Assembly (NCBI GenBank): GCA_903820035.1
Contig: CAIJFT010000054.1
Span: forward strand, 1 to 51,764
Reading direction: 5' to 3'
DNA length: 51,764 bases
Source: an uncultured Opitutia bacterium
Lineage (GTDB): Bacteria; Verrucomicrobiota; Verrucomicrobiia; Opitutales; Opitutaceae
Position 1 is the first letter of the stretch. Each line of letters starts with the position of its first letter. The notes under the pieces are model-generated. The model had not been told where the DNA came from, made no database searches, and was given only the letters and a program-made list of their open reading frames with translations. Made by a program: the position numbers and the translations under genes. Positions 1 through 51,764 of this stretch are shown here, in pieces.

Positions 1-242
1 ACGCGTGGGTGGCGTCACACCCGTGTTTGAAGCACCTCGGGCTTTACGGCTATTCGGCCGAGTTGTTGCAGAAGATCGCCACGCTGCCGCCCGGGAAATT
101 GGAGCAAATCGAGAAGCTCGAGCAGTTGCGGGTGCTGGAGAACGGCTACGCGATCGCGTGCGATATCACCGACGATCCCACCATCGGCGTGGATACGCCG
201 GAGGACGCGGTGAAGTTCGAGGCGTGGCTTGGGCGGGGGTGA
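1..242 (+). CDS. kdsB: 3-deoxy-manno-octulosonate cytidylyltransferase, C-terminal part (partial)
   Basis: This is the C-terminal part of CMP-Kdo synthetase, which activates Kdo with CTP for lipopolysaccharide inner-core synthesis in the cytoplasm. The frame is open from the window edge to TGA at 240-242, so the true start lies upstream. Visible family signatures are the HLGLYGY segment, the LEQIEKLEQLRVLENG helix, which is nearly invariant in KdsB, and the late GVDTPEDAVKFE segment close to the C-terminus. About 80 residues of the usual ~250 are present. The GTG at 9 is internal and not a start. It converges on carA. The presence of the gene implies a Gram-negative envelope with Kdo-containing LPS. 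Confidence 0.9.
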   Translation, partial: AWVASHPCLKHLGLYGYSAELLQKIATLPPGKLEQIEKLEQLRVLENGYAIACDITDDPTIGVDTPEDAVKFEAWLGRG

Positions 243-442
243 GGCCCGCTTCGCTATTTGGAGATGGGGCGGGCGGAACGATGAACGAGTTTGCGTGGGG
301 GGGCACGGAAGCCGCGGGTGCCGCACCGACCCAGTGTCCGCGGCTCCGCGTGCGACCCTTCGTTGCGAAAATCATCCAGCCGCCATTCGCTGGCGTCCGC
401 AGCTACCCCGGAGGTGCATACTGGGATTTCCGTACGTTCCGC

Positions 443-467
443 TCCCTGCGCTCACGCGCAAGGCTAA
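443..467 (-). repeat. Degenerate GTAG-type REP-like palindrome
   Basis: This 25-nt stretch matches the right arm of the perfect REP-like pair at 50836-50860 at 23 of 25 positions, in the same orientation. Read on the minus strand it has a TTAG head (GTAG in the intact copies), then an 8-bp stem around a GTGA loop with one mismatch. It lies in the 241-bp convergent gap between kdsB and carA, a typical place for REP elements. Nothing else is recognisable in the gap. Confidence 0.6.
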
Positions 468-483
468 AGCGGGTGCGCAGACT

Positions 484-1656
484 TCAGATCTTCCCGGCTT
501 TCCGCGCTTCGACCATCTTGTAGAAGTCGACGAAGAGCGGATCGGCGTCATTCGGCCCGGGGGCGGCCTCGGGGTGATACTGCACGCTGAAAACCGGAAG
601 CTGGGTGTGGCGCAGGCCCTCGACGGTGTTGTCGTTGAGGTTGATCTCGGTGATCTTGGCGCCGCGGGCCTCGATCGACTTCGGGTCGGTGGCAAATCCG
701 TGGTTCTGGGCGGTGATCGAAACCTTGCCGGTCTCGAGGTTTTTTACCGGCTGGTTGCCGCCGCGGTGGCCGAACTTGAGTTTGAACGTGGTGCCGCCCA
801 GCGCGTGGGTGAGCATCTGGTGACCGAGGCAGATCCCGAACATCGGGAAGTCGGGCAGCAGGTTCGTGACGGTCCGGTGGATGTAGGTCAGGGCGGACGG
901 ATCGCCGGGACCGTTCGAAAGGAACACGGCGTCCGGTTTATGCTCGCGCACCTGCTCGGCGGTCGCGGTCGCGGGAAAGACCTGCACTTCGAAACCATGG
1001 TGTACGAGCTTGCGGTAGATGCTGTACTTGGCGCCGTAGTCAAAGGCGGCCACGCGGAATTTTTTCGCCGGGATTCCCGCGGCGTTCATCGTGGTCCCGA
1101 CGGGTAGGTAAGGGGCGTTGTGATTGGCCGGGTCGTCGCCGCGCCAGATAAACGGCACTTTGGTCGTGACGTCCTTCACGTAGTCGGCTCCGGCCATGTC
1201 CTGCCATGACTTGGCGCGGCGCACCGCCTCGGCTGCGGTGATCGGCAGCGTGCTCAGGCAGCACTTCATCGCGCCGTCGACGCGGAGTTTCTTGGTGAGG
1301 GCGCGCGTGTCGATTTCGCTGATGCCCGGGATGCCGTGGCGTTTCAGGAAATCATCGAGCGAAAGGGAACTGCGCCAGTTGCTGACGACGGGGGAGAGCT
1401 CCCGCACGACGAAGCCGGTGCACTTCGGGGCGGCGGCCTCGTTGTCCTCGACGCTGATGCCGTAGTTGCCGATCTGCACGGCGGTCATCGTGACGATCTG
1501 GCCGAAATACGAGGGATCGGTGAGGATCTCCTGGTAGCCGGTCATCGACGTGTTGAAGACGCATTCGCCGGAAACGGTGGCATCGGCCCCGAAGGCGCGA
1601 CCCGAAAAGATCGAACCATCCTCGAGGGCGAGAATTGCGGGCTTCGGTGTGGACAT
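484..1656 (-). CDS. carA: Carbamoyl-phosphate synthase small (glutaminase) subunit
   Basis: The glutamine-hydrolysing subunit of carbamoyl-phosphate synthase passes ammonia to CarB for pyrimidine and arginine synthesis in the cytoplasm. The 390-residue product has the usual length. The N-terminal CarA domain begins ILALEDGSIFSGRAFG and contains NTSMTGYQEILTDPSY. The C-terminal class I glutamine amidotransferase domain has the nucleophile elbow GICLGHQ (Cys276) and the YHPE motif (His361, Glu363). The ATG at 1656 is chosen because homologues begin close to this point; an in-frame ATG ten codons upstream (1686) is possible. No carB is adjacent, so the two subunits are encoded apart here. The gene is divergent from kamA across a 210-bp promoter region and convergent with kdsB. 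Confidence 0.96.
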   Translation of the reverse strand: MSTPKPAILALEDGSIFSGRAFGADATVSGECVFNTSMTGYQEILTDPSYFGQIVTMTAVQIGNYGISVEDNEAAAPKCTGFVVRELSPVVSNWRSSLSLDDFLKRHGIPGISEIDTRALTKKLRVDGAMKCCLSTLPITAAEAVRRAKSWQDMAGADYVKDVTTKVPFIWRGDDPANHNAPYLPVGTTMNAAGIPAKKFRVAAFDYGAKYSIYRKLVHHGFEVQVFPATATAEQVREHKPDAVFLSNGPGDPSALTYIHRTVTNLLPDFPMFGICLGHQMLTHALGGTTFKLKFGHRGGNQPVKNLETGKVSITAQNHGFATDPKSIEARGAKITEINLNDNTVEGLRHTQLPVFSVQYHPEAAPGPNDADPLFVDFYKMVEARKAGKI

Positions 1657-1825
1657 TAAAGTCGAACGAAAATGTGTCGGCCGCACGCTGCCAAGTGGTT
1701 TCGTGGAAAATCGTGAAATCTCTTGTTTTTGCTGGGGATTTTTCCGGCGGCCGGGAAGGGCGAAGTTGCCGAACCTGCTTGCCTGAGAGCAATTTGACCT
1801 AGGACCAGGTTTTAGGACGGGTCAT

Positions 1826-1854
1826 TTGACAGGGGGTGGTTCGCCGCCTAACTC
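1826..1854 (+). promoter_or_regulatory. Candidate sigma-70 promoter for kamA
   Basis: A perfect -35 hexamer TTGACA (1826-1831) is followed 17 nt later by TAACTC (1849-1854), a weak -10 match. A transcript from here would start only a few bases before the kamA ATG at 1867, giving a nearly leaderless mRNA. This rests on pattern matching alone. Confidence 0.3.
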
Positions 1855-1866
1855 TACCCCGAAATA

Positions 1867-3072
1867 ATGTCCTACACTGAAGATCGCGCCGCCTGGTTCG
1901 AGGGCCAGGGACTCTGGCAACACATTCCGGAAAGTGATTGGCGCGACTGGACCTGGCAGTTGAAGCACCGGATCACCACGGCCGGGCAGTTGGAGCAGTT
2001 GATGACCCTCACGCCGGAGGAGAAGGCGGGCTGCGACTACGCGAGCCACAAGCTGGCGCTGGCGATCACGCCTTATTTTTTCAACCTGATCGACCGTCAC
2101 GACCCCCACTGCCCGATTCGTCGGCAGGTTATTCCGCGGGGCGAGGAGAGTGTGGTGTCGGAAGGCGAGATGCTCGACTCGCTCGGGGAGGATGAACACT
2201 CGCCGGTGGCCGGACTCGTGCACCGCTATCCAGACCGCGTGTTGTTTTTGGTGACGGATCGGTGTGCGGCGTACTGCCGGTACTGCACCCGCAGCCGGCT
2301 GGTTTCGAACGCGCAGGACTATAATTTTCACCCCGAGTACGAGCAGGGGCTGCGCTATATCGAGGCGCATCCGGAAATTCGCGACGTGCTCTTGTCCGGC
2401 GGAGATCCGCTGCTCCTCTCGGACCGCAAGCTCGAGCACCTGCTGGCGCGGCTGCGGGCGATCAAGCATGTGGAGTTTATCCGGATCGGGTCGCGGATTC
2501 CGGTCTTTCTGCCGCAGCGCATCACGCCGGAGTTGTGCGAGATCTTCAAACGCTACGGCCCGATTTGGATGAGCATCCATGTCAATCATCCGAAGGAGGC
2601 GACGGAAGAATTGCGCGCGGCGTGCGAGCGGATGGCGTTCTCCGGGGTGCCGCTGGGCAACCAGAGCGTGCTGCTGAAGGGGGTTAATGACGATGCCGAT
2701 GTGATGAGGGCCCTCGTGCATCGCCTGCTGCGCATGCGCGTGCGTCCGTACTACCTTTACCAGATGGACCTCATCACCGGTGGAGCCCACTTCAAGGTGG
2801 ATGTCCGCAAGGGCATCGAGATCATCCGGGCGCTGCGTGGAAACACGACGGGTTATGCGATTCCCCAGTATGTGATCGATGCACCCGGTGGCGGCGGCAA
2901 GGTGCCGATCAATCCCGACTACGTCGAGTCGGTGAACGACGATGAGATCGTGCTGCGGAATTACGAGGGCCGCACGTTCCGCTATCCGCTCAAGGCGAGT
3001 CCGCGCGCGCTGCCTGCGGCCAAGGTGGACGTCGCCGCGTTGGAACCGAGCGACAACGTGTTCGTGCCGTAG
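1867..3072 (+). CDS. kamA: L-lysine 2,3-aminomutase (radical SAM, PLP-dependent)
   Basis: The enzyme interconverts L-lysine and L-beta-lysine, used in lysine degradation or in making the osmolyte N-acetyl-beta-lysine. The 401-residue product has the radical SAM cluster motif CAAYCRYC (Cys133, 137, 140) and the PLP lysine in APGGGGK (Lys345). Both aspartates that bind the substrate amino group in the clostridial enzyme are present: Asp301 in QMDLITG and Asp338 in VIDAPGG. That argues against a glutamate 2,3-aminomutase. The length and full C-terminal domain argue against the shorter EF-P modifying EpmB. No beta-lysine acetyltransferase (ablB) or other lysine-fermentation gene is nearby, so the pathway is unclear. 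Confidence 0.88.
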   Translation: MSYTEDRAAWFEGQGLWQHIPESDWRDWTWQLKHRITTAGQLEQLMTLTPEEKAGCDYASHKLALAITPYFFNLIDRHDPHCPIRRQVIPRGEESVVSEGEMLDSLGEDEHSPVAGLVHRYPDRVLFLVTDRCAAYCRYCTRSRLVSNAQDYNFHPEYEQGLRYIEAHPEIRDVLLSGGDPLLLSDRKLEHLLARLRAIKHVEFIRIGSRIPVFLPQRITPELCEIFKRYGPIWMSIHVNHPKEATEELRAACERMAFSGVPLGNQSVLLKGVNDDADVMRALVHRLLRMRVRPYYLYQMDLITGGAHFKVDVRKGIEIIRALRGNTTGYAIPQYVIDAPGGGGKVPINPDYVESVNDDEIVLRNYEGRTFRYPLKASPRALPAAKVDVAALEPSDNVFVP

Positions 3073-3074
3073 GA

Positions 3075-3107
3075 CCGCGCTTTCGCTTTCGGCTCAAGCG
3101 CGGCTAC
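3075..3107 (-). repeat. REP-like hairpin with GTAG head
   Basis: CCGCGCTT (3075-3082) and AAGCGCGG (3096-3103) form a perfect 8-bp stem two bases after the kamA stop codon. On the minus strand the stem is directly preceded by GTAG (3104-3107), the head tetranucleotide also carried by the perfect pair at 50793-50860. The stem sequence differs from that family but the layout is the same. It lies between convergent kamA and the CotH gene and could also stabilise or end both transcripts. Confidence 0.5.
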
Positions 3108-3132
3108 GCCGATCCCGGACCCTTTCCCGCCG

Positions 3133-6100
3133 TCACGGCACCTCGTAGATCTCGAGCAGGGCCACGCCCTCGGTGTTGTTCTTGCCCTTCACCTCGACGG
3201 TGAAAGCGCCGGGCGGGAGGGTGATGAGTAGCGCCGCATCCTCACTGCCGGCGCCGAGGGCGAAGGCCCCGGCGTTCTTGGTGGCGGCAATAATCGCGGC
3301 GGCGTTGTCCGCGGCCTCCCAGCGATCGTTGGTCGCGACCACGGTCTGACCGGAATACAGGGTGAGGACGGGATCGCGCAACGCACCGGTCAGACCAAAC
3401 GCCGCGAGCGTTGGGCCGACCGCGCGCAGGAGCATGCGCTTGTAGGCCGGGCCCTGGACGACGAATCCGCCGATGAGTGCACCGTCGTCGGCGCGGACGC
3501 GCGCGCGGCTCGACAGGTTGACGGTGCGACCGTTGGTATCGAGTTCGTAGAGTTCGGCGAGGGCGAGGCCGGAACGGGAGGTGGGGCTGGTGATCTGCAA
3601 CGTGTAGGCGCCCGCTTTGAGATCGGTGGCCAACGCCGCGTCGAGGCTGCCGGTGGTGAGCGGGAAGGCGCCGACCGATTTGAAGTAGCCGGGCAGAGCG
3701 ACTGCGTCGGGGCCGCGTTCCCAGCCGTTGTTGCGGAAAAGTTCGGTGCCGGTACCGGAGAACACCGTCAACTGGGGATCAGGCAGAACTCCCGTCGCAC
3801 CGAATAACGCGAGGCCCGGGCCGATGGCGCGCGAGACATAGCGCTTGGCGACGGTGTCGGCGACCACGACCCCGGCGATCAAGGCGTCGTCACCGACGGA
3901 GGCCACGGCGCGGCTGGAAAGATTGACGATGCGGGCGCGGGGCGTGAGCGGGCTCGACGTGTCAGCGCCGACGGCCGAGCTCCAGGGACTGCCGGGAAAG
4001 GTGTTGCGCAGTTCCACGCGGTAGCTGCGCACGTGGACATTGGCGGTGGCGGGGAGAGTTACCGGAGCGGAGGTGAGGGTGGCGTTGACGGCAACCTCAC
4101 CGCCGAGGGACCGGGGATCCGAGCCGTCGAGCGTGTACGCCAGACGGGCGCCGGCGGGGGCGGTAAAGGTGATCGATGGGCCGGCCTTCACGGCGGCGGG
4201 CTCGCGGACGAACTGATCGTCGATCCATTGGGCCCGCAACGTGACCCAGCCCTTCAGATGGTCGAGGTGGGCGGTGTAGTTGCCGTAGGGGCTGAGGTTG
4301 TCCGGCCAACGTGCGACATCGCGGGTGACGGCGTCCTGTCCGATCTGGGCGCCGAGGGCCTCGACGAGGCGGATGAGGTTGGGATTCGACAGGTCGGCCC
4401 GGCGGAGGCTTTGCCAGCGGTCGACCCAGTCCTGCATAAACTCCGGATCGCGGGCGATGATACCCCACCAACCGGTGCGCCAGAAATCGACGCTGCCGAC
4501 GCCGGACCAAACGGTGTACTCGTACGAGCGTTCGTCCCAGTACGAGCCGAGGGCGCGGTCGAAGTCCCAGACGGGCCCGGCCTGCAACTTGCCCAGTCGG
4601 TCTTTCGTGAAGTAGGCGCTGCGTTGCAGGGCGTCGGGGTTTGAGGTGAACGTGTTCAGCAGGTGGTGGTCCACCCAGGAAGCGCGGTCGAGATAATCGA
4701 GGTGCGTGCGCTGCGACCAACCGCTGTCGCGGTCGGCGTAGAGTGCGTTCTCCATCGCCTGCACGTAATCGCGAATGTAGGTGACTTGCGCCGGCGCGAC
4801 GTTCCCGGCGGACGGATACACTAGGACGACTGAAGACGTGCCGTTTTCCGGCACCCCGTGCGTCGTGCGCCAGCCGATTTCGTCCGGATCCTTTGAGTCG
4901 ATTTTGAGAATGTACCCGCCGGTGAGGGCATTTCCGGAGACATCCGAGGGCGAGAGGTCCTTGATGTCCACGCGGCCCTTGCTGTTCTCGATCCGGTCGC
5001 TGAGCACGTAGATACCCGCGTAGTCGGTGTTCGTCAGATCGCCACCGTCGGTATTGAGGTACACCTCGGTGAAGCGGGTGCGCGGCGCCCAGCGGCCGAG
5101 TTGGTTGGAGAGGGAGTAGACGAAGGCGTTGTTGATGTAGCTCAGGTCGAATTTCCAGGGTCCGGTCAGGGCCCACCGCTCGTAAGCCGGCAGATCCAAT
5201 AGCGCCTGCTCGGTTCCGCTGCCGTCGGCCGGGGTGAAGCTCAAGGCCAGGCTCTTCTTGGGGAATTCCGCGGAGGTTGAGCCGCGGACATTCGTGGTGA
5301 GCGAGGTGCGGGTGTCGGGCGTTCGACCAAAGACGGCGCTGCCCGGGCTGCCCGCCGTGAACGCATAGAGCCAGGCGTTGTGTTCGACCCCGTCCTTGAC
5401 CAAGGGCCCGCTGCCCAGGCTGTCGATGACCAGCACCGGCAATTGACTGCTGAAAGCGCTGACGCTCGTTCCAATCTTGAGGTAGTGCACGGCAGAGACT
5501 GGGCCCATGGCGTTGCCGCTTTCCGAAAACACCGCGGCCTTAAGGAGAGTCGATGCGCTGACCGCAATGGCTCCGGTGTACAGGGGTGAGGTTGAGGTCG
5601 GGGCGGGCGCGCTCGCCCCATTGCCGCTCGGCGTGGCAACGTAGCGGATGCGCTGGTTTGCGGTCGCTCCGCTCAGCGTGATGCTGATCGTCCCCGTGAA
5701 AGGCCCGGCCAGGCGGGAATAGGTCACGGTTTGCTCGATCCCGCGGGCCCCCGCATTGGCGGTGCCGGGCGTGGGTTTCTCCAGAAAGTCATAGCCCGCG
5801 GCCGGTACGCTGGAGCCGCCGGGAATTCCGTAAGGTACGTTCGATCCCTGCGCCGGGTAGGTAACCTCGGAGGCGATCGTGATCCCGTCCGCGCGCACCA
5901 AGGCGAGGTACTCACCGCTGGCGCTCAGATGGAAATTGGTATGGGGCTGGGCGGCCGGATTGCGCCGGTCCTTGCCCGAAGCAAACACCACGAGGTAACC
6001 CCCGGCCGGAATCGTGGTGACGGGAAACTGCCAGCGCTTCTTGTTGTCTTTGGCGTCTGTTAGGTACCAGCCCGAGATTTCTTGTGGGGTATTCCCCGGG

Positions 6101-6270
6101 TTGTGGATCTCCAACCAGTCGGAAAAAGCCCCATCTTGATCTGCGATCGTGCTGGTGTTGGAAGCCATCAGCTCGCTGATGACGGGCTGGGCGAGGCCTG
6201 CTGATTCGCCGAGCACGAGGGCCAGTAGCACGGCGAAGATCGGCCAAAGGATGCGGGTCTTGGGTGTCAC
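3133..6270 (-). CDS. Secreted lamin-tail / CotH kinase-family protein with two C-terminal Opitutaceae-type modules
   Basis: This is a large exported protein of 1045 residues. In order it has: a signal peptide (about 1-28); a lamin-tail domain (about 29-140, ISELMASN then DWLEIHN..G..PQEISGWYLTD); a chitobiase-like/FN3-associated segment (about 185-260); a CotH domain (about 275-640) with the family's HHLLN..T.NPDALQRS and VWDFDRALGS motifs; a second FN3-associated segment (about 695-775, YTLDGSDPR); and two copies of a ~130-residue module (about 780-914 and 915-1045). CotH proteins are atypical protein kinases in spore coats and in many secreted bacterial proteins, but the substrate here is unknown. 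The gene is divergent from the phosphatase at 6484, which carries the same C-terminal module. The function of the whole protein is not established. Confidence 0.85.
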   Translation of the reverse strand: MTPKTRILWPIFAVLLALVLGESAGLAQPVISELMASNTSTIADQDGAFSDWLEIHNPGNTPQEISGWYLTDAKDNKKRWQFPVTTIPAGGYLVVFASGKDRRNPAAQPHTNFHLSASGEYLALVRADGITIASEVTYPAQGSNVPYGIPGGSSVPAAGYDFLEKPTPGTANAGARGIEQTVTYSRLAGPFTGTISITLSGATANQRIRYVATPSGNGASAPAPTSTSPLYTGAIAVSASTLLKAAVFSESGNAMGPVSAVHYLKIGTSVSAFSSQLPVLVIDSLGSGPLVKDGVEHNAWLYAFTAGSPGSAVFGRTPDTRTSLTTNVRGSTSAEFPKKSLALSFTPADGSGTEQALLDLPAYERWALTGPWKFDLSYINNAFVYSLSNQLGRWAPRTRFTEVYLNTDGGDLTNTDYAGIYVLSDRIENSKGRVDIKDLSPSDVSGNALTGGYILKIDSKDPDEIGWRTTHGVPENGTSSVVLVYPSAGNVAPAQVTYIRDYVQAMENALYADRDSGWSQRTHLDYLDRASWVDHHLLNTFTSNPDALQRSAYFTKDRLGKLQAGPVWDFDRALGSYWDERSYEYTVWSGVGSVDFWRTGWWGIIARDPEFMQDWVDRWQSLRRADLSNPNLIRLVEALGAQIGQDAVTRDVARWPDNLSPYGNYTAHLDHLKGWVTLRAQWIDDQFVREPAAVKAGPSITFTAPAGARLAYTLDGSDPRSLGGEVAVNATLTSAPVTLPATANVHVRSYRVELRNTFPGSPWSSAVGADTSSPLTPRARIVNLSSRAVASVGDDALIAGVVVADTVAKRYVSRAIGPGLALFGATGVLPDPQLTVFSGTGTELFRNNGWERGPDAVALPGYFKSVGAFPLTTGSLDAALATDLKAGAYTLQITSPTSRSGLALAELYELDTNGRTVNLSSRARVRADDGALIGGFVVQGPAYKRMLLRAVGPTLAAFGLTGALRDPVLTLYSGQTVVATNDRWEAADNAAAIIAATKNAGAFALGAGSEDAALLITLPPGAFTVEVKGKNNTEGVALLEIYEVP
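3136..3933 (-). repeat. Tandem protein-module repeat (two copies of the shared C-terminal domain)
   Basis: Two consecutive ~130-residue modules are encoded at 3529-3933 and 3136-3528. Both read: NLSSRA, then DDALI/DGALI with a GxVV strand, RAxGPxLAxFG, DPxLTxxSG, a Nx(D)xW turn, GAFxL, GSxDAAL, L..GAxT and a final LxExYE. The same module ends the divergent phosphatase (encoded at 7807-8208). The copies are clearly homologous but well diverged, so this is an old duplication. Confidence 0.8.
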
Positions 6271-6483
6271 AGGGAGCGAGTGGAGAGGGACGGGTGGGAA
6301 CCTAGCAAGGTTATGCCAAAAGCAAGAGGCCGGAGGGGATTACAAAAGCGATTGGCAAAGTGCCCGTGAATATCGGTTGAATCCGGTTTGCCTTGATCGG
6401 CCTTTTTCGGCCCGCGTACGTATTAGGACATCGTTATACCGCGAAAATTCACTTGCGACACCGCTCAATCGGGAGACGCTGGG

Positions 6484-8211
6484 GTGAACCCCCCCCTGAT
6501 GATTATAACCCGAGTGTTGCTCATCGGTTTTTTTATCTGCGCCACCGCCCTTGCGCAGTCCGGGACGTTTTTTGTGGGCGGGGTTTGGTCGGGTAATGTG
6601 AGTCCGACGGGTGCCACGGTGGCGGTCCGGCTGAATGCGGCCAGTCAGCGCGTACGGCTGGTGGTGAGCGAAAATCAAAATCTGGCTCCCGCGGTCTATT
6701 CAACGGCTGTCACGACCTCTGCGGCCTCGGGCAACACGGTCAAGCTGACGGTGCAGGGCTTGAACCCCGACACCGATTATTTTTACGGCGTTGAAGTGGC
6801 CAATGTTCTTCGCGCCGATCCCGTTTCCCGCGGCCGCTTCCGCACGTTTCCGCTCGGGCGCGCTTCGTTCCGGATCGCATTCGCCTCCTGCGGGGACTTT
6901 CGCCAGCCCGACCAAAGTGCCTACGATGCGATTATGCGCGAGCGTCCGTTGTTGTTCATCAACATGGGCGACCTGCACTACAGCGATACCAATTCCACGG
7001 TGGTCGAGGACTACCGGGCCAACTACGATCAGGTCTTGGGGCATGCCGTGCAGGGCGCCCTTTATCGCAGCGTTCCGCTGGCCTACATGTGGGATGACCA
7101 CGATTTTGCCGGCAACGATTCGAATGGCAATTCGGTCGGTCGCGATACCGCCCGTATCGCCTACAAAGAGCGCGTACCGCACTATCCTTTGACGGCTCCC
7201 GGCGGGACCATTGCCCAATCGTTTACGATCGGGCGGGTCCGCTTCATTATGACCGATCTGCGCAGCGCGGCCATGGATACCAATTTGAAGGAGTCCGCGA
7301 CCAAGACCCGGATGGGTGCGAGCCAGAAAACTTGGTTCAAGCAGGAGCTCATCAATGCCCGCGACGGTGGCTTTCCGTTGATCGTTTGGGTTTCGACGAT
7401 GCCTTGGATCGCCCCGGCGAAGGTCGGCGACGACACGTGGGCCGGCTTCGCCTCGGAGCGCACGGAGATTGCAAATTTCATCCGCGATAATCGCATCGAG
7501 AATATCGTGATGCTCGCCGGCGACATGCATGGATTGGCGTATGATGACGGCACCCATTCCGATTATGCCACCGGCGGCGGAGCACCGCTGACGGTTCTCC
7601 ATGCCGCCGCGCTCACGAGCGAGCCCTCGGCTAAGGGCGGCCCCTACACGGCGGGTCCTCTGCCGGGCAGCCAGCAGTACGGTATTCTTGAAGTCTTTGA
7701 TAATGGCGGCGCGAGCGTTGCCTGCCGCTTCCAGGGCAAGAAGGTGAACGAAGGCACCAAGCTGAATCACATTTTCTCCGGTTCCGCGGCGGGCGGAAAA
7801 GACCACGCGATTGTCAATATCTCGACCCTCGCCCGCATCAGCGCCGCGGATGATACCCTCGTCAGCGGCTTCGTGATTTCCGGGGCGTCCAATCGTTCCG
7901 TGCTGATTCGCGCGATCGGGCCCACGCTCGCGGCCTTCGGGGTGAAAGAGGCGCTCGCTCAACCCGTCCTTTCCCTTTTCCGCGGCGATCAAGTCATCGC
8001 GTCCAATTCCTCCTGGGCGGGGCCGACCCGTGCCGCGACGGAGGCCATGCTCGATGCCTTTGATCGGGCCGGCGCCTTCCGCCTCGTGGATGAAACCAGC
8101 CGTGACTCCTCTCTCGTGATGTCCTTGGCGCCGGGTTCCTACACGGTGCAAGTCAAGAGCGGCGACGCCTCCCTCGGCTCGACCCTGCTTGAGGTTTACG
8201 ATTTGCCCTGA
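6484..8211 (+). CDS. PhoD-like (alkaline phosphatase D family) metallophosphatase, secreted
   Basis: This is an exported metal-dependent phosphatase or phosphodiesterase of 575 residues. A signal peptide (to about residue 25) is followed by a beta-sandwich PhoD N-terminal domain (about 28-125) and the catalytic domain (about 128-425). Metal-ligand motifs visible are NMGDLHYSD, YMWDDHDFAGND and AGDMHG. A C-terminal ~130-residue module (442-575) matches the modules of the divergent CotH-like protein. GTG at 6484 is used because GGGAG lies 8 nt upstream, one of the few SD-like sites here. ATG at 6499 gives an equally good signal peptide, and a run of eight C lies between the two starts. Substrate is unknown; PhoD relatives cleave phosphodiesters such as teichoic acid or phospholipid. 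Confidence 0.88.
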   Translation: MNPPLMIITRVLLIGFFICATALAQSGTFFVGGVWSGNVSPTGATVAVRLNAASQRVRLVVSENQNLAPAVYSTAVTTSAASGNTVKLTVQGLNPDTDYFYGVEVANVLRADPVSRGRFRTFPLGRASFRIAFASCGDFRQPDQSAYDAIMRERPLLFINMGDLHYSDTNSTVVEDYRANYDQVLGHAVQGALYRSVPLAYMWDDHDFAGNDSNGNSVGRDTARIAYKERVPHYPLTAPGGTIAQSFTIGRVRFIMTDLRSAAMDTNLKESATKTRMGASQKTWFKQELINARDGGFPLIVWVSTMPWIAPAKVGDDTWAGFASERTEIANFIRDNRIENIVMLAGDMHGLAYDDGTHSDYATGGGAPLTVLHAAALTSEPSAKGGPYTAGPLPGSQQYGILEVFDNGGASVACRFQGKKVNEGTKLNHIFSGSAAGGKDHAIVNISTLARISAADDTLVSGFVISGASNRSVLIRAIGPTLAAFGVKEALAQPVLSLFRGDQVIASNSSWAGPTRAATEAMLDAFDRAGAFRLVDETSRDSSLVMSLAPGSYTVQVKSGDASLGSTLLEVYDLP

Positions 8212-8295
8212 CGTCGGTCGGGTTGGCGCGGCCGCTTGCTCGCTTCGGTTCGGGCAGATTTCCGCTTGCTTTGGACTCTCTGGCCGCTTCCCCTG

Positions 8296-8402
8296 CGCCT
8301 GCCTGTAGGGGTGTCCTCCGCGGAGGACTGAGATTGCGGCACGCTCGGCTGCTCGACCCTTCGAACCTGAACGGATCATGCCGACGAAGGAAACAGCAGG
8401 CG
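8296..8402 (+). promoter_or_regulatory. TPP riboswitch (THI element)
   Basis: The conserved core of the thiamin pyrophosphate riboswitch is present in order: GGGGTG (8308-8313), CTGAGA (8328-8333), GAACCTGA (8363-8370), then GGATCATGCCGACGAAGGAA ending at 8392. A P1 stem forms between 8296-8306 and 8393-8402 (CGCCTG/CTGT with ACAG/CAGGCG, one bulged base). Downstream, AGGCGC (8398-8403) can instead pair with GCGCCT (8412-8417). That would break P1 and could be the switching helix. The riboswitch lies 76 nt before the start of a TonB-dependent receptor. Confidence 0.93.
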
Positions 8403-8478
8403 CCGCACACAGCGCCTAGGGGCGCGCGACGCCCGTCTTCTGCGGTAGTCCGGTTTGGGTCAGGCCCAGCCCGATACT

Positions 8479-10617
8479 ATGAAACTCCCGCACCTCCTTC
8501 CTCTGCTTGCGCCGCTCTTCGTCGCGACCTTGGCGCTCCGCGCTCAATCCGCCTCAGGTCCGGCGACTGCCGGTGCCGCCTCCCCGGTCAAACTCGAACC
8601 GGTGCTGGTTACCAGCGATCTCTGGGAGTCGCCGCTGGCCCGCATCCCGGCCAGTGTCGCGGTTTTTGATGACGACGCACTCCGGGCCGGCGCGGTGCGC
8701 CACTTTGGGGACTTGGCCGACCAGATTCCCAATCTCACGTGGACCGGCGCTACGTCGCGTCCACGCTATTTTCAGATCCGTGGCATCGGGGAGAATTCGC
8801 AGTATGAGGGCGAAACCCCCGACTCCGCCGTGCGCTTCCTGGTCGACGACCTCGACTTCACCGGCCTTGGCACGTTGGGCGGTACCTTCGATGTCCGCCA
8901 AGCCGAGATCCTGCGTGGTCCGCAAGCCGGAGCGTTTGGGGCCAACGCCGCGGGCGGCGTCGTCCGTCTCCTCACCAATGCCCCCACGCCGTTCTGGACG
9001 GGGCGCATCGAGGCGACCGCGGGTCAGGACGCCCTGCGGGAAGGTGGGTTTGCCGTGGGTGGTTCGCTTTCCCCGCAACATCCCGAGCAATTGATGATGC
9101 GCTTGGCGGTGCACGAGCACTCCAGTGACGGTTTTCGCCGCAACGTAACGCTTAACCGCGACACCAACGCACGCGATGAATTCACCGCACGGCTTCGTTT
9201 TACCGCCAACCCGTCCCCCGCGTGGCGCTGGGAAGGCGCGATTCTGGTCTCCGAGGTCGCCAACGGCTTCGATGAATTCGCCCTCGATAACAACGGCCGC
9301 CGCACCTTCAGCGACCAGCCCGGTCGCGATGAACAGCGTTCGCGCGCCGCCAGCCTGCGCGGAACCTACACGGGGTTGGCCGGAGTCCGCGTGACCACGG
9401 TCTCGGCCGCCAGCCGCGTCAAGTCGGTCTACAGCTACGACGACGACTGGACCGCCGCGTCGTATCAGGGTTTCAGTGACCTGCGGCGCGACCGCACGGT
9501 GTTCAACCAGGAACTCCGGCTCGACTCCACCGCGACCCGCGGTGCGCTCGGGGCGGTCGACCGGTGGACGTTGGGGGCGTTCTACTCCAACACGGAGGAG
9601 GGTGGGGCCTACACCGACACGGACCCGGATAACGTGCGCGGCCTGCGGACCAAGTATGAGAGCGCGACCTATGCCCTTTACGGTCAGGCGGCGCACGATT
9701 TCTCCGCCCGCACGCGGCTTGTCCTCGGGTTGCGGACCGAACGCGTCGAGCTTGACGGGCACGGGACCAAGACCCGTTACCGCGCCGCGCGCCGCGGTTT
9801 TGATCCCGAGGTCACGTTCCGGCCCGGGTTCGCCGACACCCTGGTCGGTGGCAAACTGACGCTGGAGCACGAGCTCGACGCCCGCCACCTACTCTTCACC
9901 TCCGTCACCCGTGGGTACAAGGCGGGCGGTATCAACCTCGACGCCCGCATCAGTCCGCCGGACGATCCGCTCACCTTCGGCACCGAGACCTTGTGGAACT
10001 ATGAGGCGGGCGTGCGCGGCGCCTGGTTGGATCGCCGGCTGACGGGCGAGCTGACCGTCTTCCGGCTCGAGCGCCGCCACACGCAGGTGCGCGACTCGGC
10101 CGGCTTTGGCGGCAACTACCGCTTCTTTACTGCGAACGGCCGCCACGCCCACGTTACGGGCCTCGAGGCCTCCGCTGCGTTCGCGATCACGCGCGAGCTG
10201 TCGTTGCACGGTTCCCTTGCCCAGATGGAGTCGGAGCTCGGCCGCTTCACGCTGACCAACGGCAACACCGGCGGCGGTCGCCGGCTCGCGAATACGCCGC
10301 GCTACGGCTACACGGTCGGCCCGCGCTACCGCCAGGCCTCGGGCTTTTTTGCCAACGCGGAGCTGGTCGGCCGCGCCGCCCACTACGATTCCAATAACCA
10401 GAACGAGGCGCGCCGGGCTTTTCGTCTCGTGAACGGTAGTCTCGGGTACGCTTGGTCGGCGTGGACGTTCACGCTGTGGGGCCGGAATCTCGGCAACACC
10501 CGCTACGAGAAGCGCGTGTTTTTCTTTGGCAACGCGGATCCGGATTACAACGAGACCCGCTACGAGGACCGCGCCGATCCGCGGCAGCTCGGGGTGTCCG
10601 CGGCCTACCGCTTTTGA
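8479..10617 (+). CDS. TonB-dependent outer-membrane receptor under TPP riboswitch control (probable thiamin or precursor uptake)
   Basis: This outer-membrane beta-barrel transporter (712 residues) is driven by TonB. It has a signal peptide (about 1-23), a TonB-box-like VKLEPVLVTS (about 37-46), a plug domain with the RIPASVAVF start, YFQIRGIG and VRQAEILRGPQAGAFGANAAGGVV, and a barrel ending in an aromatic C-terminal residue (AAYRF). The plug and barrel resemble small-molecule receptors more than the large SusC-like ones elsewhere in the window. The TPP riboswitch directly upstream means expression should fall when TPP is plentiful, so thiamin, TPP or a pyrimidine precursor is the likely cargo. 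THI-box-controlled TonB receptors are known in other phyla. ATG at 8479 is chosen for its signal peptide over TTG at 8455. Confidence 0.88.
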   Translation: MKLPHLLPLLAPLFVATLALRAQSASGPATAGAASPVKLEPVLVTSDLWESPLARIPASVAVFDDDALRAGAVRHFGDLADQIPNLTWTGATSRPRYFQIRGIGENSQYEGETPDSAVRFLVDDLDFTGLGTLGGTFDVRQAEILRGPQAGAFGANAAGGVVRLLTNAPTPFWTGRIEATAGQDALREGGFAVGGSLSPQHPEQLMMRLAVHEHSSDGFRRNVTLNRDTNARDEFTARLRFTANPSPAWRWEGAILVSEVANGFDEFALDNNGRRTFSDQPGRDEQRSRAASLRGTYTGLAGVRVTTVSAASRVKSVYSYDDDWTAASYQGFSDLRRDRTVFNQELRLDSTATRGALGAVDRWTLGAFYSNTEEGGAYTDTDPDNVRGLRTKYESATYALYGQAAHDFSARTRLVLGLRTERVELDGHGTKTRYRAARRGFDPEVTFRPGFADTLVGGKLTLEHELDARHLLFTSVTRGYKAGGINLDARISPPDDPLTFGTETLWNYEAGVRGAWLDRRLTGELTVFRLERRHTQVRDSAGFGGNYRFFTANGRHAHVTGLEASAAFAITRELSLHGSLAQMESELGRFTLTNGNTGGGRRLANTPRYGYTVGPRYRQASGFFANAELVGRAAHYDSNNQNEARRAFRLVNGSLGYAWSAWTFTLWGRNLGNTRYEKRVFFFGNADPDYNETRYEDRADPRQLGVSAAYRF

Positions 10618-10791
10618 TCCGAGATCGCTCCGGTCTAACGCGGCGACGATCATTCTGAAAACGCGGCAGGCCCCGACTTGGGCCGTCTGCGGGCAAGGAG
10701 CCTCTTCGCACGGCCGGGGCATGGAGCCGCTCGCACCCGCCATCGGCCGGCTTGCACGCGGCGGCGCGGCACGTTCCACTATCCCTTCGTC

Positions 10792-11385
10792 ATGATCGGT
10801 CTCCATGAAGGCAAGGGCACCAAGGCCAAAAAGCCGCCGGAACGCGCGTATGCACTGCGACTCACCGTCGCCGGGTGTCAGCCGCGCATCTGGCGGCGCC
10901 TGCTGGTGCGGGAGACGATGTGGCTTTCGCGGCTGCACGACACCATTCAGGTCGCTTTCGACTGGTTCGATTACCAGACGCACGTCTTTGCCCTCGACGA
11001 CCTGCGTTTCGGCAATCCGGTGAAACGCGAGGACCTGACCGTGGAGGACGATCGGGATGTCGCCTTGGCCGACCTCGACTTCGAACACCGCGAGCGTTTC
11101 ACGTATCACTACAACTTTGGCGAGGGCTGGCAGATTGACCTGAAGGTGGAGAAGTCCGGCCTGGTTGAAAAGGGACTCCGTTACCCGGTGTGCATCGCGG
11201 GCGAACGCGCCGGGCCGCCCGAGGACTGCGGGGGACGCGAGGCTTTCCAGGACATGCTGGCGTGCATCAAGGAGCCGAACACCGATCTCGGTCGCGAATG
11301 GCTCGAATGGCTCGGCCCCGAGTACGATCCCGCGGCCTGCGAGCTCGAGAAAATCAACAAGGCGTTGAAGAAGCTGGGCAAGTAG
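10792..11385 (+). CDS. Plasmid pRiA4b Orf3-like family protein
   Basis: This soluble protein of 197 residues belongs to the PRiA4_ORF3 family (also annotated as IS1096-passenger TnpR-like). Family features seen are ALRLTVAGCQPRIWRRLLV near the N-terminus, LHDTIQVAFDWFDYQTHVF, the YHYNFGEGWQIDLKVE block, CIAGERAGPPEDCGG, and WLEWLGPEYDPAACELEKIN near the end. The biochemical role of the family is unknown. Despite the name there is no transposase or inverted-repeat boundary nearby. It stands alone between two TonB receptor genes. ATG at 10792 is used because homology begins just after it; an upstream extension (from 10678) has no family similarity. Confidence 0.82.
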   Translation: MIGLHEGKGTKAKKPPERAYALRLTVAGCQPRIWRRLLVRETMWLSRLHDTIQVAFDWFDYQTHVFALDDLRFGNPVKREDLTVEDDRDVALADLDFEHRERFTYHYNFGEGWQIDLKVEKSGLVEKGLRYPVCIAGERAGPPEDCGGREAFQDMLACIKEPNTDLGREWLEWLGPEYDPAACELEKINKALKKLGK

Positions 11386-11501
11386 CGGAAAAAGAGCTTT
11401 AGCGGGGGCTGTCGGTCGCACCCCAAATGCCATCGGTTAATGATTCCCGGCGGCGTGCGCCCGTTTCCGTTGGCAGGCCGTACCCCCTCTTTGAAGCACC
11501 T

Positions 11502-14486
11502 ATGAAAACCCCGCTCTACTTGGTCCGCCTTGGCGCAGCCGTTCTTCTGGTGATCGCCAACCTGCACGCCCAAGGTGCCGCCGGCGCCACGATCCAAGGC
11601 CGTATCCTGAGTCAGGCGACGCAGGAGTACCTGCGTAATGTCGAGGTCACGGTGCCCGGTTCCAATGTCGCCGCGTTCACGACGGAGGACGGCTTTTTCA
11701 CCCTGGCCGGCGTGCCTGCCGGCGAGGTGCAGGTGGCGGCCTCCTATACGGGTTATGACCCGGTGGCGGTGCGCTTGACGGTTACGGCGGGCGCCACGGT
11801 CACCCGGAACTTTGAACTGGCGCCCACCGGCTACCGGCCGGTTTCGCCTCCGGTCGGGAAGCCCGATGCGGGCATCGTGACCCTGGGGCAGTTCGTCGTC
11901 TCCTCCGAGCGCGAGGGCAACGCCAAGGCGATCATGGATCAGCGTGCGGCGATCAATGTGAAGAACGTCATCTCGGCCGATAACTTCGGCGACATCACCA
12001 ACGGCAACGTCGGCGAATTCATCAAGTACATGCCCGGCGTCGTCATCGACTACAACCAGTCCGACGCCCGTGCCGTGCGCATCGGCGGACTCGATCCGAA
12101 ATATGTGGGGGTGAGTGTCGACGGCATGCGGCTCGCCAGCGCACAGGGCGCGGCCTTCGGCTCGGACTCCCGGCAGTTTGAATTCGAGCAGTCCTCCATC
12201 AACAGCGTCGAGGCCATCGAGGTGAACAAGACGCTCACCGCCCGGATGGACGCCGATTCGCCGGCCGGCTCGATCAACCTGCGCAGCCGCAGCGCGTTCG
12301 ACCGCAAGGGTCGCGAGATCACCGCGCAATTCTCGGTGTCGGCCAACGAATACAACCTGACGCTGCGCCGCGTCGCCTCCCCGACCAACGCCCTCCGGCG
12401 CGTCGCTTTTCCGGGTGGCACGTTGAGTTACTCGGACGTTTTTGGCGGCCGCTTCGGCGTGCAGCTCAACGTCGGCACCTCCACCATCTACGGCGAGCAG
12501 GAGCAGATCACGCACGCTTATGATTTTTCCAACGCCGCGCGGGGACCGGTCATCACCGGGCTTACCTTCAAGGACGCCCCCAAGGTGATCGATCGCGCCT
12601 CCCTCGGGGCCAATTTCGACTACAAGATCACCCCGCATCTCATCGCCTCGGTCCGTATCACCGGCTCGCACTTGAGCGACGAGTTTGTGGCCCGGAATCT
12701 CCAGTTCACCGCGAACCTCGCGCAGATCGATCCGTCATCCACGCTGACCAAGGTCATCGCCAACCCGGTCGCCAGCGCCAACACCCGTCTCGACTCCTCG
12801 GGCAACCACCGCAACAAGCGCAACGACACGATCACCTACGTGCCCAAGCTGGAATACCAGCGCGGCGACCTGACGCTCACCGCCGGAGGCGGTTATTCGC
12901 GCAGTGGCACCCATTACGAGGATCTGCGCCAGGGCTATTTTCAGAGTGTGAACCTCCGGCTCACGCGCCTGAGCTGGATGGCCGAGCGCGCCAATACCAA
13001 CTCCACCGATTGGACCGTCACGCAGCTCTCCGGCCGGCCGTGGGGCGACATCGCCAACTGGGGTCGGGATGACGCCAACGCCAACAACATGGTCAGCACC
13101 GCGCGCGGCGGGCAGAGCCAAGTCTTCTCCGGCAACCTCGACGCGAAGACCTCCGTCAACCTCGCGGGCCTGCCCGTGCAGCTCCTCGCCGGGGCGAAGA
13201 CCCGCCTCACCACCTTCGACATCACCTGGGGCGGGACCCAGAACTGGACCTTTGTCGGCCCGCGCGGATCGCAGACCGATCCGACCACGGTCATGATCGA
13301 CGAGTCGCAGCATCGGTTCGATCCGAAGCGCGGCGGCAACGTCACGCAGCAGAATTTCCCTTGGCCCGACTCCAACGCGATGGCCTCCTATTTTTCCGCC
13401 CATCCCGGCGAGTTCGTGCCGAACGCGGTCGGTAATTTCACCAATACGTTCACCACGCCGCGTTCGATCAAGGAGCAGATCGACGCGGCCTACCTCGAAG
13501 GCAACACGCGGTGGCAGCAAATCCGCTTTAACCTCGGCGCCCGTTTCGAGCGCACCCGCGATATCGGCCGGACCTACGACATTTTGCCGGCCGCCGCGGT
13601 GCGCGCCGCCGGCTACACGGCGGGCACCATCCCGTACCTCGTCTACCAATACCGCAACGGTGCCCGGCCCTCCACGTACGGAGACTATGGCAACATGTTC
13701 TTCAGCGGCGGGGCGAAGTACTCCTTCACCCGTAACCTCGTCTTCCAGGTTGCCGCCAGCCAGTCGATCGGGCGTCCCAACTACGACAGCCTCGCGGGCG
13801 TCATCGCGGTCGACGAGACCCGGCAGCAGGTCACGTTGCCCAATCCGAATCTCAAGCCCGAGACCTCCGACAAGTATTTCGTCAGCGCGCAATATTACAT
13901 CGAGCCCGCCGGCACGATCACGCTCTCGGCCTACAAGCTCGTCGTGGAAAACATGGGCACCACCTCCGAAATCGTTTCCGCCGCCGAGGCCGGCTATGCC
14001 GACGACCCGGAGTACAACGGTTATACCTTCCTGCGGGCCGCGAACGCCGCCGGCACCCGTCGCATCAAGGGCATCGATCTCGAGTACAGCCAGCAGCTGA
14101 CGTTTCTCCCCGGGTTCCTGCGCGGCCTCAGCGTCTTCGGCTCCGTCTCGCGCACGGTTCCGGATGTGCAGATCGTGAATCTCAACTCAAAGTCGGCCAA
14201 CGGCGGTCTGCGTTTCGGCAACCATCGGTTCAATGCGCAGGTGCGGTTCACGTGGACCGCGGCGCGCCTCACCTCGATCACGGCGGCGCGGACCCAGTGG
14301 GAGCGCGAGCGTCTGATGTTTGATCTGAGCGGCGGCTACAAAATCAACCGGACCTACGAGCTGACCCTGAGCTGCCGCAACGTGTTCAACCAAGCGCTCG
14401 AATCCTACTTCAACGTCCCCGGCACCATCGCCTACAAGGACAACTTCGGCGCCGTCTGGACGGTCGGCGTGCGCGGCCGTTTCTAA
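11502..14486 (+). CDS. TonB-dependent receptor with N-terminal carboxypeptidase-regulatory-like domain
   Basis: This is a large outer-membrane transporter of 994 residues. It has a signal peptide (about 1-23), a carboxypeptidase-regulatory-like beta-sandwich (about 28-107, TIQGRILSQATQEYLRNVEV), a TonB-box-like VTLGQFVVSS (126-135), a plug (NVGEFIKYMPGVVIDY, VRIGGLDPKYVGVSVDGM, INSVEAIEVNKTLTARMDADSPAGSINL) and a C-terminal barrel ending GVRGRF. It is a paralogue of the receptors at 39530 and 42578: all three share the REGNAKAI/ETNGQAI helix, N(V/I)GEF and xPG(V/L). The 13-bp gap to the following sulfatase suggests an operon and import of desulfated glycan pieces. No SusD-like lipoprotein accompanies it. 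ATG at 11502 starts a proper signal peptide. Confidence 0.92.
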   Translation: MKTPLYLVRLGAAVLLVIANLHAQGAAGATIQGRILSQATQEYLRNVEVTVPGSNVAAFTTEDGFFTLAGVPAGEVQVAASYTGYDPVAVRLTVTAGATVTRNFELAPTGYRPVSPPVGKPDAGIVTLGQFVVSSEREGNAKAIMDQRAAINVKNVISADNFGDITNGNVGEFIKYMPGVVIDYNQSDARAVRIGGLDPKYVGVSVDGMRLASAQGAAFGSDSRQFEFEQSSINSVEAIEVNKTLTARMDADSPAGSINLRSRSAFDRKGREITAQFSVSANEYNLTLRRVASPTNALRRVAFPGGTLSYSDVFGGRFGVQLNVGTSTIYGEQEQITHAYDFSNAARGPVITGLTFKDAPKVIDRASLGANFDYKITPHLIASVRITGSHLSDEFVARNLQFTANLAQIDPSSTLTKVIANPVASANTRLDSSGNHRNKRNDTITYVPKLEYQRGDLTLTAGGGYSRSGTHYEDLRQGYFQSVNLRLTRLSWMAERANTNSTDWTVTQLSGRPWGDIANWGRDDANANNMVSTARGGQSQVFSGNLDAKTSVNLAGLPVQLLAGAKTRLTTFDITWGGTQNWTFVGPRGSQTDPTTVMIDESQHRFDPKRGGNVTQQNFPWPDSNAMASYFSAHPGEFVPNAVGNFTNTFTTPRSIKEQIDAAYLEGNTRWQQIRFNLGARFERTRDIGRTYDILPAAAVRAAGYTAGTIPYLVYQYRNGARPSTYGDYGNMFFSGGAKYSFTRNLVFQVAASQSIGRPNYDSLAGVIAVDETRQQVTLPNPNLKPETSDKYFVSAQYYIEPAGTITLSAYKLVVENMGTTSEIVSAAEAGYADDPEYNGYTFLRAANAAGTRRIKGIDLEYSQQLTFLPGFLRGLSVFGSVSRTVPDVQIVNLNSKSANGGLRFGNHRFNAQVRFTWTAARLTSITAARTQWERERLMFDLSGGYKINRTYELTLSCRNVFNQALESYFNVPGTIAYKDNFGAVWTVGVRGRF

Positions 14487-14499
14487 TCTTACGCTACCC

Positions 14500-16422
14500 A
14501 TGAAATCACGCCTCCTCGCCTCGGTCGGCCTTTGTCTCGGCTGGTTCCTCTCCGGCGCCCGTGCCGCCGATCACCCCCACATCCTCTGGATCACCAGTGA
14601 GGACCACGGCCAGCAAATGGGCTGCTACGGCGACCCGTTGGCGCGTACGCCCAACGTGGATGCACTGGCGGCGAGGGGCATGCTCTTCCGCAACGTCTGG
14701 TCGAACGCCCCGGTCTGCGCCGCCGCCCGCACCACGATCATCTCGGGCATGCTGGCCCCGTCCCTCGGCGCCGAGCACATGCGGAGCGAGGTGGCCTTTC
14801 CGGCCGGCATCAAGATGTACCCGCAGTATCTCCGGGACGCCGGCTACTACTGCACGAACAACAACAAGGAGGACTATAACCTCACCAAGCCGGGGCAGGT
14901 CTGGGACGAATCCTCGGTCAAGGCCCACTGGCGCAACCGCCCCGCCGGCAAGCCGTTCTTCGCCATCTTTAATTCGACTCTCAGCCACGAGAGCCAGGTC
15001 ATCAAGCGGCCGCATACGCTCGTCACGGATCCGGCAAAAGTGCGGGTTCCGGCCTACCATCCCGACACCCCGGAGGTCCGGCACGACTGGGCGCAGTATT
15101 ATGATGTCGTCAGCGCCGTGGATGGCGTCGCCGGCGAGAAGTTGAAGGAGCTGGAGGAAGCCGGGCTCGCCGACGACACGATCGTATTTTACTATGCCGA
15201 TCACGGCGCCGGCCTGCCGCGCAGCAAGCGTTGGCCGTCGGACTCGGGTCTGCGCGTGCCGATGGTCGTCTATTTTCCCGCCAAGTGGCGTCATCTCGCG
15301 CCGAAGGAGTACGCCCCCGGGGTGAAATCCGACCGCCTGATCAGCTTCGTCGATCTCGCGCCCACCTTGCTCAGTCTCGCGGGGGTCCGTCCGCCGGCGA
15401 CGATGCAGGGCTTTGCGTTCGCCGGTTCGTTCCAGACGGAGCCGCAAACCTTCCTCTATGGCTTCCGGGGGCGGATGGACGAGCGCTACGACTTGGTTCG
15501 TTCCGTGACCGACGGCCGCTACGTTTACCTGCGCAATTATATGCTGCATCGCTCGCAGGGTCAGCATGTGAACACCCAGTTTCTGACTCCGACGACCCAA
15601 GTCTGGCGGCGCATGTACGATGCGGGTCAAACGAATGCCGCCCAGTCGATCTTCTGGCGCGAGCCCAAGTCGCCGGAGGAGTTGTATGACCTCCGCGCCG
15701 ATCCGGACGAGACGCGCAACCTCGCGGATTCCGCCGAACACCGTGCGATCCTGGAGAAATTCCGGCAGGCGCAGCAGGCCGTGGCGCTGCGCGTGCGCGA
15801 CAAGGGCTTCCTGACCGAAGCCGAGGTCAATGCCCGCTCGGCCGGCAAGGCCCCGTACGATGTACTCGCGACCGACACGGCGTATCCGTTTGCCCGGATC
15901 TTCCAAGCGGCGAACGCCGCGACCCTGCTGAGCGCCGCAGCGGTGCCGCAGCTGCGGGAGAACTGCCGCGATGCCGACAGCGGGGTGCGCTATTGGGGCG
16001 TGATGGGCGCGCTCGTCCGGGGTAAAACGGGCGTCGATGCAATGTTGGCCGAACTGCGGACGGCGTTGGGCGACTCCGCGCCGAGCGTGCGGATTGTCGC
16101 CGCCGAGGCGCTCGTGCGCTATGGCCCGTCGGACGATGTTGCGGCCGGACTGGCGGCGCTCAAGGCGAGCGTCGATCCGACCAAGGTGGGTGCTTACGCC
16201 AGTGTGGCCGCGCTCACGACCATCAACGAACTCGGGGCCAAGGCGGCCTCGCTCCATGATTTCATCCGCACCATGCCTTCCAGCGACCCGACGGCGGTGG
16301 CCCGCGGTGACGGCTACGTCGCACGGTTGCAGTCCTACATCACCGGCAAGGGTGAGGCGGGCGGTGATGCCGCTGAAGGCGACGCTCCGAAAAAGAAGCG
16401 CGCGAAGAAAGCGGCGAAGTGA
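14500..16422 (+). CDS. Exported sulfatase (formylglycine-type) with C-terminal HEAT-like region
   Basis: The protein hydrolyses a sulfate ester, probably on a polysaccharide or oligosaccharide in the periplasm. It is 640 residues: a signal peptide (1-22), then an alkaline-phosphatase-fold sulfatase domain. Metal-binding ITSEDHGQ and the maturation motif CAAAR (Cys73, to be converted to formylglycine) are seen, as is YYADHGAG. The motif is the C-x-A-x-R type. Residues from about 470 form helical, HEAT-like repeats (VPQLRENCRDADSGVRYWGVMGAL region), an arrangement known in PVC sulfatases, and the tail is Lys-rich. The sulfated substrate is not identifiable from sequence. It is probably co-transcribed with the TonB receptor 13 bp upstream. 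A sulfatase-maturating enzyme is not in the window. Confidence 0.93.
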   Translation: MKSRLLASVGLCLGWFLSGARAADHPHILWITSEDHGQQMGCYGDPLARTPNVDALAARGMLFRNVWSNAPVCAAARTTIISGMLAPSLGAEHMRSEVAFPAGIKMYPQYLRDAGYYCTNNNKEDYNLTKPGQVWDESSVKAHWRNRPAGKPFFAIFNSTLSHESQVIKRPHTLVTDPAKVRVPAYHPDTPEVRHDWAQYYDVVSAVDGVAGEKLKELEEAGLADDTIVFYYADHGAGLPRSKRWPSDSGLRVPMVVYFPAKWRHLAPKEYAPGVKSDRLISFVDLAPTLLSLAGVRPPATMQGFAFAGSFQTEPQTFLYGFRGRMDERYDLVRSVTDGRYVYLRNYMLHRSQGQHVNTQFLTPTTQVWRRMYDAGQTNAAQSIFWREPKSPEELYDLRADPDETRNLADSAEHRAILEKFRQAQQAVALRVRDKGFLTEAEVNARSAGKAPYDVLATDTAYPFARIFQAANAATLLSAAAVPQLRENCRDADSGVRYWGVMGALVRGKTGVDAMLAELRTALGDSAPSVRIVAAEALVRYGPSDDVAAGLAALKASVDPTKVGAYASVAALTTINELGAKAASLHDFIRTMPSSDPTAVARGDGYVARLQSYITGKGEAGGDAAEGDAPKKKRAKKAAK

Positions 16423-16462
16423 TGTCCGGCGGGCCGGCGCTGGCGGATGGATGAATTTGCCA

Positions 16463-16488
16463 ACATCGGGGATTGATTTCCCCGATGT
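16463..16488 (+). terminator. Hairpin downstream of the sulfatase gene
   Basis: ACATCGGGGA (16463-16472) and TCCCCGATGT (16479-16488) form a perfect 10-bp stem with a 6-nt loop, 41 nt after the sulfatase stop. Only a short T stretch follows (GGACTTTCG), so a terminator is likely but not certain. Confidence 0.55.
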
Positions 16489-16520
16489 CGGACTTTCGAC
16501 TCCGCCGGCCCCGTAATTTT

Positions 16521-16545
16521 GCGGTTTCTATTATTGCGAAACCGC
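16521..16545 (+). promoter_or_regulatory. Perfect inverted repeat upstream of a TonB receptor, possible operator
   Basis: GCGGTTTC (16521-16528) and GAAACCGC (16538-16545) are perfect inverted repeats separated by the AT-rich TATTATTGC. The site is 31 bp upstream of the TonB receptor ATG at 16577. It differs from the LacI palindrome found upstream of other receptors, and an unknown regulator could bind it. Confidence 0.4.
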
Positions 16546-16576
16546 TCCTGCGCGGGGCCAACCCCCCTCACGCTTC

Positions 16577-19507
16577 ATGATATCCCGCATCCTTCGCGCC
16601 GTCGTCGCGCTTGCCCTCTCCAGTGCGGCCCTGCCCGCTCTCGTTCATGCCCAAGCCGCGCCCAAGGCGACGGCTCCGGTGGGATCCGCCAAGGCGGAAG
16701 ACACCATCACGCTCTCGGTTTTCGAGGTGAAGTCCGACTCGACCGACACCTATGAGGCGACCAACACCAACTTCATCACCGGGACCAACACGGCGCTGAA
16801 CAAGACCCCGCTCGACGCCAAGGTCTTCAACCGCCAGATGCTCGATGATATGGGTACGGTCGATATGACCGAAATGCTCTGGAAGCTCGGCGGCCTCGGC
16901 GCCGCCCTGATCGGCAACGGCAACGAGGACGTGCGCGGCACCGTCGAGGGCGACCGGCAGGACCCGAAGAGCATGTCGATGCGCGGACTCCAGATCAACA
17001 ACCCGCGCCGCGACGGTTTTCTCCGCTCCGATACGACCTTGCTCGACACCTTCGACATCGACCGCGTCGAGGCCATCGGCGGTTCCAACTCACTCCTCTT
17101 CGGCTCCGGCGACGCCGGCGGTGTCATCACCTCCGCGTCGAAGCGCGCCTACCTGAACCGGCGCCCGACGATGACCGTCTCCGCCACCGGCGACTCCGAA
17201 GGCACCCGCCGTTACACCGTCGATGCGCAGGTTGGGATGAAGTATTTCGCCTTCCGCGTGAACGGCGTGCGCGACGACACGAACTACTTCCGGCCCGGCC
17301 TGAAGCGTCACGCCGAGGGCTACCACCTCACCGCCACCGTGCAGCCGTGGAAACGGCTCCAGATTCGCGGCGAGTACCGCTACTACAACCGCGACACCAT
17401 TTTTGCCCAATCGGTGACCGTGCGCGCACCCCTGACCTGGCTACTGCCCAACGGTACCCGCGTCGACAACCAGTCCACCCGCTACCTGGTCGCGTTCCCG
17501 GAGATCTCGCAGATCACCGGCGGCGCCTTCGACCTGACGAAGGTGGATTCCGCGACGGGTCCGTACACCCGCGACGATTATTTCAACTATATCAAGTCCG
17601 TCGTCGCCGAAGCCACGATCACCGAGGGCCTCGCCATCCAGTTGCGCTACGGGCACGACGACCGGGTGAATGACGCCCCGCGGCCGAGCAGCACGACCGT
17701 TTATGCCCCTGGCGCCGCCGGCAACCTCTACGTCGATCCCGTCACCGGCGTCGTCGGTCAGAAATGGGCGTTCAACACCTCCGTCATCGCCACGCCCTTC
17801 TGGACCGGTGCCCGCGGCTACCGCGCGGCGCTCGCGTATCAGAAAAACTTGGGCAAGTGGTTCGGTCGCCATCAGGCGAGCCTGTTCCGCCAGGACATGG
17901 AGTCATGGGTGAACCAGATGACGATGCGTTTCTATGAAACCGACGCCAACGGTGCGATCATCCAGAACCCGGCCAATCTCACCAACGCCGAGTCGGGGCG
18001 CAACGTCATGCCCGGCGCTTGGGTGCCGATCTTCCCGGACGCGATTCTCGGCGGGAAGGACTGGCGCGTAAGTACGATTCAGCATCCCAACGGCAAATTC
18101 TACAAATTCGCCCCGCAGGTTTATGCCGACGCGGTGCCGAAGACGGCGGGCAACCCGATGGGTGTCTCCGGCGGCGCCAACGCCACCACGGGTAATCCGA
18201 ACAACACGTCCTACCTGATGGACGACACCGATGAGAAGAGCTGGGGCGCGAGCCTTTTCAGCGAGTGGTGGAACGGTAAGATCGATACGATGGCCGGCCT
18301 CCGCCGCGAGGAGGCCACCGGCTTCCGCAAGCACCTCGGCCTGCAGCGCGGACCGATCTCCTACGACAGCGTGACGCTCGGCACCGTGTTCGACACCCCG
18401 GTCAAGGACCTGCGGATGTCGTTCAATTACGGCTCCAACGGGAAAATCAATTTCGACACCACCCGCGACATCTTCAACGAGCCGCTGCCTCCGGGCAAAG
18501 GCGTGAGCAAGGATGTCGGATTCAAATTCGACCTCTTCGAGCGCCGGCTCTCCGGTAACGTCAACTACTACCAATCCGAGGCGCAGAATTTCACCGCCAC
18601 CATCGGCAGCCGCGATGATGTCGATCCGAGCGGCATCAACGGCCGCCATGGCGGCAACGCGTACGTCTACAGCAAGAAGTCCGACGGCTATAACCTCACG
18701 CTCTCGGCCCACCCGACCCGCAATTGGGAAATGCGGATCAACTTTGCCAGCGCCAACGGCTCCGAGCGCAGCAACGTCGACCTGCCGCAGTTCTACAACG
18801 ACCAGTTCAACACCACGACGGTGGGCGGTCAGACCGTCGTCGGCGTCAAGGCCAACGCGACCGCCTCGGTCGTGCCGTTCCTGGTGCCCTCCGATCCCAA
18901 GAATCCGGTGTCGCCGCAAGTTCCGCTCTCCGTCGCGATGCTGAAGGATCCGAACAGCCCGTACTTCGCGACGATCGATCCCGAGGGCGGCCAAATCACC
19001 AACGCCCAGAACCTTGGTTTGTTGTCGGCCGGCGTCGGCACCGGAGTCAACGGCCTGCCGATCACCGACCATCAACTCGGCTTCGTGTCGCCCACCGGCG
19101 GCAACCTGATCGTGCGCCGCGCGGGCGAAGCGACGGTCGGTTATGCCGAGCGTTCCTACAGCTGGGTGAACACCTATCGTTTTTCGGAGGGCACGCTGCG
19201 CGGTTTGTCCGCGGGTCTCATCTCGAGTTACCAGCAGAACTATCGCGGCTACATGTACAACGACGCCGCCGACGGCAATAAGCGGAAGATGTTCCTGTTC
19301 CCGAACCGGATGCTCCACGACATGTTTGCGAGCTACAATTTCCGCCTCAACCGCTGGGTGCGTGCCTCCGTGCAGCTCAACGTGAGCAACCTGCTCGACG
19401 CGAACCGCGTGCTCTACCTCGTCAACAGTTCCAACGGCACCCTCCGCTACGCGCAGTGGTTCAACGCCCCGCGCAAGTTCGCGCTCACGACGCGGTTGAG
19501 CTACTGA
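16577..19507 (+). CDS. TonB-dependent receptor (paralogue of the one at 32062)
   Basis: This outer-membrane TonB-dependent transporter has 976 residues: a signal peptide (about 1-26), a TonB-box-like TITLSVFEVK (43-52), a plug (YEATNTNFITGTNTALNKTP, MSMRGLQINNPRRDGFLR, VEAIGGSNSLLFGSGDAGGVI) and a long barrel ending TTRLSY. It is clearly paralogous to the receptor at 32062. Shared segments include YEATNTN, PRRDGFLRS, NYYQ.../TYYQ with NFxATxGS, GINGRxGG, YNDxFNTTTVGGQ and RxAGEATxGYAE. A hairpin and a perfect inverted repeat lie in the 154-bp gap after the sulfatase, so it is probably its own transcription unit. It converges with the lacI-type gene. Substrate is unknown, most likely an oligosaccharide. 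Confidence 0.92.
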   Translation: MISRILRAVVALALSSAALPALVHAQAAPKATAPVGSAKAEDTITLSVFEVKSDSTDTYEATNTNFITGTNTALNKTPLDAKVFNRQMLDDMGTVDMTEMLWKLGGLGAALIGNGNEDVRGTVEGDRQDPKSMSMRGLQINNPRRDGFLRSDTTLLDTFDIDRVEAIGGSNSLLFGSGDAGGVITSASKRAYLNRRPTMTVSATGDSEGTRRYTVDAQVGMKYFAFRVNGVRDDTNYFRPGLKRHAEGYHLTATVQPWKRLQIRGEYRYYNRDTIFAQSVTVRAPLTWLLPNGTRVDNQSTRYLVAFPEISQITGGAFDLTKVDSATGPYTRDDYFNYIKSVVAEATITEGLAIQLRYGHDDRVNDAPRPSSTTVYAPGAAGNLYVDPVTGVVGQKWAFNTSVIATPFWTGARGYRAALAYQKNLGKWFGRHQASLFRQDMESWVNQMTMRFYETDANGAIIQNPANLTNAESGRNVMPGAWVPIFPDAILGGKDWRVSTIQHPNGKFYKFAPQVYADAVPKTAGNPMGVSGGANATTGNPNNTSYLMDDTDEKSWGASLFSEWWNGKIDTMAGLRREEATGFRKHLGLQRGPISYDSVTLGTVFDTPVKDLRMSFNYGSNGKINFDTTRDIFNEPLPPGKGVSKDVGFKFDLFERRLSGNVNYYQSEAQNFTATIGSRDDVDPSGINGRHGGNAYVYSKKSDGYNLTLSAHPTRNWEMRINFASANGSERSNVDLPQFYNDQFNTTTVGGQTVVGVKANATASVVPFLVPSDPKNPVSPQVPLSVAMLKDPNSPYFATIDPEGGQITNAQNLGLLSAGVGTGVNGLPITDHQLGFVSPTGGNLIVRRAGEATVGYAERSYSWVNTYRFSEGTLRGLSAGLISSYQQNYRGYMYNDAADGNKRKMFLFPNRMLHDMFASYNFRLNRWVRASVQLNVSNLLDANRVLYLVNSSNGTLRYAQWFNAPRKFALTTRLSY

Positions 19508-19514
19508 GCGTACC

Positions 19515-19546
19515 CCCGTTCGTCGCGACCGAGTGGCCCGAACGGG
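19515..19546 (+). terminator. Hairpin after the TonB receptor gene
   Basis: CCCGTTCG (19515-19522) pairs perfectly with CGAACGGG (19539-19546) across a 16-nt loop, 8 nt after the stop codon. TTATT follows. This is consistent with a terminator. Confidence 0.45.
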
Positions 19547-19594
19547 TTATTGGCGTGAGCGCGCGTCTCGGCGAGTCCGAGGGTAGGGATGGGT

Positions 19595-19669
19595 GGGTCC
19601 CGATGTCCCCATCGGTTCGGTTCGCGGCGGCGCACGTCACGAAATGGCCCGATGGGGACATCGGGCCCC
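19595..19669. repeat. Inverted pair of CCCGATGTCC-type palindromic repeats
   Basis: The unit GGGTCCCGATGTCCCCATCGG at 19595-19615 is repeated inverted at 19649-19669 with one mismatch over 21 bp. Each unit is itself a hairpin (CCGATG/CATCGG). A third copy lies at 35001-35027. The pair sits between convergent genes, where it may also act as a two-way terminator. Confidence 0.65.
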
Positions 19670-19699
19670 GCCGTGCTTCGGTCGCCCTCACGTCGCCCG

Positions 19700-20734
19700 T
19701 TACGGGCGCGGCAGCCGCGGCGCGACCCAGCGGCCGGGGAGCAGGAGGATGCGCGGCAGATCCGGAACGCCGAATTCGTTGCTGTTGAGCTGCGAAACGA
19801 CGAGGTCGACCGCGTGCGCCGCGATGCGGTCGTAGCATTGGTCGACGCCGCCGATGCCCCGCGGGGTCGACTTGCTCCAGTACAGCGTGACGGCAGGAAT
19901 TTTTTTGCGCTTGAGCAACGCGGCCAGGCCGGGCGCGCCGAGCAGGGTCGTCTCGCTGACGATCAGCACATCGGGCCGGCGCGACTCGACCCAGGCGGCG
20001 AGGGTGGGGTCGGCGGGATCAGCTACGAGCCGGACCCGGTCCGCGGCCTGACGCACATCGCCCGCGAAGGTGAGGAACGCCGCTTCCCACGCGTGCTTTG
20101 CCCGCTCGCTGGTCTTGGCCTCGATCAACGCGACCGGTCGCGTGCGGCCGAGCTGGACGAGTTCCCCGAGCGCGAGGCGCATGCCGAGGTAGTGATGGTG
20201 GCCGGCGTGATGCAGCTCCGGCGTCCACGTGACGCTGCCGATGACCGCCGCCGCGAAATGGCGCCAGTCCCAGTCGAGGGTGAGTGCGCTTTCGCCCGTC
20301 GTGATCGGCGAGAGCACCACGCCGACAATCCCGCGGGTGCGGAGGATTTCGGCGAGGCGCGGGGCGCTCAGGCCCGGATCGTTCGTCCAGAATTCCTCCA
20401 GCCCGAATCCCATCTGGCTGGCGCGGCGGCGGGCGCCGAGGCTGGACTGGCGCAGGAACGGCACCCGTTGCGCCTGGGAGCGCGTCGTGTGCACCCAGAC
20501 AAAAGCGATGCGCTCGCCCTCGGGCTGAGCGTGGCCGCGGCGGATGTGGGCCATGAGACTCGCCACCCGCGGATTCGGCCGGTACCCGAGCTGCTCGGCG
20601 ACTGCGCGCACCCGGGTGCGGGTGGCGGCGGGGATCTTGCCGTGACCGCGCAGTGCATACGAAACACAGGCGAGTGAAACGCCGGCGGCCTCGGCGATCT
20701 GCTTCAGGGTGACCGCGGGGTGGGGGTTGGACAC
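19700..20734 (-). CDS. LacI-family transcriptional regulator
   Basis: This is a DNA-binding repressor or activator responding to a sugar-like ligand. The N-terminal helix-turn-helix is VTLKQIAEAAGVSLACVSYALRG followed by the hinge TRTRVRAVAEQLGYRPNPRV, and the rest (about 70-344) is a periplasmic-binding-protein-like effector domain. GTG at 20734 is chosen because it puts a typical short leader before the HTH. It also leaves the palindrome at 20735-20750 just outside the gene as an autoregulatory site. In-frame GTG at 20749 and ATG at 20785 remain possible and would place the palindrome inside the coding sequence. The same palindrome lies upstream of three TonB receptors and a GH16 gene in the window. 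The gene converges with a TonB receptor gene. The ligand is unknown. Confidence 0.9.
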   Translation of the reverse strand: MSNPHPAVTLKQIAEAAGVSLACVSYALRGHGKIPAATRTRVRAVAEQLGYRPNPRVASLMAHIRRGHAQPEGERIAFVWVHTTRSQAQRVPFLRQSSLGARRRASQMGFGLEEFWTNDPGLSAPRLAEILRTRGIVGVVLSPITTGESALTLDWDWRHFAAAVIGSVTWTPELHHAGHHHYLGMRLALGELVQLGRTRPVALIEAKTSERAKHAWEAAFLTFAGDVRQAADRVRLVADPADPTLAAWVESRRPDVLIVSETTLLGAPGLAALLKRKKIPAVTLYWSKSTPRGIGGVDQCYDRIAAHAVDLVVSQLNSNEFGVPDLPRILLLPGRWVAPRLPRP

Positions 20735-20750
20735 GGTGAACGGTTTCACC
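20735..20750. promoter_or_regulatory. LacI-type operator (site a, autoregulatory)
   Basis: GGTGAACGGTTTCACC has 6-bp perfect arms (GGTGAA/TTCACC) around CGGT. It directly abuts the proposed start of the lacI-type gene. Four similar sites occur in the window at 20921, 23362, 31964 and 37384. Confidence 0.75.
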
Positions 20751-21037
20751 GGTGGTCGGCGTGTTGCAACCGCCGAGTGGATCAAGGCCGCGCCGAACCG
20801 CTCCGGGATTTATCCCGTCGCGTCCGTCCTGATGCGTATCGGGACCTACCGCCTGAAACGCGCCGTGGGCTGGGATCCGAAGAAGGAAGGAATCGGATAA
20901 GGGTAGTAGGCTTTGGCCGAGGTGAACGATTTCACCGCTCCTTCGGTTGCGCGCGGTTTAGAATTCCGCTTCATTGGAGGCTGTGCCTGCCGGCCCGTGC
21001 CGGGGGCGTTGCCACGTTCCAACCCCTGATACTCGTC
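20751..21037. other. Regulatory gap between the lacI-type gene and a TonB receptor
   Basis: The gap of about 300 bp between the divergent genes has no credible coding frame of its own. It holds operator sites a (just outside, 20735-20750) and b (20921-20936). At 20831-20880 there is a stretch resembling 35011-35080 downstream of a TonB receptor: GATG, ATCGGG, ACCTA, TGAAACG, CGCC, GTGG and GGATCC occur in the same order. This may be a remnant of the second palindromic repeat family. Confidence 0.5.
20921..20936. promoter_or_regulatory. LacI-type operator (site b)
   Basis: GGTGAACGATTTCACC lies 102 bp upstream of the TonB receptor ATG at 21038 and is identical to site c. GGTTGC follows a few bases downstream at both b and c, so a promoter element may sit at a fixed offset. 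Confidence 0.8.
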
Positions 21038-23332
21038 ATGTCCGCAACCCGAAAATTGCCCTTCCGGTGGAGCCTGCCGCTTCTCGCCGTCCTTCCCTTG
21101 ACCGTTCCGGCCCAGACGCCGCGCCCGGTCGTAGAGTCGGCCGAGACGGTCAAACTCAGCGCCTTCGAAGTGACCACCACGTCCGACCGTGGTCTGCTTT
21201 CGACCAACGCGGTGTCGGCCACCAAGAGCAACACGCCGATCAAGGACATCCCCGGCAACCTTTACGTCCTCAACGAGGACTTCATCAAGGACCAGATTCC
21301 CTTCGATCTGAACGACATCCTCCGCTTCGCCCCCGGCGTGAATCTCGACGGGGACTACCGCAACGAGACGTACCAGATCCGCGGATTCGCCGGCGGCCTG
21401 CCGCTGGCGGACGGTTTCACCATCTCGCGTTCTTTCCCGACCGAGCAGGCGGCCGTCGAGCGCGTCGAGGTGCTGCAGGGGCCCGCGGGCATCCTGTTCG
21501 GCAACGTGGCGGGGGTGGGCGGCATTGTGAACCGGATCATGAAGAAGCCGTCCTTCCGGGCGGCTTCCTCCCTTGGCCTGTCCTATCGCAATGATGCCAC
21601 CAACCTGCGGCTCGTTTACGATTCCACGGGGCCGGTCGGCCAAAGTAAGAAGTTCGCCTACCGCTTGATCGCCGCGGTGCAGCATACCGACGGTCTCCAG
21701 GATTTTGTGAAGACCGACCGGCAGTTCATCCGGCCCTCGCTGCTGTGGAAGATCAGTGACCGCACCAAACTCATCGTCGAGCCGGACGTCACCCTGCAGC
21801 GGACGGTCATCGGCTATCGTTACGACTACTTCGACCGATCGGCCAACGGCGCCATCATTCGCATCAACGACCGCGTCAATCCGGCGGAAAGCTACTGGCA
21901 CACCAATAACGTCAAATACTCGGTCATGACCACGTTCATGCACGAGTTCAGCCGCGACTGGTTCTTTCGGGCGGCGGCGTTTACGACGACCAATCTCCTC
22001 CACGACGACGACCCCCGGCTGAATTCGGCCCTCAACGGCGATAACCGCACGATCAATCGAGGCGCCGCGGATGCCGCCAACGGCTACCCGAATGGATTCC
22101 TTCAGCAGCAGGAGCGCTGTGTCGGCAATTACTACGCCCAGGCCGACCTGGTCGGAAAATTTACCGTCGCCTCCATCACCAACCGGCCCGTCGCGGGCGT
22201 CGAGTGGAAGCTCGACAAGAGCTATACCAATATCCGGCGCACCCGCGGCGGACTCGGCGGCATCGCCAACGCCACCTTCGACGTGATCAGCCCGAACCCG
22301 GGCCGTTATGCTTACCCCGCGGACATCGTCACCTTCAACCAGCAGCTGGGCCTGACCGACGCCCGCAGCGCCTATGTGAACGACCAGATGAATTTCTTCG
22401 ATGATCACCTCAAGGTCGTCGCCGGCATCCGGATGATCAAGTCGGAGACGTCCAGCCGCGACCGCGTCCGGCAGAACGCCGAGAATGCCGCCGCCGCCCG
22501 GGCGGGCCGCGCTGCGGTGGACACCATCAGCTACGGGCACTCGAACTGGGATAATACCAAGCGCATTGGTGCGGTCTACGACGTCACGAAGGCGCTCGGC
22601 CTGTTCGCCGGCTACTCGGAGTCCTACGAGGCCCGCACGACGACCAACAACCTCGGCGAAATCTTCCCGCCGGGCATCGGCAAGCAGAAGGAGGCCGGCC
22701 TGAAGACCGGGTTCCTTGATGGGCGCATCACCTCCACGATCTCGCTCTACGAGCTCACGCAGACGAACAATATCCTGTCGTACGCGTCCGGGGTGACGGG
22801 ACCCCGCGGCGAAACGTCCGATGCAATCGGTCAGGTCGAGGCCAAGGGCCTGGACGTTAGCGGCGTGGTGAGCGTGAGTGAAAACCTCCAACTGCTGCCC
22901 GGTTATTCCCGGACCAAGGCCAACACGCTGATCGGCGGCAGTCTGACCGCGACCGGCGACGCGACCACCAAGGGCATCGAGGTTTCCAAGTATCCGCGGA
23001 ATGTCGTGAAGCTCTTCGGCAAGTACTCATTCAAAGGCGGCGCGCTCAGCGGCCTGAGTCTCAACGGTGGATTTGTCTACACCGACAGCGTCAATGAGGG
23101 CGTCTTGAGCGGCCTTGCGCCGGCTCCCACCAGCAATCGTTCGAATTCCATCATCCCGTCGTCCACCGTTTGGAACGTCGGGGCCAATCTCTGGCGCAAG
23201 GGTTGGAGTTACGGCGTGAAACTCGATAATGTCACCAACCTGCGCTACTACATTCCCTCCGCCAGCAGTAACACGCGTGCGCTCATCGGGCTGCCCCGCG
23301 TGGTATCATTCGACGTTACCCGGAAGTTCTGA
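21038..23332 (+). CDS. TonB-dependent receptor, FhuA/siderophore-receptor-like
   Basis: This is a 764-residue outer-membrane transporter. Visible parts are a signal peptide (about 1-26), a TonB-box-like TVKLSAFEVTTT (37-48), a plug with SATKSNTPIKDIPGNLYVLNE, YQIRGFAGGLPLADGF, VERVEVLQGPAGILFGNVAGVGGIVN, and a barrel ending SFDVTRKF. The plug follows the siderophore-receptor (FhuA/FoxA) pattern and resembles the next receptor at 23484. In Opitutaceae such receptors are often linked to glycan loci, and the LacI-type operator upstream (20921) points to a carbohydrate cue rather than iron. ATG at 21038 is preceded by a pyrimidine-rich leader with no SD; an upstream extension overlapping the operators is not believed. 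Confidence 0.92.
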   Translation: MSATRKLPFRWSLPLLAVLPLTVPAQTPRPVVESAETVKLSAFEVTTTSDRGLLSTNAVSATKSNTPIKDIPGNLYVLNEDFIKDQIPFDLNDILRFAPGVNLDGDYRNETYQIRGFAGGLPLADGFTISRSFPTEQAAVERVEVLQGPAGILFGNVAGVGGIVNRIMKKPSFRAASSLGLSYRNDATNLRLVYDSTGPVGQSKKFAYRLIAAVQHTDGLQDFVKTDRQFIRPSLLWKISDRTKLIVEPDVTLQRTVIGYRYDYFDRSANGAIIRINDRVNPAESYWHTNNVKYSVMTTFMHEFSRDWFFRAAAFTTTNLLHDDDPRLNSALNGDNRTINRGAADAANGYPNGFLQQQERCVGNYYAQADLVGKFTVASITNRPVAGVEWKLDKSYTNIRRTRGGLGGIANATFDVISPNPGRYAYPADIVTFNQQLGLTDARSAYVNDQMNFFDDHLKVVAGIRMIKSETSSRDRVRQNAENAAAARAGRAAVDTISYGHSNWDNTKRIGAVYDVTKALGLFAGYSESYEARTTTNNLGEIFPPGIGKQKEAGLKTGFLDGRITSTISLYELTQTNNILSYASGVTGPRGETSDAIGQVEAKGLDVSGVVSVSENLQLLPGYSRTKANTLIGGSLTATGDATTKGIEVSKYPRNVVKLFGKYSFKGGALSGLSLNGGFVYTDSVNEGVLSGLAPAPTSNRSNSIIPSSTVWNVGANLWRKGWSYGVKLDNVTNLRYYIPSASSNTRALIGLPRVVSFDVTRKF

Positions 23333-23351
23333 GCGGCAGATTTTTTCTGGT

Positions 23352-23387
23352 CCGCGCGGGCGGTGAACGATTTCACCGCCCGCGCGG
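23352..23387. promoter_or_regulatory. LacI-type operator (site c) inside a 36-bp perfect palindrome
   Basis: The core GGTGAACGATTTCACC is at 23362-23377. The symmetry continues outwards: the arms at 23352-23367 and 23372-23387 are 16 bp each and perfectly complementary around CGAT. As DNA it is a strong operator. As RNA it could form a GC-rich hairpin 19 nt after the stop of the preceding receptor gene, so it may also end that transcript. The next receptor starts 96 bp downstream. Confidence 0.78.
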
Positions 23388-23464
23388 TTGCATAGGAGCA
23401 GGGCGGACGAAAACTGGTCCTGAAGGCGACCCTGCACTCGTGGCGGAGCCGCCCCAGCAACCCT

Positions 23465-23474
23465 CCCCCCCCCC
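23465..23474 (+). repeat. Homopolymeric C10 tract in a 5' leader
   Basis: Ten consecutive C residues end nine bases before the ATG at 23484 of a TonB receptor gene, in the position where a ribosome-binding site would normally lie. Such tracts are prone to slipped-strand length change. Confidence 0.7.
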
Positions 23475-23483
23475 TTGTTTCCC

Positions 23484-25703
23484 ATGCAGATCCGATTGGT
23501 CCGCCATGCCCTCGCGCTCGCCGCCGCCGGCGTCACCGTCTTCGCCCAGTCCGCCGCGCCGGTGGTGAAACCGACGAAGTCCGCCGACGAGACCGTGCTC
23601 CTGCCGGCCTTCACCATCACGTCGGAAGCCGAAAACGGCTACGCCGCCAATAACTCCATCAGCGCGACCAAGGTAGCGGCGGAGCTGAGCAAGATGCCCG
23701 TCTCGATCGACGTGATCACGGAGCAACTCTTCAAGGACTACGGCCTGACCGAAGTCTTCGACATCATCGGCCTCTCCTCGGGCGTCCAGAGCACGCAGCG
23801 CGCCGCGACCGGCAACCTTGAAAGCTACACCATCCGCGGCTTCACCACCTTCTTCAGCGCGCGAAACGGCAATACCAACCTCCGCAGCTACGACTCCGCC
23901 AACGTCGCCCGCGTCGAAGTCGTCAACGGCCCCGCCTCCGTCCTCTACGGCCAGCTCGATCCGGGCGGTGTCGCCAACACGGTCACGAAGCAGCCGTCGG
24001 CCAAGGCCGGCTCCAATCTTCGCCTCGAACTCGGCTCCTGGGCCTATTACCGCGCCGAACTCGGCACCACCGGTCCGTTAAATGCGGCCGGTACCCTGAC
24101 CTATCGCATCGACGGCTCTTGGACCGACCGCGACGGCTACCGCGACTTCGACCAGATGAAAAAGATGTTCATTGCCCCCGTGGTCCGCTGGGCCCCGCGC
24201 AAGGGCACGGCCCTCACCCTCGACCTCGAGGCGGCCGACATGGATCTCACGGGCGTCGCCAATTGGCCACGCTACAATAATCGGGTCTCGGCGAACAACA
24301 TCATCGTGAAATTCGCCGACATGATCCCGCGCACCTGGAACGGCCAGGGCCCCGGCCTCGGCACGCATACCGGCAACCGCATTTATTCCGCCACGCTCGA
24401 GCACGCGTTCACCGACCGCATCGTCCTGCGCAACGTCGCCGGCGTGACCAACTACCGCCGCAACGCCTACGAGGCCGGCGCCACCGCGATCAACATCGCC
24501 GCCAACACGCCCGCCGGCCAGCTGCCGTATTCGCGCAGCCTCAGCGGCAGCTACTCCAACGGACAGACTTTCGCCAACACCCTCAACCTTGCCGCCCGGT
24601 TTGATCTTTCGAACCGCCATTATACGCGGCTCGTCGCCGGCTGGGAGTACGTCACCGCCCGCAGCTACAGCGAGAGCCGTGCCTCGGGCATCTCCGGCGG
24701 CCTGGGCGTCGCCACCCCGCCGAACTGGGACCTCGCCAACCCGGCGACCTGGGACCGCACCGTTCCACTGCTGTCGGCGAATCGTGTCACCGGCTACAGC
24801 GGGGCGCGTTTCTGGGACGACAAATTCTACCTCGTCGACGCGCTCGCGCTCTTCAACGAACGCGTGATGTTTCTGGGCGGCCTTAACTACTCGAAGATCC
24901 AAAGCCTCACGCTCAACTACGCCGCCAACTCGCGACTGCGCATCGAGCGCGATCGCACCACGCCGCAAGCGGGCGGAGTCTTCCGCGTGACGAAGGCGCT
25001 CGGGCTTTACGCGAACTATTCGGAGTCATTCCGTCAGATCACGTCGCTGCGGACGAACGCCGACCGTTCGCAGACGCCCTTCGATCCCGTCATCGCGAAG
25101 GGCTACGACTACGGCTTCAAGTTCGACTTCGCCGACGGCCGCTACAGCGGGCAGGGCACGGTCTTCCGCACCGTCAACCTCAACGGCCGCCAGTCCTTTA
25201 GCGCGACCGACGCCATCGGCGCCTACACCTACGAGACGCAGGTCGGTGAGAATCAGGCCAAGGGTTTCGAACTGCGCCTCGCCGCCAACCTCACCAAGGA
25301 CTTCCAGTTGGTCGGCGGTTACACGCAGACGCACTCGTTCATCTCGAAGAACCCGGCCAATCCCGCGATCGTCGGCCGCGCCCAGATCCGCTCCCCCACG
25401 CATGCCGCCACGATCACCACGTCGTATCGCTTCAACGCCGGCTGGCTGAAGGGCGTCTCCACCGGCGCTAACGTGAGCTACCGCGGCCAGGCCAAGGCGT
25501 TCGAGACCAACGACAACTTCCCCTACCTGCTTGACCCGCGCCTCGTCGTGAACGCACGCGCCGGTTACACCGCGAAGCTCTTCGGCCGTCCGGTAAACTA
25601 CAACCTCACCGGGTCGAATCTCTTCAACGAGAAGTACTATCCCAGCTCCATCTCGATGGGTGATCCGACCTCGTATCGCCTCTCGGCCGAATATCGGTTC
25701 TAG
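23484..25703 (+). CDS. TonB-dependent receptor, siderophore-receptor-like plug
   Basis: This is a 739-residue outer-membrane transporter: a signal peptide (about 1-22), a TonB-box-like TVLLPAFTITSE (37-48), a plug (NSISATKVAAELSKMPVSIDV, YTIRGFTTFFSARNG, VARVEVVNGPASVLYGQLDPGGVAN) and a barrel ending RLSAEYRF. Its plug is similar to that of the receptor immediately upstream. It is preceded by operator site c and a C10 tract. It overlaps functionally with the SGNH gene that starts 8 bp after its stop, so the two are surely co-transcribed, probably with the ThuA gene as well. ATG at 23484 is preferred to TTG at 23475. Confidence 0.92.
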   Translation: MQIRLVRHALALAAAGVTVFAQSAAPVVKPTKSADETVLLPAFTITSEAENGYAANNSISATKVAAELSKMPVSIDVITEQLFKDYGLTEVFDIIGLSSGVQSTQRAATGNLESYTIRGFTTFFSARNGNTNLRSYDSANVARVEVVNGPASVLYGQLDPGGVANTVTKQPSAKAGSNLRLELGSWAYYRAELGTTGPLNAAGTLTYRIDGSWTDRDGYRDFDQMKKMFIAPVVRWAPRKGTALTLDLEAADMDLTGVANWPRYNNRVSANNIIVKFADMIPRTWNGQGPGLGTHTGNRIYSATLEHAFTDRIVLRNVAGVTNYRRNAYEAGATAINIAANTPAGQLPYSRSLSGSYSNGQTFANTLNLAARFDLSNRHYTRLVAGWEYVTARSYSESRASGISGGLGVATPPNWDLANPATWDRTVPLLSANRVTGYSGARFWDDKFYLVDALALFNERVMFLGGLNYSKIQSLTLNYAANSRLRIERDRTTPQAGGVFRVTKALGLYANYSESFRQITSLRTNADRSQTPFDPVIAKGYDYGFKFDFADGRYSGQGTVFRTVNLNGRQSFSATDAIGAYTYETQVGENQAKGFELRLAANLTKDFQLVGGYTQTHSFISKNPANPAIVGRAQIRSPTHAATITTSYRFNAGWLKGVSTGANVSYRGQAKAFETNDNFPYLLDPRLVVNARAGYTAKLFGRPVNYNLTGSNLFNEKYYPSSISMGDPTSYRLSAEYRF

Positions 25704-25711
25704 TTTTGGCG

Positions 25712-27124
25712 ATGCGCCGCCTTGTGGTTTCGTTTCTGGCCTCAGTCGCCACGCTGGTCGCGGCCGCGGTCGTTCCCGTCGATCCGGCTTTGGCCCCAAT
25801 CTCGGACGACCCGCGCCTGCCGCGCGTGCTGCTGATCGGCGACTCCGTCTCGATCGGCTACACGCTGGCGGTGCGCCGGGAACTCGCCGGCGCGGCCAAC
25901 GTGCATCGTCCGCCCGCCAACGGCGGCTCCACCAAGATCGGCCTGCGCGACCTCGACCGCTGGCTCGGCGACCAACGTTGGGATGTGATCCATTTCAACT
26001 TCGGCCTGCACGACCTCGGCTACCGCTGGCCCGACGATTCGAATCTCAACGCGCAGGGCGTGTACGCGACGGCGGACAACGGCGGGCACCAAAACGTCCC
26101 GCCCGCGGACTACGAGCGAAACCTCCGCGAACTCGTCGGGCGCCTGAAACGCACCGGCGCCAAATTGATCTTCGCGACCACCACACCCGTTTCCGCCGAC
26201 CTCCACTCCTACGTCAAAGCCGCCGAGCTGCCCTACAATGCCGCCGCGCGGCGCGTCATGCAGGCCGAGCAGATTGCGATTAACGATCTCTGGGCCTTCA
26301 CCACGCCGCAAATCGATCAGCTGCAGATTCCCGGCAACCCGCACTTCACGGCCAAGGGTTCCGTTGCGTTGGCCCGCGAAGTCGCACGGTCGGTGCGCGC
26401 CGTGCTGCCCGCTCCGCCCAGGGCGCCCGTGAGTGATGCCACGTGGCTGCAGGCGAACGGCGTCCTGATCTTTCACGATGCCTTCGAACGCGAGGAGACG
26501 GGCAACGGGGCCAAGGCGATCGGCAACGGCTGGAACAGCGCCACCGCCGACCGCGTGCCGCAGCTCAAGATGGCCGATCTCGACGCGGGCATTTTGAAGA
26601 TCAGCAGCGCGACGAAGGAGGCCGGGCACGCCGCGCACATCCACCACGAGGCCGGATTTACGGACGGCGGCGCGGTGGTGCGGTTCCGTTTCCCGGGTTT
26701 GAACAAAGGCGAGTCGCTCCAACTTGGTTTCGTGGATCGCGACACGCCGGGCATTCACGCGGGCCATCTGTGCTACGGCATCCTCGCGCCGACCAGCGTC
26801 ACCCTGATCGATCACAAGACCGGCGTCATGAACCTGGAGATCCGCCAGCGGCGGCAGACCTATCTCGACCGCAAGGAGAAGCTCCCCGCCGACCTCGAGG
26901 CCCTGCTCAAAGCGAAGCAGGTCTCCGTGCCGTGGAAGCCTGACACGGAATGGCACGAACTCGTGCTCCTGACCGAAGGCGACGAGCTGCGCCTGAGCCT
27001 CGACGGGAAAGTCGTCGCCCGCCACCGCTCCGCCGGCTTTGCCCACCCGCTGAAGCGTTGGTTCAGTTTCCTCGTCCCGAGCACCGTGTGGATCGACGAC
27101 GTTAAGATTTGGAAAGTGAAGTAG
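25712..27124 (+). CDS. Exported SGNH-hydrolase-like protein with C-terminal lectin-like domain
   Basis: This exported protein has 470 residues. A signal peptide (about 1-20) is followed by an SGNH/GDSL hydrolase domain (about 37-235) with the catalytic-serine block LLIGDSVSIGY (Ser45), the HFNFGLHDL block and the late GNPHFTAKG block. The usual Asp three residues before the His is replaced by Gly. A second domain (about 250-470, beginning LIFHDAFEREE) looks like the concanavalin-type fold of DUF1080/3-keto-disaccharide-hydrolase-like proteins and ends WIDDVKIWKV. A role in removing acetyl or other esters from a glycan is plausible but unproven. It starts 8 bp after a TonB receptor gene. ATG at 25712 is chosen over TTG at 25706. 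Confidence 0.85.
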   Translation: MRRLVVSFLASVATLVAAAVVPVDPALAPISDDPRLPRVLLIGDSVSIGYTLAVRRELAGAANVHRPPANGGSTKIGLRDLDRWLGDQRWDVIHFNFGLHDLGYRWPDDSNLNAQGVYATADNGGHQNVPPADYERNLRELVGRLKRTGAKLIFATTTPVSADLHSYVKAAELPYNAAARRVMQAEQIAINDLWAFTTPQIDQLQIPGNPHFTAKGSVALAREVARSVRAVLPAPPRAPVSDATWLQANGVLIFHDAFEREETGNGAKAIGNGWNSATADRVPQLKMADLDAGILKISSATKEAGHAAHIHHEAGFTDGGAVVRFRFPGLNKGESLQLGFVDRDTPGIHAGHLCYGILAPTSVTLIDHKTGVMNLEIRQRRQTYLDRKEKLPADLEALLKAKQVSVPWKPDTEWHELVLLTEGDELRLSLDGKVVARHRSAGFAHPLKRWFSFLVPSTVWIDDVKIWKVK

Positions 27125-27215
27125 GCCTTGGTCTGATGGCGACCGCATTCGCTCTCTTTCAACCCCGCGGCCGGTGCGGTGGTCACGTTGGCCCCTTGTT
27201 GGATATTACCCCTCC

Positions 27216-28262
27216 ATGAAATTGCTCCTCCGCTTCCTGTTCCTCGCCCTTGCCCCGCTCGCCGGCGCCGGCGCCGCATCGCCCCTCGTGTTCGAAGGCA
27301 CCCGCGGCCCGGGCCTGGGCCGTCACATCGTCTTCCTCGCCGGCGACCACGAGTATCGCTCGGAAGAAACGTTGCCGGCGCTCGCGCGCATCCTCGCCCT
27401 GCACCACGGCTTCAAATGCACCGTCCTGTTCAACGTCGACGCGACAACCGGCGACATTGTGCCGGGCAACTCGAATATGCCGGGGATGGAGGCACTTGAT
27501 CACGCCGATCTCGCGGTCGTTTTCCTGCGCTTCCAGGCCCTGCCGCGCGAGCAGATGAAATACCTGGATGCCTATCTCAAGCGCGGCGGCCCGGTGGTCG
27601 GCCTGCGCACGGCAACGCATGCGTTCAAGACGACGGGCCGTGATCCGTTTCCCCAGTACTCCTATGATTACAAGGGCGCCGATTACGAACTCGGCTTCGG
27701 CCATCAGGTGCTCGGCCAGACCTGGGTCGGACACTACGGTAAGAATCACACGCAGAGCACGCGCATCACCATCATTCCGGAGAAACAGGGACACCCGATT
27801 CTGCGCGGCGTGAACGACGTCTGGGTGCACGTCGGCGCCTACGTCGGCAAGCCGACCGACGGCGAAGTGCTCACGCTCGCCCAGCCGCTCAACGGCATGA
27901 CGCCCGACTCGCCCGAGGACGCCACCAAGCCGCCGCAGCCCTCCGAGTGGACGCGCACCTACAAATCGGCCTCGGGCAAAATCGGCCGCGTCTTCACCAC
28001 GCTCTACGGCACGCCCGAGGACATCACCAACGACGGCTACCGGCGCCTGGTCGTAAACGGCTGCTTTTGGGTGCTCGGCCTCGAAGCGGCGATTACGCCC
28101 GATCTCTCCATCGCGTTCGTCGGCCCCTTCAAACCGAACACGTTCGGCGCCGGCTACGCCCTCGGCGTGAAACCCGAGATGTACGCGGGCTTCACGAGCC
28201 CGATCCCCGCAACCAATCAGGTCTGGAAACCCGCGCCGAAGAAAACCAACGTGAAGAAGTGA
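27216..28262 (+). CDS. ThuA-like (trehalose-utilization/GATase-like) domain protein, exported
   Basis: The ThuA-like fold resembles class I glutamine amidotransferases and is common in PVC sugar loci; in rhizobia ThuA takes part in trehalose/maltitol catabolism through 3-keto sugars. The product is 348 residues with a signal peptide (about 1-20). Typical elements are HIVFLAGDHEYRSEETLPALARIL, the AVVFLRF strand, the YLKRGGPVVGLRTATHAF segment, and the late RRLVVNGCFWVLGLE. It is probably in one operon with the TonB receptor and SGNH genes upstream (91-bp gap). ATG at 27216 gives the signal peptide. Its catalytic activity is not known. Confidence 0.88.
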   Translation: MKLLLRFLFLALAPLAGAGAASPLVFEGTRGPGLGRHIVFLAGDHEYRSEETLPALARILALHHGFKCTVLFNVDATTGDIVPGNSNMPGMEALDHADLAVVFLRFQALPREQMKYLDAYLKRGGPVVGLRTATHAFKTTGRDPFPQYSYDYKGADYELGFGHQVLGQTWVGHYGKNHTQSTRITIIPEKQGHPILRGVNDVWVHVGAYVGKPTDGEVLTLAQPLNGMTPDSPEDATKPPQPSEWTRTYKSASGKIGRVFTTLYGTPEDITNDGYRRLVVNGCFWVLGLEAAITPDLSIAFVGPFKPNTFGAGYALGVKPEMYAGFTSPIPATNQVWKPAPKKTNVKK

Positions 28263-28578
28263 ATGTGAGCCGAATCGCGCGAGCGAACGAGCGTACTCGG
28301 CCCGATGCGGAGCCGAGCCGCAAATCGCCTCGGCCCATCAAGCCCATCGTCCGCGACCAAATCGAGTGGCCACCAGGACGCACAAAAACCGTCCGCTCCG
28401 ACGCCATTTTACCCGGGCCTATAGGCCCACGGGAGATTTCCGCCCAACCCCGGGAAGTCTGCGCCTTTTTGTGGCACCCCGGCGTGCGAGCGGATCGTCT
28501 TTTTACCTAGCGCCAGCCGAACCTGACCCCTTACAGAACGCAGCGCGGCGCGCGATTCGCCGCCTGCCCAACTCATCC
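28263..28578 (+). other. 316-bp gap with two short hairpins
   Basis: No gene is credible in this gap. CTCGGC/GCCGAG (28296-28301 with 28312-28317) forms a 6-bp stem after the ThuA stop, which could be a weak terminator. GGGCCTATAGGCCC (28415-28428) is a perfect 14-bp palindrome of unknown role. No LacI-type operator is present. Confidence 0.45.
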
Positions 28579-31500
28579 ATGAGACTACTTCCCCTCCTCC
28601 TCTGTGCCGCGCTGTGGCCGGCCGTCGCGTTTTCCGCCCCGGGCGACTCCCTGCGAAAGGGCGACGGCATCCTCTTCTACGGCGGTGGCCTGGTGGAGCG
28701 CCTGCTCGAATCCGGCGACCTCGAGGCGCACCTGCAACTCGCCCATCCCGACCTGAAGCTGCGGGTCCGCAGTCTCGCCTGGACCGGTGACGAGGTCGGC
28801 TACCGCCTCCGGCCCGAGGGCTACGTCGAGCATCTCAAGACCCTGCTCGCCGCCTGGCCCGCCCAGGTCGTCGTGCTCGGCTACGGCATGAGCGAGTCGT
28901 TCGCGGGCGCCACCGGCCTGCCGGCGTTCCGCGCGCAGTATCAGGTCTATCTGCGGGAAATCACGCGGCTCCACCCCGGGGCCAAACTCGTGTTGCTTTC
29001 GCCGCTTGCCGTCGAGGAGCGCAGCGCCGCCAACGCCGCCGAGCGCAACCGCGAACTCGCCCTCTACGCCCAGGCAATTGGCGAACTCGCGCACGAGCAG
29101 GGGGCTGACTTCGTCGATCTCTTCGCCGCCAGCCGCTCCGCCTACGCGCGGAGCGCGCAGCCGCTCACCGTCCAAGGCCTTCATCTCAACGCCGACGGCG
29201 CGCGTGCGATGGGCGAGGTGATTGCCCGCGCCCTGCTGGGCGGCGCCTCGCCCGGCACCATCGAGTCGCCGCGGCTGGCGGAGGTTGCGCGTGCCGCCGC
29301 CCTGAAACACGGCTACGTCGCCGAACTCGTGCGGCCGAAAAACGGCGCGCTCTACTATGGCGTCCGCAAGCGGCCCGAGGAAAACGCCGCCGAGCTCCCG
29401 CGTTATCACCAGCTCGTCGCGCAGGCCGAGGCGATCGTGCACGATCTCGCCGCCCATCCGGCGAAGCGATTTGCCGATTATCCCGCGCCGTCGCTGCCGC
29501 CCTTGCCCGAGGGCAAGACGACCACGTATCGCTTCCCCGGCGGCACGGTGCGTTCGCCCGGCGACATGCAGCACGAGCTGATCGTGGCCGACGGCTACGC
29601 GGTCAATCTCTTCGCTTCCGAGGAACAGTTTCCCGACCTACGCAATCCGGTCCAGATGAGCTTCGACGCGCGCGGACGGCTTTGGGTCGTCACGATGCCG
29701 TCGTTTCCGCACACGATTCCCGGCGAGCGGCCCCATGATAAAATTCTGGTGCTCGAGGACACGGACCACGACGGGAAGGCGGACACATGCACCGTTTTTG
29801 CCGATGGCTTCGACGCCCTTGACGGCGTCGCATTCCACGAGCGCGGCGTGATTGTCTCCGCGCAGCCGCGGCTTCTGGTGTTGAATGACACGGATGGCGA
29901 CGGCCGCGCCGACACCCGCACCGAGCTCTTGCGCGGTATTGACGTCACGGATTCGCACCACGGCGGCATGGTGGCCAGCGATCCGATCGGTCACCTGTTT
30001 TTCTCCGACGGCGTGTTTCACCGCTCGCAGTTTGAAACGCCCTTCGGGGTCGTGCGCGGCATCGACGCTACGACCTACCGTTTTAATCCCGCCACGGGTC
30101 GCGTTGCCCCGGAGTGGCAAAGCATGACCCCGAATCCGTGGAAGGTGGCCTTTGACCGCTACGGGAATATTTTCCAGCGCTACGGCGGCGGTCACGTGCT
30201 CGAGGGCGTGCCGCTGACGTGGACTCCGCTCGGCGTCTATCACCCCTACGGCAACGCCACCGTGCTCAACTACGCGAAGGGCTCGGCGCTGAGCGTAATC
30301 TCGAGTCCGAATTTCCCGGACGCTTTTCAGCAGGGCATCGCCTCCGCCTCGCTCCTCGGTAATTATATCGTTTCGCTGTCGGCGCTCAACGCCGACGCCG
30401 GTCCGCTGGTGGCCACCGATCGCCTCGACGTGCTCAGTTCGAAGAACAGCACCTTTCGCCCGGTTGACGTGGAGTTCGGTTTCGACGGCGCGCTCTACGT
30501 TTCGGACTTCTCCAGTCTGATCATCGGCCACGCCCAACACGCCATGCGCGATCCCCAGTGGAACCACGTGCGCGGGCGGATCTGGCGCGTGGTGCACACG
30601 GCGAAACCGGTGGTGAAGGTTTGGCCGAAGATCGAAGGTGCGAATGCGGGCGAGCTGCTCGCGCTCCTCGCGCACCCGCAAAACATCGTGCGGCACCATG
30701 CGCGCATCCAACTGCGGAAACTCGGCGCTGCGGCCGTGCCCGCGGTGGAGGCGTGGGTTGCGGCGCAGGCGCGGACGCAACCCGGTTTCGACCAGGCTCA
30801 ACTCGAAGCGTCGTGGGTCCTCGCCGCGGCGGGGAAGGTTCAGCCCGCCTGGATTTCAAACCTTGCCGCCTCCTCCGATCCCCTGATGCGCGCGGCTGCC
30901 GCCCAGCTCGTGCGCCTGATGGTCGACCGTTTGCCCGACGCGGTGGCGCGTCTCACCCAAGCCGCCGGCGATCCCCATCCGCGGGTGCGCATGGCCGCGA
31001 TCAATGCCGTCGCGCATCTGCGTCCGACCCGGCCCGCCTTCGATGCCGTCGTCGCGCACCTGCATCCCGCCGAGCCCGCCGTACAGCAGATGCTGACCGA
31101 CCTCCGGGCCGGTACTCAGCCGCACAAAGGACGCTCGGTCCCTGTGTTGGAAGTTTCGCCCGCCACCCAGGTTCAACACTGGCTGTCCACGACCACGGCC
31201 ACCACGGATACGCCTGCGGCCCCGCCGGCCAAGGGCCCCAAGCAAAAGGGCAAGGCCGCCGCGCCTGTGAACCAGACGGTGCGGACGTTCATCGAGGTCA
31301 CGACGCCGCAGACCGCGGTGCTCAGCGTCAAACACGGCTACCTCGATATCTCCGCCAACGGCGTCCAGCTCGCGTCCGCGGATAGCCCCTACAGTTCCGA
31401 GCAGCAGGTGGCGTTTGAACTCCAACGTGGCCTGAATTCCGTTGAAATCACGTTCCGCCGGTTGCGCGGCGGTCCGCCGCCGGTGTTTATTTTCGATTCT

Positions 31501-31968
31501 TTGGGCCAGCCGCTGGCCGGGGCCCGTTTCCCGGCCGACCCCGCGGCCTTGCGGGAATCCGCCGCGGCCTGGGCGAAGGCCACTGCGGCCGATGCGGGCG
31601 CCCTGCGCGTCCAGGCCGTAACCAACCAGATGCAGTTTGCGCCGCGTGAACTCCGGGCCCAAGCCGGCCGGCCCGTGCGTCTCGTCTTCGAAAATCCCGA
31701 TTTTATGCCGCACAATTTCGTGCTGGTGGCGCCGGGGGCCGAGGAGGAGGTCGGCCTGCTCGCCGACCAGATGGCGAGCGATCCGAGCAGCCTCGCGAAA
31801 CACTTCATCCCCGTCTCACCGAAAGTCCTGTACGCCACGCCGCTGGTGAATCCCAACGGTCGCGCCGAGCTCACGTTTACCGCGCCGGCGCAGCCCGGTC
31901 GTTATCCGTACCTCTGCACGTTTCCCGGCCACTGGCGGATCATGCGCGGGGTGCTGATCGTGGAGTGA
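28579..31968 (+). CDS. Exported multidomain protein: degenerate SGNH, PVC-type beta-propeller, HEAT-like region, C-terminal cupredoxin
   Basis: This is a protein of 1129 residues. A signal peptide (about 1-20) is followed by an SGNH-like domain (about 28-225) whose serine block reads FYGGGLVERLLE and whose His block reads VQGLHLN, so the catalytic Ser and Asp are missing. Next comes the PVC-type (Pirellula/Verrucomicrobium) beta-propeller (about 330-675; LFASEEQFPDLRNPVQMSFDARGRLWV, DTDHDGKAD, DTDGDGRAD), a HEAT-like helical stretch (about 685-845), and a low-complexity linker with KGPKQKGK (about 870-900). Last is a cupredoxin domain (about 1010-1129) with copper ligands His1045, Cys1113, His1118 and Met1122. 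The CxxCH haem motif usually found at the end of this architecture is absent. An extracytoplasmic sugar-oxidising or electron-transfer role is inferred. Operator site d overlaps its stop codon. Confidence 0.85.
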   Translation: MRLLPLLLCAALWPAVAFSAPGDSLRKGDGILFYGGGLVERLLESGDLEAHLQLAHPDLKLRVRSLAWTGDEVGYRLRPEGYVEHLKTLLAAWPAQVVVLGYGMSESFAGATGLPAFRAQYQVYLREITRLHPGAKLVLLSPLAVEERSAANAAERNRELALYAQAIGELAHEQGADFVDLFAASRSAYARSAQPLTVQGLHLNADGARAMGEVIARALLGGASPGTIESPRLAEVARAAALKHGYVAELVRPKNGALYYGVRKRPEENAAELPRYHQLVAQAEAIVHDLAAHPAKRFADYPAPSLPPLPEGKTTTYRFPGGTVRSPGDMQHELIVADGYAVNLFASEEQFPDLRNPVQMSFDARGRLWVVTMPSFPHTIPGERPHDKILVLEDTDHDGKADTCTVFADGFDALDGVAFHERGVIVSAQPRLLVLNDTDGDGRADTRTELLRGIDVTDSHHGGMVASDPIGHLFFSDGVFHRSQFETPFGVVRGIDATTYRFNPATGRVAPEWQSMTPNPWKVAFDRYGNIFQRYGGGHVLEGVPLTWTPLGVYHPYGNATVLNYAKGSALSVISSPNFPDAFQQGIASASLLGNYIVSLSALNADAGPLVATDRLDVLSSKNSTFRPVDVEFGFDGALYVSDFSSLIIGHAQHAMRDPQWNHVRGRIWRVVHTAKPVVKVWPKIEGANAGELLALLAHPQNIVRHHARIQLRKLGAAAVPAVEAWVAAQARTQPGFDQAQLEASWVLAAAGKVQPAWISNLAASSDPLMRAAAAQLVRLMVDRLPDAVARLTQAAGDPHPRVRMAAINAVAHLRPTRPAFDAVVAHLHPAEPAVQQMLTDLRAGTQPHKGRSVPVLEVSPATQVQHWLSTTTATTDTPAAPPAKGPKQKGKAAAPVNQTVRTFIEVTTPQTAVLSVKHGYLDISANGVQLASADSPYSSEQQVAFELQRGLNSVEITFRRLRGGPPPVFIFDSLGQPLAGARFPADPAALRESAAAWAKATAADAGALRVQAVTNQMQFAPRELRAQAGRPVRLVFENPDFMPHNFVLVAPGAEEEVGLLADQMASDPSSLAKHFIPVSPKVLYATPLVNPNGRAELTFTAPAQPGRYPYLCTFPGHWRIMRGVLIVE

Positions 31969-31979
31969 ACGGTTTCATC
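31964..31979. promoter_or_regulatory. LacI-type operator (site d)
   Basis: AGTGAACGGTTTCATC matches the palindrome with two mismatches and overlaps the TGA of the preceding gene. It lies 82 bp upstream of the TonB receptor ATG at 32062. A weaker 13/16 match at 32111-32126 sits in the signal-peptide codons of that gene and could be an auxiliary site. Confidence 0.6.
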
Positions 31980-32061
31980 GATCACTGCATTGTCGAGCCG
32001 CTCCGAAGCCTTCTCCACTGTGGTCCCCGGGCGTAGCTTTCGCGCCCCCCGCTGAAGCTTT

Positions 32062-34947
32062 ATGAAAACCCCCGCCCTGATTCTCCTCCTCCTCGCCGGC
32101 GCCGCCCACGCGCAAACGGTTTCACCCGCCGCCAAGCCCGCGCCTGCGCCCGGCTCAGGGGATGCCGTCGTGCTCTCGCCCTTCGAGGTTTCCGGAAATC
32201 CGAACGATTCCTACGAGGCCACCAACACCAACTCCCTCACCGGCATCAGCACCCCGCTCAACAAGGCGCCGCTCGATGCCCGCGTGCTCACGCGCACGAT
32301 GATGGACGAACTCGGCGGTGGTGACGTTTTCCGGCTCCTCTCCGACTATGGTGGCCTCGGCGCCATGCTCTTTGCCGGAGGCACCGAGGATCAACGCGGC
32401 ATGCAGGAGGGCGACGCCGCCCAGCCCGGCGCCTACAACGCCCGCGGCTTCTCCATCGGCGAACCGCGGCGCGATGGCTTTCTCCGCTCGTCCACCGCCG
32501 GCTTCAACGGCTTCGACGTGGAGAGCGCGGAGGCGGTCAACGGCTCCAATAATCTGCTCTACGGCTCCGGCGATCCCGGCGGCATCGTCGTCATCAACAC
32601 CAAGCGCGCCCGCGTCAACCAGCGCTCCGCCACCCTGAGCACCAAGTTCGATTCCGAGGGCTCGCACACCTACACGGGCGATTTCAATGTCGGTACGCGG
32701 ACGTTCGCCTTCCGCCTCAACGCCCTCAAGAACGCCGACCGCTATTACCGCCCGATCCTCGGACTCGATCAAAACGGTATTCAGGCTGCGCTGACACTCC
32801 GGCCCTACCGCTGGATCAGCATCTTTTCCGACTACCGCTACTACGAGCGCGCCGCGATCATCGCGAGTGGCGCGACCATCCGCACCCCGGCGGGTTTTGT
32901 GCTCAACAACGGCGTCACGATGGACAATCAGTCGCCCGCCTACATCACCGGCCTCGGCGGTTCCGAGCGTTTGAACAACCTGATCTCCCTGAGCAATCAG
33001 GACTCGCTCGCCGGTGTCATCCCGCGCCAGCACTGGATCAACCGGGCCAAGGGCGTCACCGTCGATCTCACGCCGCACCGCGACCTCGCCTTCCAGCTCC
33101 GTTACAGCCACGACGACCGCATCAACCGCGCGCTCTCGCCGCTCAGCACGCAGTTTATTCATCCCGATCTGCCGACGAATCTCGCAACGGACGCCAACGG
33201 CGCGCCGCTCCACCAGTGGGCCGTGTTTACTTCCCTCGGCGGTTCGCCGTTTTCGACCGGCGCACACGGTTATAAATTCACCGCAGTCGGTCACCGCGAC
33301 CTCGGTCGCTGGGGTGATCACCGGCTGAGCGTCTTCTACTCGCGCCTCGATTCCTGGACGATCAGCCGCACGGCGCGTTTTTATGAGATCAATCCCGACG
33401 GTTCGTGGGTCCAGAACCGCGCGGCCCTCACCAACGCCGATTCCGGCCGTACGCTGATGCCGGCGATGTGGCGCCCGATTTTTTCGACCGAGATGCCCGG
33501 CAACCTCAAGTGGCCGCAGGACATCATCACGCACCCCAACGGCAAACGCTACGCCTGGGATACGCAGGTTGCCCCCGGCACCGTGCCGGCCACGCCGAAC
33601 AATCCCCTCGGCCTGGGCGGCCCGCTCAACGCCCTCGGTCAGCCCACCAGCACCGCGTTCTCCGATGACGACACGACCGAGAAAGGGTGGGGCACGGGCT
33701 TCACGAGTTCCTTTTGGAAAGGCCGCATCGACACCCTCATCGGCCTGCGCTTCGAGAACGCCGAGACCGTCCGCACCACCACGACCGTTTCGAAGGGCCC
33801 GATTGATTATGCGAGCCGCACCTTCGGCGTCGTTTTTGATACTCCGGTGCGCGGCCTGCGTGGCTACGCCAACTTATCCGCAAATTCGAAGATCAACTTC
33901 GCGACCGACCGCGACGTGTTCAATGTCCTCCTTCCCATCGGCAAGGGCGAGACCAAGGAGGGCGGCCTCAAACTTTCGCTCTGGGATCACCGGCTCTCCG
34001 GCAACCTCACCTACTACCAGACGACGGGTTCGAACTTTGCCGCCACGCTCGGCTCGATCCGCGACGACATCGACCCCAACGGCATCAACGGCCGCAATGG
34101 CGGCGCCGGCTATGTGTTCAGCCGCACCTCCGACGGTCTCAGTGCCAGCCTGAGTGCGCGACCCCTCAAGCCCTGGCAGATCACCTTCAGCTGGGCGCAG
34201 GCCAACGGTGCCGAGCGTAGCGACGTCGTCCTGCCGATTTTCTACAACGATGAGTTCAACACCACCACGGTCGGCGGCCAGCAGGTTGTCGCGGTCAAGG
34301 ACGCCAACGGCCTGACGCCGTTGCTCGTGCCTGCCACGCCCGGTCAGCCCGGGTCCGGCACCATCGCGCTTTCCCTCGCGATGCTGAAGGATCCGAAGAG
34401 TCCCTATTTCGCCAACCTCGATCCCGACTCCGGCACAATCCTCAACTCACAGGCGCTCGGGCTCCGCACTACCGGCGTCGGCACCAACCGCACCGCGCTG
34501 CCGGTCTCCCAGCACCAGCTTGGTTTCGTCCCGCCCATCCCCGAACTCATCGTGCGCAAAGCCGGCGAAGCGACGTCGGGCTACGCGGAAAATTCGTTCA
34601 GCATGATCAACCGTTTCCAAGTCAGCGCAGGCCGTTTCCGCGGACTCGTCCTGGGGCTCGCTTCCACCTACGCGCGCGGCTTCCGCGGTTACATGTACAC
34701 GGACGCCGTCGATGCGAACAAGCGGAAGCTCTTCTATTATCCCGACAAACTGCAGAACAACGTCTTCCTCGTGTATCGCTTCCGGGGTTTCGCGAAATCC
34801 CAAATGACCGTCCAGCTCAACGTCGACAACGTCCTCGACCGCCAGCGCATCCTCGCGCTGCCGCGCAGCACCACCGGGGCAATTCGGTACTTTCAGTACC
34901 AATACTCGCCGCGCAAGACCGCCCTGACGACGAGCGTGATGTTCTGA
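32062..34947 (+). CDS. TonB-dependent receptor (paralogue of the one at 16577)
   Basis: This is a 961-residue outer-membrane transporter with a signal peptide (about 1-17), a TonB-box-like VVLSPFEVSG (36-45), a plug (YEATNTNSLTGISTPLNKAP, YNARGFSIGEPRRDGFLRSS, ESAEAVNGSNNLLYGSGDPGGIVVIN) and a barrel ending ALTTSVMF. Long shared blocks with the receptor at 16577 mark it as a duplicate. It lies downstream of operator site d and upstream of the GH2 and GH16 genes, which suggests it imports products of those enzymes. The promoter gap is short (93 bp). The start has no SD. Confidence 0.92.
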   Translation: MKTPALILLLLAGAAHAQTVSPAAKPAPAPGSGDAVVLSPFEVSGNPNDSYEATNTNSLTGISTPLNKAPLDARVLTRTMMDELGGGDVFRLLSDYGGLGAMLFAGGTEDQRGMQEGDAAQPGAYNARGFSIGEPRRDGFLRSSTAGFNGFDVESAEAVNGSNNLLYGSGDPGGIVVINTKRARVNQRSATLSTKFDSEGSHTYTGDFNVGTRTFAFRLNALKNADRYYRPILGLDQNGIQAALTLRPYRWISIFSDYRYYERAAIIASGATIRTPAGFVLNNGVTMDNQSPAYITGLGGSERLNNLISLSNQDSLAGVIPRQHWINRAKGVTVDLTPHRDLAFQLRYSHDDRINRALSPLSTQFIHPDLPTNLATDANGAPLHQWAVFTSLGGSPFSTGAHGYKFTAVGHRDLGRWGDHRLSVFYSRLDSWTISRTARFYEINPDGSWVQNRAALTNADSGRTLMPAMWRPIFSTEMPGNLKWPQDIITHPNGKRYAWDTQVAPGTVPATPNNPLGLGGPLNALGQPTSTAFSDDDTTEKGWGTGFTSSFWKGRIDTLIGLRFENAETVRTTTTVSKGPIDYASRTFGVVFDTPVRGLRGYANLSANSKINFATDRDVFNVLLPIGKGETKEGGLKLSLWDHRLSGNLTYYQTTGSNFAATLGSIRDDIDPNGINGRNGGAGYVFSRTSDGLSASLSARPLKPWQITFSWAQANGAERSDVVLPIFYNDEFNTTTVGGQQVVAVKDANGLTPLLVPATPGQPGSGTIALSLAMLKDPKSPYFANLDPDSGTILNSQALGLRTTGVGTNRTALPVSQHQLGFVPPIPELIVRKAGEATSGYAENSFSMINRFQVSAGRFRGLVLGLASTYARGFRGYMYTDAVDANKRKLFYYPDKLQNNVFLVYRFRGFAKSQMTVQLNVDNVLDRQRILALPRSTTGAIRYFQYQYSPRKTALTTSVMF

Positions 34948-34960
34948 GCCAACGCAAGCG

Positions 34961-35107
34961 GTTGAGCGTTGATGACCGAGAGTTCGGAGAAAGACCCCAG
35001 GGTGGGGCCCGATGTCCGCATCGGGCCGGCACCTATCACTTGAAACGAAACGCCCCGTGGCAGACCTCGGATCCCGCCGATTGGTCTCTCAACCCTCAAC
35101 GCTCAAC
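34961..35107. repeat. Inverted repeat GTTGAGCGTTGA flanking a palindromic repeat
   Basis: GTTGAGCGTTGA (34961-34972) and its exact reverse complement (35096-35107) flank a 123-bp segment. The match continues imperfectly inwards (GAGAG on both sides). The segment contains the single CCCGATGTCC-type repeat at 35001-35027. It occupies most of the 192-bp gap between a TonB receptor gene and the GH2 gene. It may be a small non-autonomous element or a long-range hairpin. Confidence 0.5.
35001..35027 (+). repeat. CCCGATGTCC-type palindromic repeat (single copy)
   Basis: GGTGG is followed by GGCCCGATG-TCCG-CATCGGGCC, a perfect 9-bp stem with a 4-nt loop. It is the same family as the inverted pair at 19595-19669; the flanking GGTGGG and the core CCCGATGTCC are shared. 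Confidence 0.65.
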
Positions 35108-35139
35108 GGCATGATCCCGACCGAGTGACTGCTTCCCCG

Positions 35140-37230
35140 ATGCATCGCCTCCGCCGCCGCCTTACCCTGTTCCTGCTGGTCCTGTGCGCCGGCGAAATAT
35201 TTGCGCAGGCTCTGCCCGGTCCCGCGCCGGCCGGCGTTGCCGCCGACGTGCGGCGGATTTCCCTGAGCGGCCAGTGGAAGTTCACCGCGGACTACCAGGA
35301 CTGGGGCGACCGCGCGGAATGGTTTTCCCCGCAGCTCAATGACGGCGTGTGGGACACCGTGAAGGTGCCGCATACCTGGTCGCATGATCCGCGGTTCGTC
35401 GGTTTTGTGGGCGCCGGCTGGTACCGTTTGAAATTCACCGCGCCCGCCGTCGCTCCGGGGGAACACGTGCGGCTCGCGTTCGGCGCCGTGTTCCGCCGCG
35501 CCCGCGTGTGGTTGAACGGCGAACTGCTCGGCGTCCACGACTTCGGCTACACGCCGTTTGAGTTCGACGTTGCGGGTCGCCTCAAGCCCGGTGAGTCGAA
35601 CTGGCTCGTCGTTTGCGCCGACAACCGCTGGACGCGCTCCTTCGGCCCGGCGCCGCCGCAGCAGGTGCTGGCGTGGTGGGACGACGGCGGCATCATCCGC
35701 GACGTCGACCTGCGAGTGGGGGCGCCGGTTTACGTGGCGAAACAGAAAGTCGAGGCGACGCCCGATCTCGTCGCCGGCACCGCCGTTGTGCGCGTGCAGG
35801 CCTGGGTGAGGAATACGACCCGGCTCGCGCAACGCGTGAAGGTGTCGACCGAGGTGGCGCGGGAGCAACAGTGGCTGCCGCTCCCGCCCGTCTCCAGAGA
35901 GGCAGACATCGCCGCCGGCGCGACCGCCCGCGTGGAATTCAGTTTCTCCCTCGGGCGCGACCAGGTGTCGCTGTGGCAGCTCGATGCCCCGGTGCTTTAT
36001 CAACTGCGCACCTCGGTGGCCGGGCAGGCGCGCGAGACGGTGACGTTCGGGGTGCGGCGCTTTGAAACCCGCGGGACGCAGCTGCTGTTGAACGGGCAGC
36101 CCATCCGCCTCGCCGGCGCCAACCGCCACGCGAGTTATCCCGGCGGCGGTCAGGACGAGCCGGCGGACGTGGTCGTGCGCGACCTGCAGCTCATGAAGTC
36201 GGCCGGCTTCGTTTTCCAGCGCCTGACGCATTACCCGGTGGCGCCCGTCGCCCTCGAGTGGGCCGACCGCCACGGCATGCTCCTCATTGCGGAGGCGAGC
36301 CAGACCCACCAGCCCGACCAGAATCTGGACGATCCGGAGTTGCAGGCCGCGTTTCGCGCCCAGCATCGGGAGATGGTGGAGCGCGATTGGAACCACCCGT
36401 CGGTCGTCGCGTGGAGTGTCGCGAACGAGATCGCGGCGGACACCCCGCCGGGCGTGCGCTGGGTGAAAACCATGCGCGACTTCACCCGTGAGCTCGACCC
36501 CACGCGGCCCGTGGTGTTCGCCAGCAACACGGTGGCCAAGGCGAACCTCAAACCCGAGGCCGAAGGTTCCTTCCATGGCGACTTCGTCTGCCTCAACACC
36601 TATGGCGCGACGCCCCAGCAGAACGCGGCGAACATCGACCGCGCCCATGCGCTCTATCCCGACAAACCGCTGGTCGTTACCGAATATGGTCTGCGGCGCA
36701 ACGCGGTGGACGATGAGACCGAGCGCGTGGATTGGTTCCGCGAGATGCTTGCGCTCATCCGCGAGCGACCGTTTCTCTCCGGGGCGTCCATCTGGAGTTT
36801 CAACGACTATCGCAGTCGCTACGTTGGCACGAGCGCCAACGGCTGGCGCGAGTGGGGCCTCGTCGATCCCGAGGGGAAACCGAGCGAGACGTACCACGCG
36901 TTGCGGCGGGAACACTCTGGCTTCGTGGTGCGCGCGGCGACGTTGGCGGGCGGCGTCCTTACGGTGAGGATGGAGCCGCGGACGGACTTCCCGATTTTTC
37001 CCGCGGCCGACTGCGAGTTGCGGGTCAACTTCCTGGATGGCCAGATCCGGCCCCTCGCGACCACGGTGCTGTCCTTGCGCCCGGGCGTGGAAATGAAGAC
37101 TTCAGCTCCCGCCGGTGCCGGCGGCTTCCGGCTCGAAGTCTGGCGGGGTGGATTTCGCACCGCGACGTGGACTTCGGTCAATTTAGGGAAGCCTCGCGCT
37201 GCGCCGGCGACCAAGCCCGCTTTGCCGTGA
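35140..37230 (+). CDS. Glycoside hydrolase family 2 (beta-galactosidase/beta-glucuronidase-like), exported
   Basis: This retaining exo-glycosidase has 696 residues. It has a signal peptide (about 1-23), a GH2 sugar-binding jelly roll (about 36-195: LSGQWKFTADYQD, VPHTWSHDPRF, GWYRLKF, VWLNGELLGVHDFGYTPFEFDV), an immunoglobulin-like domain (about 200-315) and the TIM barrel (about 318-600). The catalytic acid/base is Glu430 in SVANEIA and the nucleophile Glu515 in VTEYG. Beta-galactosidase or beta-glucuronidase activity is typical; the exact sugar cannot be read from sequence. It lies between a TonB receptor and a GH16 gene, both linked to LacI-type operators. ATG at 35140 is chosen over GTG at 35125 because it begins the signal peptide. 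Confidence 0.9.
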   Translation: MHRLRRRLTLFLLVLCAGEIFAQALPGPAPAGVAADVRRISLSGQWKFTADYQDWGDRAEWFSPQLNDGVWDTVKVPHTWSHDPRFVGFVGAGWYRLKFTAPAVAPGEHVRLAFGAVFRRARVWLNGELLGVHDFGYTPFEFDVAGRLKPGESNWLVVCADNRWTRSFGPAPPQQVLAWWDDGGIIRDVDLRVGAPVYVAKQKVEATPDLVAGTAVVRVQAWVRNTTRLAQRVKVSTEVAREQQWLPLPPVSREADIAAGATARVEFSFSLGRDQVSLWQLDAPVLYQLRTSVAGQARETVTFGVRRFETRGTQLLLNGQPIRLAGANRHASYPGGGQDEPADVVVRDLQLMKSAGFVFQRLTHYPVAPVALEWADRHGMLLIAEASQTHQPDQNLDDPELQAAFRAQHREMVERDWNHPSVVAWSVANEIAADTPPGVRWVKTMRDFTRELDPTRPVVFASNTVAKANLKPEAEGSFHGDFVCLNTYGATPQQNAANIDRAHALYPDKPLVVTEYGLRRNAVDDETERVDWFREMLALIRERPFLSGASIWSFNDYRSRYVGTSANGWREWGLVDPEGKPSETYHALRREHSGFVVRAATLAGGVLTVRMEPRTDFPIFPAADCELRVNFLDGQIRPLATTVLSLRPGVEMKTSAPAGAGGFRLEVWRGGFRTATWTSVNLGKPRAAPATKPALP

Positions 37231-37383
37231 GTTGCCTGCGATTTGGTTTCCGAGCCGTGAGCTGGGTTCGCACGCGAGCCGCGAAACGCGTGGAAGAGGG
37301 GCCCGAGCCGGTTGACCGGGAGAGCTTTCGCGGTCTTCGCGGATTCGCGTGAGCCCGTTTCTGATTGGGCGGCGGAGTGTCTG

Positions 37384-37399
37384 GGTTAACGGTTTCACC
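37384..37399. promoter_or_regulatory. LacI-type operator (site e)
   Basis: GGTTAACGGTTTCACC differs from the consensus at one position. It lies 52 bp upstream of the proposed GTG start (37452) of the GH16 gene, and GTTGC follows as at sites b and c. Confidence 0.7.
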
Positions 37400-37451
37400 G
37401 CATGTTGCGTTGAAAAACAGGTCGAATCCTCCGCCACTGGGTCTTCCCTCC

Positions 37452-39266
37452 GTGACTCCACTTGCCATCGGAATTTGCGCCGCCGCCCTCCTCGCCGTCC
37501 CGCTCGTCCGCGCGACGCCGCCCGCGCCGGACTACGAGTTGCTCTTCGCCGACGAATTCAACGGCGACCGCGTCAACGAGCGCGACTGGATGTTCCGCAC
37601 CGGTCCGCGCACAGGCACCGGCATCGACGGGCTCAATCTTGCACGCAACGTCCGCGTGGTCGACGGGCACCTGATCGTGACTGCCCGTCATGAGGTGGTC
37701 GAGGGCAAGCCCGCGAACACCGGCGGCGGAGTGATCTCCAAGCACCGGTTTGGCTACGGCTACTATGAATGTCGCTCGCGGCCGTTCATGGCGGGCCGCG
37801 GGGTGCACACGGCCTTCTGGCAGCGCGGGATGGGTGGCCCCGAGAACAATTCCCTCTTCGAAATCGACTCCCACGAAATTGATTCTACCCAGAAGATCGC
37901 CTGCAACAACCTGTACGTCGACGTCTCGACCCGCGGCTTCATGGAGCTGGCGTGGCCGCATCGCGCGCAGGTGCCGTTGCAGTTGCCGCCCGACGGCTGG
38001 TGGGTCGACGCGTACGAGTACACGCCCGATGGCGTGGTTTTTTACGATCACGGCAAGGTCGTGGCGCGCGCGGAGTTTCCCGATCTGGTCGCGCAGCAGA
38101 ACGTGTGGCTCACCGCGCTCAACGGGGTCGGCAAGATCGACGCGGATAAACAGCCGGGCGAGTCGCGCTTCGACTATTTCCGCTTCTACGCGCGCGACTA
38201 CCCCGGCGCGAATCTCCTGGGCAACGGCGGCTTCGAGTACAATCAGGACAAGGTCGATCTGCAGCGCCCGGTGGCGTGGCGCGAATCAGGCGACGAGGCC
38301 GCAAGCCGCGTGGTCCGCGGCGGGGCGGCGCACGGCGACTTCAAACTCCGCCATTCCGCCGAGCGCGCCTACGCGGTGACGACGGCGCAGACCCTCCAGT
38401 TCATCCGCAACGGCGACTACGAGGTGCGAGCCCGCGTGCGGCGCGGCGGTGCGGCGAAGGTCGCGCGCTTGGTCGTCTCGGATTTTGGCGGGGAGATTCT
38501 GACGGTGGACGTTCCCGTCGCCGAGAGGTGGACCAACGTCCGCCTCCCGCGGGTCGCGGTGGCGAACCAAGGCGTGACGGTCGCGGTCGTGTCCGAGGGC
38601 GGTGCGGGCGATTGGCTGGAGATCGACGAGGTGCAGTTCATGAAACCGCCCTTGCCCGGACAGGAGGTGCGACCGACGCGCTCGCTGGCCTGGCGCGAGG
38701 GCGATCCGCTGTGGACGCTCGCGACGCGCGAGGTGATTTCGTTTTCGGGCGACGAAAAATTCTATTTCTTCGGCCGCAACTGCGGCCTCGGTGAGGCGAT
38801 GACGGTGTCCTTCGTGATGCAGCCCGCGAAACGGGCCGATACGTTCCCGATTACGCGCCTGCCGAAGACTGGTGACGCGGGGTGGGGCGTAGGCCTGGCG
38901 GCGAACGGCGCGGTTTCATTCCGGCTCGGCAGCCACGCGAGTCACCGCGATGTGGTCGTGCCGGACGGCTATCGCGCCGGTGCGACCGTGCGCGTGACGT
39001 GCGTGTACGACCACGGCATGGCGCTCGTGTACCTCGACGGTGTGCTCCGCCAACGCGTCGAGGGCCTGACGTTTTCCCCGACCGATGCCACCGCCCCCGG
39101 CCGCCTCGGCGCCAACAGTGGCCTCTATGACGCGGTGGGTGACGTCACGCTCACGGCTGCCTCACCGGTGCCGAAGTCGCAGCGTTTCCAAAATTACGCC
39201 GGCACCCTCGGCGATATCCGCATCTACAACCGCGCGCTCACCGCGGCTGAGATCGCCGGGCGCTGA
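37452..39266 (+). CDS. GH16-family endoglycanase-like protein with C-terminal LamG domain, exported
   Basis: This is a retaining endo-acting enzyme of the GH16 type (laminarinase/agarase/carrageenase superfamily). It is 604 residues with a signal peptide (about 1-21). The catalytic domain (about 27-255) begins YELLFADEFNGDRVNERDW and carries the signature FEIDSHE with nucleophile Glu137, Asp139 and acid/base Glu142. A beta-sandwich of carbohydrate-binding type follows (about 258-415), then a LamG-like domain (about 440-600; YLDGVLRQRV, GDIRIYNRALTAAEIAGR). GTG at 37452 is chosen because it begins the signal peptide and leaves the operator (37384-37399) outside. A longer frame starting at TTG 37365 is unlikely. 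The specific glycan is unknown. Confidence 0.85.
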   Translation: MTPLAIGICAAALLAVPLVRATPPAPDYELLFADEFNGDRVNERDWMFRTGPRTGTGIDGLNLARNVRVVDGHLIVTARHEVVEGKPANTGGGVISKHRFGYGYYECRSRPFMAGRGVHTAFWQRGMGGPENNSLFEIDSHEIDSTQKIACNNLYVDVSTRGFMELAWPHRAQVPLQLPPDGWWVDAYEYTPDGVVFYDHGKVVARAEFPDLVAQQNVWLTALNGVGKIDADKQPGESRFDYFRFYARDYPGANLLGNGGFEYNQDKVDLQRPVAWRESGDEAASRVVRGGAAHGDFKLRHSAERAYAVTTAQTLQFIRNGDYEVRARVRRGGAAKVARLVVSDFGGEILTVDVPVAERWTNVRLPRVAVANQGVTVAVVSEGGAGDWLEIDEVQFMKPPLPGQEVRPTRSLAWREGDPLWTLATREVISFSGDEKFYFFGRNCGLGEAMTVSFVMQPAKRADTFPITRLPKTGDAGWGVGLAANGAVSFRLGSHASHRDVVVPDGYRAGATVRVTCVYDHGMALVYLDGVLRQRVEGLTFSPTDATAPGRLGANSGLYDAVGDVTLTAASPVPKSQRFQNYAGTLGDIRIYNRALTAAEIAGR

Positions 39267-39529
39267 GCGAACCGCGGCTTCGCGGTCGCATGGAGGCGCG
39301 GTGACTTCACTCCGCGGTTTGCCGTTGCCGACCTTTCAGGAGGAAGCAAAGGTATCGGAGCTTCGCGTTAGCACACGCCGACTCCGTTGCCTCCTGTGAA
39401 GTGGTCCGAGTGACGTCCGGTAGCGCGACCGCGATATGAGGAGTGCCCCGTCGAGCTTGTGTTGCGCCGGTCACGTGCTGAATCCTATTTGCCCCGCCGC
39501 CGTCTTTCCCGGCGGAACTACCCCGTGCG
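39267..39529 (+). other. 263-bp promoter gap before two TonB receptor genes
   Basis: ACCGCG-GCTT-CGCGGT near the start forms a 6-bp hairpin that may end the GH16 transcript. No intact LacI-type palindrome is found; GTGACTTCAC (39301-39310) is palindromic but its spacing is wrong. The promoter for the following receptor-oxidoreductase cluster must lie here but was not identified. Confidence 0.4.
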
Positions 39530-42517
39530 ATGAAGTTACCCCTCCTGTTTCGTCTCCTTGGCGCCTGGCTCGTCCTTGCGCTCCCGCCTTTGATCGTTGC
39601 GGCCGATTCTCCGGCCGCCGCCGGCACCATCACCGGCCGGATCTTCAATCCCGCCACCGGCGAATATCTTCGCAACGCCGAGGTGCGGGTGGTCGGCGGG
39701 CCGTCGGTCGCCTCGCAGGACGGCGGCTTCTACCGGCTGTCCGGCGTGGCCTCGGGGGAGGTCACGCTGGTCGTCGATTTCACCGGCTACCGCAGCGCGA
39801 CGGCGACGGTGCGGGTTGCGGCCAGTGGCTCGGTTACGCGTGACTTCGAACTCACGAGCTCGCTGCAGGCGGCCGCGGCCGACGGTACGGTGAAGCTCGA
39901 CGCCTTTGTCGTCGCGAGCCAGCGCGAGGGCAATGCGAAGGCCATCATGGAACAGCGCCACTCGATGAATATCACCAACAGCGTCTCGTCCGACGTCTTC
40001 GGCGATGTCGCCGAGGGCAATGTCGGCGAATTCCTCAAGCACCTGCCGGGGGTGGATTTCGATGCGACCGACGGCACCGTGCGTTACGTGACGTTGCGCG
40101 GTCTCGGCTCGGAATACGCCGGCGTGACGGTCGACGGCATGAGTTTCCCGAGCGCCGATGCCAACGCGTCCGCCGGACGCGCGTTTAGCTTCGAACAGGT
40201 TTCGCTCAGCGCGATGGAGTCGATCGAGGTTTCGAAAACCATCAGTGCCGACGTCGACGCGAGTTCCCCCGCGGGCACGATCAACCTCAAGACGAAGCGC
40301 GCCTTCGACCGCGCCGGCCGCCGTGTCTCCGCGTCGGTCAGCCTCACCGCGCAGTCCGACCAGTTCACCCTCGGCCGCAATTATGGTCCCGGCGACGACC
40401 GGACCGCGAAACTGTTTCCGAGCGCGCAGCTGGAATACTCCGATCTCTTCCTCAACAAGCGCCTCGGCCTGGTCTTCGGCGTGAGCGAGTCGAACTCCTA
40501 CCTCCAGCGGGCGCCGACGACCATGACGTACAATTACGCGCCGACGGCCGCGTCGCCCGAGCCGGTCGCGCTCACCGCGATCCGCGTGCAGCAGATTCAC
40601 CAGACGATCGAGCGCTTCGCGGCGTCGTTCACGGCGGACTTCAAGGCGACGCCGCACCTCGTGCTTTCGCTCAGTGTGATGTACAACCATTCGGACGTCT
40701 GGTCCGGCCAGCGTGCCGCCACCTTCAACACCGGCGCTCGCACCACGCAGGTGGTCGGGGCAAACCCGCTCACGAATTTCGTCACGACGGCCAACGGCAG
40801 CTTCACGATCGAGCCGCAAGGCGTCGCCAAAGTCGGCAACGGCAAGTCCTACACGCCGCGTTTCGAGTACAACCGGGGTGAACTCACCGTCGAGGGGCGT
40901 TTCGGGGTGTCCGATTCCGTGAGCGGTTACGACCCGATGAAGTACCGCGACTCGGTCTTCTCCCCCGGCGTGCTCACGCTCTCCAATGTCCGGTTCAGTG
41001 CGGTGCGCTCTTCACTCAAGGACGGCGACTGGAAGATCACCCAGACCACCGGTGGCGACTGGAACAATGGCGCGCTCTTCAGTTCGCCGGCGATCACGCT
41101 GAACGACGGACGCTACGCGCGCAACGGCCTCTACGCCGGCGAGGGCATCGTGACCTATCGTACGCGCCTGCCGTTGCCCGTCGTGTGGAAAGGTGGCGTG
41201 AAGTGGAAGCGCGAGACGCGGGATTTTCAGAACCGCCGCTCGGCTTCGTTCTACAACTACACCGGCCCCGGCGCGGGCGTCGGGGCGTTCCGCGACTTCC
41301 GCTCAAACCTGAATCTCGATTTCAGCGAGCAGGAACTCTTCATCGCGTCCAACGGCGGGGGCGGTGTTTTCCTGCCCGACCTCATGAAGGTTGCGGCGGC
41401 GTACCGCGCGCATCCGGAGTATTTCACGCCGAGCATGACCGGCACAGACTACTACAACGCCTACGTCGCCAACGCGAAACACTACGAGGAGGACATCACG
41501 GCATTGTACGGCATGGCCACGACGAAGCTCGGTCCGGTGAACCTGCGTGCGGGCGTGCGGCGGGAGGAAACCGACACGGACTCGAGGGAGTTCGACGCGC
41601 TCTCGTCACGCGAAGTCGCCGCCGCCGGCTATGCGGTGTCGGCGGGCCGTGCGACGACCGTGCCGGGCGTGCAGTACCAGTTCCTCTCGCGGCCGCGTCT
41701 CCATCGCGTCGGTAACTACGCGAACCTCTTCCCCAGCGCGGCGCTGAAGTACAATTTCACGCGCACGCTCGATCTGCAGGTGGGCTTCAGCCAGACGGTG
41801 AAGCGGCCGCAGTTCGGTGACGTCGCCGGCGTCTGGGTGATCAACGACGACAACCTCACCATCACGGCGCCCAACGTGAACCTGAAACCCGAGACGTCGA
41901 AGAACTACTCGGTACGGTTGGCGCGCTATTTCGAGCCGGTCGGTCTCGTCGCCCTCAACTTCTTCCAAAACGACATCACGGGCCTCCACCTCGCCAACAC
42001 GCGCGTGAGCGGCGATCAGTTCAACGCCGGCGATCCGACCTACGACGGCTACACGTTTGTCACCACCGTGCAGAGCGCGAACAACGTTCGCGTGCGCGGT
42101 ATGGAGGTGGAATACAGTCAGAGTCTCTCGTTCCTGCCCGGGGCGCTTAACGGCCTCGGCGTGCGCGCCAGTTACACGCGGAATTACGCACAGGTTCTCA
42201 TCGCCAACATGGCGCCGCACCTCGTCACCGCGGGCCTGAGTTACAATCAGGGTCGGCTCGGCTCCTACGCCAACCTGAACTGGTCTGCGGCGCGACCGAC
42301 CCTCGCCAACGGCACGCGTTTCCAGCGGCAGCGGATCAACCTCGACCTCGGCGGTTCGTATCGCCTCACCGCGCGGCTGAACGCGTTTTTCTCGGTGCGC
42401 AACGTGCTCAACCGGCCCTACATCATCATGGAGCGCTCCGGCAACAATCCGGCCGCTTCGCAGTTCTTCCAAAAATTCGGCGTCACGCCCACGGTCGGCC
42501 TGAAGACCACGTTCTGA
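39530..42517 (+). CDS. TonB-dependent receptor with N-terminal carboxypeptidase-regulatory-like domain
   Basis: This is a 995-residue outer-membrane transporter. It has a signal peptide (about 1-25), a carboxypeptidase-regulatory-like domain (about 32-108, GTITGRIFNPATGEYLRNAEV), a TonB-box-like VKLDAFVVAS (121-130), a plug (NVGEFLKHLPGVDFD, VTLRGLGSEYAGVTVDGM, MESIEVSKTISADVDASSPAGTINL) and a barrel ending VGLKTTF. It is closest in the window to the receptor at 11502 (REGNAKAIM.QR, GEYLRN/QEYLRN, EYxGVxVDGM-like blocks). It starts a probable operon with the next receptor (60-bp gap), two FAD oxidoreductases and possibly the SGNH-GH16 gene. There is no SusD partner. Confidence 0.92.
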   Translation: MKLPLLFRLLGAWLVLALPPLIVAADSPAAAGTITGRIFNPATGEYLRNAEVRVVGGPSVASQDGGFYRLSGVASGEVTLVVDFTGYRSATATVRVAASGSVTRDFELTSSLQAAAADGTVKLDAFVVASQREGNAKAIMEQRHSMNITNSVSSDVFGDVAEGNVGEFLKHLPGVDFDATDGTVRYVTLRGLGSEYAGVTVDGMSFPSADANASAGRAFSFEQVSLSAMESIEVSKTISADVDASSPAGTINLKTKRAFDRAGRRVSASVSLTAQSDQFTLGRNYGPGDDRTAKLFPSAQLEYSDLFLNKRLGLVFGVSESNSYLQRAPTTMTYNYAPTAASPEPVALTAIRVQQIHQTIERFAASFTADFKATPHLVLSLSVMYNHSDVWSGQRAATFNTGARTTQVVGANPLTNFVTTANGSFTIEPQGVAKVGNGKSYTPRFEYNRGELTVEGRFGVSDSVSGYDPMKYRDSVFSPGVLTLSNVRFSAVRSSLKDGDWKITQTTGGDWNNGALFSSPAITLNDGRYARNGLYAGEGIVTYRTRLPLPVVWKGGVKWKRETRDFQNRRSASFYNYTGPGAGVGAFRDFRSNLNLDFSEQELFIASNGGGGVFLPDLMKVAAAYRAHPEYFTPSMTGTDYYNAYVANAKHYEEDITALYGMATTKLGPVNLRAGVRREETDTDSREFDALSSREVAAAGYAVSAGRATTVPGVQYQFLSRPRLHRVGNYANLFPSAALKYNFTRTLDLQVGFSQTVKRPQFGDVAGVWVINDDNLTITAPNVNLKPETSKNYSVRLARYFEPVGLVALNFFQNDITGLHLANTRVSGDQFNAGDPTYDGYTFVTTVQSANNVRVRGMEVEYSQSLSFLPGALNGLGVRASYTRNYAQVLIANMAPHLVTAGLSYNQGRLGSYANLNWSAARPTLANGTRFQRQRINLDLGGSYRLTARLNAFFSVRNVLNRPYIIMERSGNNPAASQFFQKFGVTPTVGLKTTF

Positions 42518-42577
42518 TTGCCCCTGTCGCCTGCGTCCAAACCGGCGATGTCCACGGCCACTCCAACTACCCCTTCG

Positions 42578-45500
42578 ATGAAATCCCGTTCCCTGTTTGC
42601 CGCTGTCGTCGGCGCGCTGGCGTTGTCGTTTTTATCCGTGACGTCCGTCCGGTCCGCCGCCGCCGGCGTCGCCGCCGCGATCTCCGGCCGCGTGCAGAAC
42701 GTCGCGACCGGTCAGTTTCTCAACAACGCCCGCGTAACCGTGCGCGGCACCGACATCATCGCGTTCACCGACCAGAGCGGCGCCTACCGGCTGCCGCAGG
42801 TACCCGCCGGTCAGGTCATACTCGACGTCTTCTACACCGGACTCGACCCGCAATCCGTCCCGCTCGAACTTGGGTCCGGTCAAAGCGCGAGCCGGAACTT
42901 CGAGCTCACCAGTGCCGCGCGGTATGGCGACGGCAGTGTGGTGAAACTCGACGCCTTCACCGTTGCGACGGCCCGCGAGACCAACGGCCAGGCGATCGCG
43001 ATCAACGAGCAGCGTTTCGCGTCCAACCTTAAAAACGTGGTCGCCGCCGATTCACTGGGCGACGTGATGGACGGCAACATCGGCGAGTTCCTCAAGTTTG
43101 TGCCGGGGCTCACCCCGGAGTACGATTACGAGGACGGCACGACGGTCTCCACGGTTTCGATCCGCGGCTTCGCGCCGCACATGGTCGCCGTTTCCAGCGA
43201 CGGTGCGCAGATGGCCAATACGTCGAATGCGCTCGGCGACTCGCGGGCGTTTTCCTTCAACCAGGCCTCGATCAACAACGTTTCGCGCATCGAGGTCGCC
43301 AAGGTGCCGACGCCGGCCAACCGCGCCGATTCGCTCTCGGGTTCGGTCAATATGGTGAGCAAGAGCGCGTTTGAGCGGAAGACGATGGAGTTCCGTTACA
43401 ACCTCAACCTCGCCGCCAACAGCGAGAATTTCACGCTGCAACGGACTCCGCACACGACCGACGAGAAGATCTACAAGCTAACACCCGGCGGGAACTTCGA
43501 CCTGACCCTGCCGCTCGGCCCCCGCTTCGGCCTGGTCATGACCGGTGCCGCCTCCGAGCGTTACGCCAAGCTCCATTATTCCTACAAGACCTACAACGCG
43601 AATGCCGCCGGCACCGGCGCGACGCCGGCGAATCCCTATCTTCAGACCTACCGCCTGCTCGATTCTCCGCGTACGCTCGTGCGCCAGTCGATCGGTTTGA
43701 AGGCCGACGGGAAGGTCACCCGCTACGGTATACTTTCGGTCAGCGGACAGGTTAGCCATTTTGCCTCCACGCGCATTGCGACGGAATTCACGTCCAGCGC
43801 CGGCAACAATGCCACGCCCACGCCCGCGACGGGGGTTCCGCTTTCGTACGGGAGCGACTATACGGTCGGCGCCACCGGCCGCGGTTCGGTCACACTGGGT
43901 GGTGCGACCTCGACCCACATCGTCACCGACGCGAGCGCCGGCAACGTCCGTTACCGTTACGACAACGGGGTGTGGCGACTCACGCTCGCGGCCGACCAGT
44001 CGTGGGCGGAGGGCGGCTACCGCGATCAGAGCGAGGGACACTTCCGGCAAATGGCGATTTCCCTCCGCAATCCGGCGCGGCTGGAGTTTCGCAACGTGAA
44101 CCAGGTGCGACCGGAGTCGCTCCGGATTTTCGACAACACCAACCGCGAGGTGGATCTCTACGACATCAACAACTACCAGCTCACCACGGTGAACTCGACG
44201 CCCCGGCGCACCCGCGAGGATTTCGAGGGCGGTTCGGTGGACCTCGGTCGCACGCTGGGATTTCTCCCGTTCCCGGCCTCGGTGCAGATCGGGGCCCAGC
44301 AGCGCACGCAGACGCGGGACATTCGCCGCCGAAACGAGAACTGGACCTACAACGGCATCAACGGCGACCGCTCGCCCGCGCCGTTTGTCTCGCCGGTCTA
44401 TTTTGGGCAGTATCACTACTACGGATTCCGCAATCTCCCGCATGTCTCGCCGATCCTCGCGTACCGTGCCTATCAGGCGAACCCCGCGCTTTTCACGAAG
44501 ACCGCGGCCCAGCTCGTGACCGAGGAGACGTTTCGGATCAACAACTCGCAGCTTTTCGAGGAGGGAGTTACCGCCGCCTACGCGCAGACGGAGTTCAGCC
44601 TCTTCAAGTCGCGTCTCAAGGTGCTCACCGGCGTGCGGTACGAGAATACGGAGACCGAGGGACTCGGCGCCCTTGTCGACACGAGCGCTGTCTGGGCGCG
44701 TAATTCCGACGGGACTTTTGTGCGCAACGCCGCGGGCCAGCGGGTCCGCCGGGTCGACGCCGGCGCCGTCAGCTCGATGGAGCAGCTCCGGCTCACGCAC
44801 CAGGAGCGAAAGTACCAGGCGAACCGCGGCTACGACGGTTATTACCCGAGCCTGCATGTGACCTACCAGGTGACGGAGAATCTCATTGGCCGGGCGGCGT
44901 GGGCGCAGACCTACGGCCGGCCCAACCTCAACAACCTCATCCCAACCGCCCAAGTGGATGAAGCCGATCTCGACGCCGCGCAGCTCGGCGATCCTTCGGT
45001 GGTAAAAGGTAACATCACCGTCACCAACACCGGGCTGCGCCCATGGTCGGCCGACAACTACGACCTGGCCTTGGAATATTACTCGAAGGGCGGAGGCCTA
45101 TTCAGCGCGGGCGTATTCCTGAAGGACATCCGAGGATTCTTTTCCGATACCGTGCGCATCGCGAACGCCACCGACCTTGAGGAGTTCGGGCTCGACCCGC
45201 GCTACCTGGGCTGGCGCGTCAGCACGCAGGTTAACGGCGGTTCCGCGCGGGTTTATGGCGCCGAGTTCAATGTGCGGCAGTCGCTGGGCGAACTGGGCGC
45301 CTGGGGCCGCCCCGTCACCGTCTTCATCAATGGCACGAAGCTGCGGCTCGAGGGCGAGAGCACGGCGGCGTTCAACGCCTTCACGCCCGAGAGCCTGAAC
45401 TGGGGTTTCAGCTACACCCGGCGCCCTGCGACGTTCATGGCGAAGTGGAATTATCGCGGCAAACGCCGTCTCGGGGCGCAGCCGGCCCTCGGGGCTGATG

Positions 45501-45712
45501 CCTTCGAGTACGATGATCGCCGGCTCACGCTCGACCTGAATCTTGAGGTGGAGTTGAAGAAGCGCCTGCAATTTTATGTGGCCGCACAGAACGTCTTCAA
45601 TGCGCGGGCGGTCACCTTGCGTTACGGTTCGGCGACCCCCGCCTACGGCAAAGTCTATTTGACCGGCGCCAACGGGGTCGGTCTCACGATGGGCCTAAAA
45701 GGTTCCTTCTGA
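42578..45712 (+). CDS. TonB-dependent receptor with N-terminal carboxypeptidase-regulatory-like domain
   Basis: This is a 1044-residue outer-membrane transporter and third member of its class in the window. It has a signal peptide (about 1-27), a carboxypeptidase-regulatory-like domain (about 33-112, AISGRVQNVATGQFLNNARV), a TonB-box-like VVKLDAFTVA (121-130), a plug (NIGEFLKFVPGLTPEYDY, VSIRGFAPHMVAVSSDGAQM, VSRIEVAKVPTPANRADSLSGSVNM) and a barrel ending LTMGLKGSF. It follows a related receptor after 60 bp and precedes an FAD oxidoreductase after 23 bp, so it is probably mid-operon. ATG at 42578 begins the signal peptide; ATG at 42548 would add ten residues before it. Confidence 0.91.
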   Translation: MKSRSLFAAVVGALALSFLSVTSVRSAAAGVAAAISGRVQNVATGQFLNNARVTVRGTDIIAFTDQSGAYRLPQVPAGQVILDVFYTGLDPQSVPLELGSGQSASRNFELTSAARYGDGSVVKLDAFTVATARETNGQAIAINEQRFASNLKNVVAADSLGDVMDGNIGEFLKFVPGLTPEYDYEDGTTVSTVSIRGFAPHMVAVSSDGAQMANTSNALGDSRAFSFNQASINNVSRIEVAKVPTPANRADSLSGSVNMVSKSAFERKTMEFRYNLNLAANSENFTLQRTPHTTDEKIYKLTPGGNFDLTLPLGPRFGLVMTGAASERYAKLHYSYKTYNANAAGTGATPANPYLQTYRLLDSPRTLVRQSIGLKADGKVTRYGILSVSGQVSHFASTRIATEFTSSAGNNATPTPATGVPLSYGSDYTVGATGRGSVTLGGATSTHIVTDASAGNVRYRYDNGVWRLTLAADQSWAEGGYRDQSEGHFRQMAISLRNPARLEFRNVNQVRPESLRIFDNTNREVDLYDINNYQLTTVNSTPRRTREDFEGGSVDLGRTLGFLPFPASVQIGAQQRTQTRDIRRRNENWTYNGINGDRSPAPFVSPVYFGQYHYYGFRNLPHVSPILAYRAYQANPALFTKTAAQLVTEETFRINNSQLFEEGVTAAYAQTEFSLFKSRLKVLTGVRYENTETEGLGALVDTSAVWARNSDGTFVRNAAGQRVRRVDAGAVSSMEQLRLTHQERKYQANRGYDGYYPSLHVTYQVTENLIGRAAWAQTYGRPNLNNLIPTAQVDEADLDAAQLGDPSVVKGNITVTNTGLRPWSADNYDLALEYYSKGGGLFSAGVFLKDIRGFFSDTVRIANATDLEEFGLDPRYLGWRVSTQVNGGSARVYGAEFNVRQSLGELGAWGRPVTVFINGTKLRLEGESTAAFNAFTPESLNWGFSYTRRPATFMAKWNYRGKRRLGAQPALGADAFEYDDRRLTLDLNLEVELKKRLQFYVAAQNVFNARAVTLRYGSATPAYGKVYLTGANGVGLTMGLKGSF

Positions 45713-45735
45713 ACGTCCGGCCGCTCTTCCCCACC

Positions 45736-47211
45736 ATGAATTCCTCACCCAACTCCCCCGGCCGTCGCCGCTTCCTTCAAACCGCCGCCACCGGCGCGCT
45801 GCTCGGTCCGTACGCGTTGTCGCTCTCCGGCCAGACGGCGGTTGCCGGCGTCGGCAAGCCGCTCCCGGCGTTCGCCCGGGGCGAAGTTCTCCGGACCAAC
45901 GGCGAACTCACCCCTGGCGGCCGGCTCACGGAAGCAGCCCGCGAGATTCCCGTGGCGGGCCGCAGCGATGTGCTCGTCGTGGGTGCCGGCCCGGCCGGCA
46001 TTGGCGCGGCGCTGGCCGCGGCGCGCGCTGGCGCCAAGACCCAGCTGATCGAGACGGCCGGCTGTCTCGGCGGTGTCTGGACCGCCGGGATGCTGACCAA
46101 GATCATCGATGGCGGGCGCAAGTCCGGGATCATGCAGGAGATCCTGCAAGCCATGGTCGCGCGGGGGAGTGACGTCGCGAAAAAGACCAAGGGCGAAATC
46201 TACGACCCGGAGCTGATGAAGATCGTCCTCGAGGAAATGTGCGTCGAAGCCGGCGTGAAGATCCGATTGCACACCCACCTCGTCGGCGCCGTCACGGACC
46301 AGCGCAACCGCCTCGTCGCGATCATCACGGAATCGAAGTCCGGCCGGCAGGCTTGGGCCGCGGAACGCTTCATCGATTGTTCCGGCGACGGCGACCTGGC
46401 CGCGCAGGCCGGCTGCCGGTTCGACGTCGGCATCAATGCCAACTGCGAGTGCCAGCCCATGTCGCTCATGGCGCTGCTGACGGGCGTGAACGTCGCGGAA
46501 GTGGCGCCGTTCGTGCGCGAGCTTGCCGGCGAGGGCGCGAAGACCGCGCTCAACAAGTTGATGCGCGCCTCCGGCATCAAGCCGTCCTACAGTTCGCCCA
46601 CGTTGCGTCTGCTCCACAGCGGTATTTTCTCGCTGATGACGAATCATGAGTACGGCGTCCCGGCCTACGACGCCGCCCAGATCACCGACGCCACGATCCG
46701 CGCGCGGCGGGAGGTGCACAAAATCGTGGCCGATCTGCGCCGGATCGGCGGACCGTGGAAGAACCTCGCCGTGGTCGCCACCGCCGAACAGATCGGCGTG
46801 CGCGAGGGTCGCCGCGTGCGGGGACGTTACACCGTCACCGCCGACGACATCGTGGCGGGCAAGAAGCACGACGACGCCGCGTGCCGCGTGAACTTCGGTT
46901 TCGACGTGCACAATGTCCGCCCCGACTCGGAAGGTCCTTGGAAGGACGAGATCGCCGCCGAGGTCGCCCGGTATCGTAAAGCGGGCGCAAAGCCGTACGA
47001 TATTCCGGTCGGGGCGTTGATCGCCGCGGATGTCGACGGCCTCATGGTGGCCGGACGCTGCATCAGCGGGGATTCGTTCGCCCACTCCAGCTACCGCGTC
47101 ACCGGCAATGCTGTCCCCATGGGCGAGACCGCCGGTCAGGTGTCAGCTGTATCCTTAAAACAAGGCCGCTTGCCGCACGAAGTGGCTTGGGCCGACGTGA
47201 AACGTACCTGA
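45736..47211 (+). CDS. Tat-exported FAD-dependent oxidoreductase
   Basis: This is an FAD-binding oxidoreductase of 491 residues, of the FAD_oxidored type common in PVC and Bacteroidota glycan loci. The N-terminus has a twin-arginine signal (GRRRFLQTAATGALLGPY), meaning export as a folded, cofactor-loaded protein. The dinucleotide-binding motif is VVGAGPAGIGAALAAARAG (Gly83, 85, 88), and the late FAD-contact block reads DVDGLMVAGRCISGDSFAHSSYRV. The substrate is unknown; an oxidised sugar or similar metabolite is a reasonable guess from context. It is 23 bp after a TonB receptor gene and 27 bp before a second oxidoreductase of the same family, so all three are probably co-transcribed. Confidence 0.88.
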   Translation: MNSSPNSPGRRRFLQTAATGALLGPYALSLSGQTAVAGVGKPLPAFARGEVLRTNGELTPGGRLTEAAREIPVAGRSDVLVVGAGPAGIGAALAAARAGAKTQLIETAGCLGGVWTAGMLTKIIDGGRKSGIMQEILQAMVARGSDVAKKTKGEIYDPELMKIVLEEMCVEAGVKIRLHTHLVGAVTDQRNRLVAIITESKSGRQAWAAERFIDCSGDGDLAAQAGCRFDVGINANCECQPMSLMALLTGVNVAEVAPFVRELAGEGAKTALNKLMRASGIKPSYSSPTLRLLHSGIFSLMTNHEYGVPAYDAAQITDATIRARREVHKIVADLRRIGGPWKNLAVVATAEQIGVREGRRVRGRYTVTADDIVAGKKHDDAACRVNFGFDVHNVRPDSEGPWKDEIAAEVARYRKAGAKPYDIPVGALIAADVDGLMVAGRCISGDSFAHSSYRVTGNAVPMGETAGQVSAVSLKQGRLPHEVAWADVKRT

Positions 47212-47238
47212 GTTCGAGTTTCCCCAAACCCTTTCGCC

Positions 47239-48588
47239 ATGAAACGCCGTACCTTTATCTCCTCCCTCGGCGCCGTGTCCGCCGTCACCGTTTTGCCTGG
47301 CGCGCAGGCGTCGGACGCGACGGCGGCGCCGCGCACGTTGACGACCGACGTGCTCGTCATCGGCGGCGGCACGGCCGGCACCATCGCGTCGATCCAGGCC
47401 GGCCGGCTCGGGGCGCGCACCATGCTCGTCGAGTCGGGCAGCCAACTGGGCGGCACGACCACCACGGCCGGCGTGGATTTCCCCGGGCTGTTTCACGCGT
47501 GGGGCAAGCAGGTCATCGCCGGCATCGGCTGGGACTTGGTTAAAGCTGCGGTGGACCTCGGCAGCGGTGACTTGCCGGATTTCACGAAGCCCACCGGCCG
47601 CCAACACTGGCGGCATCAGGTACGGATCTGCGGCGCGCTTTACGCTGCGCTCGCCGAAGAGGCGGCGGTGAAAGCCGGCGTGCAGATTCGCTATTATGAG
47701 TCCCCGCTGTCGGTCACCGCGACGCCGAACGGCTGGCGCGTGCGGCTCGCGGGAAAGGGCACACTCGTCGACGTCGTGACGAAGCAGTTGGTCGATTGCA
47801 CCGGTAACGCCTCCGTCGTCGGCCTAGCCGGCTTGCCGCGCTTCCGCGAGAAGTCGCGTCAACCCGGCACGCTCATCTACCGCCTCGGCGGTTACGATCT
47901 GGCGACGATCGATATGAATGCGTTGCAGGTGAAACTTGTCGCGGCGCGCAAATCCGGCGCCCTGAAACCCACCGACATCAACGGCAGTATCGCCGGATTC
48001 CTCGGGAAGGGTGGCGAGAGCGGCAACCACGTCCCCGGCGCGGATTCCTCGACCTCCGAGACGCACACCGCCACCAACCTACTCGGCCGCGAGGCGCTCC
48101 TCCGCGTCCTGCGATTTCTCAAACAGGAACCCGCGTTTGCGTTGATGACGATCGAGCGTCTGCAACCCGAGACGGGCATCCGCGAGACCTACCGCATCGT
48201 CGGCGAGGCGCAGATCACGCACGAGGACTACACCTCAGGCCGCGTGTTTGCCGACGCGGTGGCGCATTCGTTTTACCCGATCGATCTGCACTACGAAGGC
48301 GGCGTGACCCCGAAGCATCTCAACGAAGGCATCGTGCCGACGATTCCGTTGCGTGCGCTCATTCCCAAGGCGAGCAAGAACCTGCTCGTCGCCGGCCGCT
48401 GCCTCAGTAGCGACCAACTCGCCAACTCCGCCCTTCGCGTCCAGGCCTCCTGCATGGCGATGGGCCAGGCCTCCGGCGTCGCGGCGGCGCTTGCTGCGCG
48501 CACCGGGAAAACGCCATTGCAAGTACCGGTGGCAGACATCCGTCGCGAATTGATTGCTCACGGCGCGATCGTGCCGCAGTCGGTCTGA
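47239..48588 (+). CDS. Tat-exported FAD-dependent oxidoreductase (second copy)
   Basis: This is an FAD-dependent oxidoreductase of 449 residues. The twin-arginine signal is MKRRTFISSLGAVSAV, and the Rossmann motif is VIGGGTAGTIASIQAGRLG (Gly42, 44, 47). A GTTTTAGVDFPG block corresponds to the flavin-loop region, and the late LLVAGRCLSSDQLANSALRV block corresponds to the one in the upstream enzyme. The two are related but well diverged, so they probably act on different substrates or form a pair. It starts 27 bp after the preceding oxidoreductase gene. A hairpin 32 bp after its stop may end the operon. Substrate is unknown. Confidence 0.88.
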   Translation: MKRRTFISSLGAVSAVTVLPGAQASDATAAPRTLTTDVLVIGGGTAGTIASIQAGRLGARTMLVESGSQLGGTTTTAGVDFPGLFHAWGKQVIAGIGWDLVKAAVDLGSGDLPDFTKPTGRQHWRHQVRICGALYAALAEEAAVKAGVQIRYYESPLSVTATPNGWRVRLAGKGTLVDVVTKQLVDCTGNASVVGLAGLPRFREKSRQPGTLIYRLGGYDLATIDMNALQVKLVAARKSGALKPTDINGSIAGFLGKGGESGNHVPGADSSTSETHTATNLLGREALLRVLRFLKQEPAFALMTIERLQPETGIRETYRIVGEAQITHEDYTSGRVFADAVAHSFYPIDLHYEGGVTPKHLNEGIVPTIPLRALIPKASKNLLVAGRCLSSDQLANSALRVQASCMAMGQASGVAAALAARTGKTPLQVPVADIRRELIAHGAIVPQSV

Positions 48589-48620
48589 GCCCGGTTGAGG
48601 GCTGCTCCGAGCCAGCGTCA

Positions 48621-48660
48621 GGCCGATTCCCGCTGATGGCGTTTGAATGCGGGATCGGCC
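48621..48660 (+). terminator. Hairpin between FAD oxidoreductase and SGNH-GH16 genes
   Basis: GGCCGATTCCCGC (48621-48633) pairs with GCGGGATCGGCC (48649-48660) with a single bulged T and a 15-nt loop. No T run follows, so it may be a terminator, an RNA-stabilising hairpin or a regulatory site. Confidence 0.45.
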
Positions 48661-48705
48661 GGCTCTAGAGAAGGGGTGCGTTTCACTCTCTTCCAAATTT
48701 TACCC

Positions 48706-50751
48706 ATGCATCCATTCGGCTGGAAATGCGTTCTTTTTCTTTGTGCGATCGTCTCATCGGGCGGGGCGCTTGGTGCCCCGGCGCTTGCCGCCGAACTGGC
48801 GCCCGAACTGCACGTCCGCGACGGACTCCCGAATGTCGCCGCGAAGCTGCAGGCCGGCGAGGAGGTGCGCGTGGCTTTCCTGGGAGGCAGCATCACGGCG
48901 GCGGAGGGCTGGCGGGTGTTCGTGCTCGAACACCTGCGCCGGGCGTATCCGAAGTCAAAGTTCACCGAGATCTTTGCGGCGGTGTCCGGCACCGGTTCCA
49001 ACTACGGCGCCCCGCGCCTCCAGCGCGACGTCCTGCGCCACCGGCCCGACCTGCTCTTCGTGGAGTTCGCGGTCAACGACGGCAGCGGCTCGCCCCGGGT
49101 CGAGGCGCAGATCGAGGGCATCGTGCGCCAGACGCGGGCCGTGCTGCCGCGCACGGACGTGTGTCTGGTCTACACGGTTTCCAGCGGCGGGTTGAAAGAC
49201 CTGCAATCGGCCGGGCTCCAGAGTACGGCCCGCTCGATGGAAAACGTCGCGACGCACTACGGCGTTCCCAGCTTCAACTTCGGCATCGCGGTCGCGCAAC
49301 GCGTGCAGGCGGGCACGCTCGTGATGTCGGCGCCTGCCAGCGTCGCGGCGGACGCGCAGGGCAACGATCCGCAGGGCCGGCTGATCTTCACGCGCGACAA
49401 CACGCACCCGACCGACGCCGGGCATCACCTCTACAACGACCGATTGGTAGGTGCTCTGCCGGCGATGTTGCAGGCCGGTTCCGCCGGGGCACGGGCGTTG
49501 CCGGAGCCGCGGCGCGCGGATCATTGGCAACGGGCGCGAATGCTTACGGTGGCGGAGACGCACCACGACGGCCAGTGGTTGGAGTTGCCGCCGTTTGCCC
49601 CGCAGGCGACGGCGCAAAAAGGCGAGGGCCTGGTGCCCCCGCTCCGGGTGGCCTTCGAGCCGGGCGCAACGGTGGAGTTTCGTTTCAAGGGCACGCAGGT
49701 CGGCCTGATCGGCCTGAAGGGGCCGGACAACGGCGAGTTCAGGATGACGGTTGACGACTTGCCGCCGGAGACCGGGACGTTGTTCGACAGCTTCTCCACG
49801 CCCGGACGCTACTATCTCAAACCGTGGTATTTCTCGAAGACGCTGCCCGACACCGAGCACCGCGTGCGGCTCGAGCTGCTGCCGACGAAAATCGACAAGG
49901 CCGCGATCATGAAAAAGGCCGGCACGCCGATCACCGATCCGAAGCCGTACGCGGCTCACGGTTTGTACCTGGGCGGTTTTCTTCTGGTCGGTGAGCCCGT
50001 CGGTACGAAGCCGCCCGCGGCCGAGCGCAAGACGCCCGCGAGCGCCCTCGATCTGCCGGTCGCGCCCACGCCGCCGCCGGGTTACCAGTTGGGGTGGGCC
50101 GATGAGTTCGACGGCAATGCGCTCAACCCCGAGCAGTGGATTTATCGCACCGGCGAGCGTTACTGGAGCACGCAGCTGCCGGACAACGTGGCGGTGCACG
50201 ACGGCTACCTTTGGCTCGCGGGGAAGAAGGAGAAGAGCGGCAAGAGCGACTACACGGCGGGTGGCGTGATTTCGAAACGCGTCTTCCGTTACGGCTACTA
50301 CGAGGCCCGCTTCAAGGTGCCGCCGAAGGCCGGCTGGCACACGTCGTTTTGGATGATGCACCACGCTGCGGCGAATGCGACGGCCCGGCCCGGCTCGCGG
50401 CAGGAGATCGATGTCTGCGAGAACGACTCCGTCACACCGAAGCTCTACGGCGCCAACCTGCACGAGTGGGCGCCGCAACACTTCGGGCGCGGCCACCGCA
50501 ACGTCCGCACGCCGGATCTCGCGGCGGACTTCCACGTGTGGGGCTGCGAATTCACGCCGGAGAAGGTCACGTACTATTTCGACGGCCGGATTGTGCTGGT
50601 GAACGACGCGACGACGATTCCCGACCACGGGGAGATGAGCCTCTGGCTCACCACCATCGCTTCGCCGCTCGGCAACACGCGGGCGGTCGACGACACCGCG
50701 CTGCCGGCGTATGCGGTTTTCGATTATGTGCGGTTTTATGCGAAACCGTGA
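48706..50751 (+). CDS. Fused SGNH hydrolase and GH16 endoglycanase, exported
   Basis: This is a bifunctional exported enzyme of 681 residues with a signal peptide (about 1-29). The N-terminal SGNH domain (about 50-255) has all four blocks: FLGGSIT (Ser62), GTGSNYG, FAVND (Asn124) and RDNTHPTDAGH (Asp231, His234). A linking beta-rich region (about 260-440) precedes the GH16 domain (about 458-681), which opens YQLGWADEFDGNALNPEQW and has the signature QEIDVCE with Glu567, Asp569 and Glu572. It would remove an ester (acetyl or similar) and cut the backbone of the same glycan. The GH16 part is related to the enzyme at 37452 but lacks its LamG tail. ATG at 48706 begins the signal peptide. Confidence 0.88.
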   Translation: MHPFGWKCVLFLCAIVSSGGALGAPALAAELAPELHVRDGLPNVAAKLQAGEEVRVAFLGGSITAAEGWRVFVLEHLRRAYPKSKFTEIFAAVSGTGSNYGAPRLQRDVLRHRPDLLFVEFAVNDGSGSPRVEAQIEGIVRQTRAVLPRTDVCLVYTVSSGGLKDLQSAGLQSTARSMENVATHYGVPSFNFGIAVAQRVQAGTLVMSAPASVAADAQGNDPQGRLIFTRDNTHPTDAGHHLYNDRLVGALPAMLQAGSAGARALPEPRRADHWQRARMLTVAETHHDGQWLELPPFAPQATAQKGEGLVPPLRVAFEPGATVEFRFKGTQVGLIGLKGPDNGEFRMTVDDLPPETGTLFDSFSTPGRYYLKPWYFSKTLPDTEHRVRLELLPTKIDKAAIMKKAGTPITDPKPYAAHGLYLGGFLLVGEPVGTKPPAAERKTPASALDLPVAPTPPPGYQLGWADEFDGNALNPEQWIYRTGERYWSTQLPDNVAVHDGYLWLAGKKEKSGKSDYTAGGVISKRVFRYGYYEARFKVPPKAGWHTSFWMMHHAAANATARPGSRQEIDVCENDSVTPKLYGANLHEWAPQHFGRGHRNVRTPDLAADFHVWGCEFTPEKVTYYFDGRIVLVNDATTIPDHGEMSLWLTTIASPLGNTRAVDDTALPAYAVFDYVRFYAKP

Positions 50752-50792
50752 GGAAGGGCGCCGGTTCGCGGGCGCCGGGCCCGTTCCGGAGG

Positions 50793-50860
50793 GTAGCCCT
50801 GCGCGTGAGCGCAGGGAACCTTCGTTAGGCCACGGTCCCTGCGCTCACGCGCAGGGCTAC
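50793..50860. repeat. Perfect inverted pair of GTAG-headed REP-like palindromes
   Basis: The arms at 50793-50817 and 50836-50860 are 25-bp perfect inverted repeats with an 18-nt spacer. Each arm reads GTAG, then CCCTGCGC-GTGA-GCGCAGGG, itself an 8-bp stem with a GNRA-type loop. Head tetranucleotide, hairpin and inverted pairing match the description of REP/BIME elements moved by REP-associated tyrosine transposases. The right arm ends 3 nt before the start codon of the next gene. A degenerate copy lies at 443-467 and a related hairpin at 3075-3107. Confidence 0.85.
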
Positions 50861-50863
50861 GGG

Positions 50864-51764
50864 GTGTGGTGGCTGCGCTGCCTGTCCGGGCTCCTCGTCT
50901 CGGCCGTGCTCGCGTGGGCGGCACCGGAGGTGCGGCGGGTCGAGGTCACGCGAGACCTGTGGCTGTCCTCGTACCGGACCGAGCGCGAGGGCAACAACGG
51001 CGCGTCGCCGAAGTTGAAACTCAAAGGTATCCAGGAATTCTTTCTGGTGGATTTCGACCCGCTGCCGCTGCGCGGCCAACGGGTCGTGCGGGCCACGTTG
51101 CACCTTCACCCCGAAGGCAACGAAAGCCTCGGACGGATCACTGTCTCCAGCGTCGCCGCGGCGTGGACCGAGGGTCGAGGCACCGGTTATGCGAAGGTGT
51201 CCGGGGCGAGCAGCTTTGCGTGGGCCCGCACCGGCGAGGCGCGCTGGGCGGGCGGGGAGCCGGACCTCACCGCCGTGATTAACGGCAATGGCGGATCGGC
51301 GTGGGGCTTTGGTGACGCCACGGCGCGCGACGCAGCCGGCTGGCAGGTGGTGCCGGTTGCGCCCGCCGTGGTGCAGGCGCGGATCGAGGGCCGGAGCGAG
51401 GGTTTCTGCGTGATGGACGATGTGGGCAGCGAGTACACGCGCGAGGGCAACACGGTCCAGTACCGTCATTTTCCGAATCGCTATGTGGCCAGCCGCGAAG
51501 GTCCGAGGCAGACGGCGCCGTACTTTACGCTGTGGCTGGAAGCCGGCGCGGCCGAGGCCGCTGTCGCGCCCGCGATCGCGCCACGGAGCCCGCCGGCACC
51601 GGTGAGATTCCCGCCGCTCGCGGCGACGGCGACGGCGACGGCGCAACGTACGCCACGACCGGTCCGGGTGTACGACGAGTTTGATGATGCGGCCGCATCC
51701 GGGGATTTCTTTGCGGCGCGCAACGAGACCACGGGTTTCTCTGTCGAGGGCGCGGCGGTACGCG
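50864..51764 (+). CDS. Secreted protein with DNRLRE/CBM-like N-terminal domain (partial, runs off the window)
   Basis: The frame stays open from GTG at 50864 to the window edge (300 codons). It begins with a signal peptide (about 1-20, WWLRCLSGLLVSAVLAWA). A beta-rich domain (about 22-230) follows with RRVEVTRDLWLSSYRTEREGN, FFLVDFDPLP, RATLHLH, AAWTEG and FTLWLEAG. Such blocks are typical of DNRLRE-type carbohydrate-binding modules at the front of large PVC exoproteins. A Pro/Ala/Thr-rich linker (about 232-270, ATATATAQ) and a new domain (VRVYDEFDDAA) come next. The downstream catalytic part is outside the window. The upstream REP pair occupies the place of any ribosome-binding site. Start choice is tentative. 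Confidence 0.65.
   Translation, partial: MWWLRCLSGLLVSAVLAWAAPEVRRVEVTRDLWLSSYRTEREGNNGASPKLKLKGIQEFFLVDFDPLPLRGQRVVRATLHLHPEGNESLGRITVSSVAAAWTEGRGTGYAKVSGASSFAWARTGEARWAGGEPDLTAVINGNGGSAWGFGDATARDAAGWQVVPVAPAVVQARIEGRSEGFCVMDDVGSEYTREGNTVQYRHFPNRYVASREGPRQTAPYFTLWLEAGAAEAAVAPAIAPRSPPAPVRFPPLAATATATAQRTPRPVRVYDEFDDAAASGDFFAARNETTGFSVEGAAVR

What the first reader, a model, noticed from the sequence alone, without database searches (positions are those of the whole stretch)
8296..10617. TPP riboswitch controlling a TonB-dependent receptor
All conserved core blocks of a TPP riboswitch lie 76 nt before a TonB receptor gene that is not in a thiamin biosynthesis operon. This assigns a likely cargo (thiamin, TPP or a pyrimidine precursor) to a receptor that protein similarity alone would not identify. 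THI-box-controlled receptors are known in other phyla; in this group it is a useful functional anchor.
Basis: partly seen in the sequence, partly recalled or inferred. Interest (0 to 1): 0.72.

Follow-up and report, generated by a model that had tools for sequence, protein, structure and literature searches.

The report
TPP riboswitch controlling outer-membrane thiamin receptor
A vitamin-B1-sensing RNA switch sits in front of the gene for a likely outer-membrane vitamin B1 importer in a bacterium that seems unable to make the vitamin, and in its relatives the same switch and gene start are also found attached to a quite different importer.

Summary
Observation confirmed: Rfam RF00059 matches window 8297-8409 (59.5 bits, E 3e-9), 69 nt before a 712-aa TonB receptor gene (8479-10617). 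It is the only TPP riboswitch detected in this 6.05-Mb MAG. The genome shows no ThiC, ThiG, ThiE or thiamin pyrophosphokinase but has ThiL, so thiamin or its phosphates are the likely cargo, a pyrimidine precursor is not. Of 80 homologs returned (99 found), all 77 with upstream DNA carry the aptamer core, six of them gammaproteobacterial at 30-34% identity. This is the known Omr1/OMthi kind; omr1 use by Opitutales is in print. New here: in Opitutaceae the same riboswitch leader, in several genomes with the first nine codons, also precedes a non-orthologous TonB receptor (type B), mostly in the same gene neighbourhood and scattered among type-A genera, so the receptor appears to have been exchanged under a conserved leader. 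A PnuC/PnuT-like transporter and NadR-like kinase, beside or in the riboswitch operon in other lineages, are candidates for the inner-membrane and kinase steps (inference).

The parts
8297..8409 (+). TPP riboswitch aptamer (RF00059)
   Evidence: 59.5 bits, E 3e-9, full-length model match; only one found in the assembly
8420..8443 (+). Candidate expression-platform hairpin GGGCG-CGCGA-CGCCC with a weak T-containing tail (terminator-like in relatives, weak here)
   Evidence: the consensus scanner did not report it on the + strand; platform fold z -0.11
8444..8505 (+). Leader element and first nine codons, the stretch that in relatives is shared between type-A and type-B receptor genes; diverged in this window
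8479..10617 (+). TonB-dependent receptor (type A, Omr1-like), predicted thiamin importer
   Evidence: PF07715, PF00593; homologs under the same riboswitch
10789..11385 (+). PRiA4_ORF3-like gene (PF07929), a downstream marker of the locus for both receptor types
1867..3072 (+). KamA-family radical SAM protein gene, an upstream marker of the locus for both receptor types

Best explanation
The element is a TPP riboswitch that represses, when cytoplasmic TPP is plentiful, the gene of a TonB-dependent outer-membrane receptor importing thiamin in a thiamin-auxotrophic opitutacean. Shown: the aptamer, the receptor, no detected de novo thiamin genes, conservation of the pair across Opitutales and in some Gammaproteobacteria. 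Inferred: thiamin crosses the outer membrane through the receptor with TonB energy, crosses the inner membrane by a PnuC/PnuT-family facilitator, is phosphorylated to TMP (candidate: the NadR-like AAA_28 kinase encoded next to it), is converted to TPP by ThiL, and TPP then closes the aptamer and favours a hairpin that stops transcription before the receptor start. In relatives the riboswitch leader and first codons persist while the receptor body behind them belongs to either of two non-orthologous families.
For: Riboswitch; sole one in the assembly. No ThiC, ThiG or ThiE hit in G000; ThiL above cut-off; TPK hit in 0 of 49 Opitutaceae genomes. Of 35 Opitutaceae genomes without ThiC, 33 have receptor A (25) or B (8), behind the riboswitch in 32 and cut by a contig end in one (G009); of 14 with ThiC, 3 have receptor A. 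Aptamer core before the receptor in 76 of 80 returned homologs by pattern (0.26 expected by chance) and in one more by Rfam; the other three contigs begin inside the gene. PnuC/PnuT family in 34 of 36 receptor-bearing and 3 of 13 receptor-less Opitutaceae genomes. In four Verrucomicrobiaceae loci (L088, L091, L096, L098) riboswitch, receptor, PnuT-like gene and AAA_28 kinase follow each other; in four gammaproteobacterial loci a PnuT-like gene follows the receptor. Terminator-like hairpins in 29 of 61 leaders against 5.0 +- 2.6 in shuffles.
Against: The window's own expression platform is weak: no + strand terminator by the consensus scan, fold no better than shuffles, start-codon arms pairing less well than the average with other leaders. 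In B. thetaiotaomicron the riboswitch-preceded OMthi and pnuT operons showed no significant transcript change with thiamin, and single transporter mutants no growth defect (PMC5613172, passages). The own PnuT/kinase pair is on another contig and scores as PnuC (above cut-off) and as the NadR kinase part, though riboswitch-linked PnuT-like proteins of L088, L112, L113, G033 and G059 also score above the PnuC cut-off, so that model does not tell them apart; trees do not place the own pair with the riboswitch-linked ones. The kinship-corrected test of receptor against PnuT has 5 pairs (3 same way, 0 opposite, 2 undecided, p 0.25). ThiD, ThiM, TenA, THI4/THI5 and YjbQ were not searched. Two ThiC-less genomes (G014, G016) showed neither receptor nor riboswitch.
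Confidence: 0.87

Rival explanations
1. The receptor imports thiamin phosphates (TMP or TPP) rather than free thiamin; ThiL then finishes the job without any thiamin kinase.
For: ThiL is present and TPK undetected in the own genome; TPK is undetected in all 49 Opitutaceae genomes searched. A PhoD-like phosphatase gene precedes the riboswitch in the window.
Against: PnuT-like facilitators occur with the receptor and in its operon in other lineages; the Bacteroides PnuT is said to transport thiamin when expressed in E. coli (PMC5613172, passage). A close PhoD homolog (over 60% identity) is seen in 12 of the 80 receptor loci only.
Confidence: 0.22
2. The cargo is a pyrimidine precursor (HMP), as for ThiV in Pelagibacterales.
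For: A TPP riboswitch lies next to the pyrimidine transporter gene thiV in Pelagibacterales (PMC10881298, passage); one relative (G053) has a weak riboswitch match before an SSF symporter.
Against: No ThiE and no ThiG detected in the window's genome, so HMP could not be joined to a thiazole by the usual route; the same holds for all 25 Opitutaceae genomes with receptor A and no ThiC.
Confidence: 0.04
3. The PnuC-like transporter and NadR-like kinase belong to nicotinamide riboside salvage and have nothing to do with this receptor; their co-occurrence reflects kinship or general loss of biosynthesis in auxotrophs.
For: PnuC-NadR is a known NR module (PMC7221760, passages); NCBIfam names the own and the other tested transporters PnuC; trees do not group the own pair with the riboswitch-linked ones; one ThiC-positive genome without receptor (G037) has such a pair; the kinship-corrected test is not significant.
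Against: The pair is behind the riboswitch and receptor in L088, L091, L096, L098 and divergent beside them in G033, G044, G059; PF04973 is absent from 10 of 11 ThiC-positive genomes without receptor and present in 3 of 3 with receptor.
Confidence: 0.35
4. Types A and B did not replace each other in place: an ancestor carried both and each lineage lost one, or the whole locus moved between lineages.
For: Both types occur with the riboswitch in other families of the order (A: G050, G051, G058, G059; B: G052, G061, G075). Interleaving on the rpoB tree alone cannot tell replacement from loss or transfer.
Against: None of 76 genomes holds both A and riboswitch-linked B. In the closest pairs leader and first codons are near-identical while the receptor bodies are not alignable pairwise, which needs a junction inside the gene. 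Leader distance follows rpoB distance for A-B pairs (rho 0.71, 126 pairs) as for same-type pairs (rho 0.71, 225 pairs; pairs not independent).
Confidence: 0.35

Closest known systems
Omr1 / OMR under THI elements (Proteobacteria, Flavobacteriales, Opitutales)
   Same: TonB-dependent receptor behind a TPP riboswitch, in taxa short of thiamin synthesis; omr1 use by Opitutales reported (PMC12442306, passages); riboswitch near omr1 in SAR86 and Flavobacteriales (PMC10881298, passages); THI-controlled omr in metagenomes (PMC2211319, passages).
   Different: The passages I saw do not describe two non-orthologous receptors sharing one leader, nor a ThiL-only route. Orthology of type A or B to the Omr1 query protein was not tested.
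OMthi-PnuT-Tnr3 of Bacteroides thetaiotaomicron (BT2390, BT2396-2397)
   Same: Outer-membrane receptor and PnuT in TPP-riboswitch operons; removing either from a biosynthesis mutant raises the thiamin needed about tenfold (PMC5613172, passages).
   Different: Bacteroides has the biosynthetic operon and Tnr3; no ThiC, ThiG, ThiE or TPK was found in the window's genome, and its PnuT-like gene is on another contig.
PnuC-NadR nicotinamide riboside uptake
   Same: PF04973 transporter followed by an AAA_28 NadR-like kinase.
   Different: In L088, L091, L096 and L098 the pair lies behind a TPP riboswitch and a TonB receptor.
TonB siderophore receptors (FyuA, CirA, enantio-pyochelin receptor)
   Same: Nearest solved relatives by sequence.
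   Different: Far below the NCBIfam cut-offs of every listed receptor family.

Membership tests
TPP riboswitch (RF00059) | Covariance-model score above the curated gathering score | tested here: met
   59.5 against 54.3 bits
TPP riboswitch (RF00059) | Full aptamer with conserved core | tested here: met
   model positions 1-105, CUGAGA and GAACCU blocks present; a few non-standard pairs, one in P1
TPP riboswitch (RF00059) | Upstream of a thiamin-related gene, conserved in relatives | tested here: met
TPP riboswitch (RF00059) | TPP-dependent change of structure or expression | not testable with these tools
   needs in-line probing or reporter assay
Omr1/OMthi thiamin receptors | TonB-dependent receptor with plug and barrel | tested here: met
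Omr1/OMthi thiamin receptors | Preceded by a TPP riboswitch | tested here: met
Omr1/OMthi thiamin receptors | Sequence orthology to BT2390 or the Omr1 reference protein | not tested
   I did not obtain these reference sequences
Omr1/OMthi thiamin receptors | Thiamin uptake | not testable with these tools
   needs mutant growth or binding data
Named siderophore/heme/B12 receptor families (NCBIfam) | Score above curated cut-off | tested here: not met
   best 43.7 bits against a cut-off of 316.85
Intrinsic-terminator riboswitch platform | GC hairpin followed by T-tract between aptamer and start | tested here: inconclusive
   29 of 61 leaders against 5.0 +- 2.6 shuffled; the window's own hairpin passes the script's rule only weakly (5 pairs, 4 T in 9) and is not found
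PnuT thiamin transporter (own PF04973 protein) | Grouping with riboswitch-linked PnuT rather than PnuC | tested here: inconclusive
   deep branches unresolved; PnuC model also hits riboswitch-linked ones

The most novel reading that the evidence does not exclude
A TPP-riboswitch leader with the 5' end of the coding sequence acts as a fixed regulatory stub behind which non-orthologous TonB receptors for thiamin are exchanged, repeatedly, at one chromosomal slot in Opitutaceae; and the lineage makes TPP from imported thiamin with a NadR-type thiamin kinase plus ThiL instead of thiamin pyrophosphokinase.
Probability: 0.45. Interest if true: 0.66.

Novelty: new variant of a known kind. Interest (0 to 1): 0.5.

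Why it matters
It gives a likely cargo to two TonB receptor families that sequence alone would place near siderophore or heme receptors, marks many Opitutaceae as dependent on external vitamin B1, and names a testable candidate for their missing thiamin kinase. The shared leader before two non-orthologous receptors suggests that a riboswitch can stay while the transporter it controls is replaced, perhaps under pressure from phages or toxins that use receptors (speculation).

Tried and rejected
Considered and dropped: HMP as cargo (ThiE, ThiG undetected); a link to the upstream PhoD phosphatase (close homolog in 12 of 80 receptor loci); a siderophore role (far below family cut-offs). Gapped global identities were useless as a measure because the coding stretch after the signal region also gave about 0.74; the ungapped, ATG-anchored comparison replaced them, and its -30..-1 bin is uninformative because spacer lengths differ. 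The rpoB distances were wrong for some rows (wrong strand translated) and were recomputed; the rpoB tree used the right strands. Covariation tests gave no proof for the start-codon hairpin or the terminator helix (most measures reached by many shuffles; the start-codon helix pairs in 84.9% of cells, reached by 7 of 500; terminator pairs with a change on both sides, 3, reached by 17 of 500). PnuT and kinase trees did not settle substrate. In the table only full-length ThiG hits (E below 1e-90) were counted; weak partial hits in G012, G026, G041, G042, G047, G048 were left out as cross-hits. Type B was counted only where the riboswitch precedes it; the lower-identity hits (29-36%) were left out. 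The comparisons left out two A and two B leaders whose starts were mis-picked and the leaders of other families. Of the 61 leaders two are the same (L058 and G003), and neither has a hairpin hit. No structure prediction or fold search was run.
Full report
Observation. A covariance scan of the whole window finds one RNA family match, a TPP riboswitch at 8297-8409 on the + strand (59.5 bits, gathering score 54.3, E 3e-9, full-length). The next gene, from ATG 8479 to 10617, encodes a 712-residue TonB-dependent receptor with plug and barrel domains. No NCBIfam receptor family comes near its cut-off, and solved relatives are weak (best E 2e-8, pesticin receptor). The window is contig C54 of a 6.05-Mb assembly, rated 98% complete and 4.43% contaminated, in which this is the only TPP riboswitch found.

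Thiamin economy of the host. Searches of 76 genomes (own included) give for the own genome: no ThiC, no ThiG, no ThiE/TenI family, no thiamin pyrophosphokinase, but ThiL above its cut-off. An incomplete assembly could hide genes, but ThiC, ThiG (full-length) and ThiE are undetected in all 25 Opitutaceae genomes that have receptor A and no ThiC, among them the single-contig genome G045. Among 49 Opitutaceae genomes (group f1), 35 lack ThiC; 33 of these carry receptor A (25) or B (8), and two (G014, G016) neither receptor nor detected riboswitch. Of 14 with ThiC, 3 also have receptor A (Fisher p 8e-7, not corrected for kinship). The kinship-corrected test has only 4 pairs on well-supported branches: on average 2.9 go the expected way, 0.0 the other, 1.1 undecided, median p 0.25. 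Without ThiE and ThiG, import of the pyrimidine alone would not help by the usual route, so thiamin or its phosphates are the likely cargo. Alternative enzymes (THI4, THI5, YjbQ, ThiM, TenA, ThiD) were not searched.

Conservation of the pair. A scan of genome contigs with the receptor found 99 relatives and returned the best 80 loci, mostly Opitutaceae and other Verrucomicrobiota, plus six Gammaproteobacteria at 30-34% identity. An aptamer-core pattern lies 83-274 nt before the receptor match in 76 of 80; 15 further pattern hits fall elsewhere in the 1.87 million base-strands of these loci, so 0.26 would be expected by chance. Rfam confirms the riboswitch in the six gammaproteobacterial loci, including L118, which the pattern missed. 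The three remaining loci (L103, L105, L110) begin inside the receptor. So 77 of 77 testable returned homologs have it. These loci and the 76 genomes overlap in part. In the 76 genomes, 62 hold 68 TPP riboswitch matches at E 0.001 or better, 53 genomes with one over the cut-off. By position I assign 32 to receptor A (including the distant G069 homolog, 31% identity), 11 to receptor B, 21 to ThiC, 2 to a ThiM-ThiE unit (G028, G057), 1 to an SSF symporter (G053) and 1 to a contig end (G020).

A second receptor under the same leader. In 8 Opitutaceae genomes without ThiC and without receptor A, and in 3 genomes of other families, the riboswitch precedes a different TonB receptor of roughly 770-810 residues, type B. 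A and B do not align beyond chance in a pairwise BLASTP (E 0.048). Profile comparison does show them to be distant members of the TonB receptor superfamily (probability 98.8, E 9e-17, 22% identity over 254 barrel columns), so they are non-orthologous, not unrelated in fold. No genome of 76 has both A and riboswitch-linked B. Yet Opitutaceae leaders of both types align from the aptamer to the start codon and, in several genomes, on into the coding sequence; the ThiC leaders printed from G018, G031, G037, G041 and G068 look different to the eye. Anchored at the ATG without gaps, the closest pair, A_G046 and B_G048, is identical through codon 9, 0.78 and 0.72 identical over +28..+45 and +46..+63, and at 0.37 and 0.33 after that; over all 150 A-B pairs (25 A, 6 B) the values for +4..+15 and +16..+27 are 0.52 and 0.53, against 0.35-0.36 for other genes of the window and 0.43-0.46 for A-A pairs. 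A 21-base string from codons 3-9 occurs, with up to 2 mismatches, at 9 places in 8 of the 76 genomes; 8 are starts of riboswitch-controlled receptors (5 type A, 3 type B), the ninth has 2 mismatches and no seen link; the reversed control string had 1 hit. The window's own receptor start has diverged from it (0 hits in G000).

Same neighbourhood. In the window the order is CarA, KamA (1867-3072), CotH-like, PhoD-like, riboswitch, receptor A, PRiA4_ORF3-like gene (10789-11385). KamA homologs lie in 30 and PRiA4 homologs in 34 of the 80 receptor-A loci (many loci have short flanks). Beside receptor B, KamA lies upstream in G029, G034, G040, G048 and, in another family, G061; a CarA gene precedes KamA in G034, G040 and G048; PRiA4 lies downstream in G029, G039, G040, G042 and, about 7-10 kb away, G048. 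So 6 of the 8 Opitutaceae type-B genomes share at least one marker. Against: no marker in G032 within about 8 kb upstream and 12 kb downstream, none in G027 (short contig), no PRiA4 found downstream in G034, and no KamA in the 8-kb upstream stretches of G052 and G075.

Phylogeny. On an rpoB tree of 45 genomes (quick method) the 9 type-B rows are scattered: at least 9 changes between A and B rows; starred branches force at least 7 changes of the label B against all other labels; shuffled labels need 8.4 on average, so B is not clustered. On the leader tree A and B are likewise not clustered (8 changes for 8 B rows, shuffled mean 7.5; starred branches force 3), and A_G046 and B_G048 are sisters (SH-aLRT 95). 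Leader distance follows rpoB distance for A-B pairs (rho 0.71, 126 pairs) as for same-type pairs (rho 0.71, 225 pairs; 27 rows, pairs not independent). I read this as inheritance of the leader with the genome and exchange of the receptor behind it. Differential loss from a two-receptor ancestor or transfer of the whole locus is not excluded.

Downstream route. A PnuC/PnuT-family gene (PF04973) is found in 34 of 36 receptor-bearing Opitutaceae genomes (missing in G019 and G021, rated 70% and 73% complete) and in 3 of 13 without receptor (G014, G016, G037). The kinship-corrected test has 5 pairs, 3 in favour, 0 against, 2 undecided, p 0.25. In 18 of 20 such loci that I chose and fetched (19 genomes) a homolog of a NadR-like AAA_28 kinase lies within about 200 nt. 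In the own genome the pair is at C317 1875-2961, both domains confirmed. In four Verrucomicrobiaceae loci riboswitch, receptor, PnuT-like gene and kinase lie in that order (the pair of L088 confirmed by Pfam); in four gammaproteobacterial loci a PnuT-like gene follows the receptor; in G033, G044 and G059 the pair is divergent from riboswitch and receptor. Since TPK is undetected and ThiL kept, such a kinase could supply TMP. Against this, transporters score as PnuC and kinases as the NadR kinase part (riboswitch-linked ones do so too), PnuC-NadR is a known NR module (PMC7221760, passages), and the trees are unresolved.

Expression platform. A GC-rich hairpin followed by a T-containing tail occurs between aptamer and start in 29 of 61 leaders (60 distinct), against 5.0 +- 2.6 in shuffles, so transcription termination is likely for the family. 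In the window the hairpin (8420-8434) is short and its tail weak; one search reports no + strand terminator and no excess stability. Arms around the start codon pair better with their own than with other leaders on average (mean -19.7 against -17.8 kcal/mol, own better in 43 of 61; shuffled -17.7 +- 0.4), but not in the window (-15.5 against -16.6), and covariation is not significant.

Literature. Passages read: omr1 as putative B1 transporter and its use by Opitutales (PMC12442306); omr1 near TPP riboswitches in SAR86 and Flavobacteriales (PMC10881298); THI-controlled omr in metagenomes (PMC2211319); OMthi and PnuT genetics in B. theta, where the transport operons showed no significant transcript response to thiamin (PMC5613172). 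Searches for Opitutaceae with thiamin and TonB, for TPP riboswitch with Opitut, and for receptor replacement under riboswitches found nothing relevant in the held library (0 papers; 3 listed, none on this by title and abstract); subscription papers are mostly missing, so this is weak evidence of novelty. Rodionov's 2002 THI-element study and the names Omr1 and ThiK are partly recalled, not read.

Verdict. The finding is real and its interpretation right in substance; the riboswitch-receptor pair itself is a known kind. The shared leader before two non-orthologous receptors, and the candidate kinase for a ThiL-only route, are the parts worth following.

Noticed in passing
window 11427-14486, 16577-19507, 20720-23332, 23475-25703, 39530-42517, 42518-45712: Six further genes with TonB-receptor plug domains (two of them without a reported barrel), plus a sulfatase (14500-16422) and a GH2 glycosidase (35125-37230): a polymer-degradation-like neighbourhood.
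   Followed up: no
window 28366-31968: 1200-residue ORF joining a GDSL lipase-like domain, DUF7133, HEAT repeats and a cupredoxin domain.
   Followed up: no
L297 (G039:C387) 2347-5682: A NadR-like kinase homolog, a type-B-like TonB receptor paralog and a PnuT-like gene follow each other on one strand; no TPP riboswitch was reported there.
   Followed up: partly
L283 1875-2961 and the other PnuT-kinase loci: The own PnuT-like protein is only 49% identical to that of G001 while the adjacent kinases are 72% identical, so the transporter may also have been exchanged beside a conserved kinase.
   Followed up: partly
L181 (G053), ORF 673-2031: A low-scoring TPP riboswitch match (37.7 bits, under cut-off) precedes a sodium:solute symporter, reminiscent of ThiV.
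   Followed up: no
L119 13252-13473 (-): Cobalamin riboswitch (101.9 bits) about 5 kb downstream of the TPP-controlled receptor in a gammaproteobacterial contig.
   Followed up: no
G014 and G016: Two genomes of the window's genus with neither ThiC nor receptor nor detected TPP riboswitch, although PnuT-like and kinase genes are present; missing assembly or another route.
   Followed up: no
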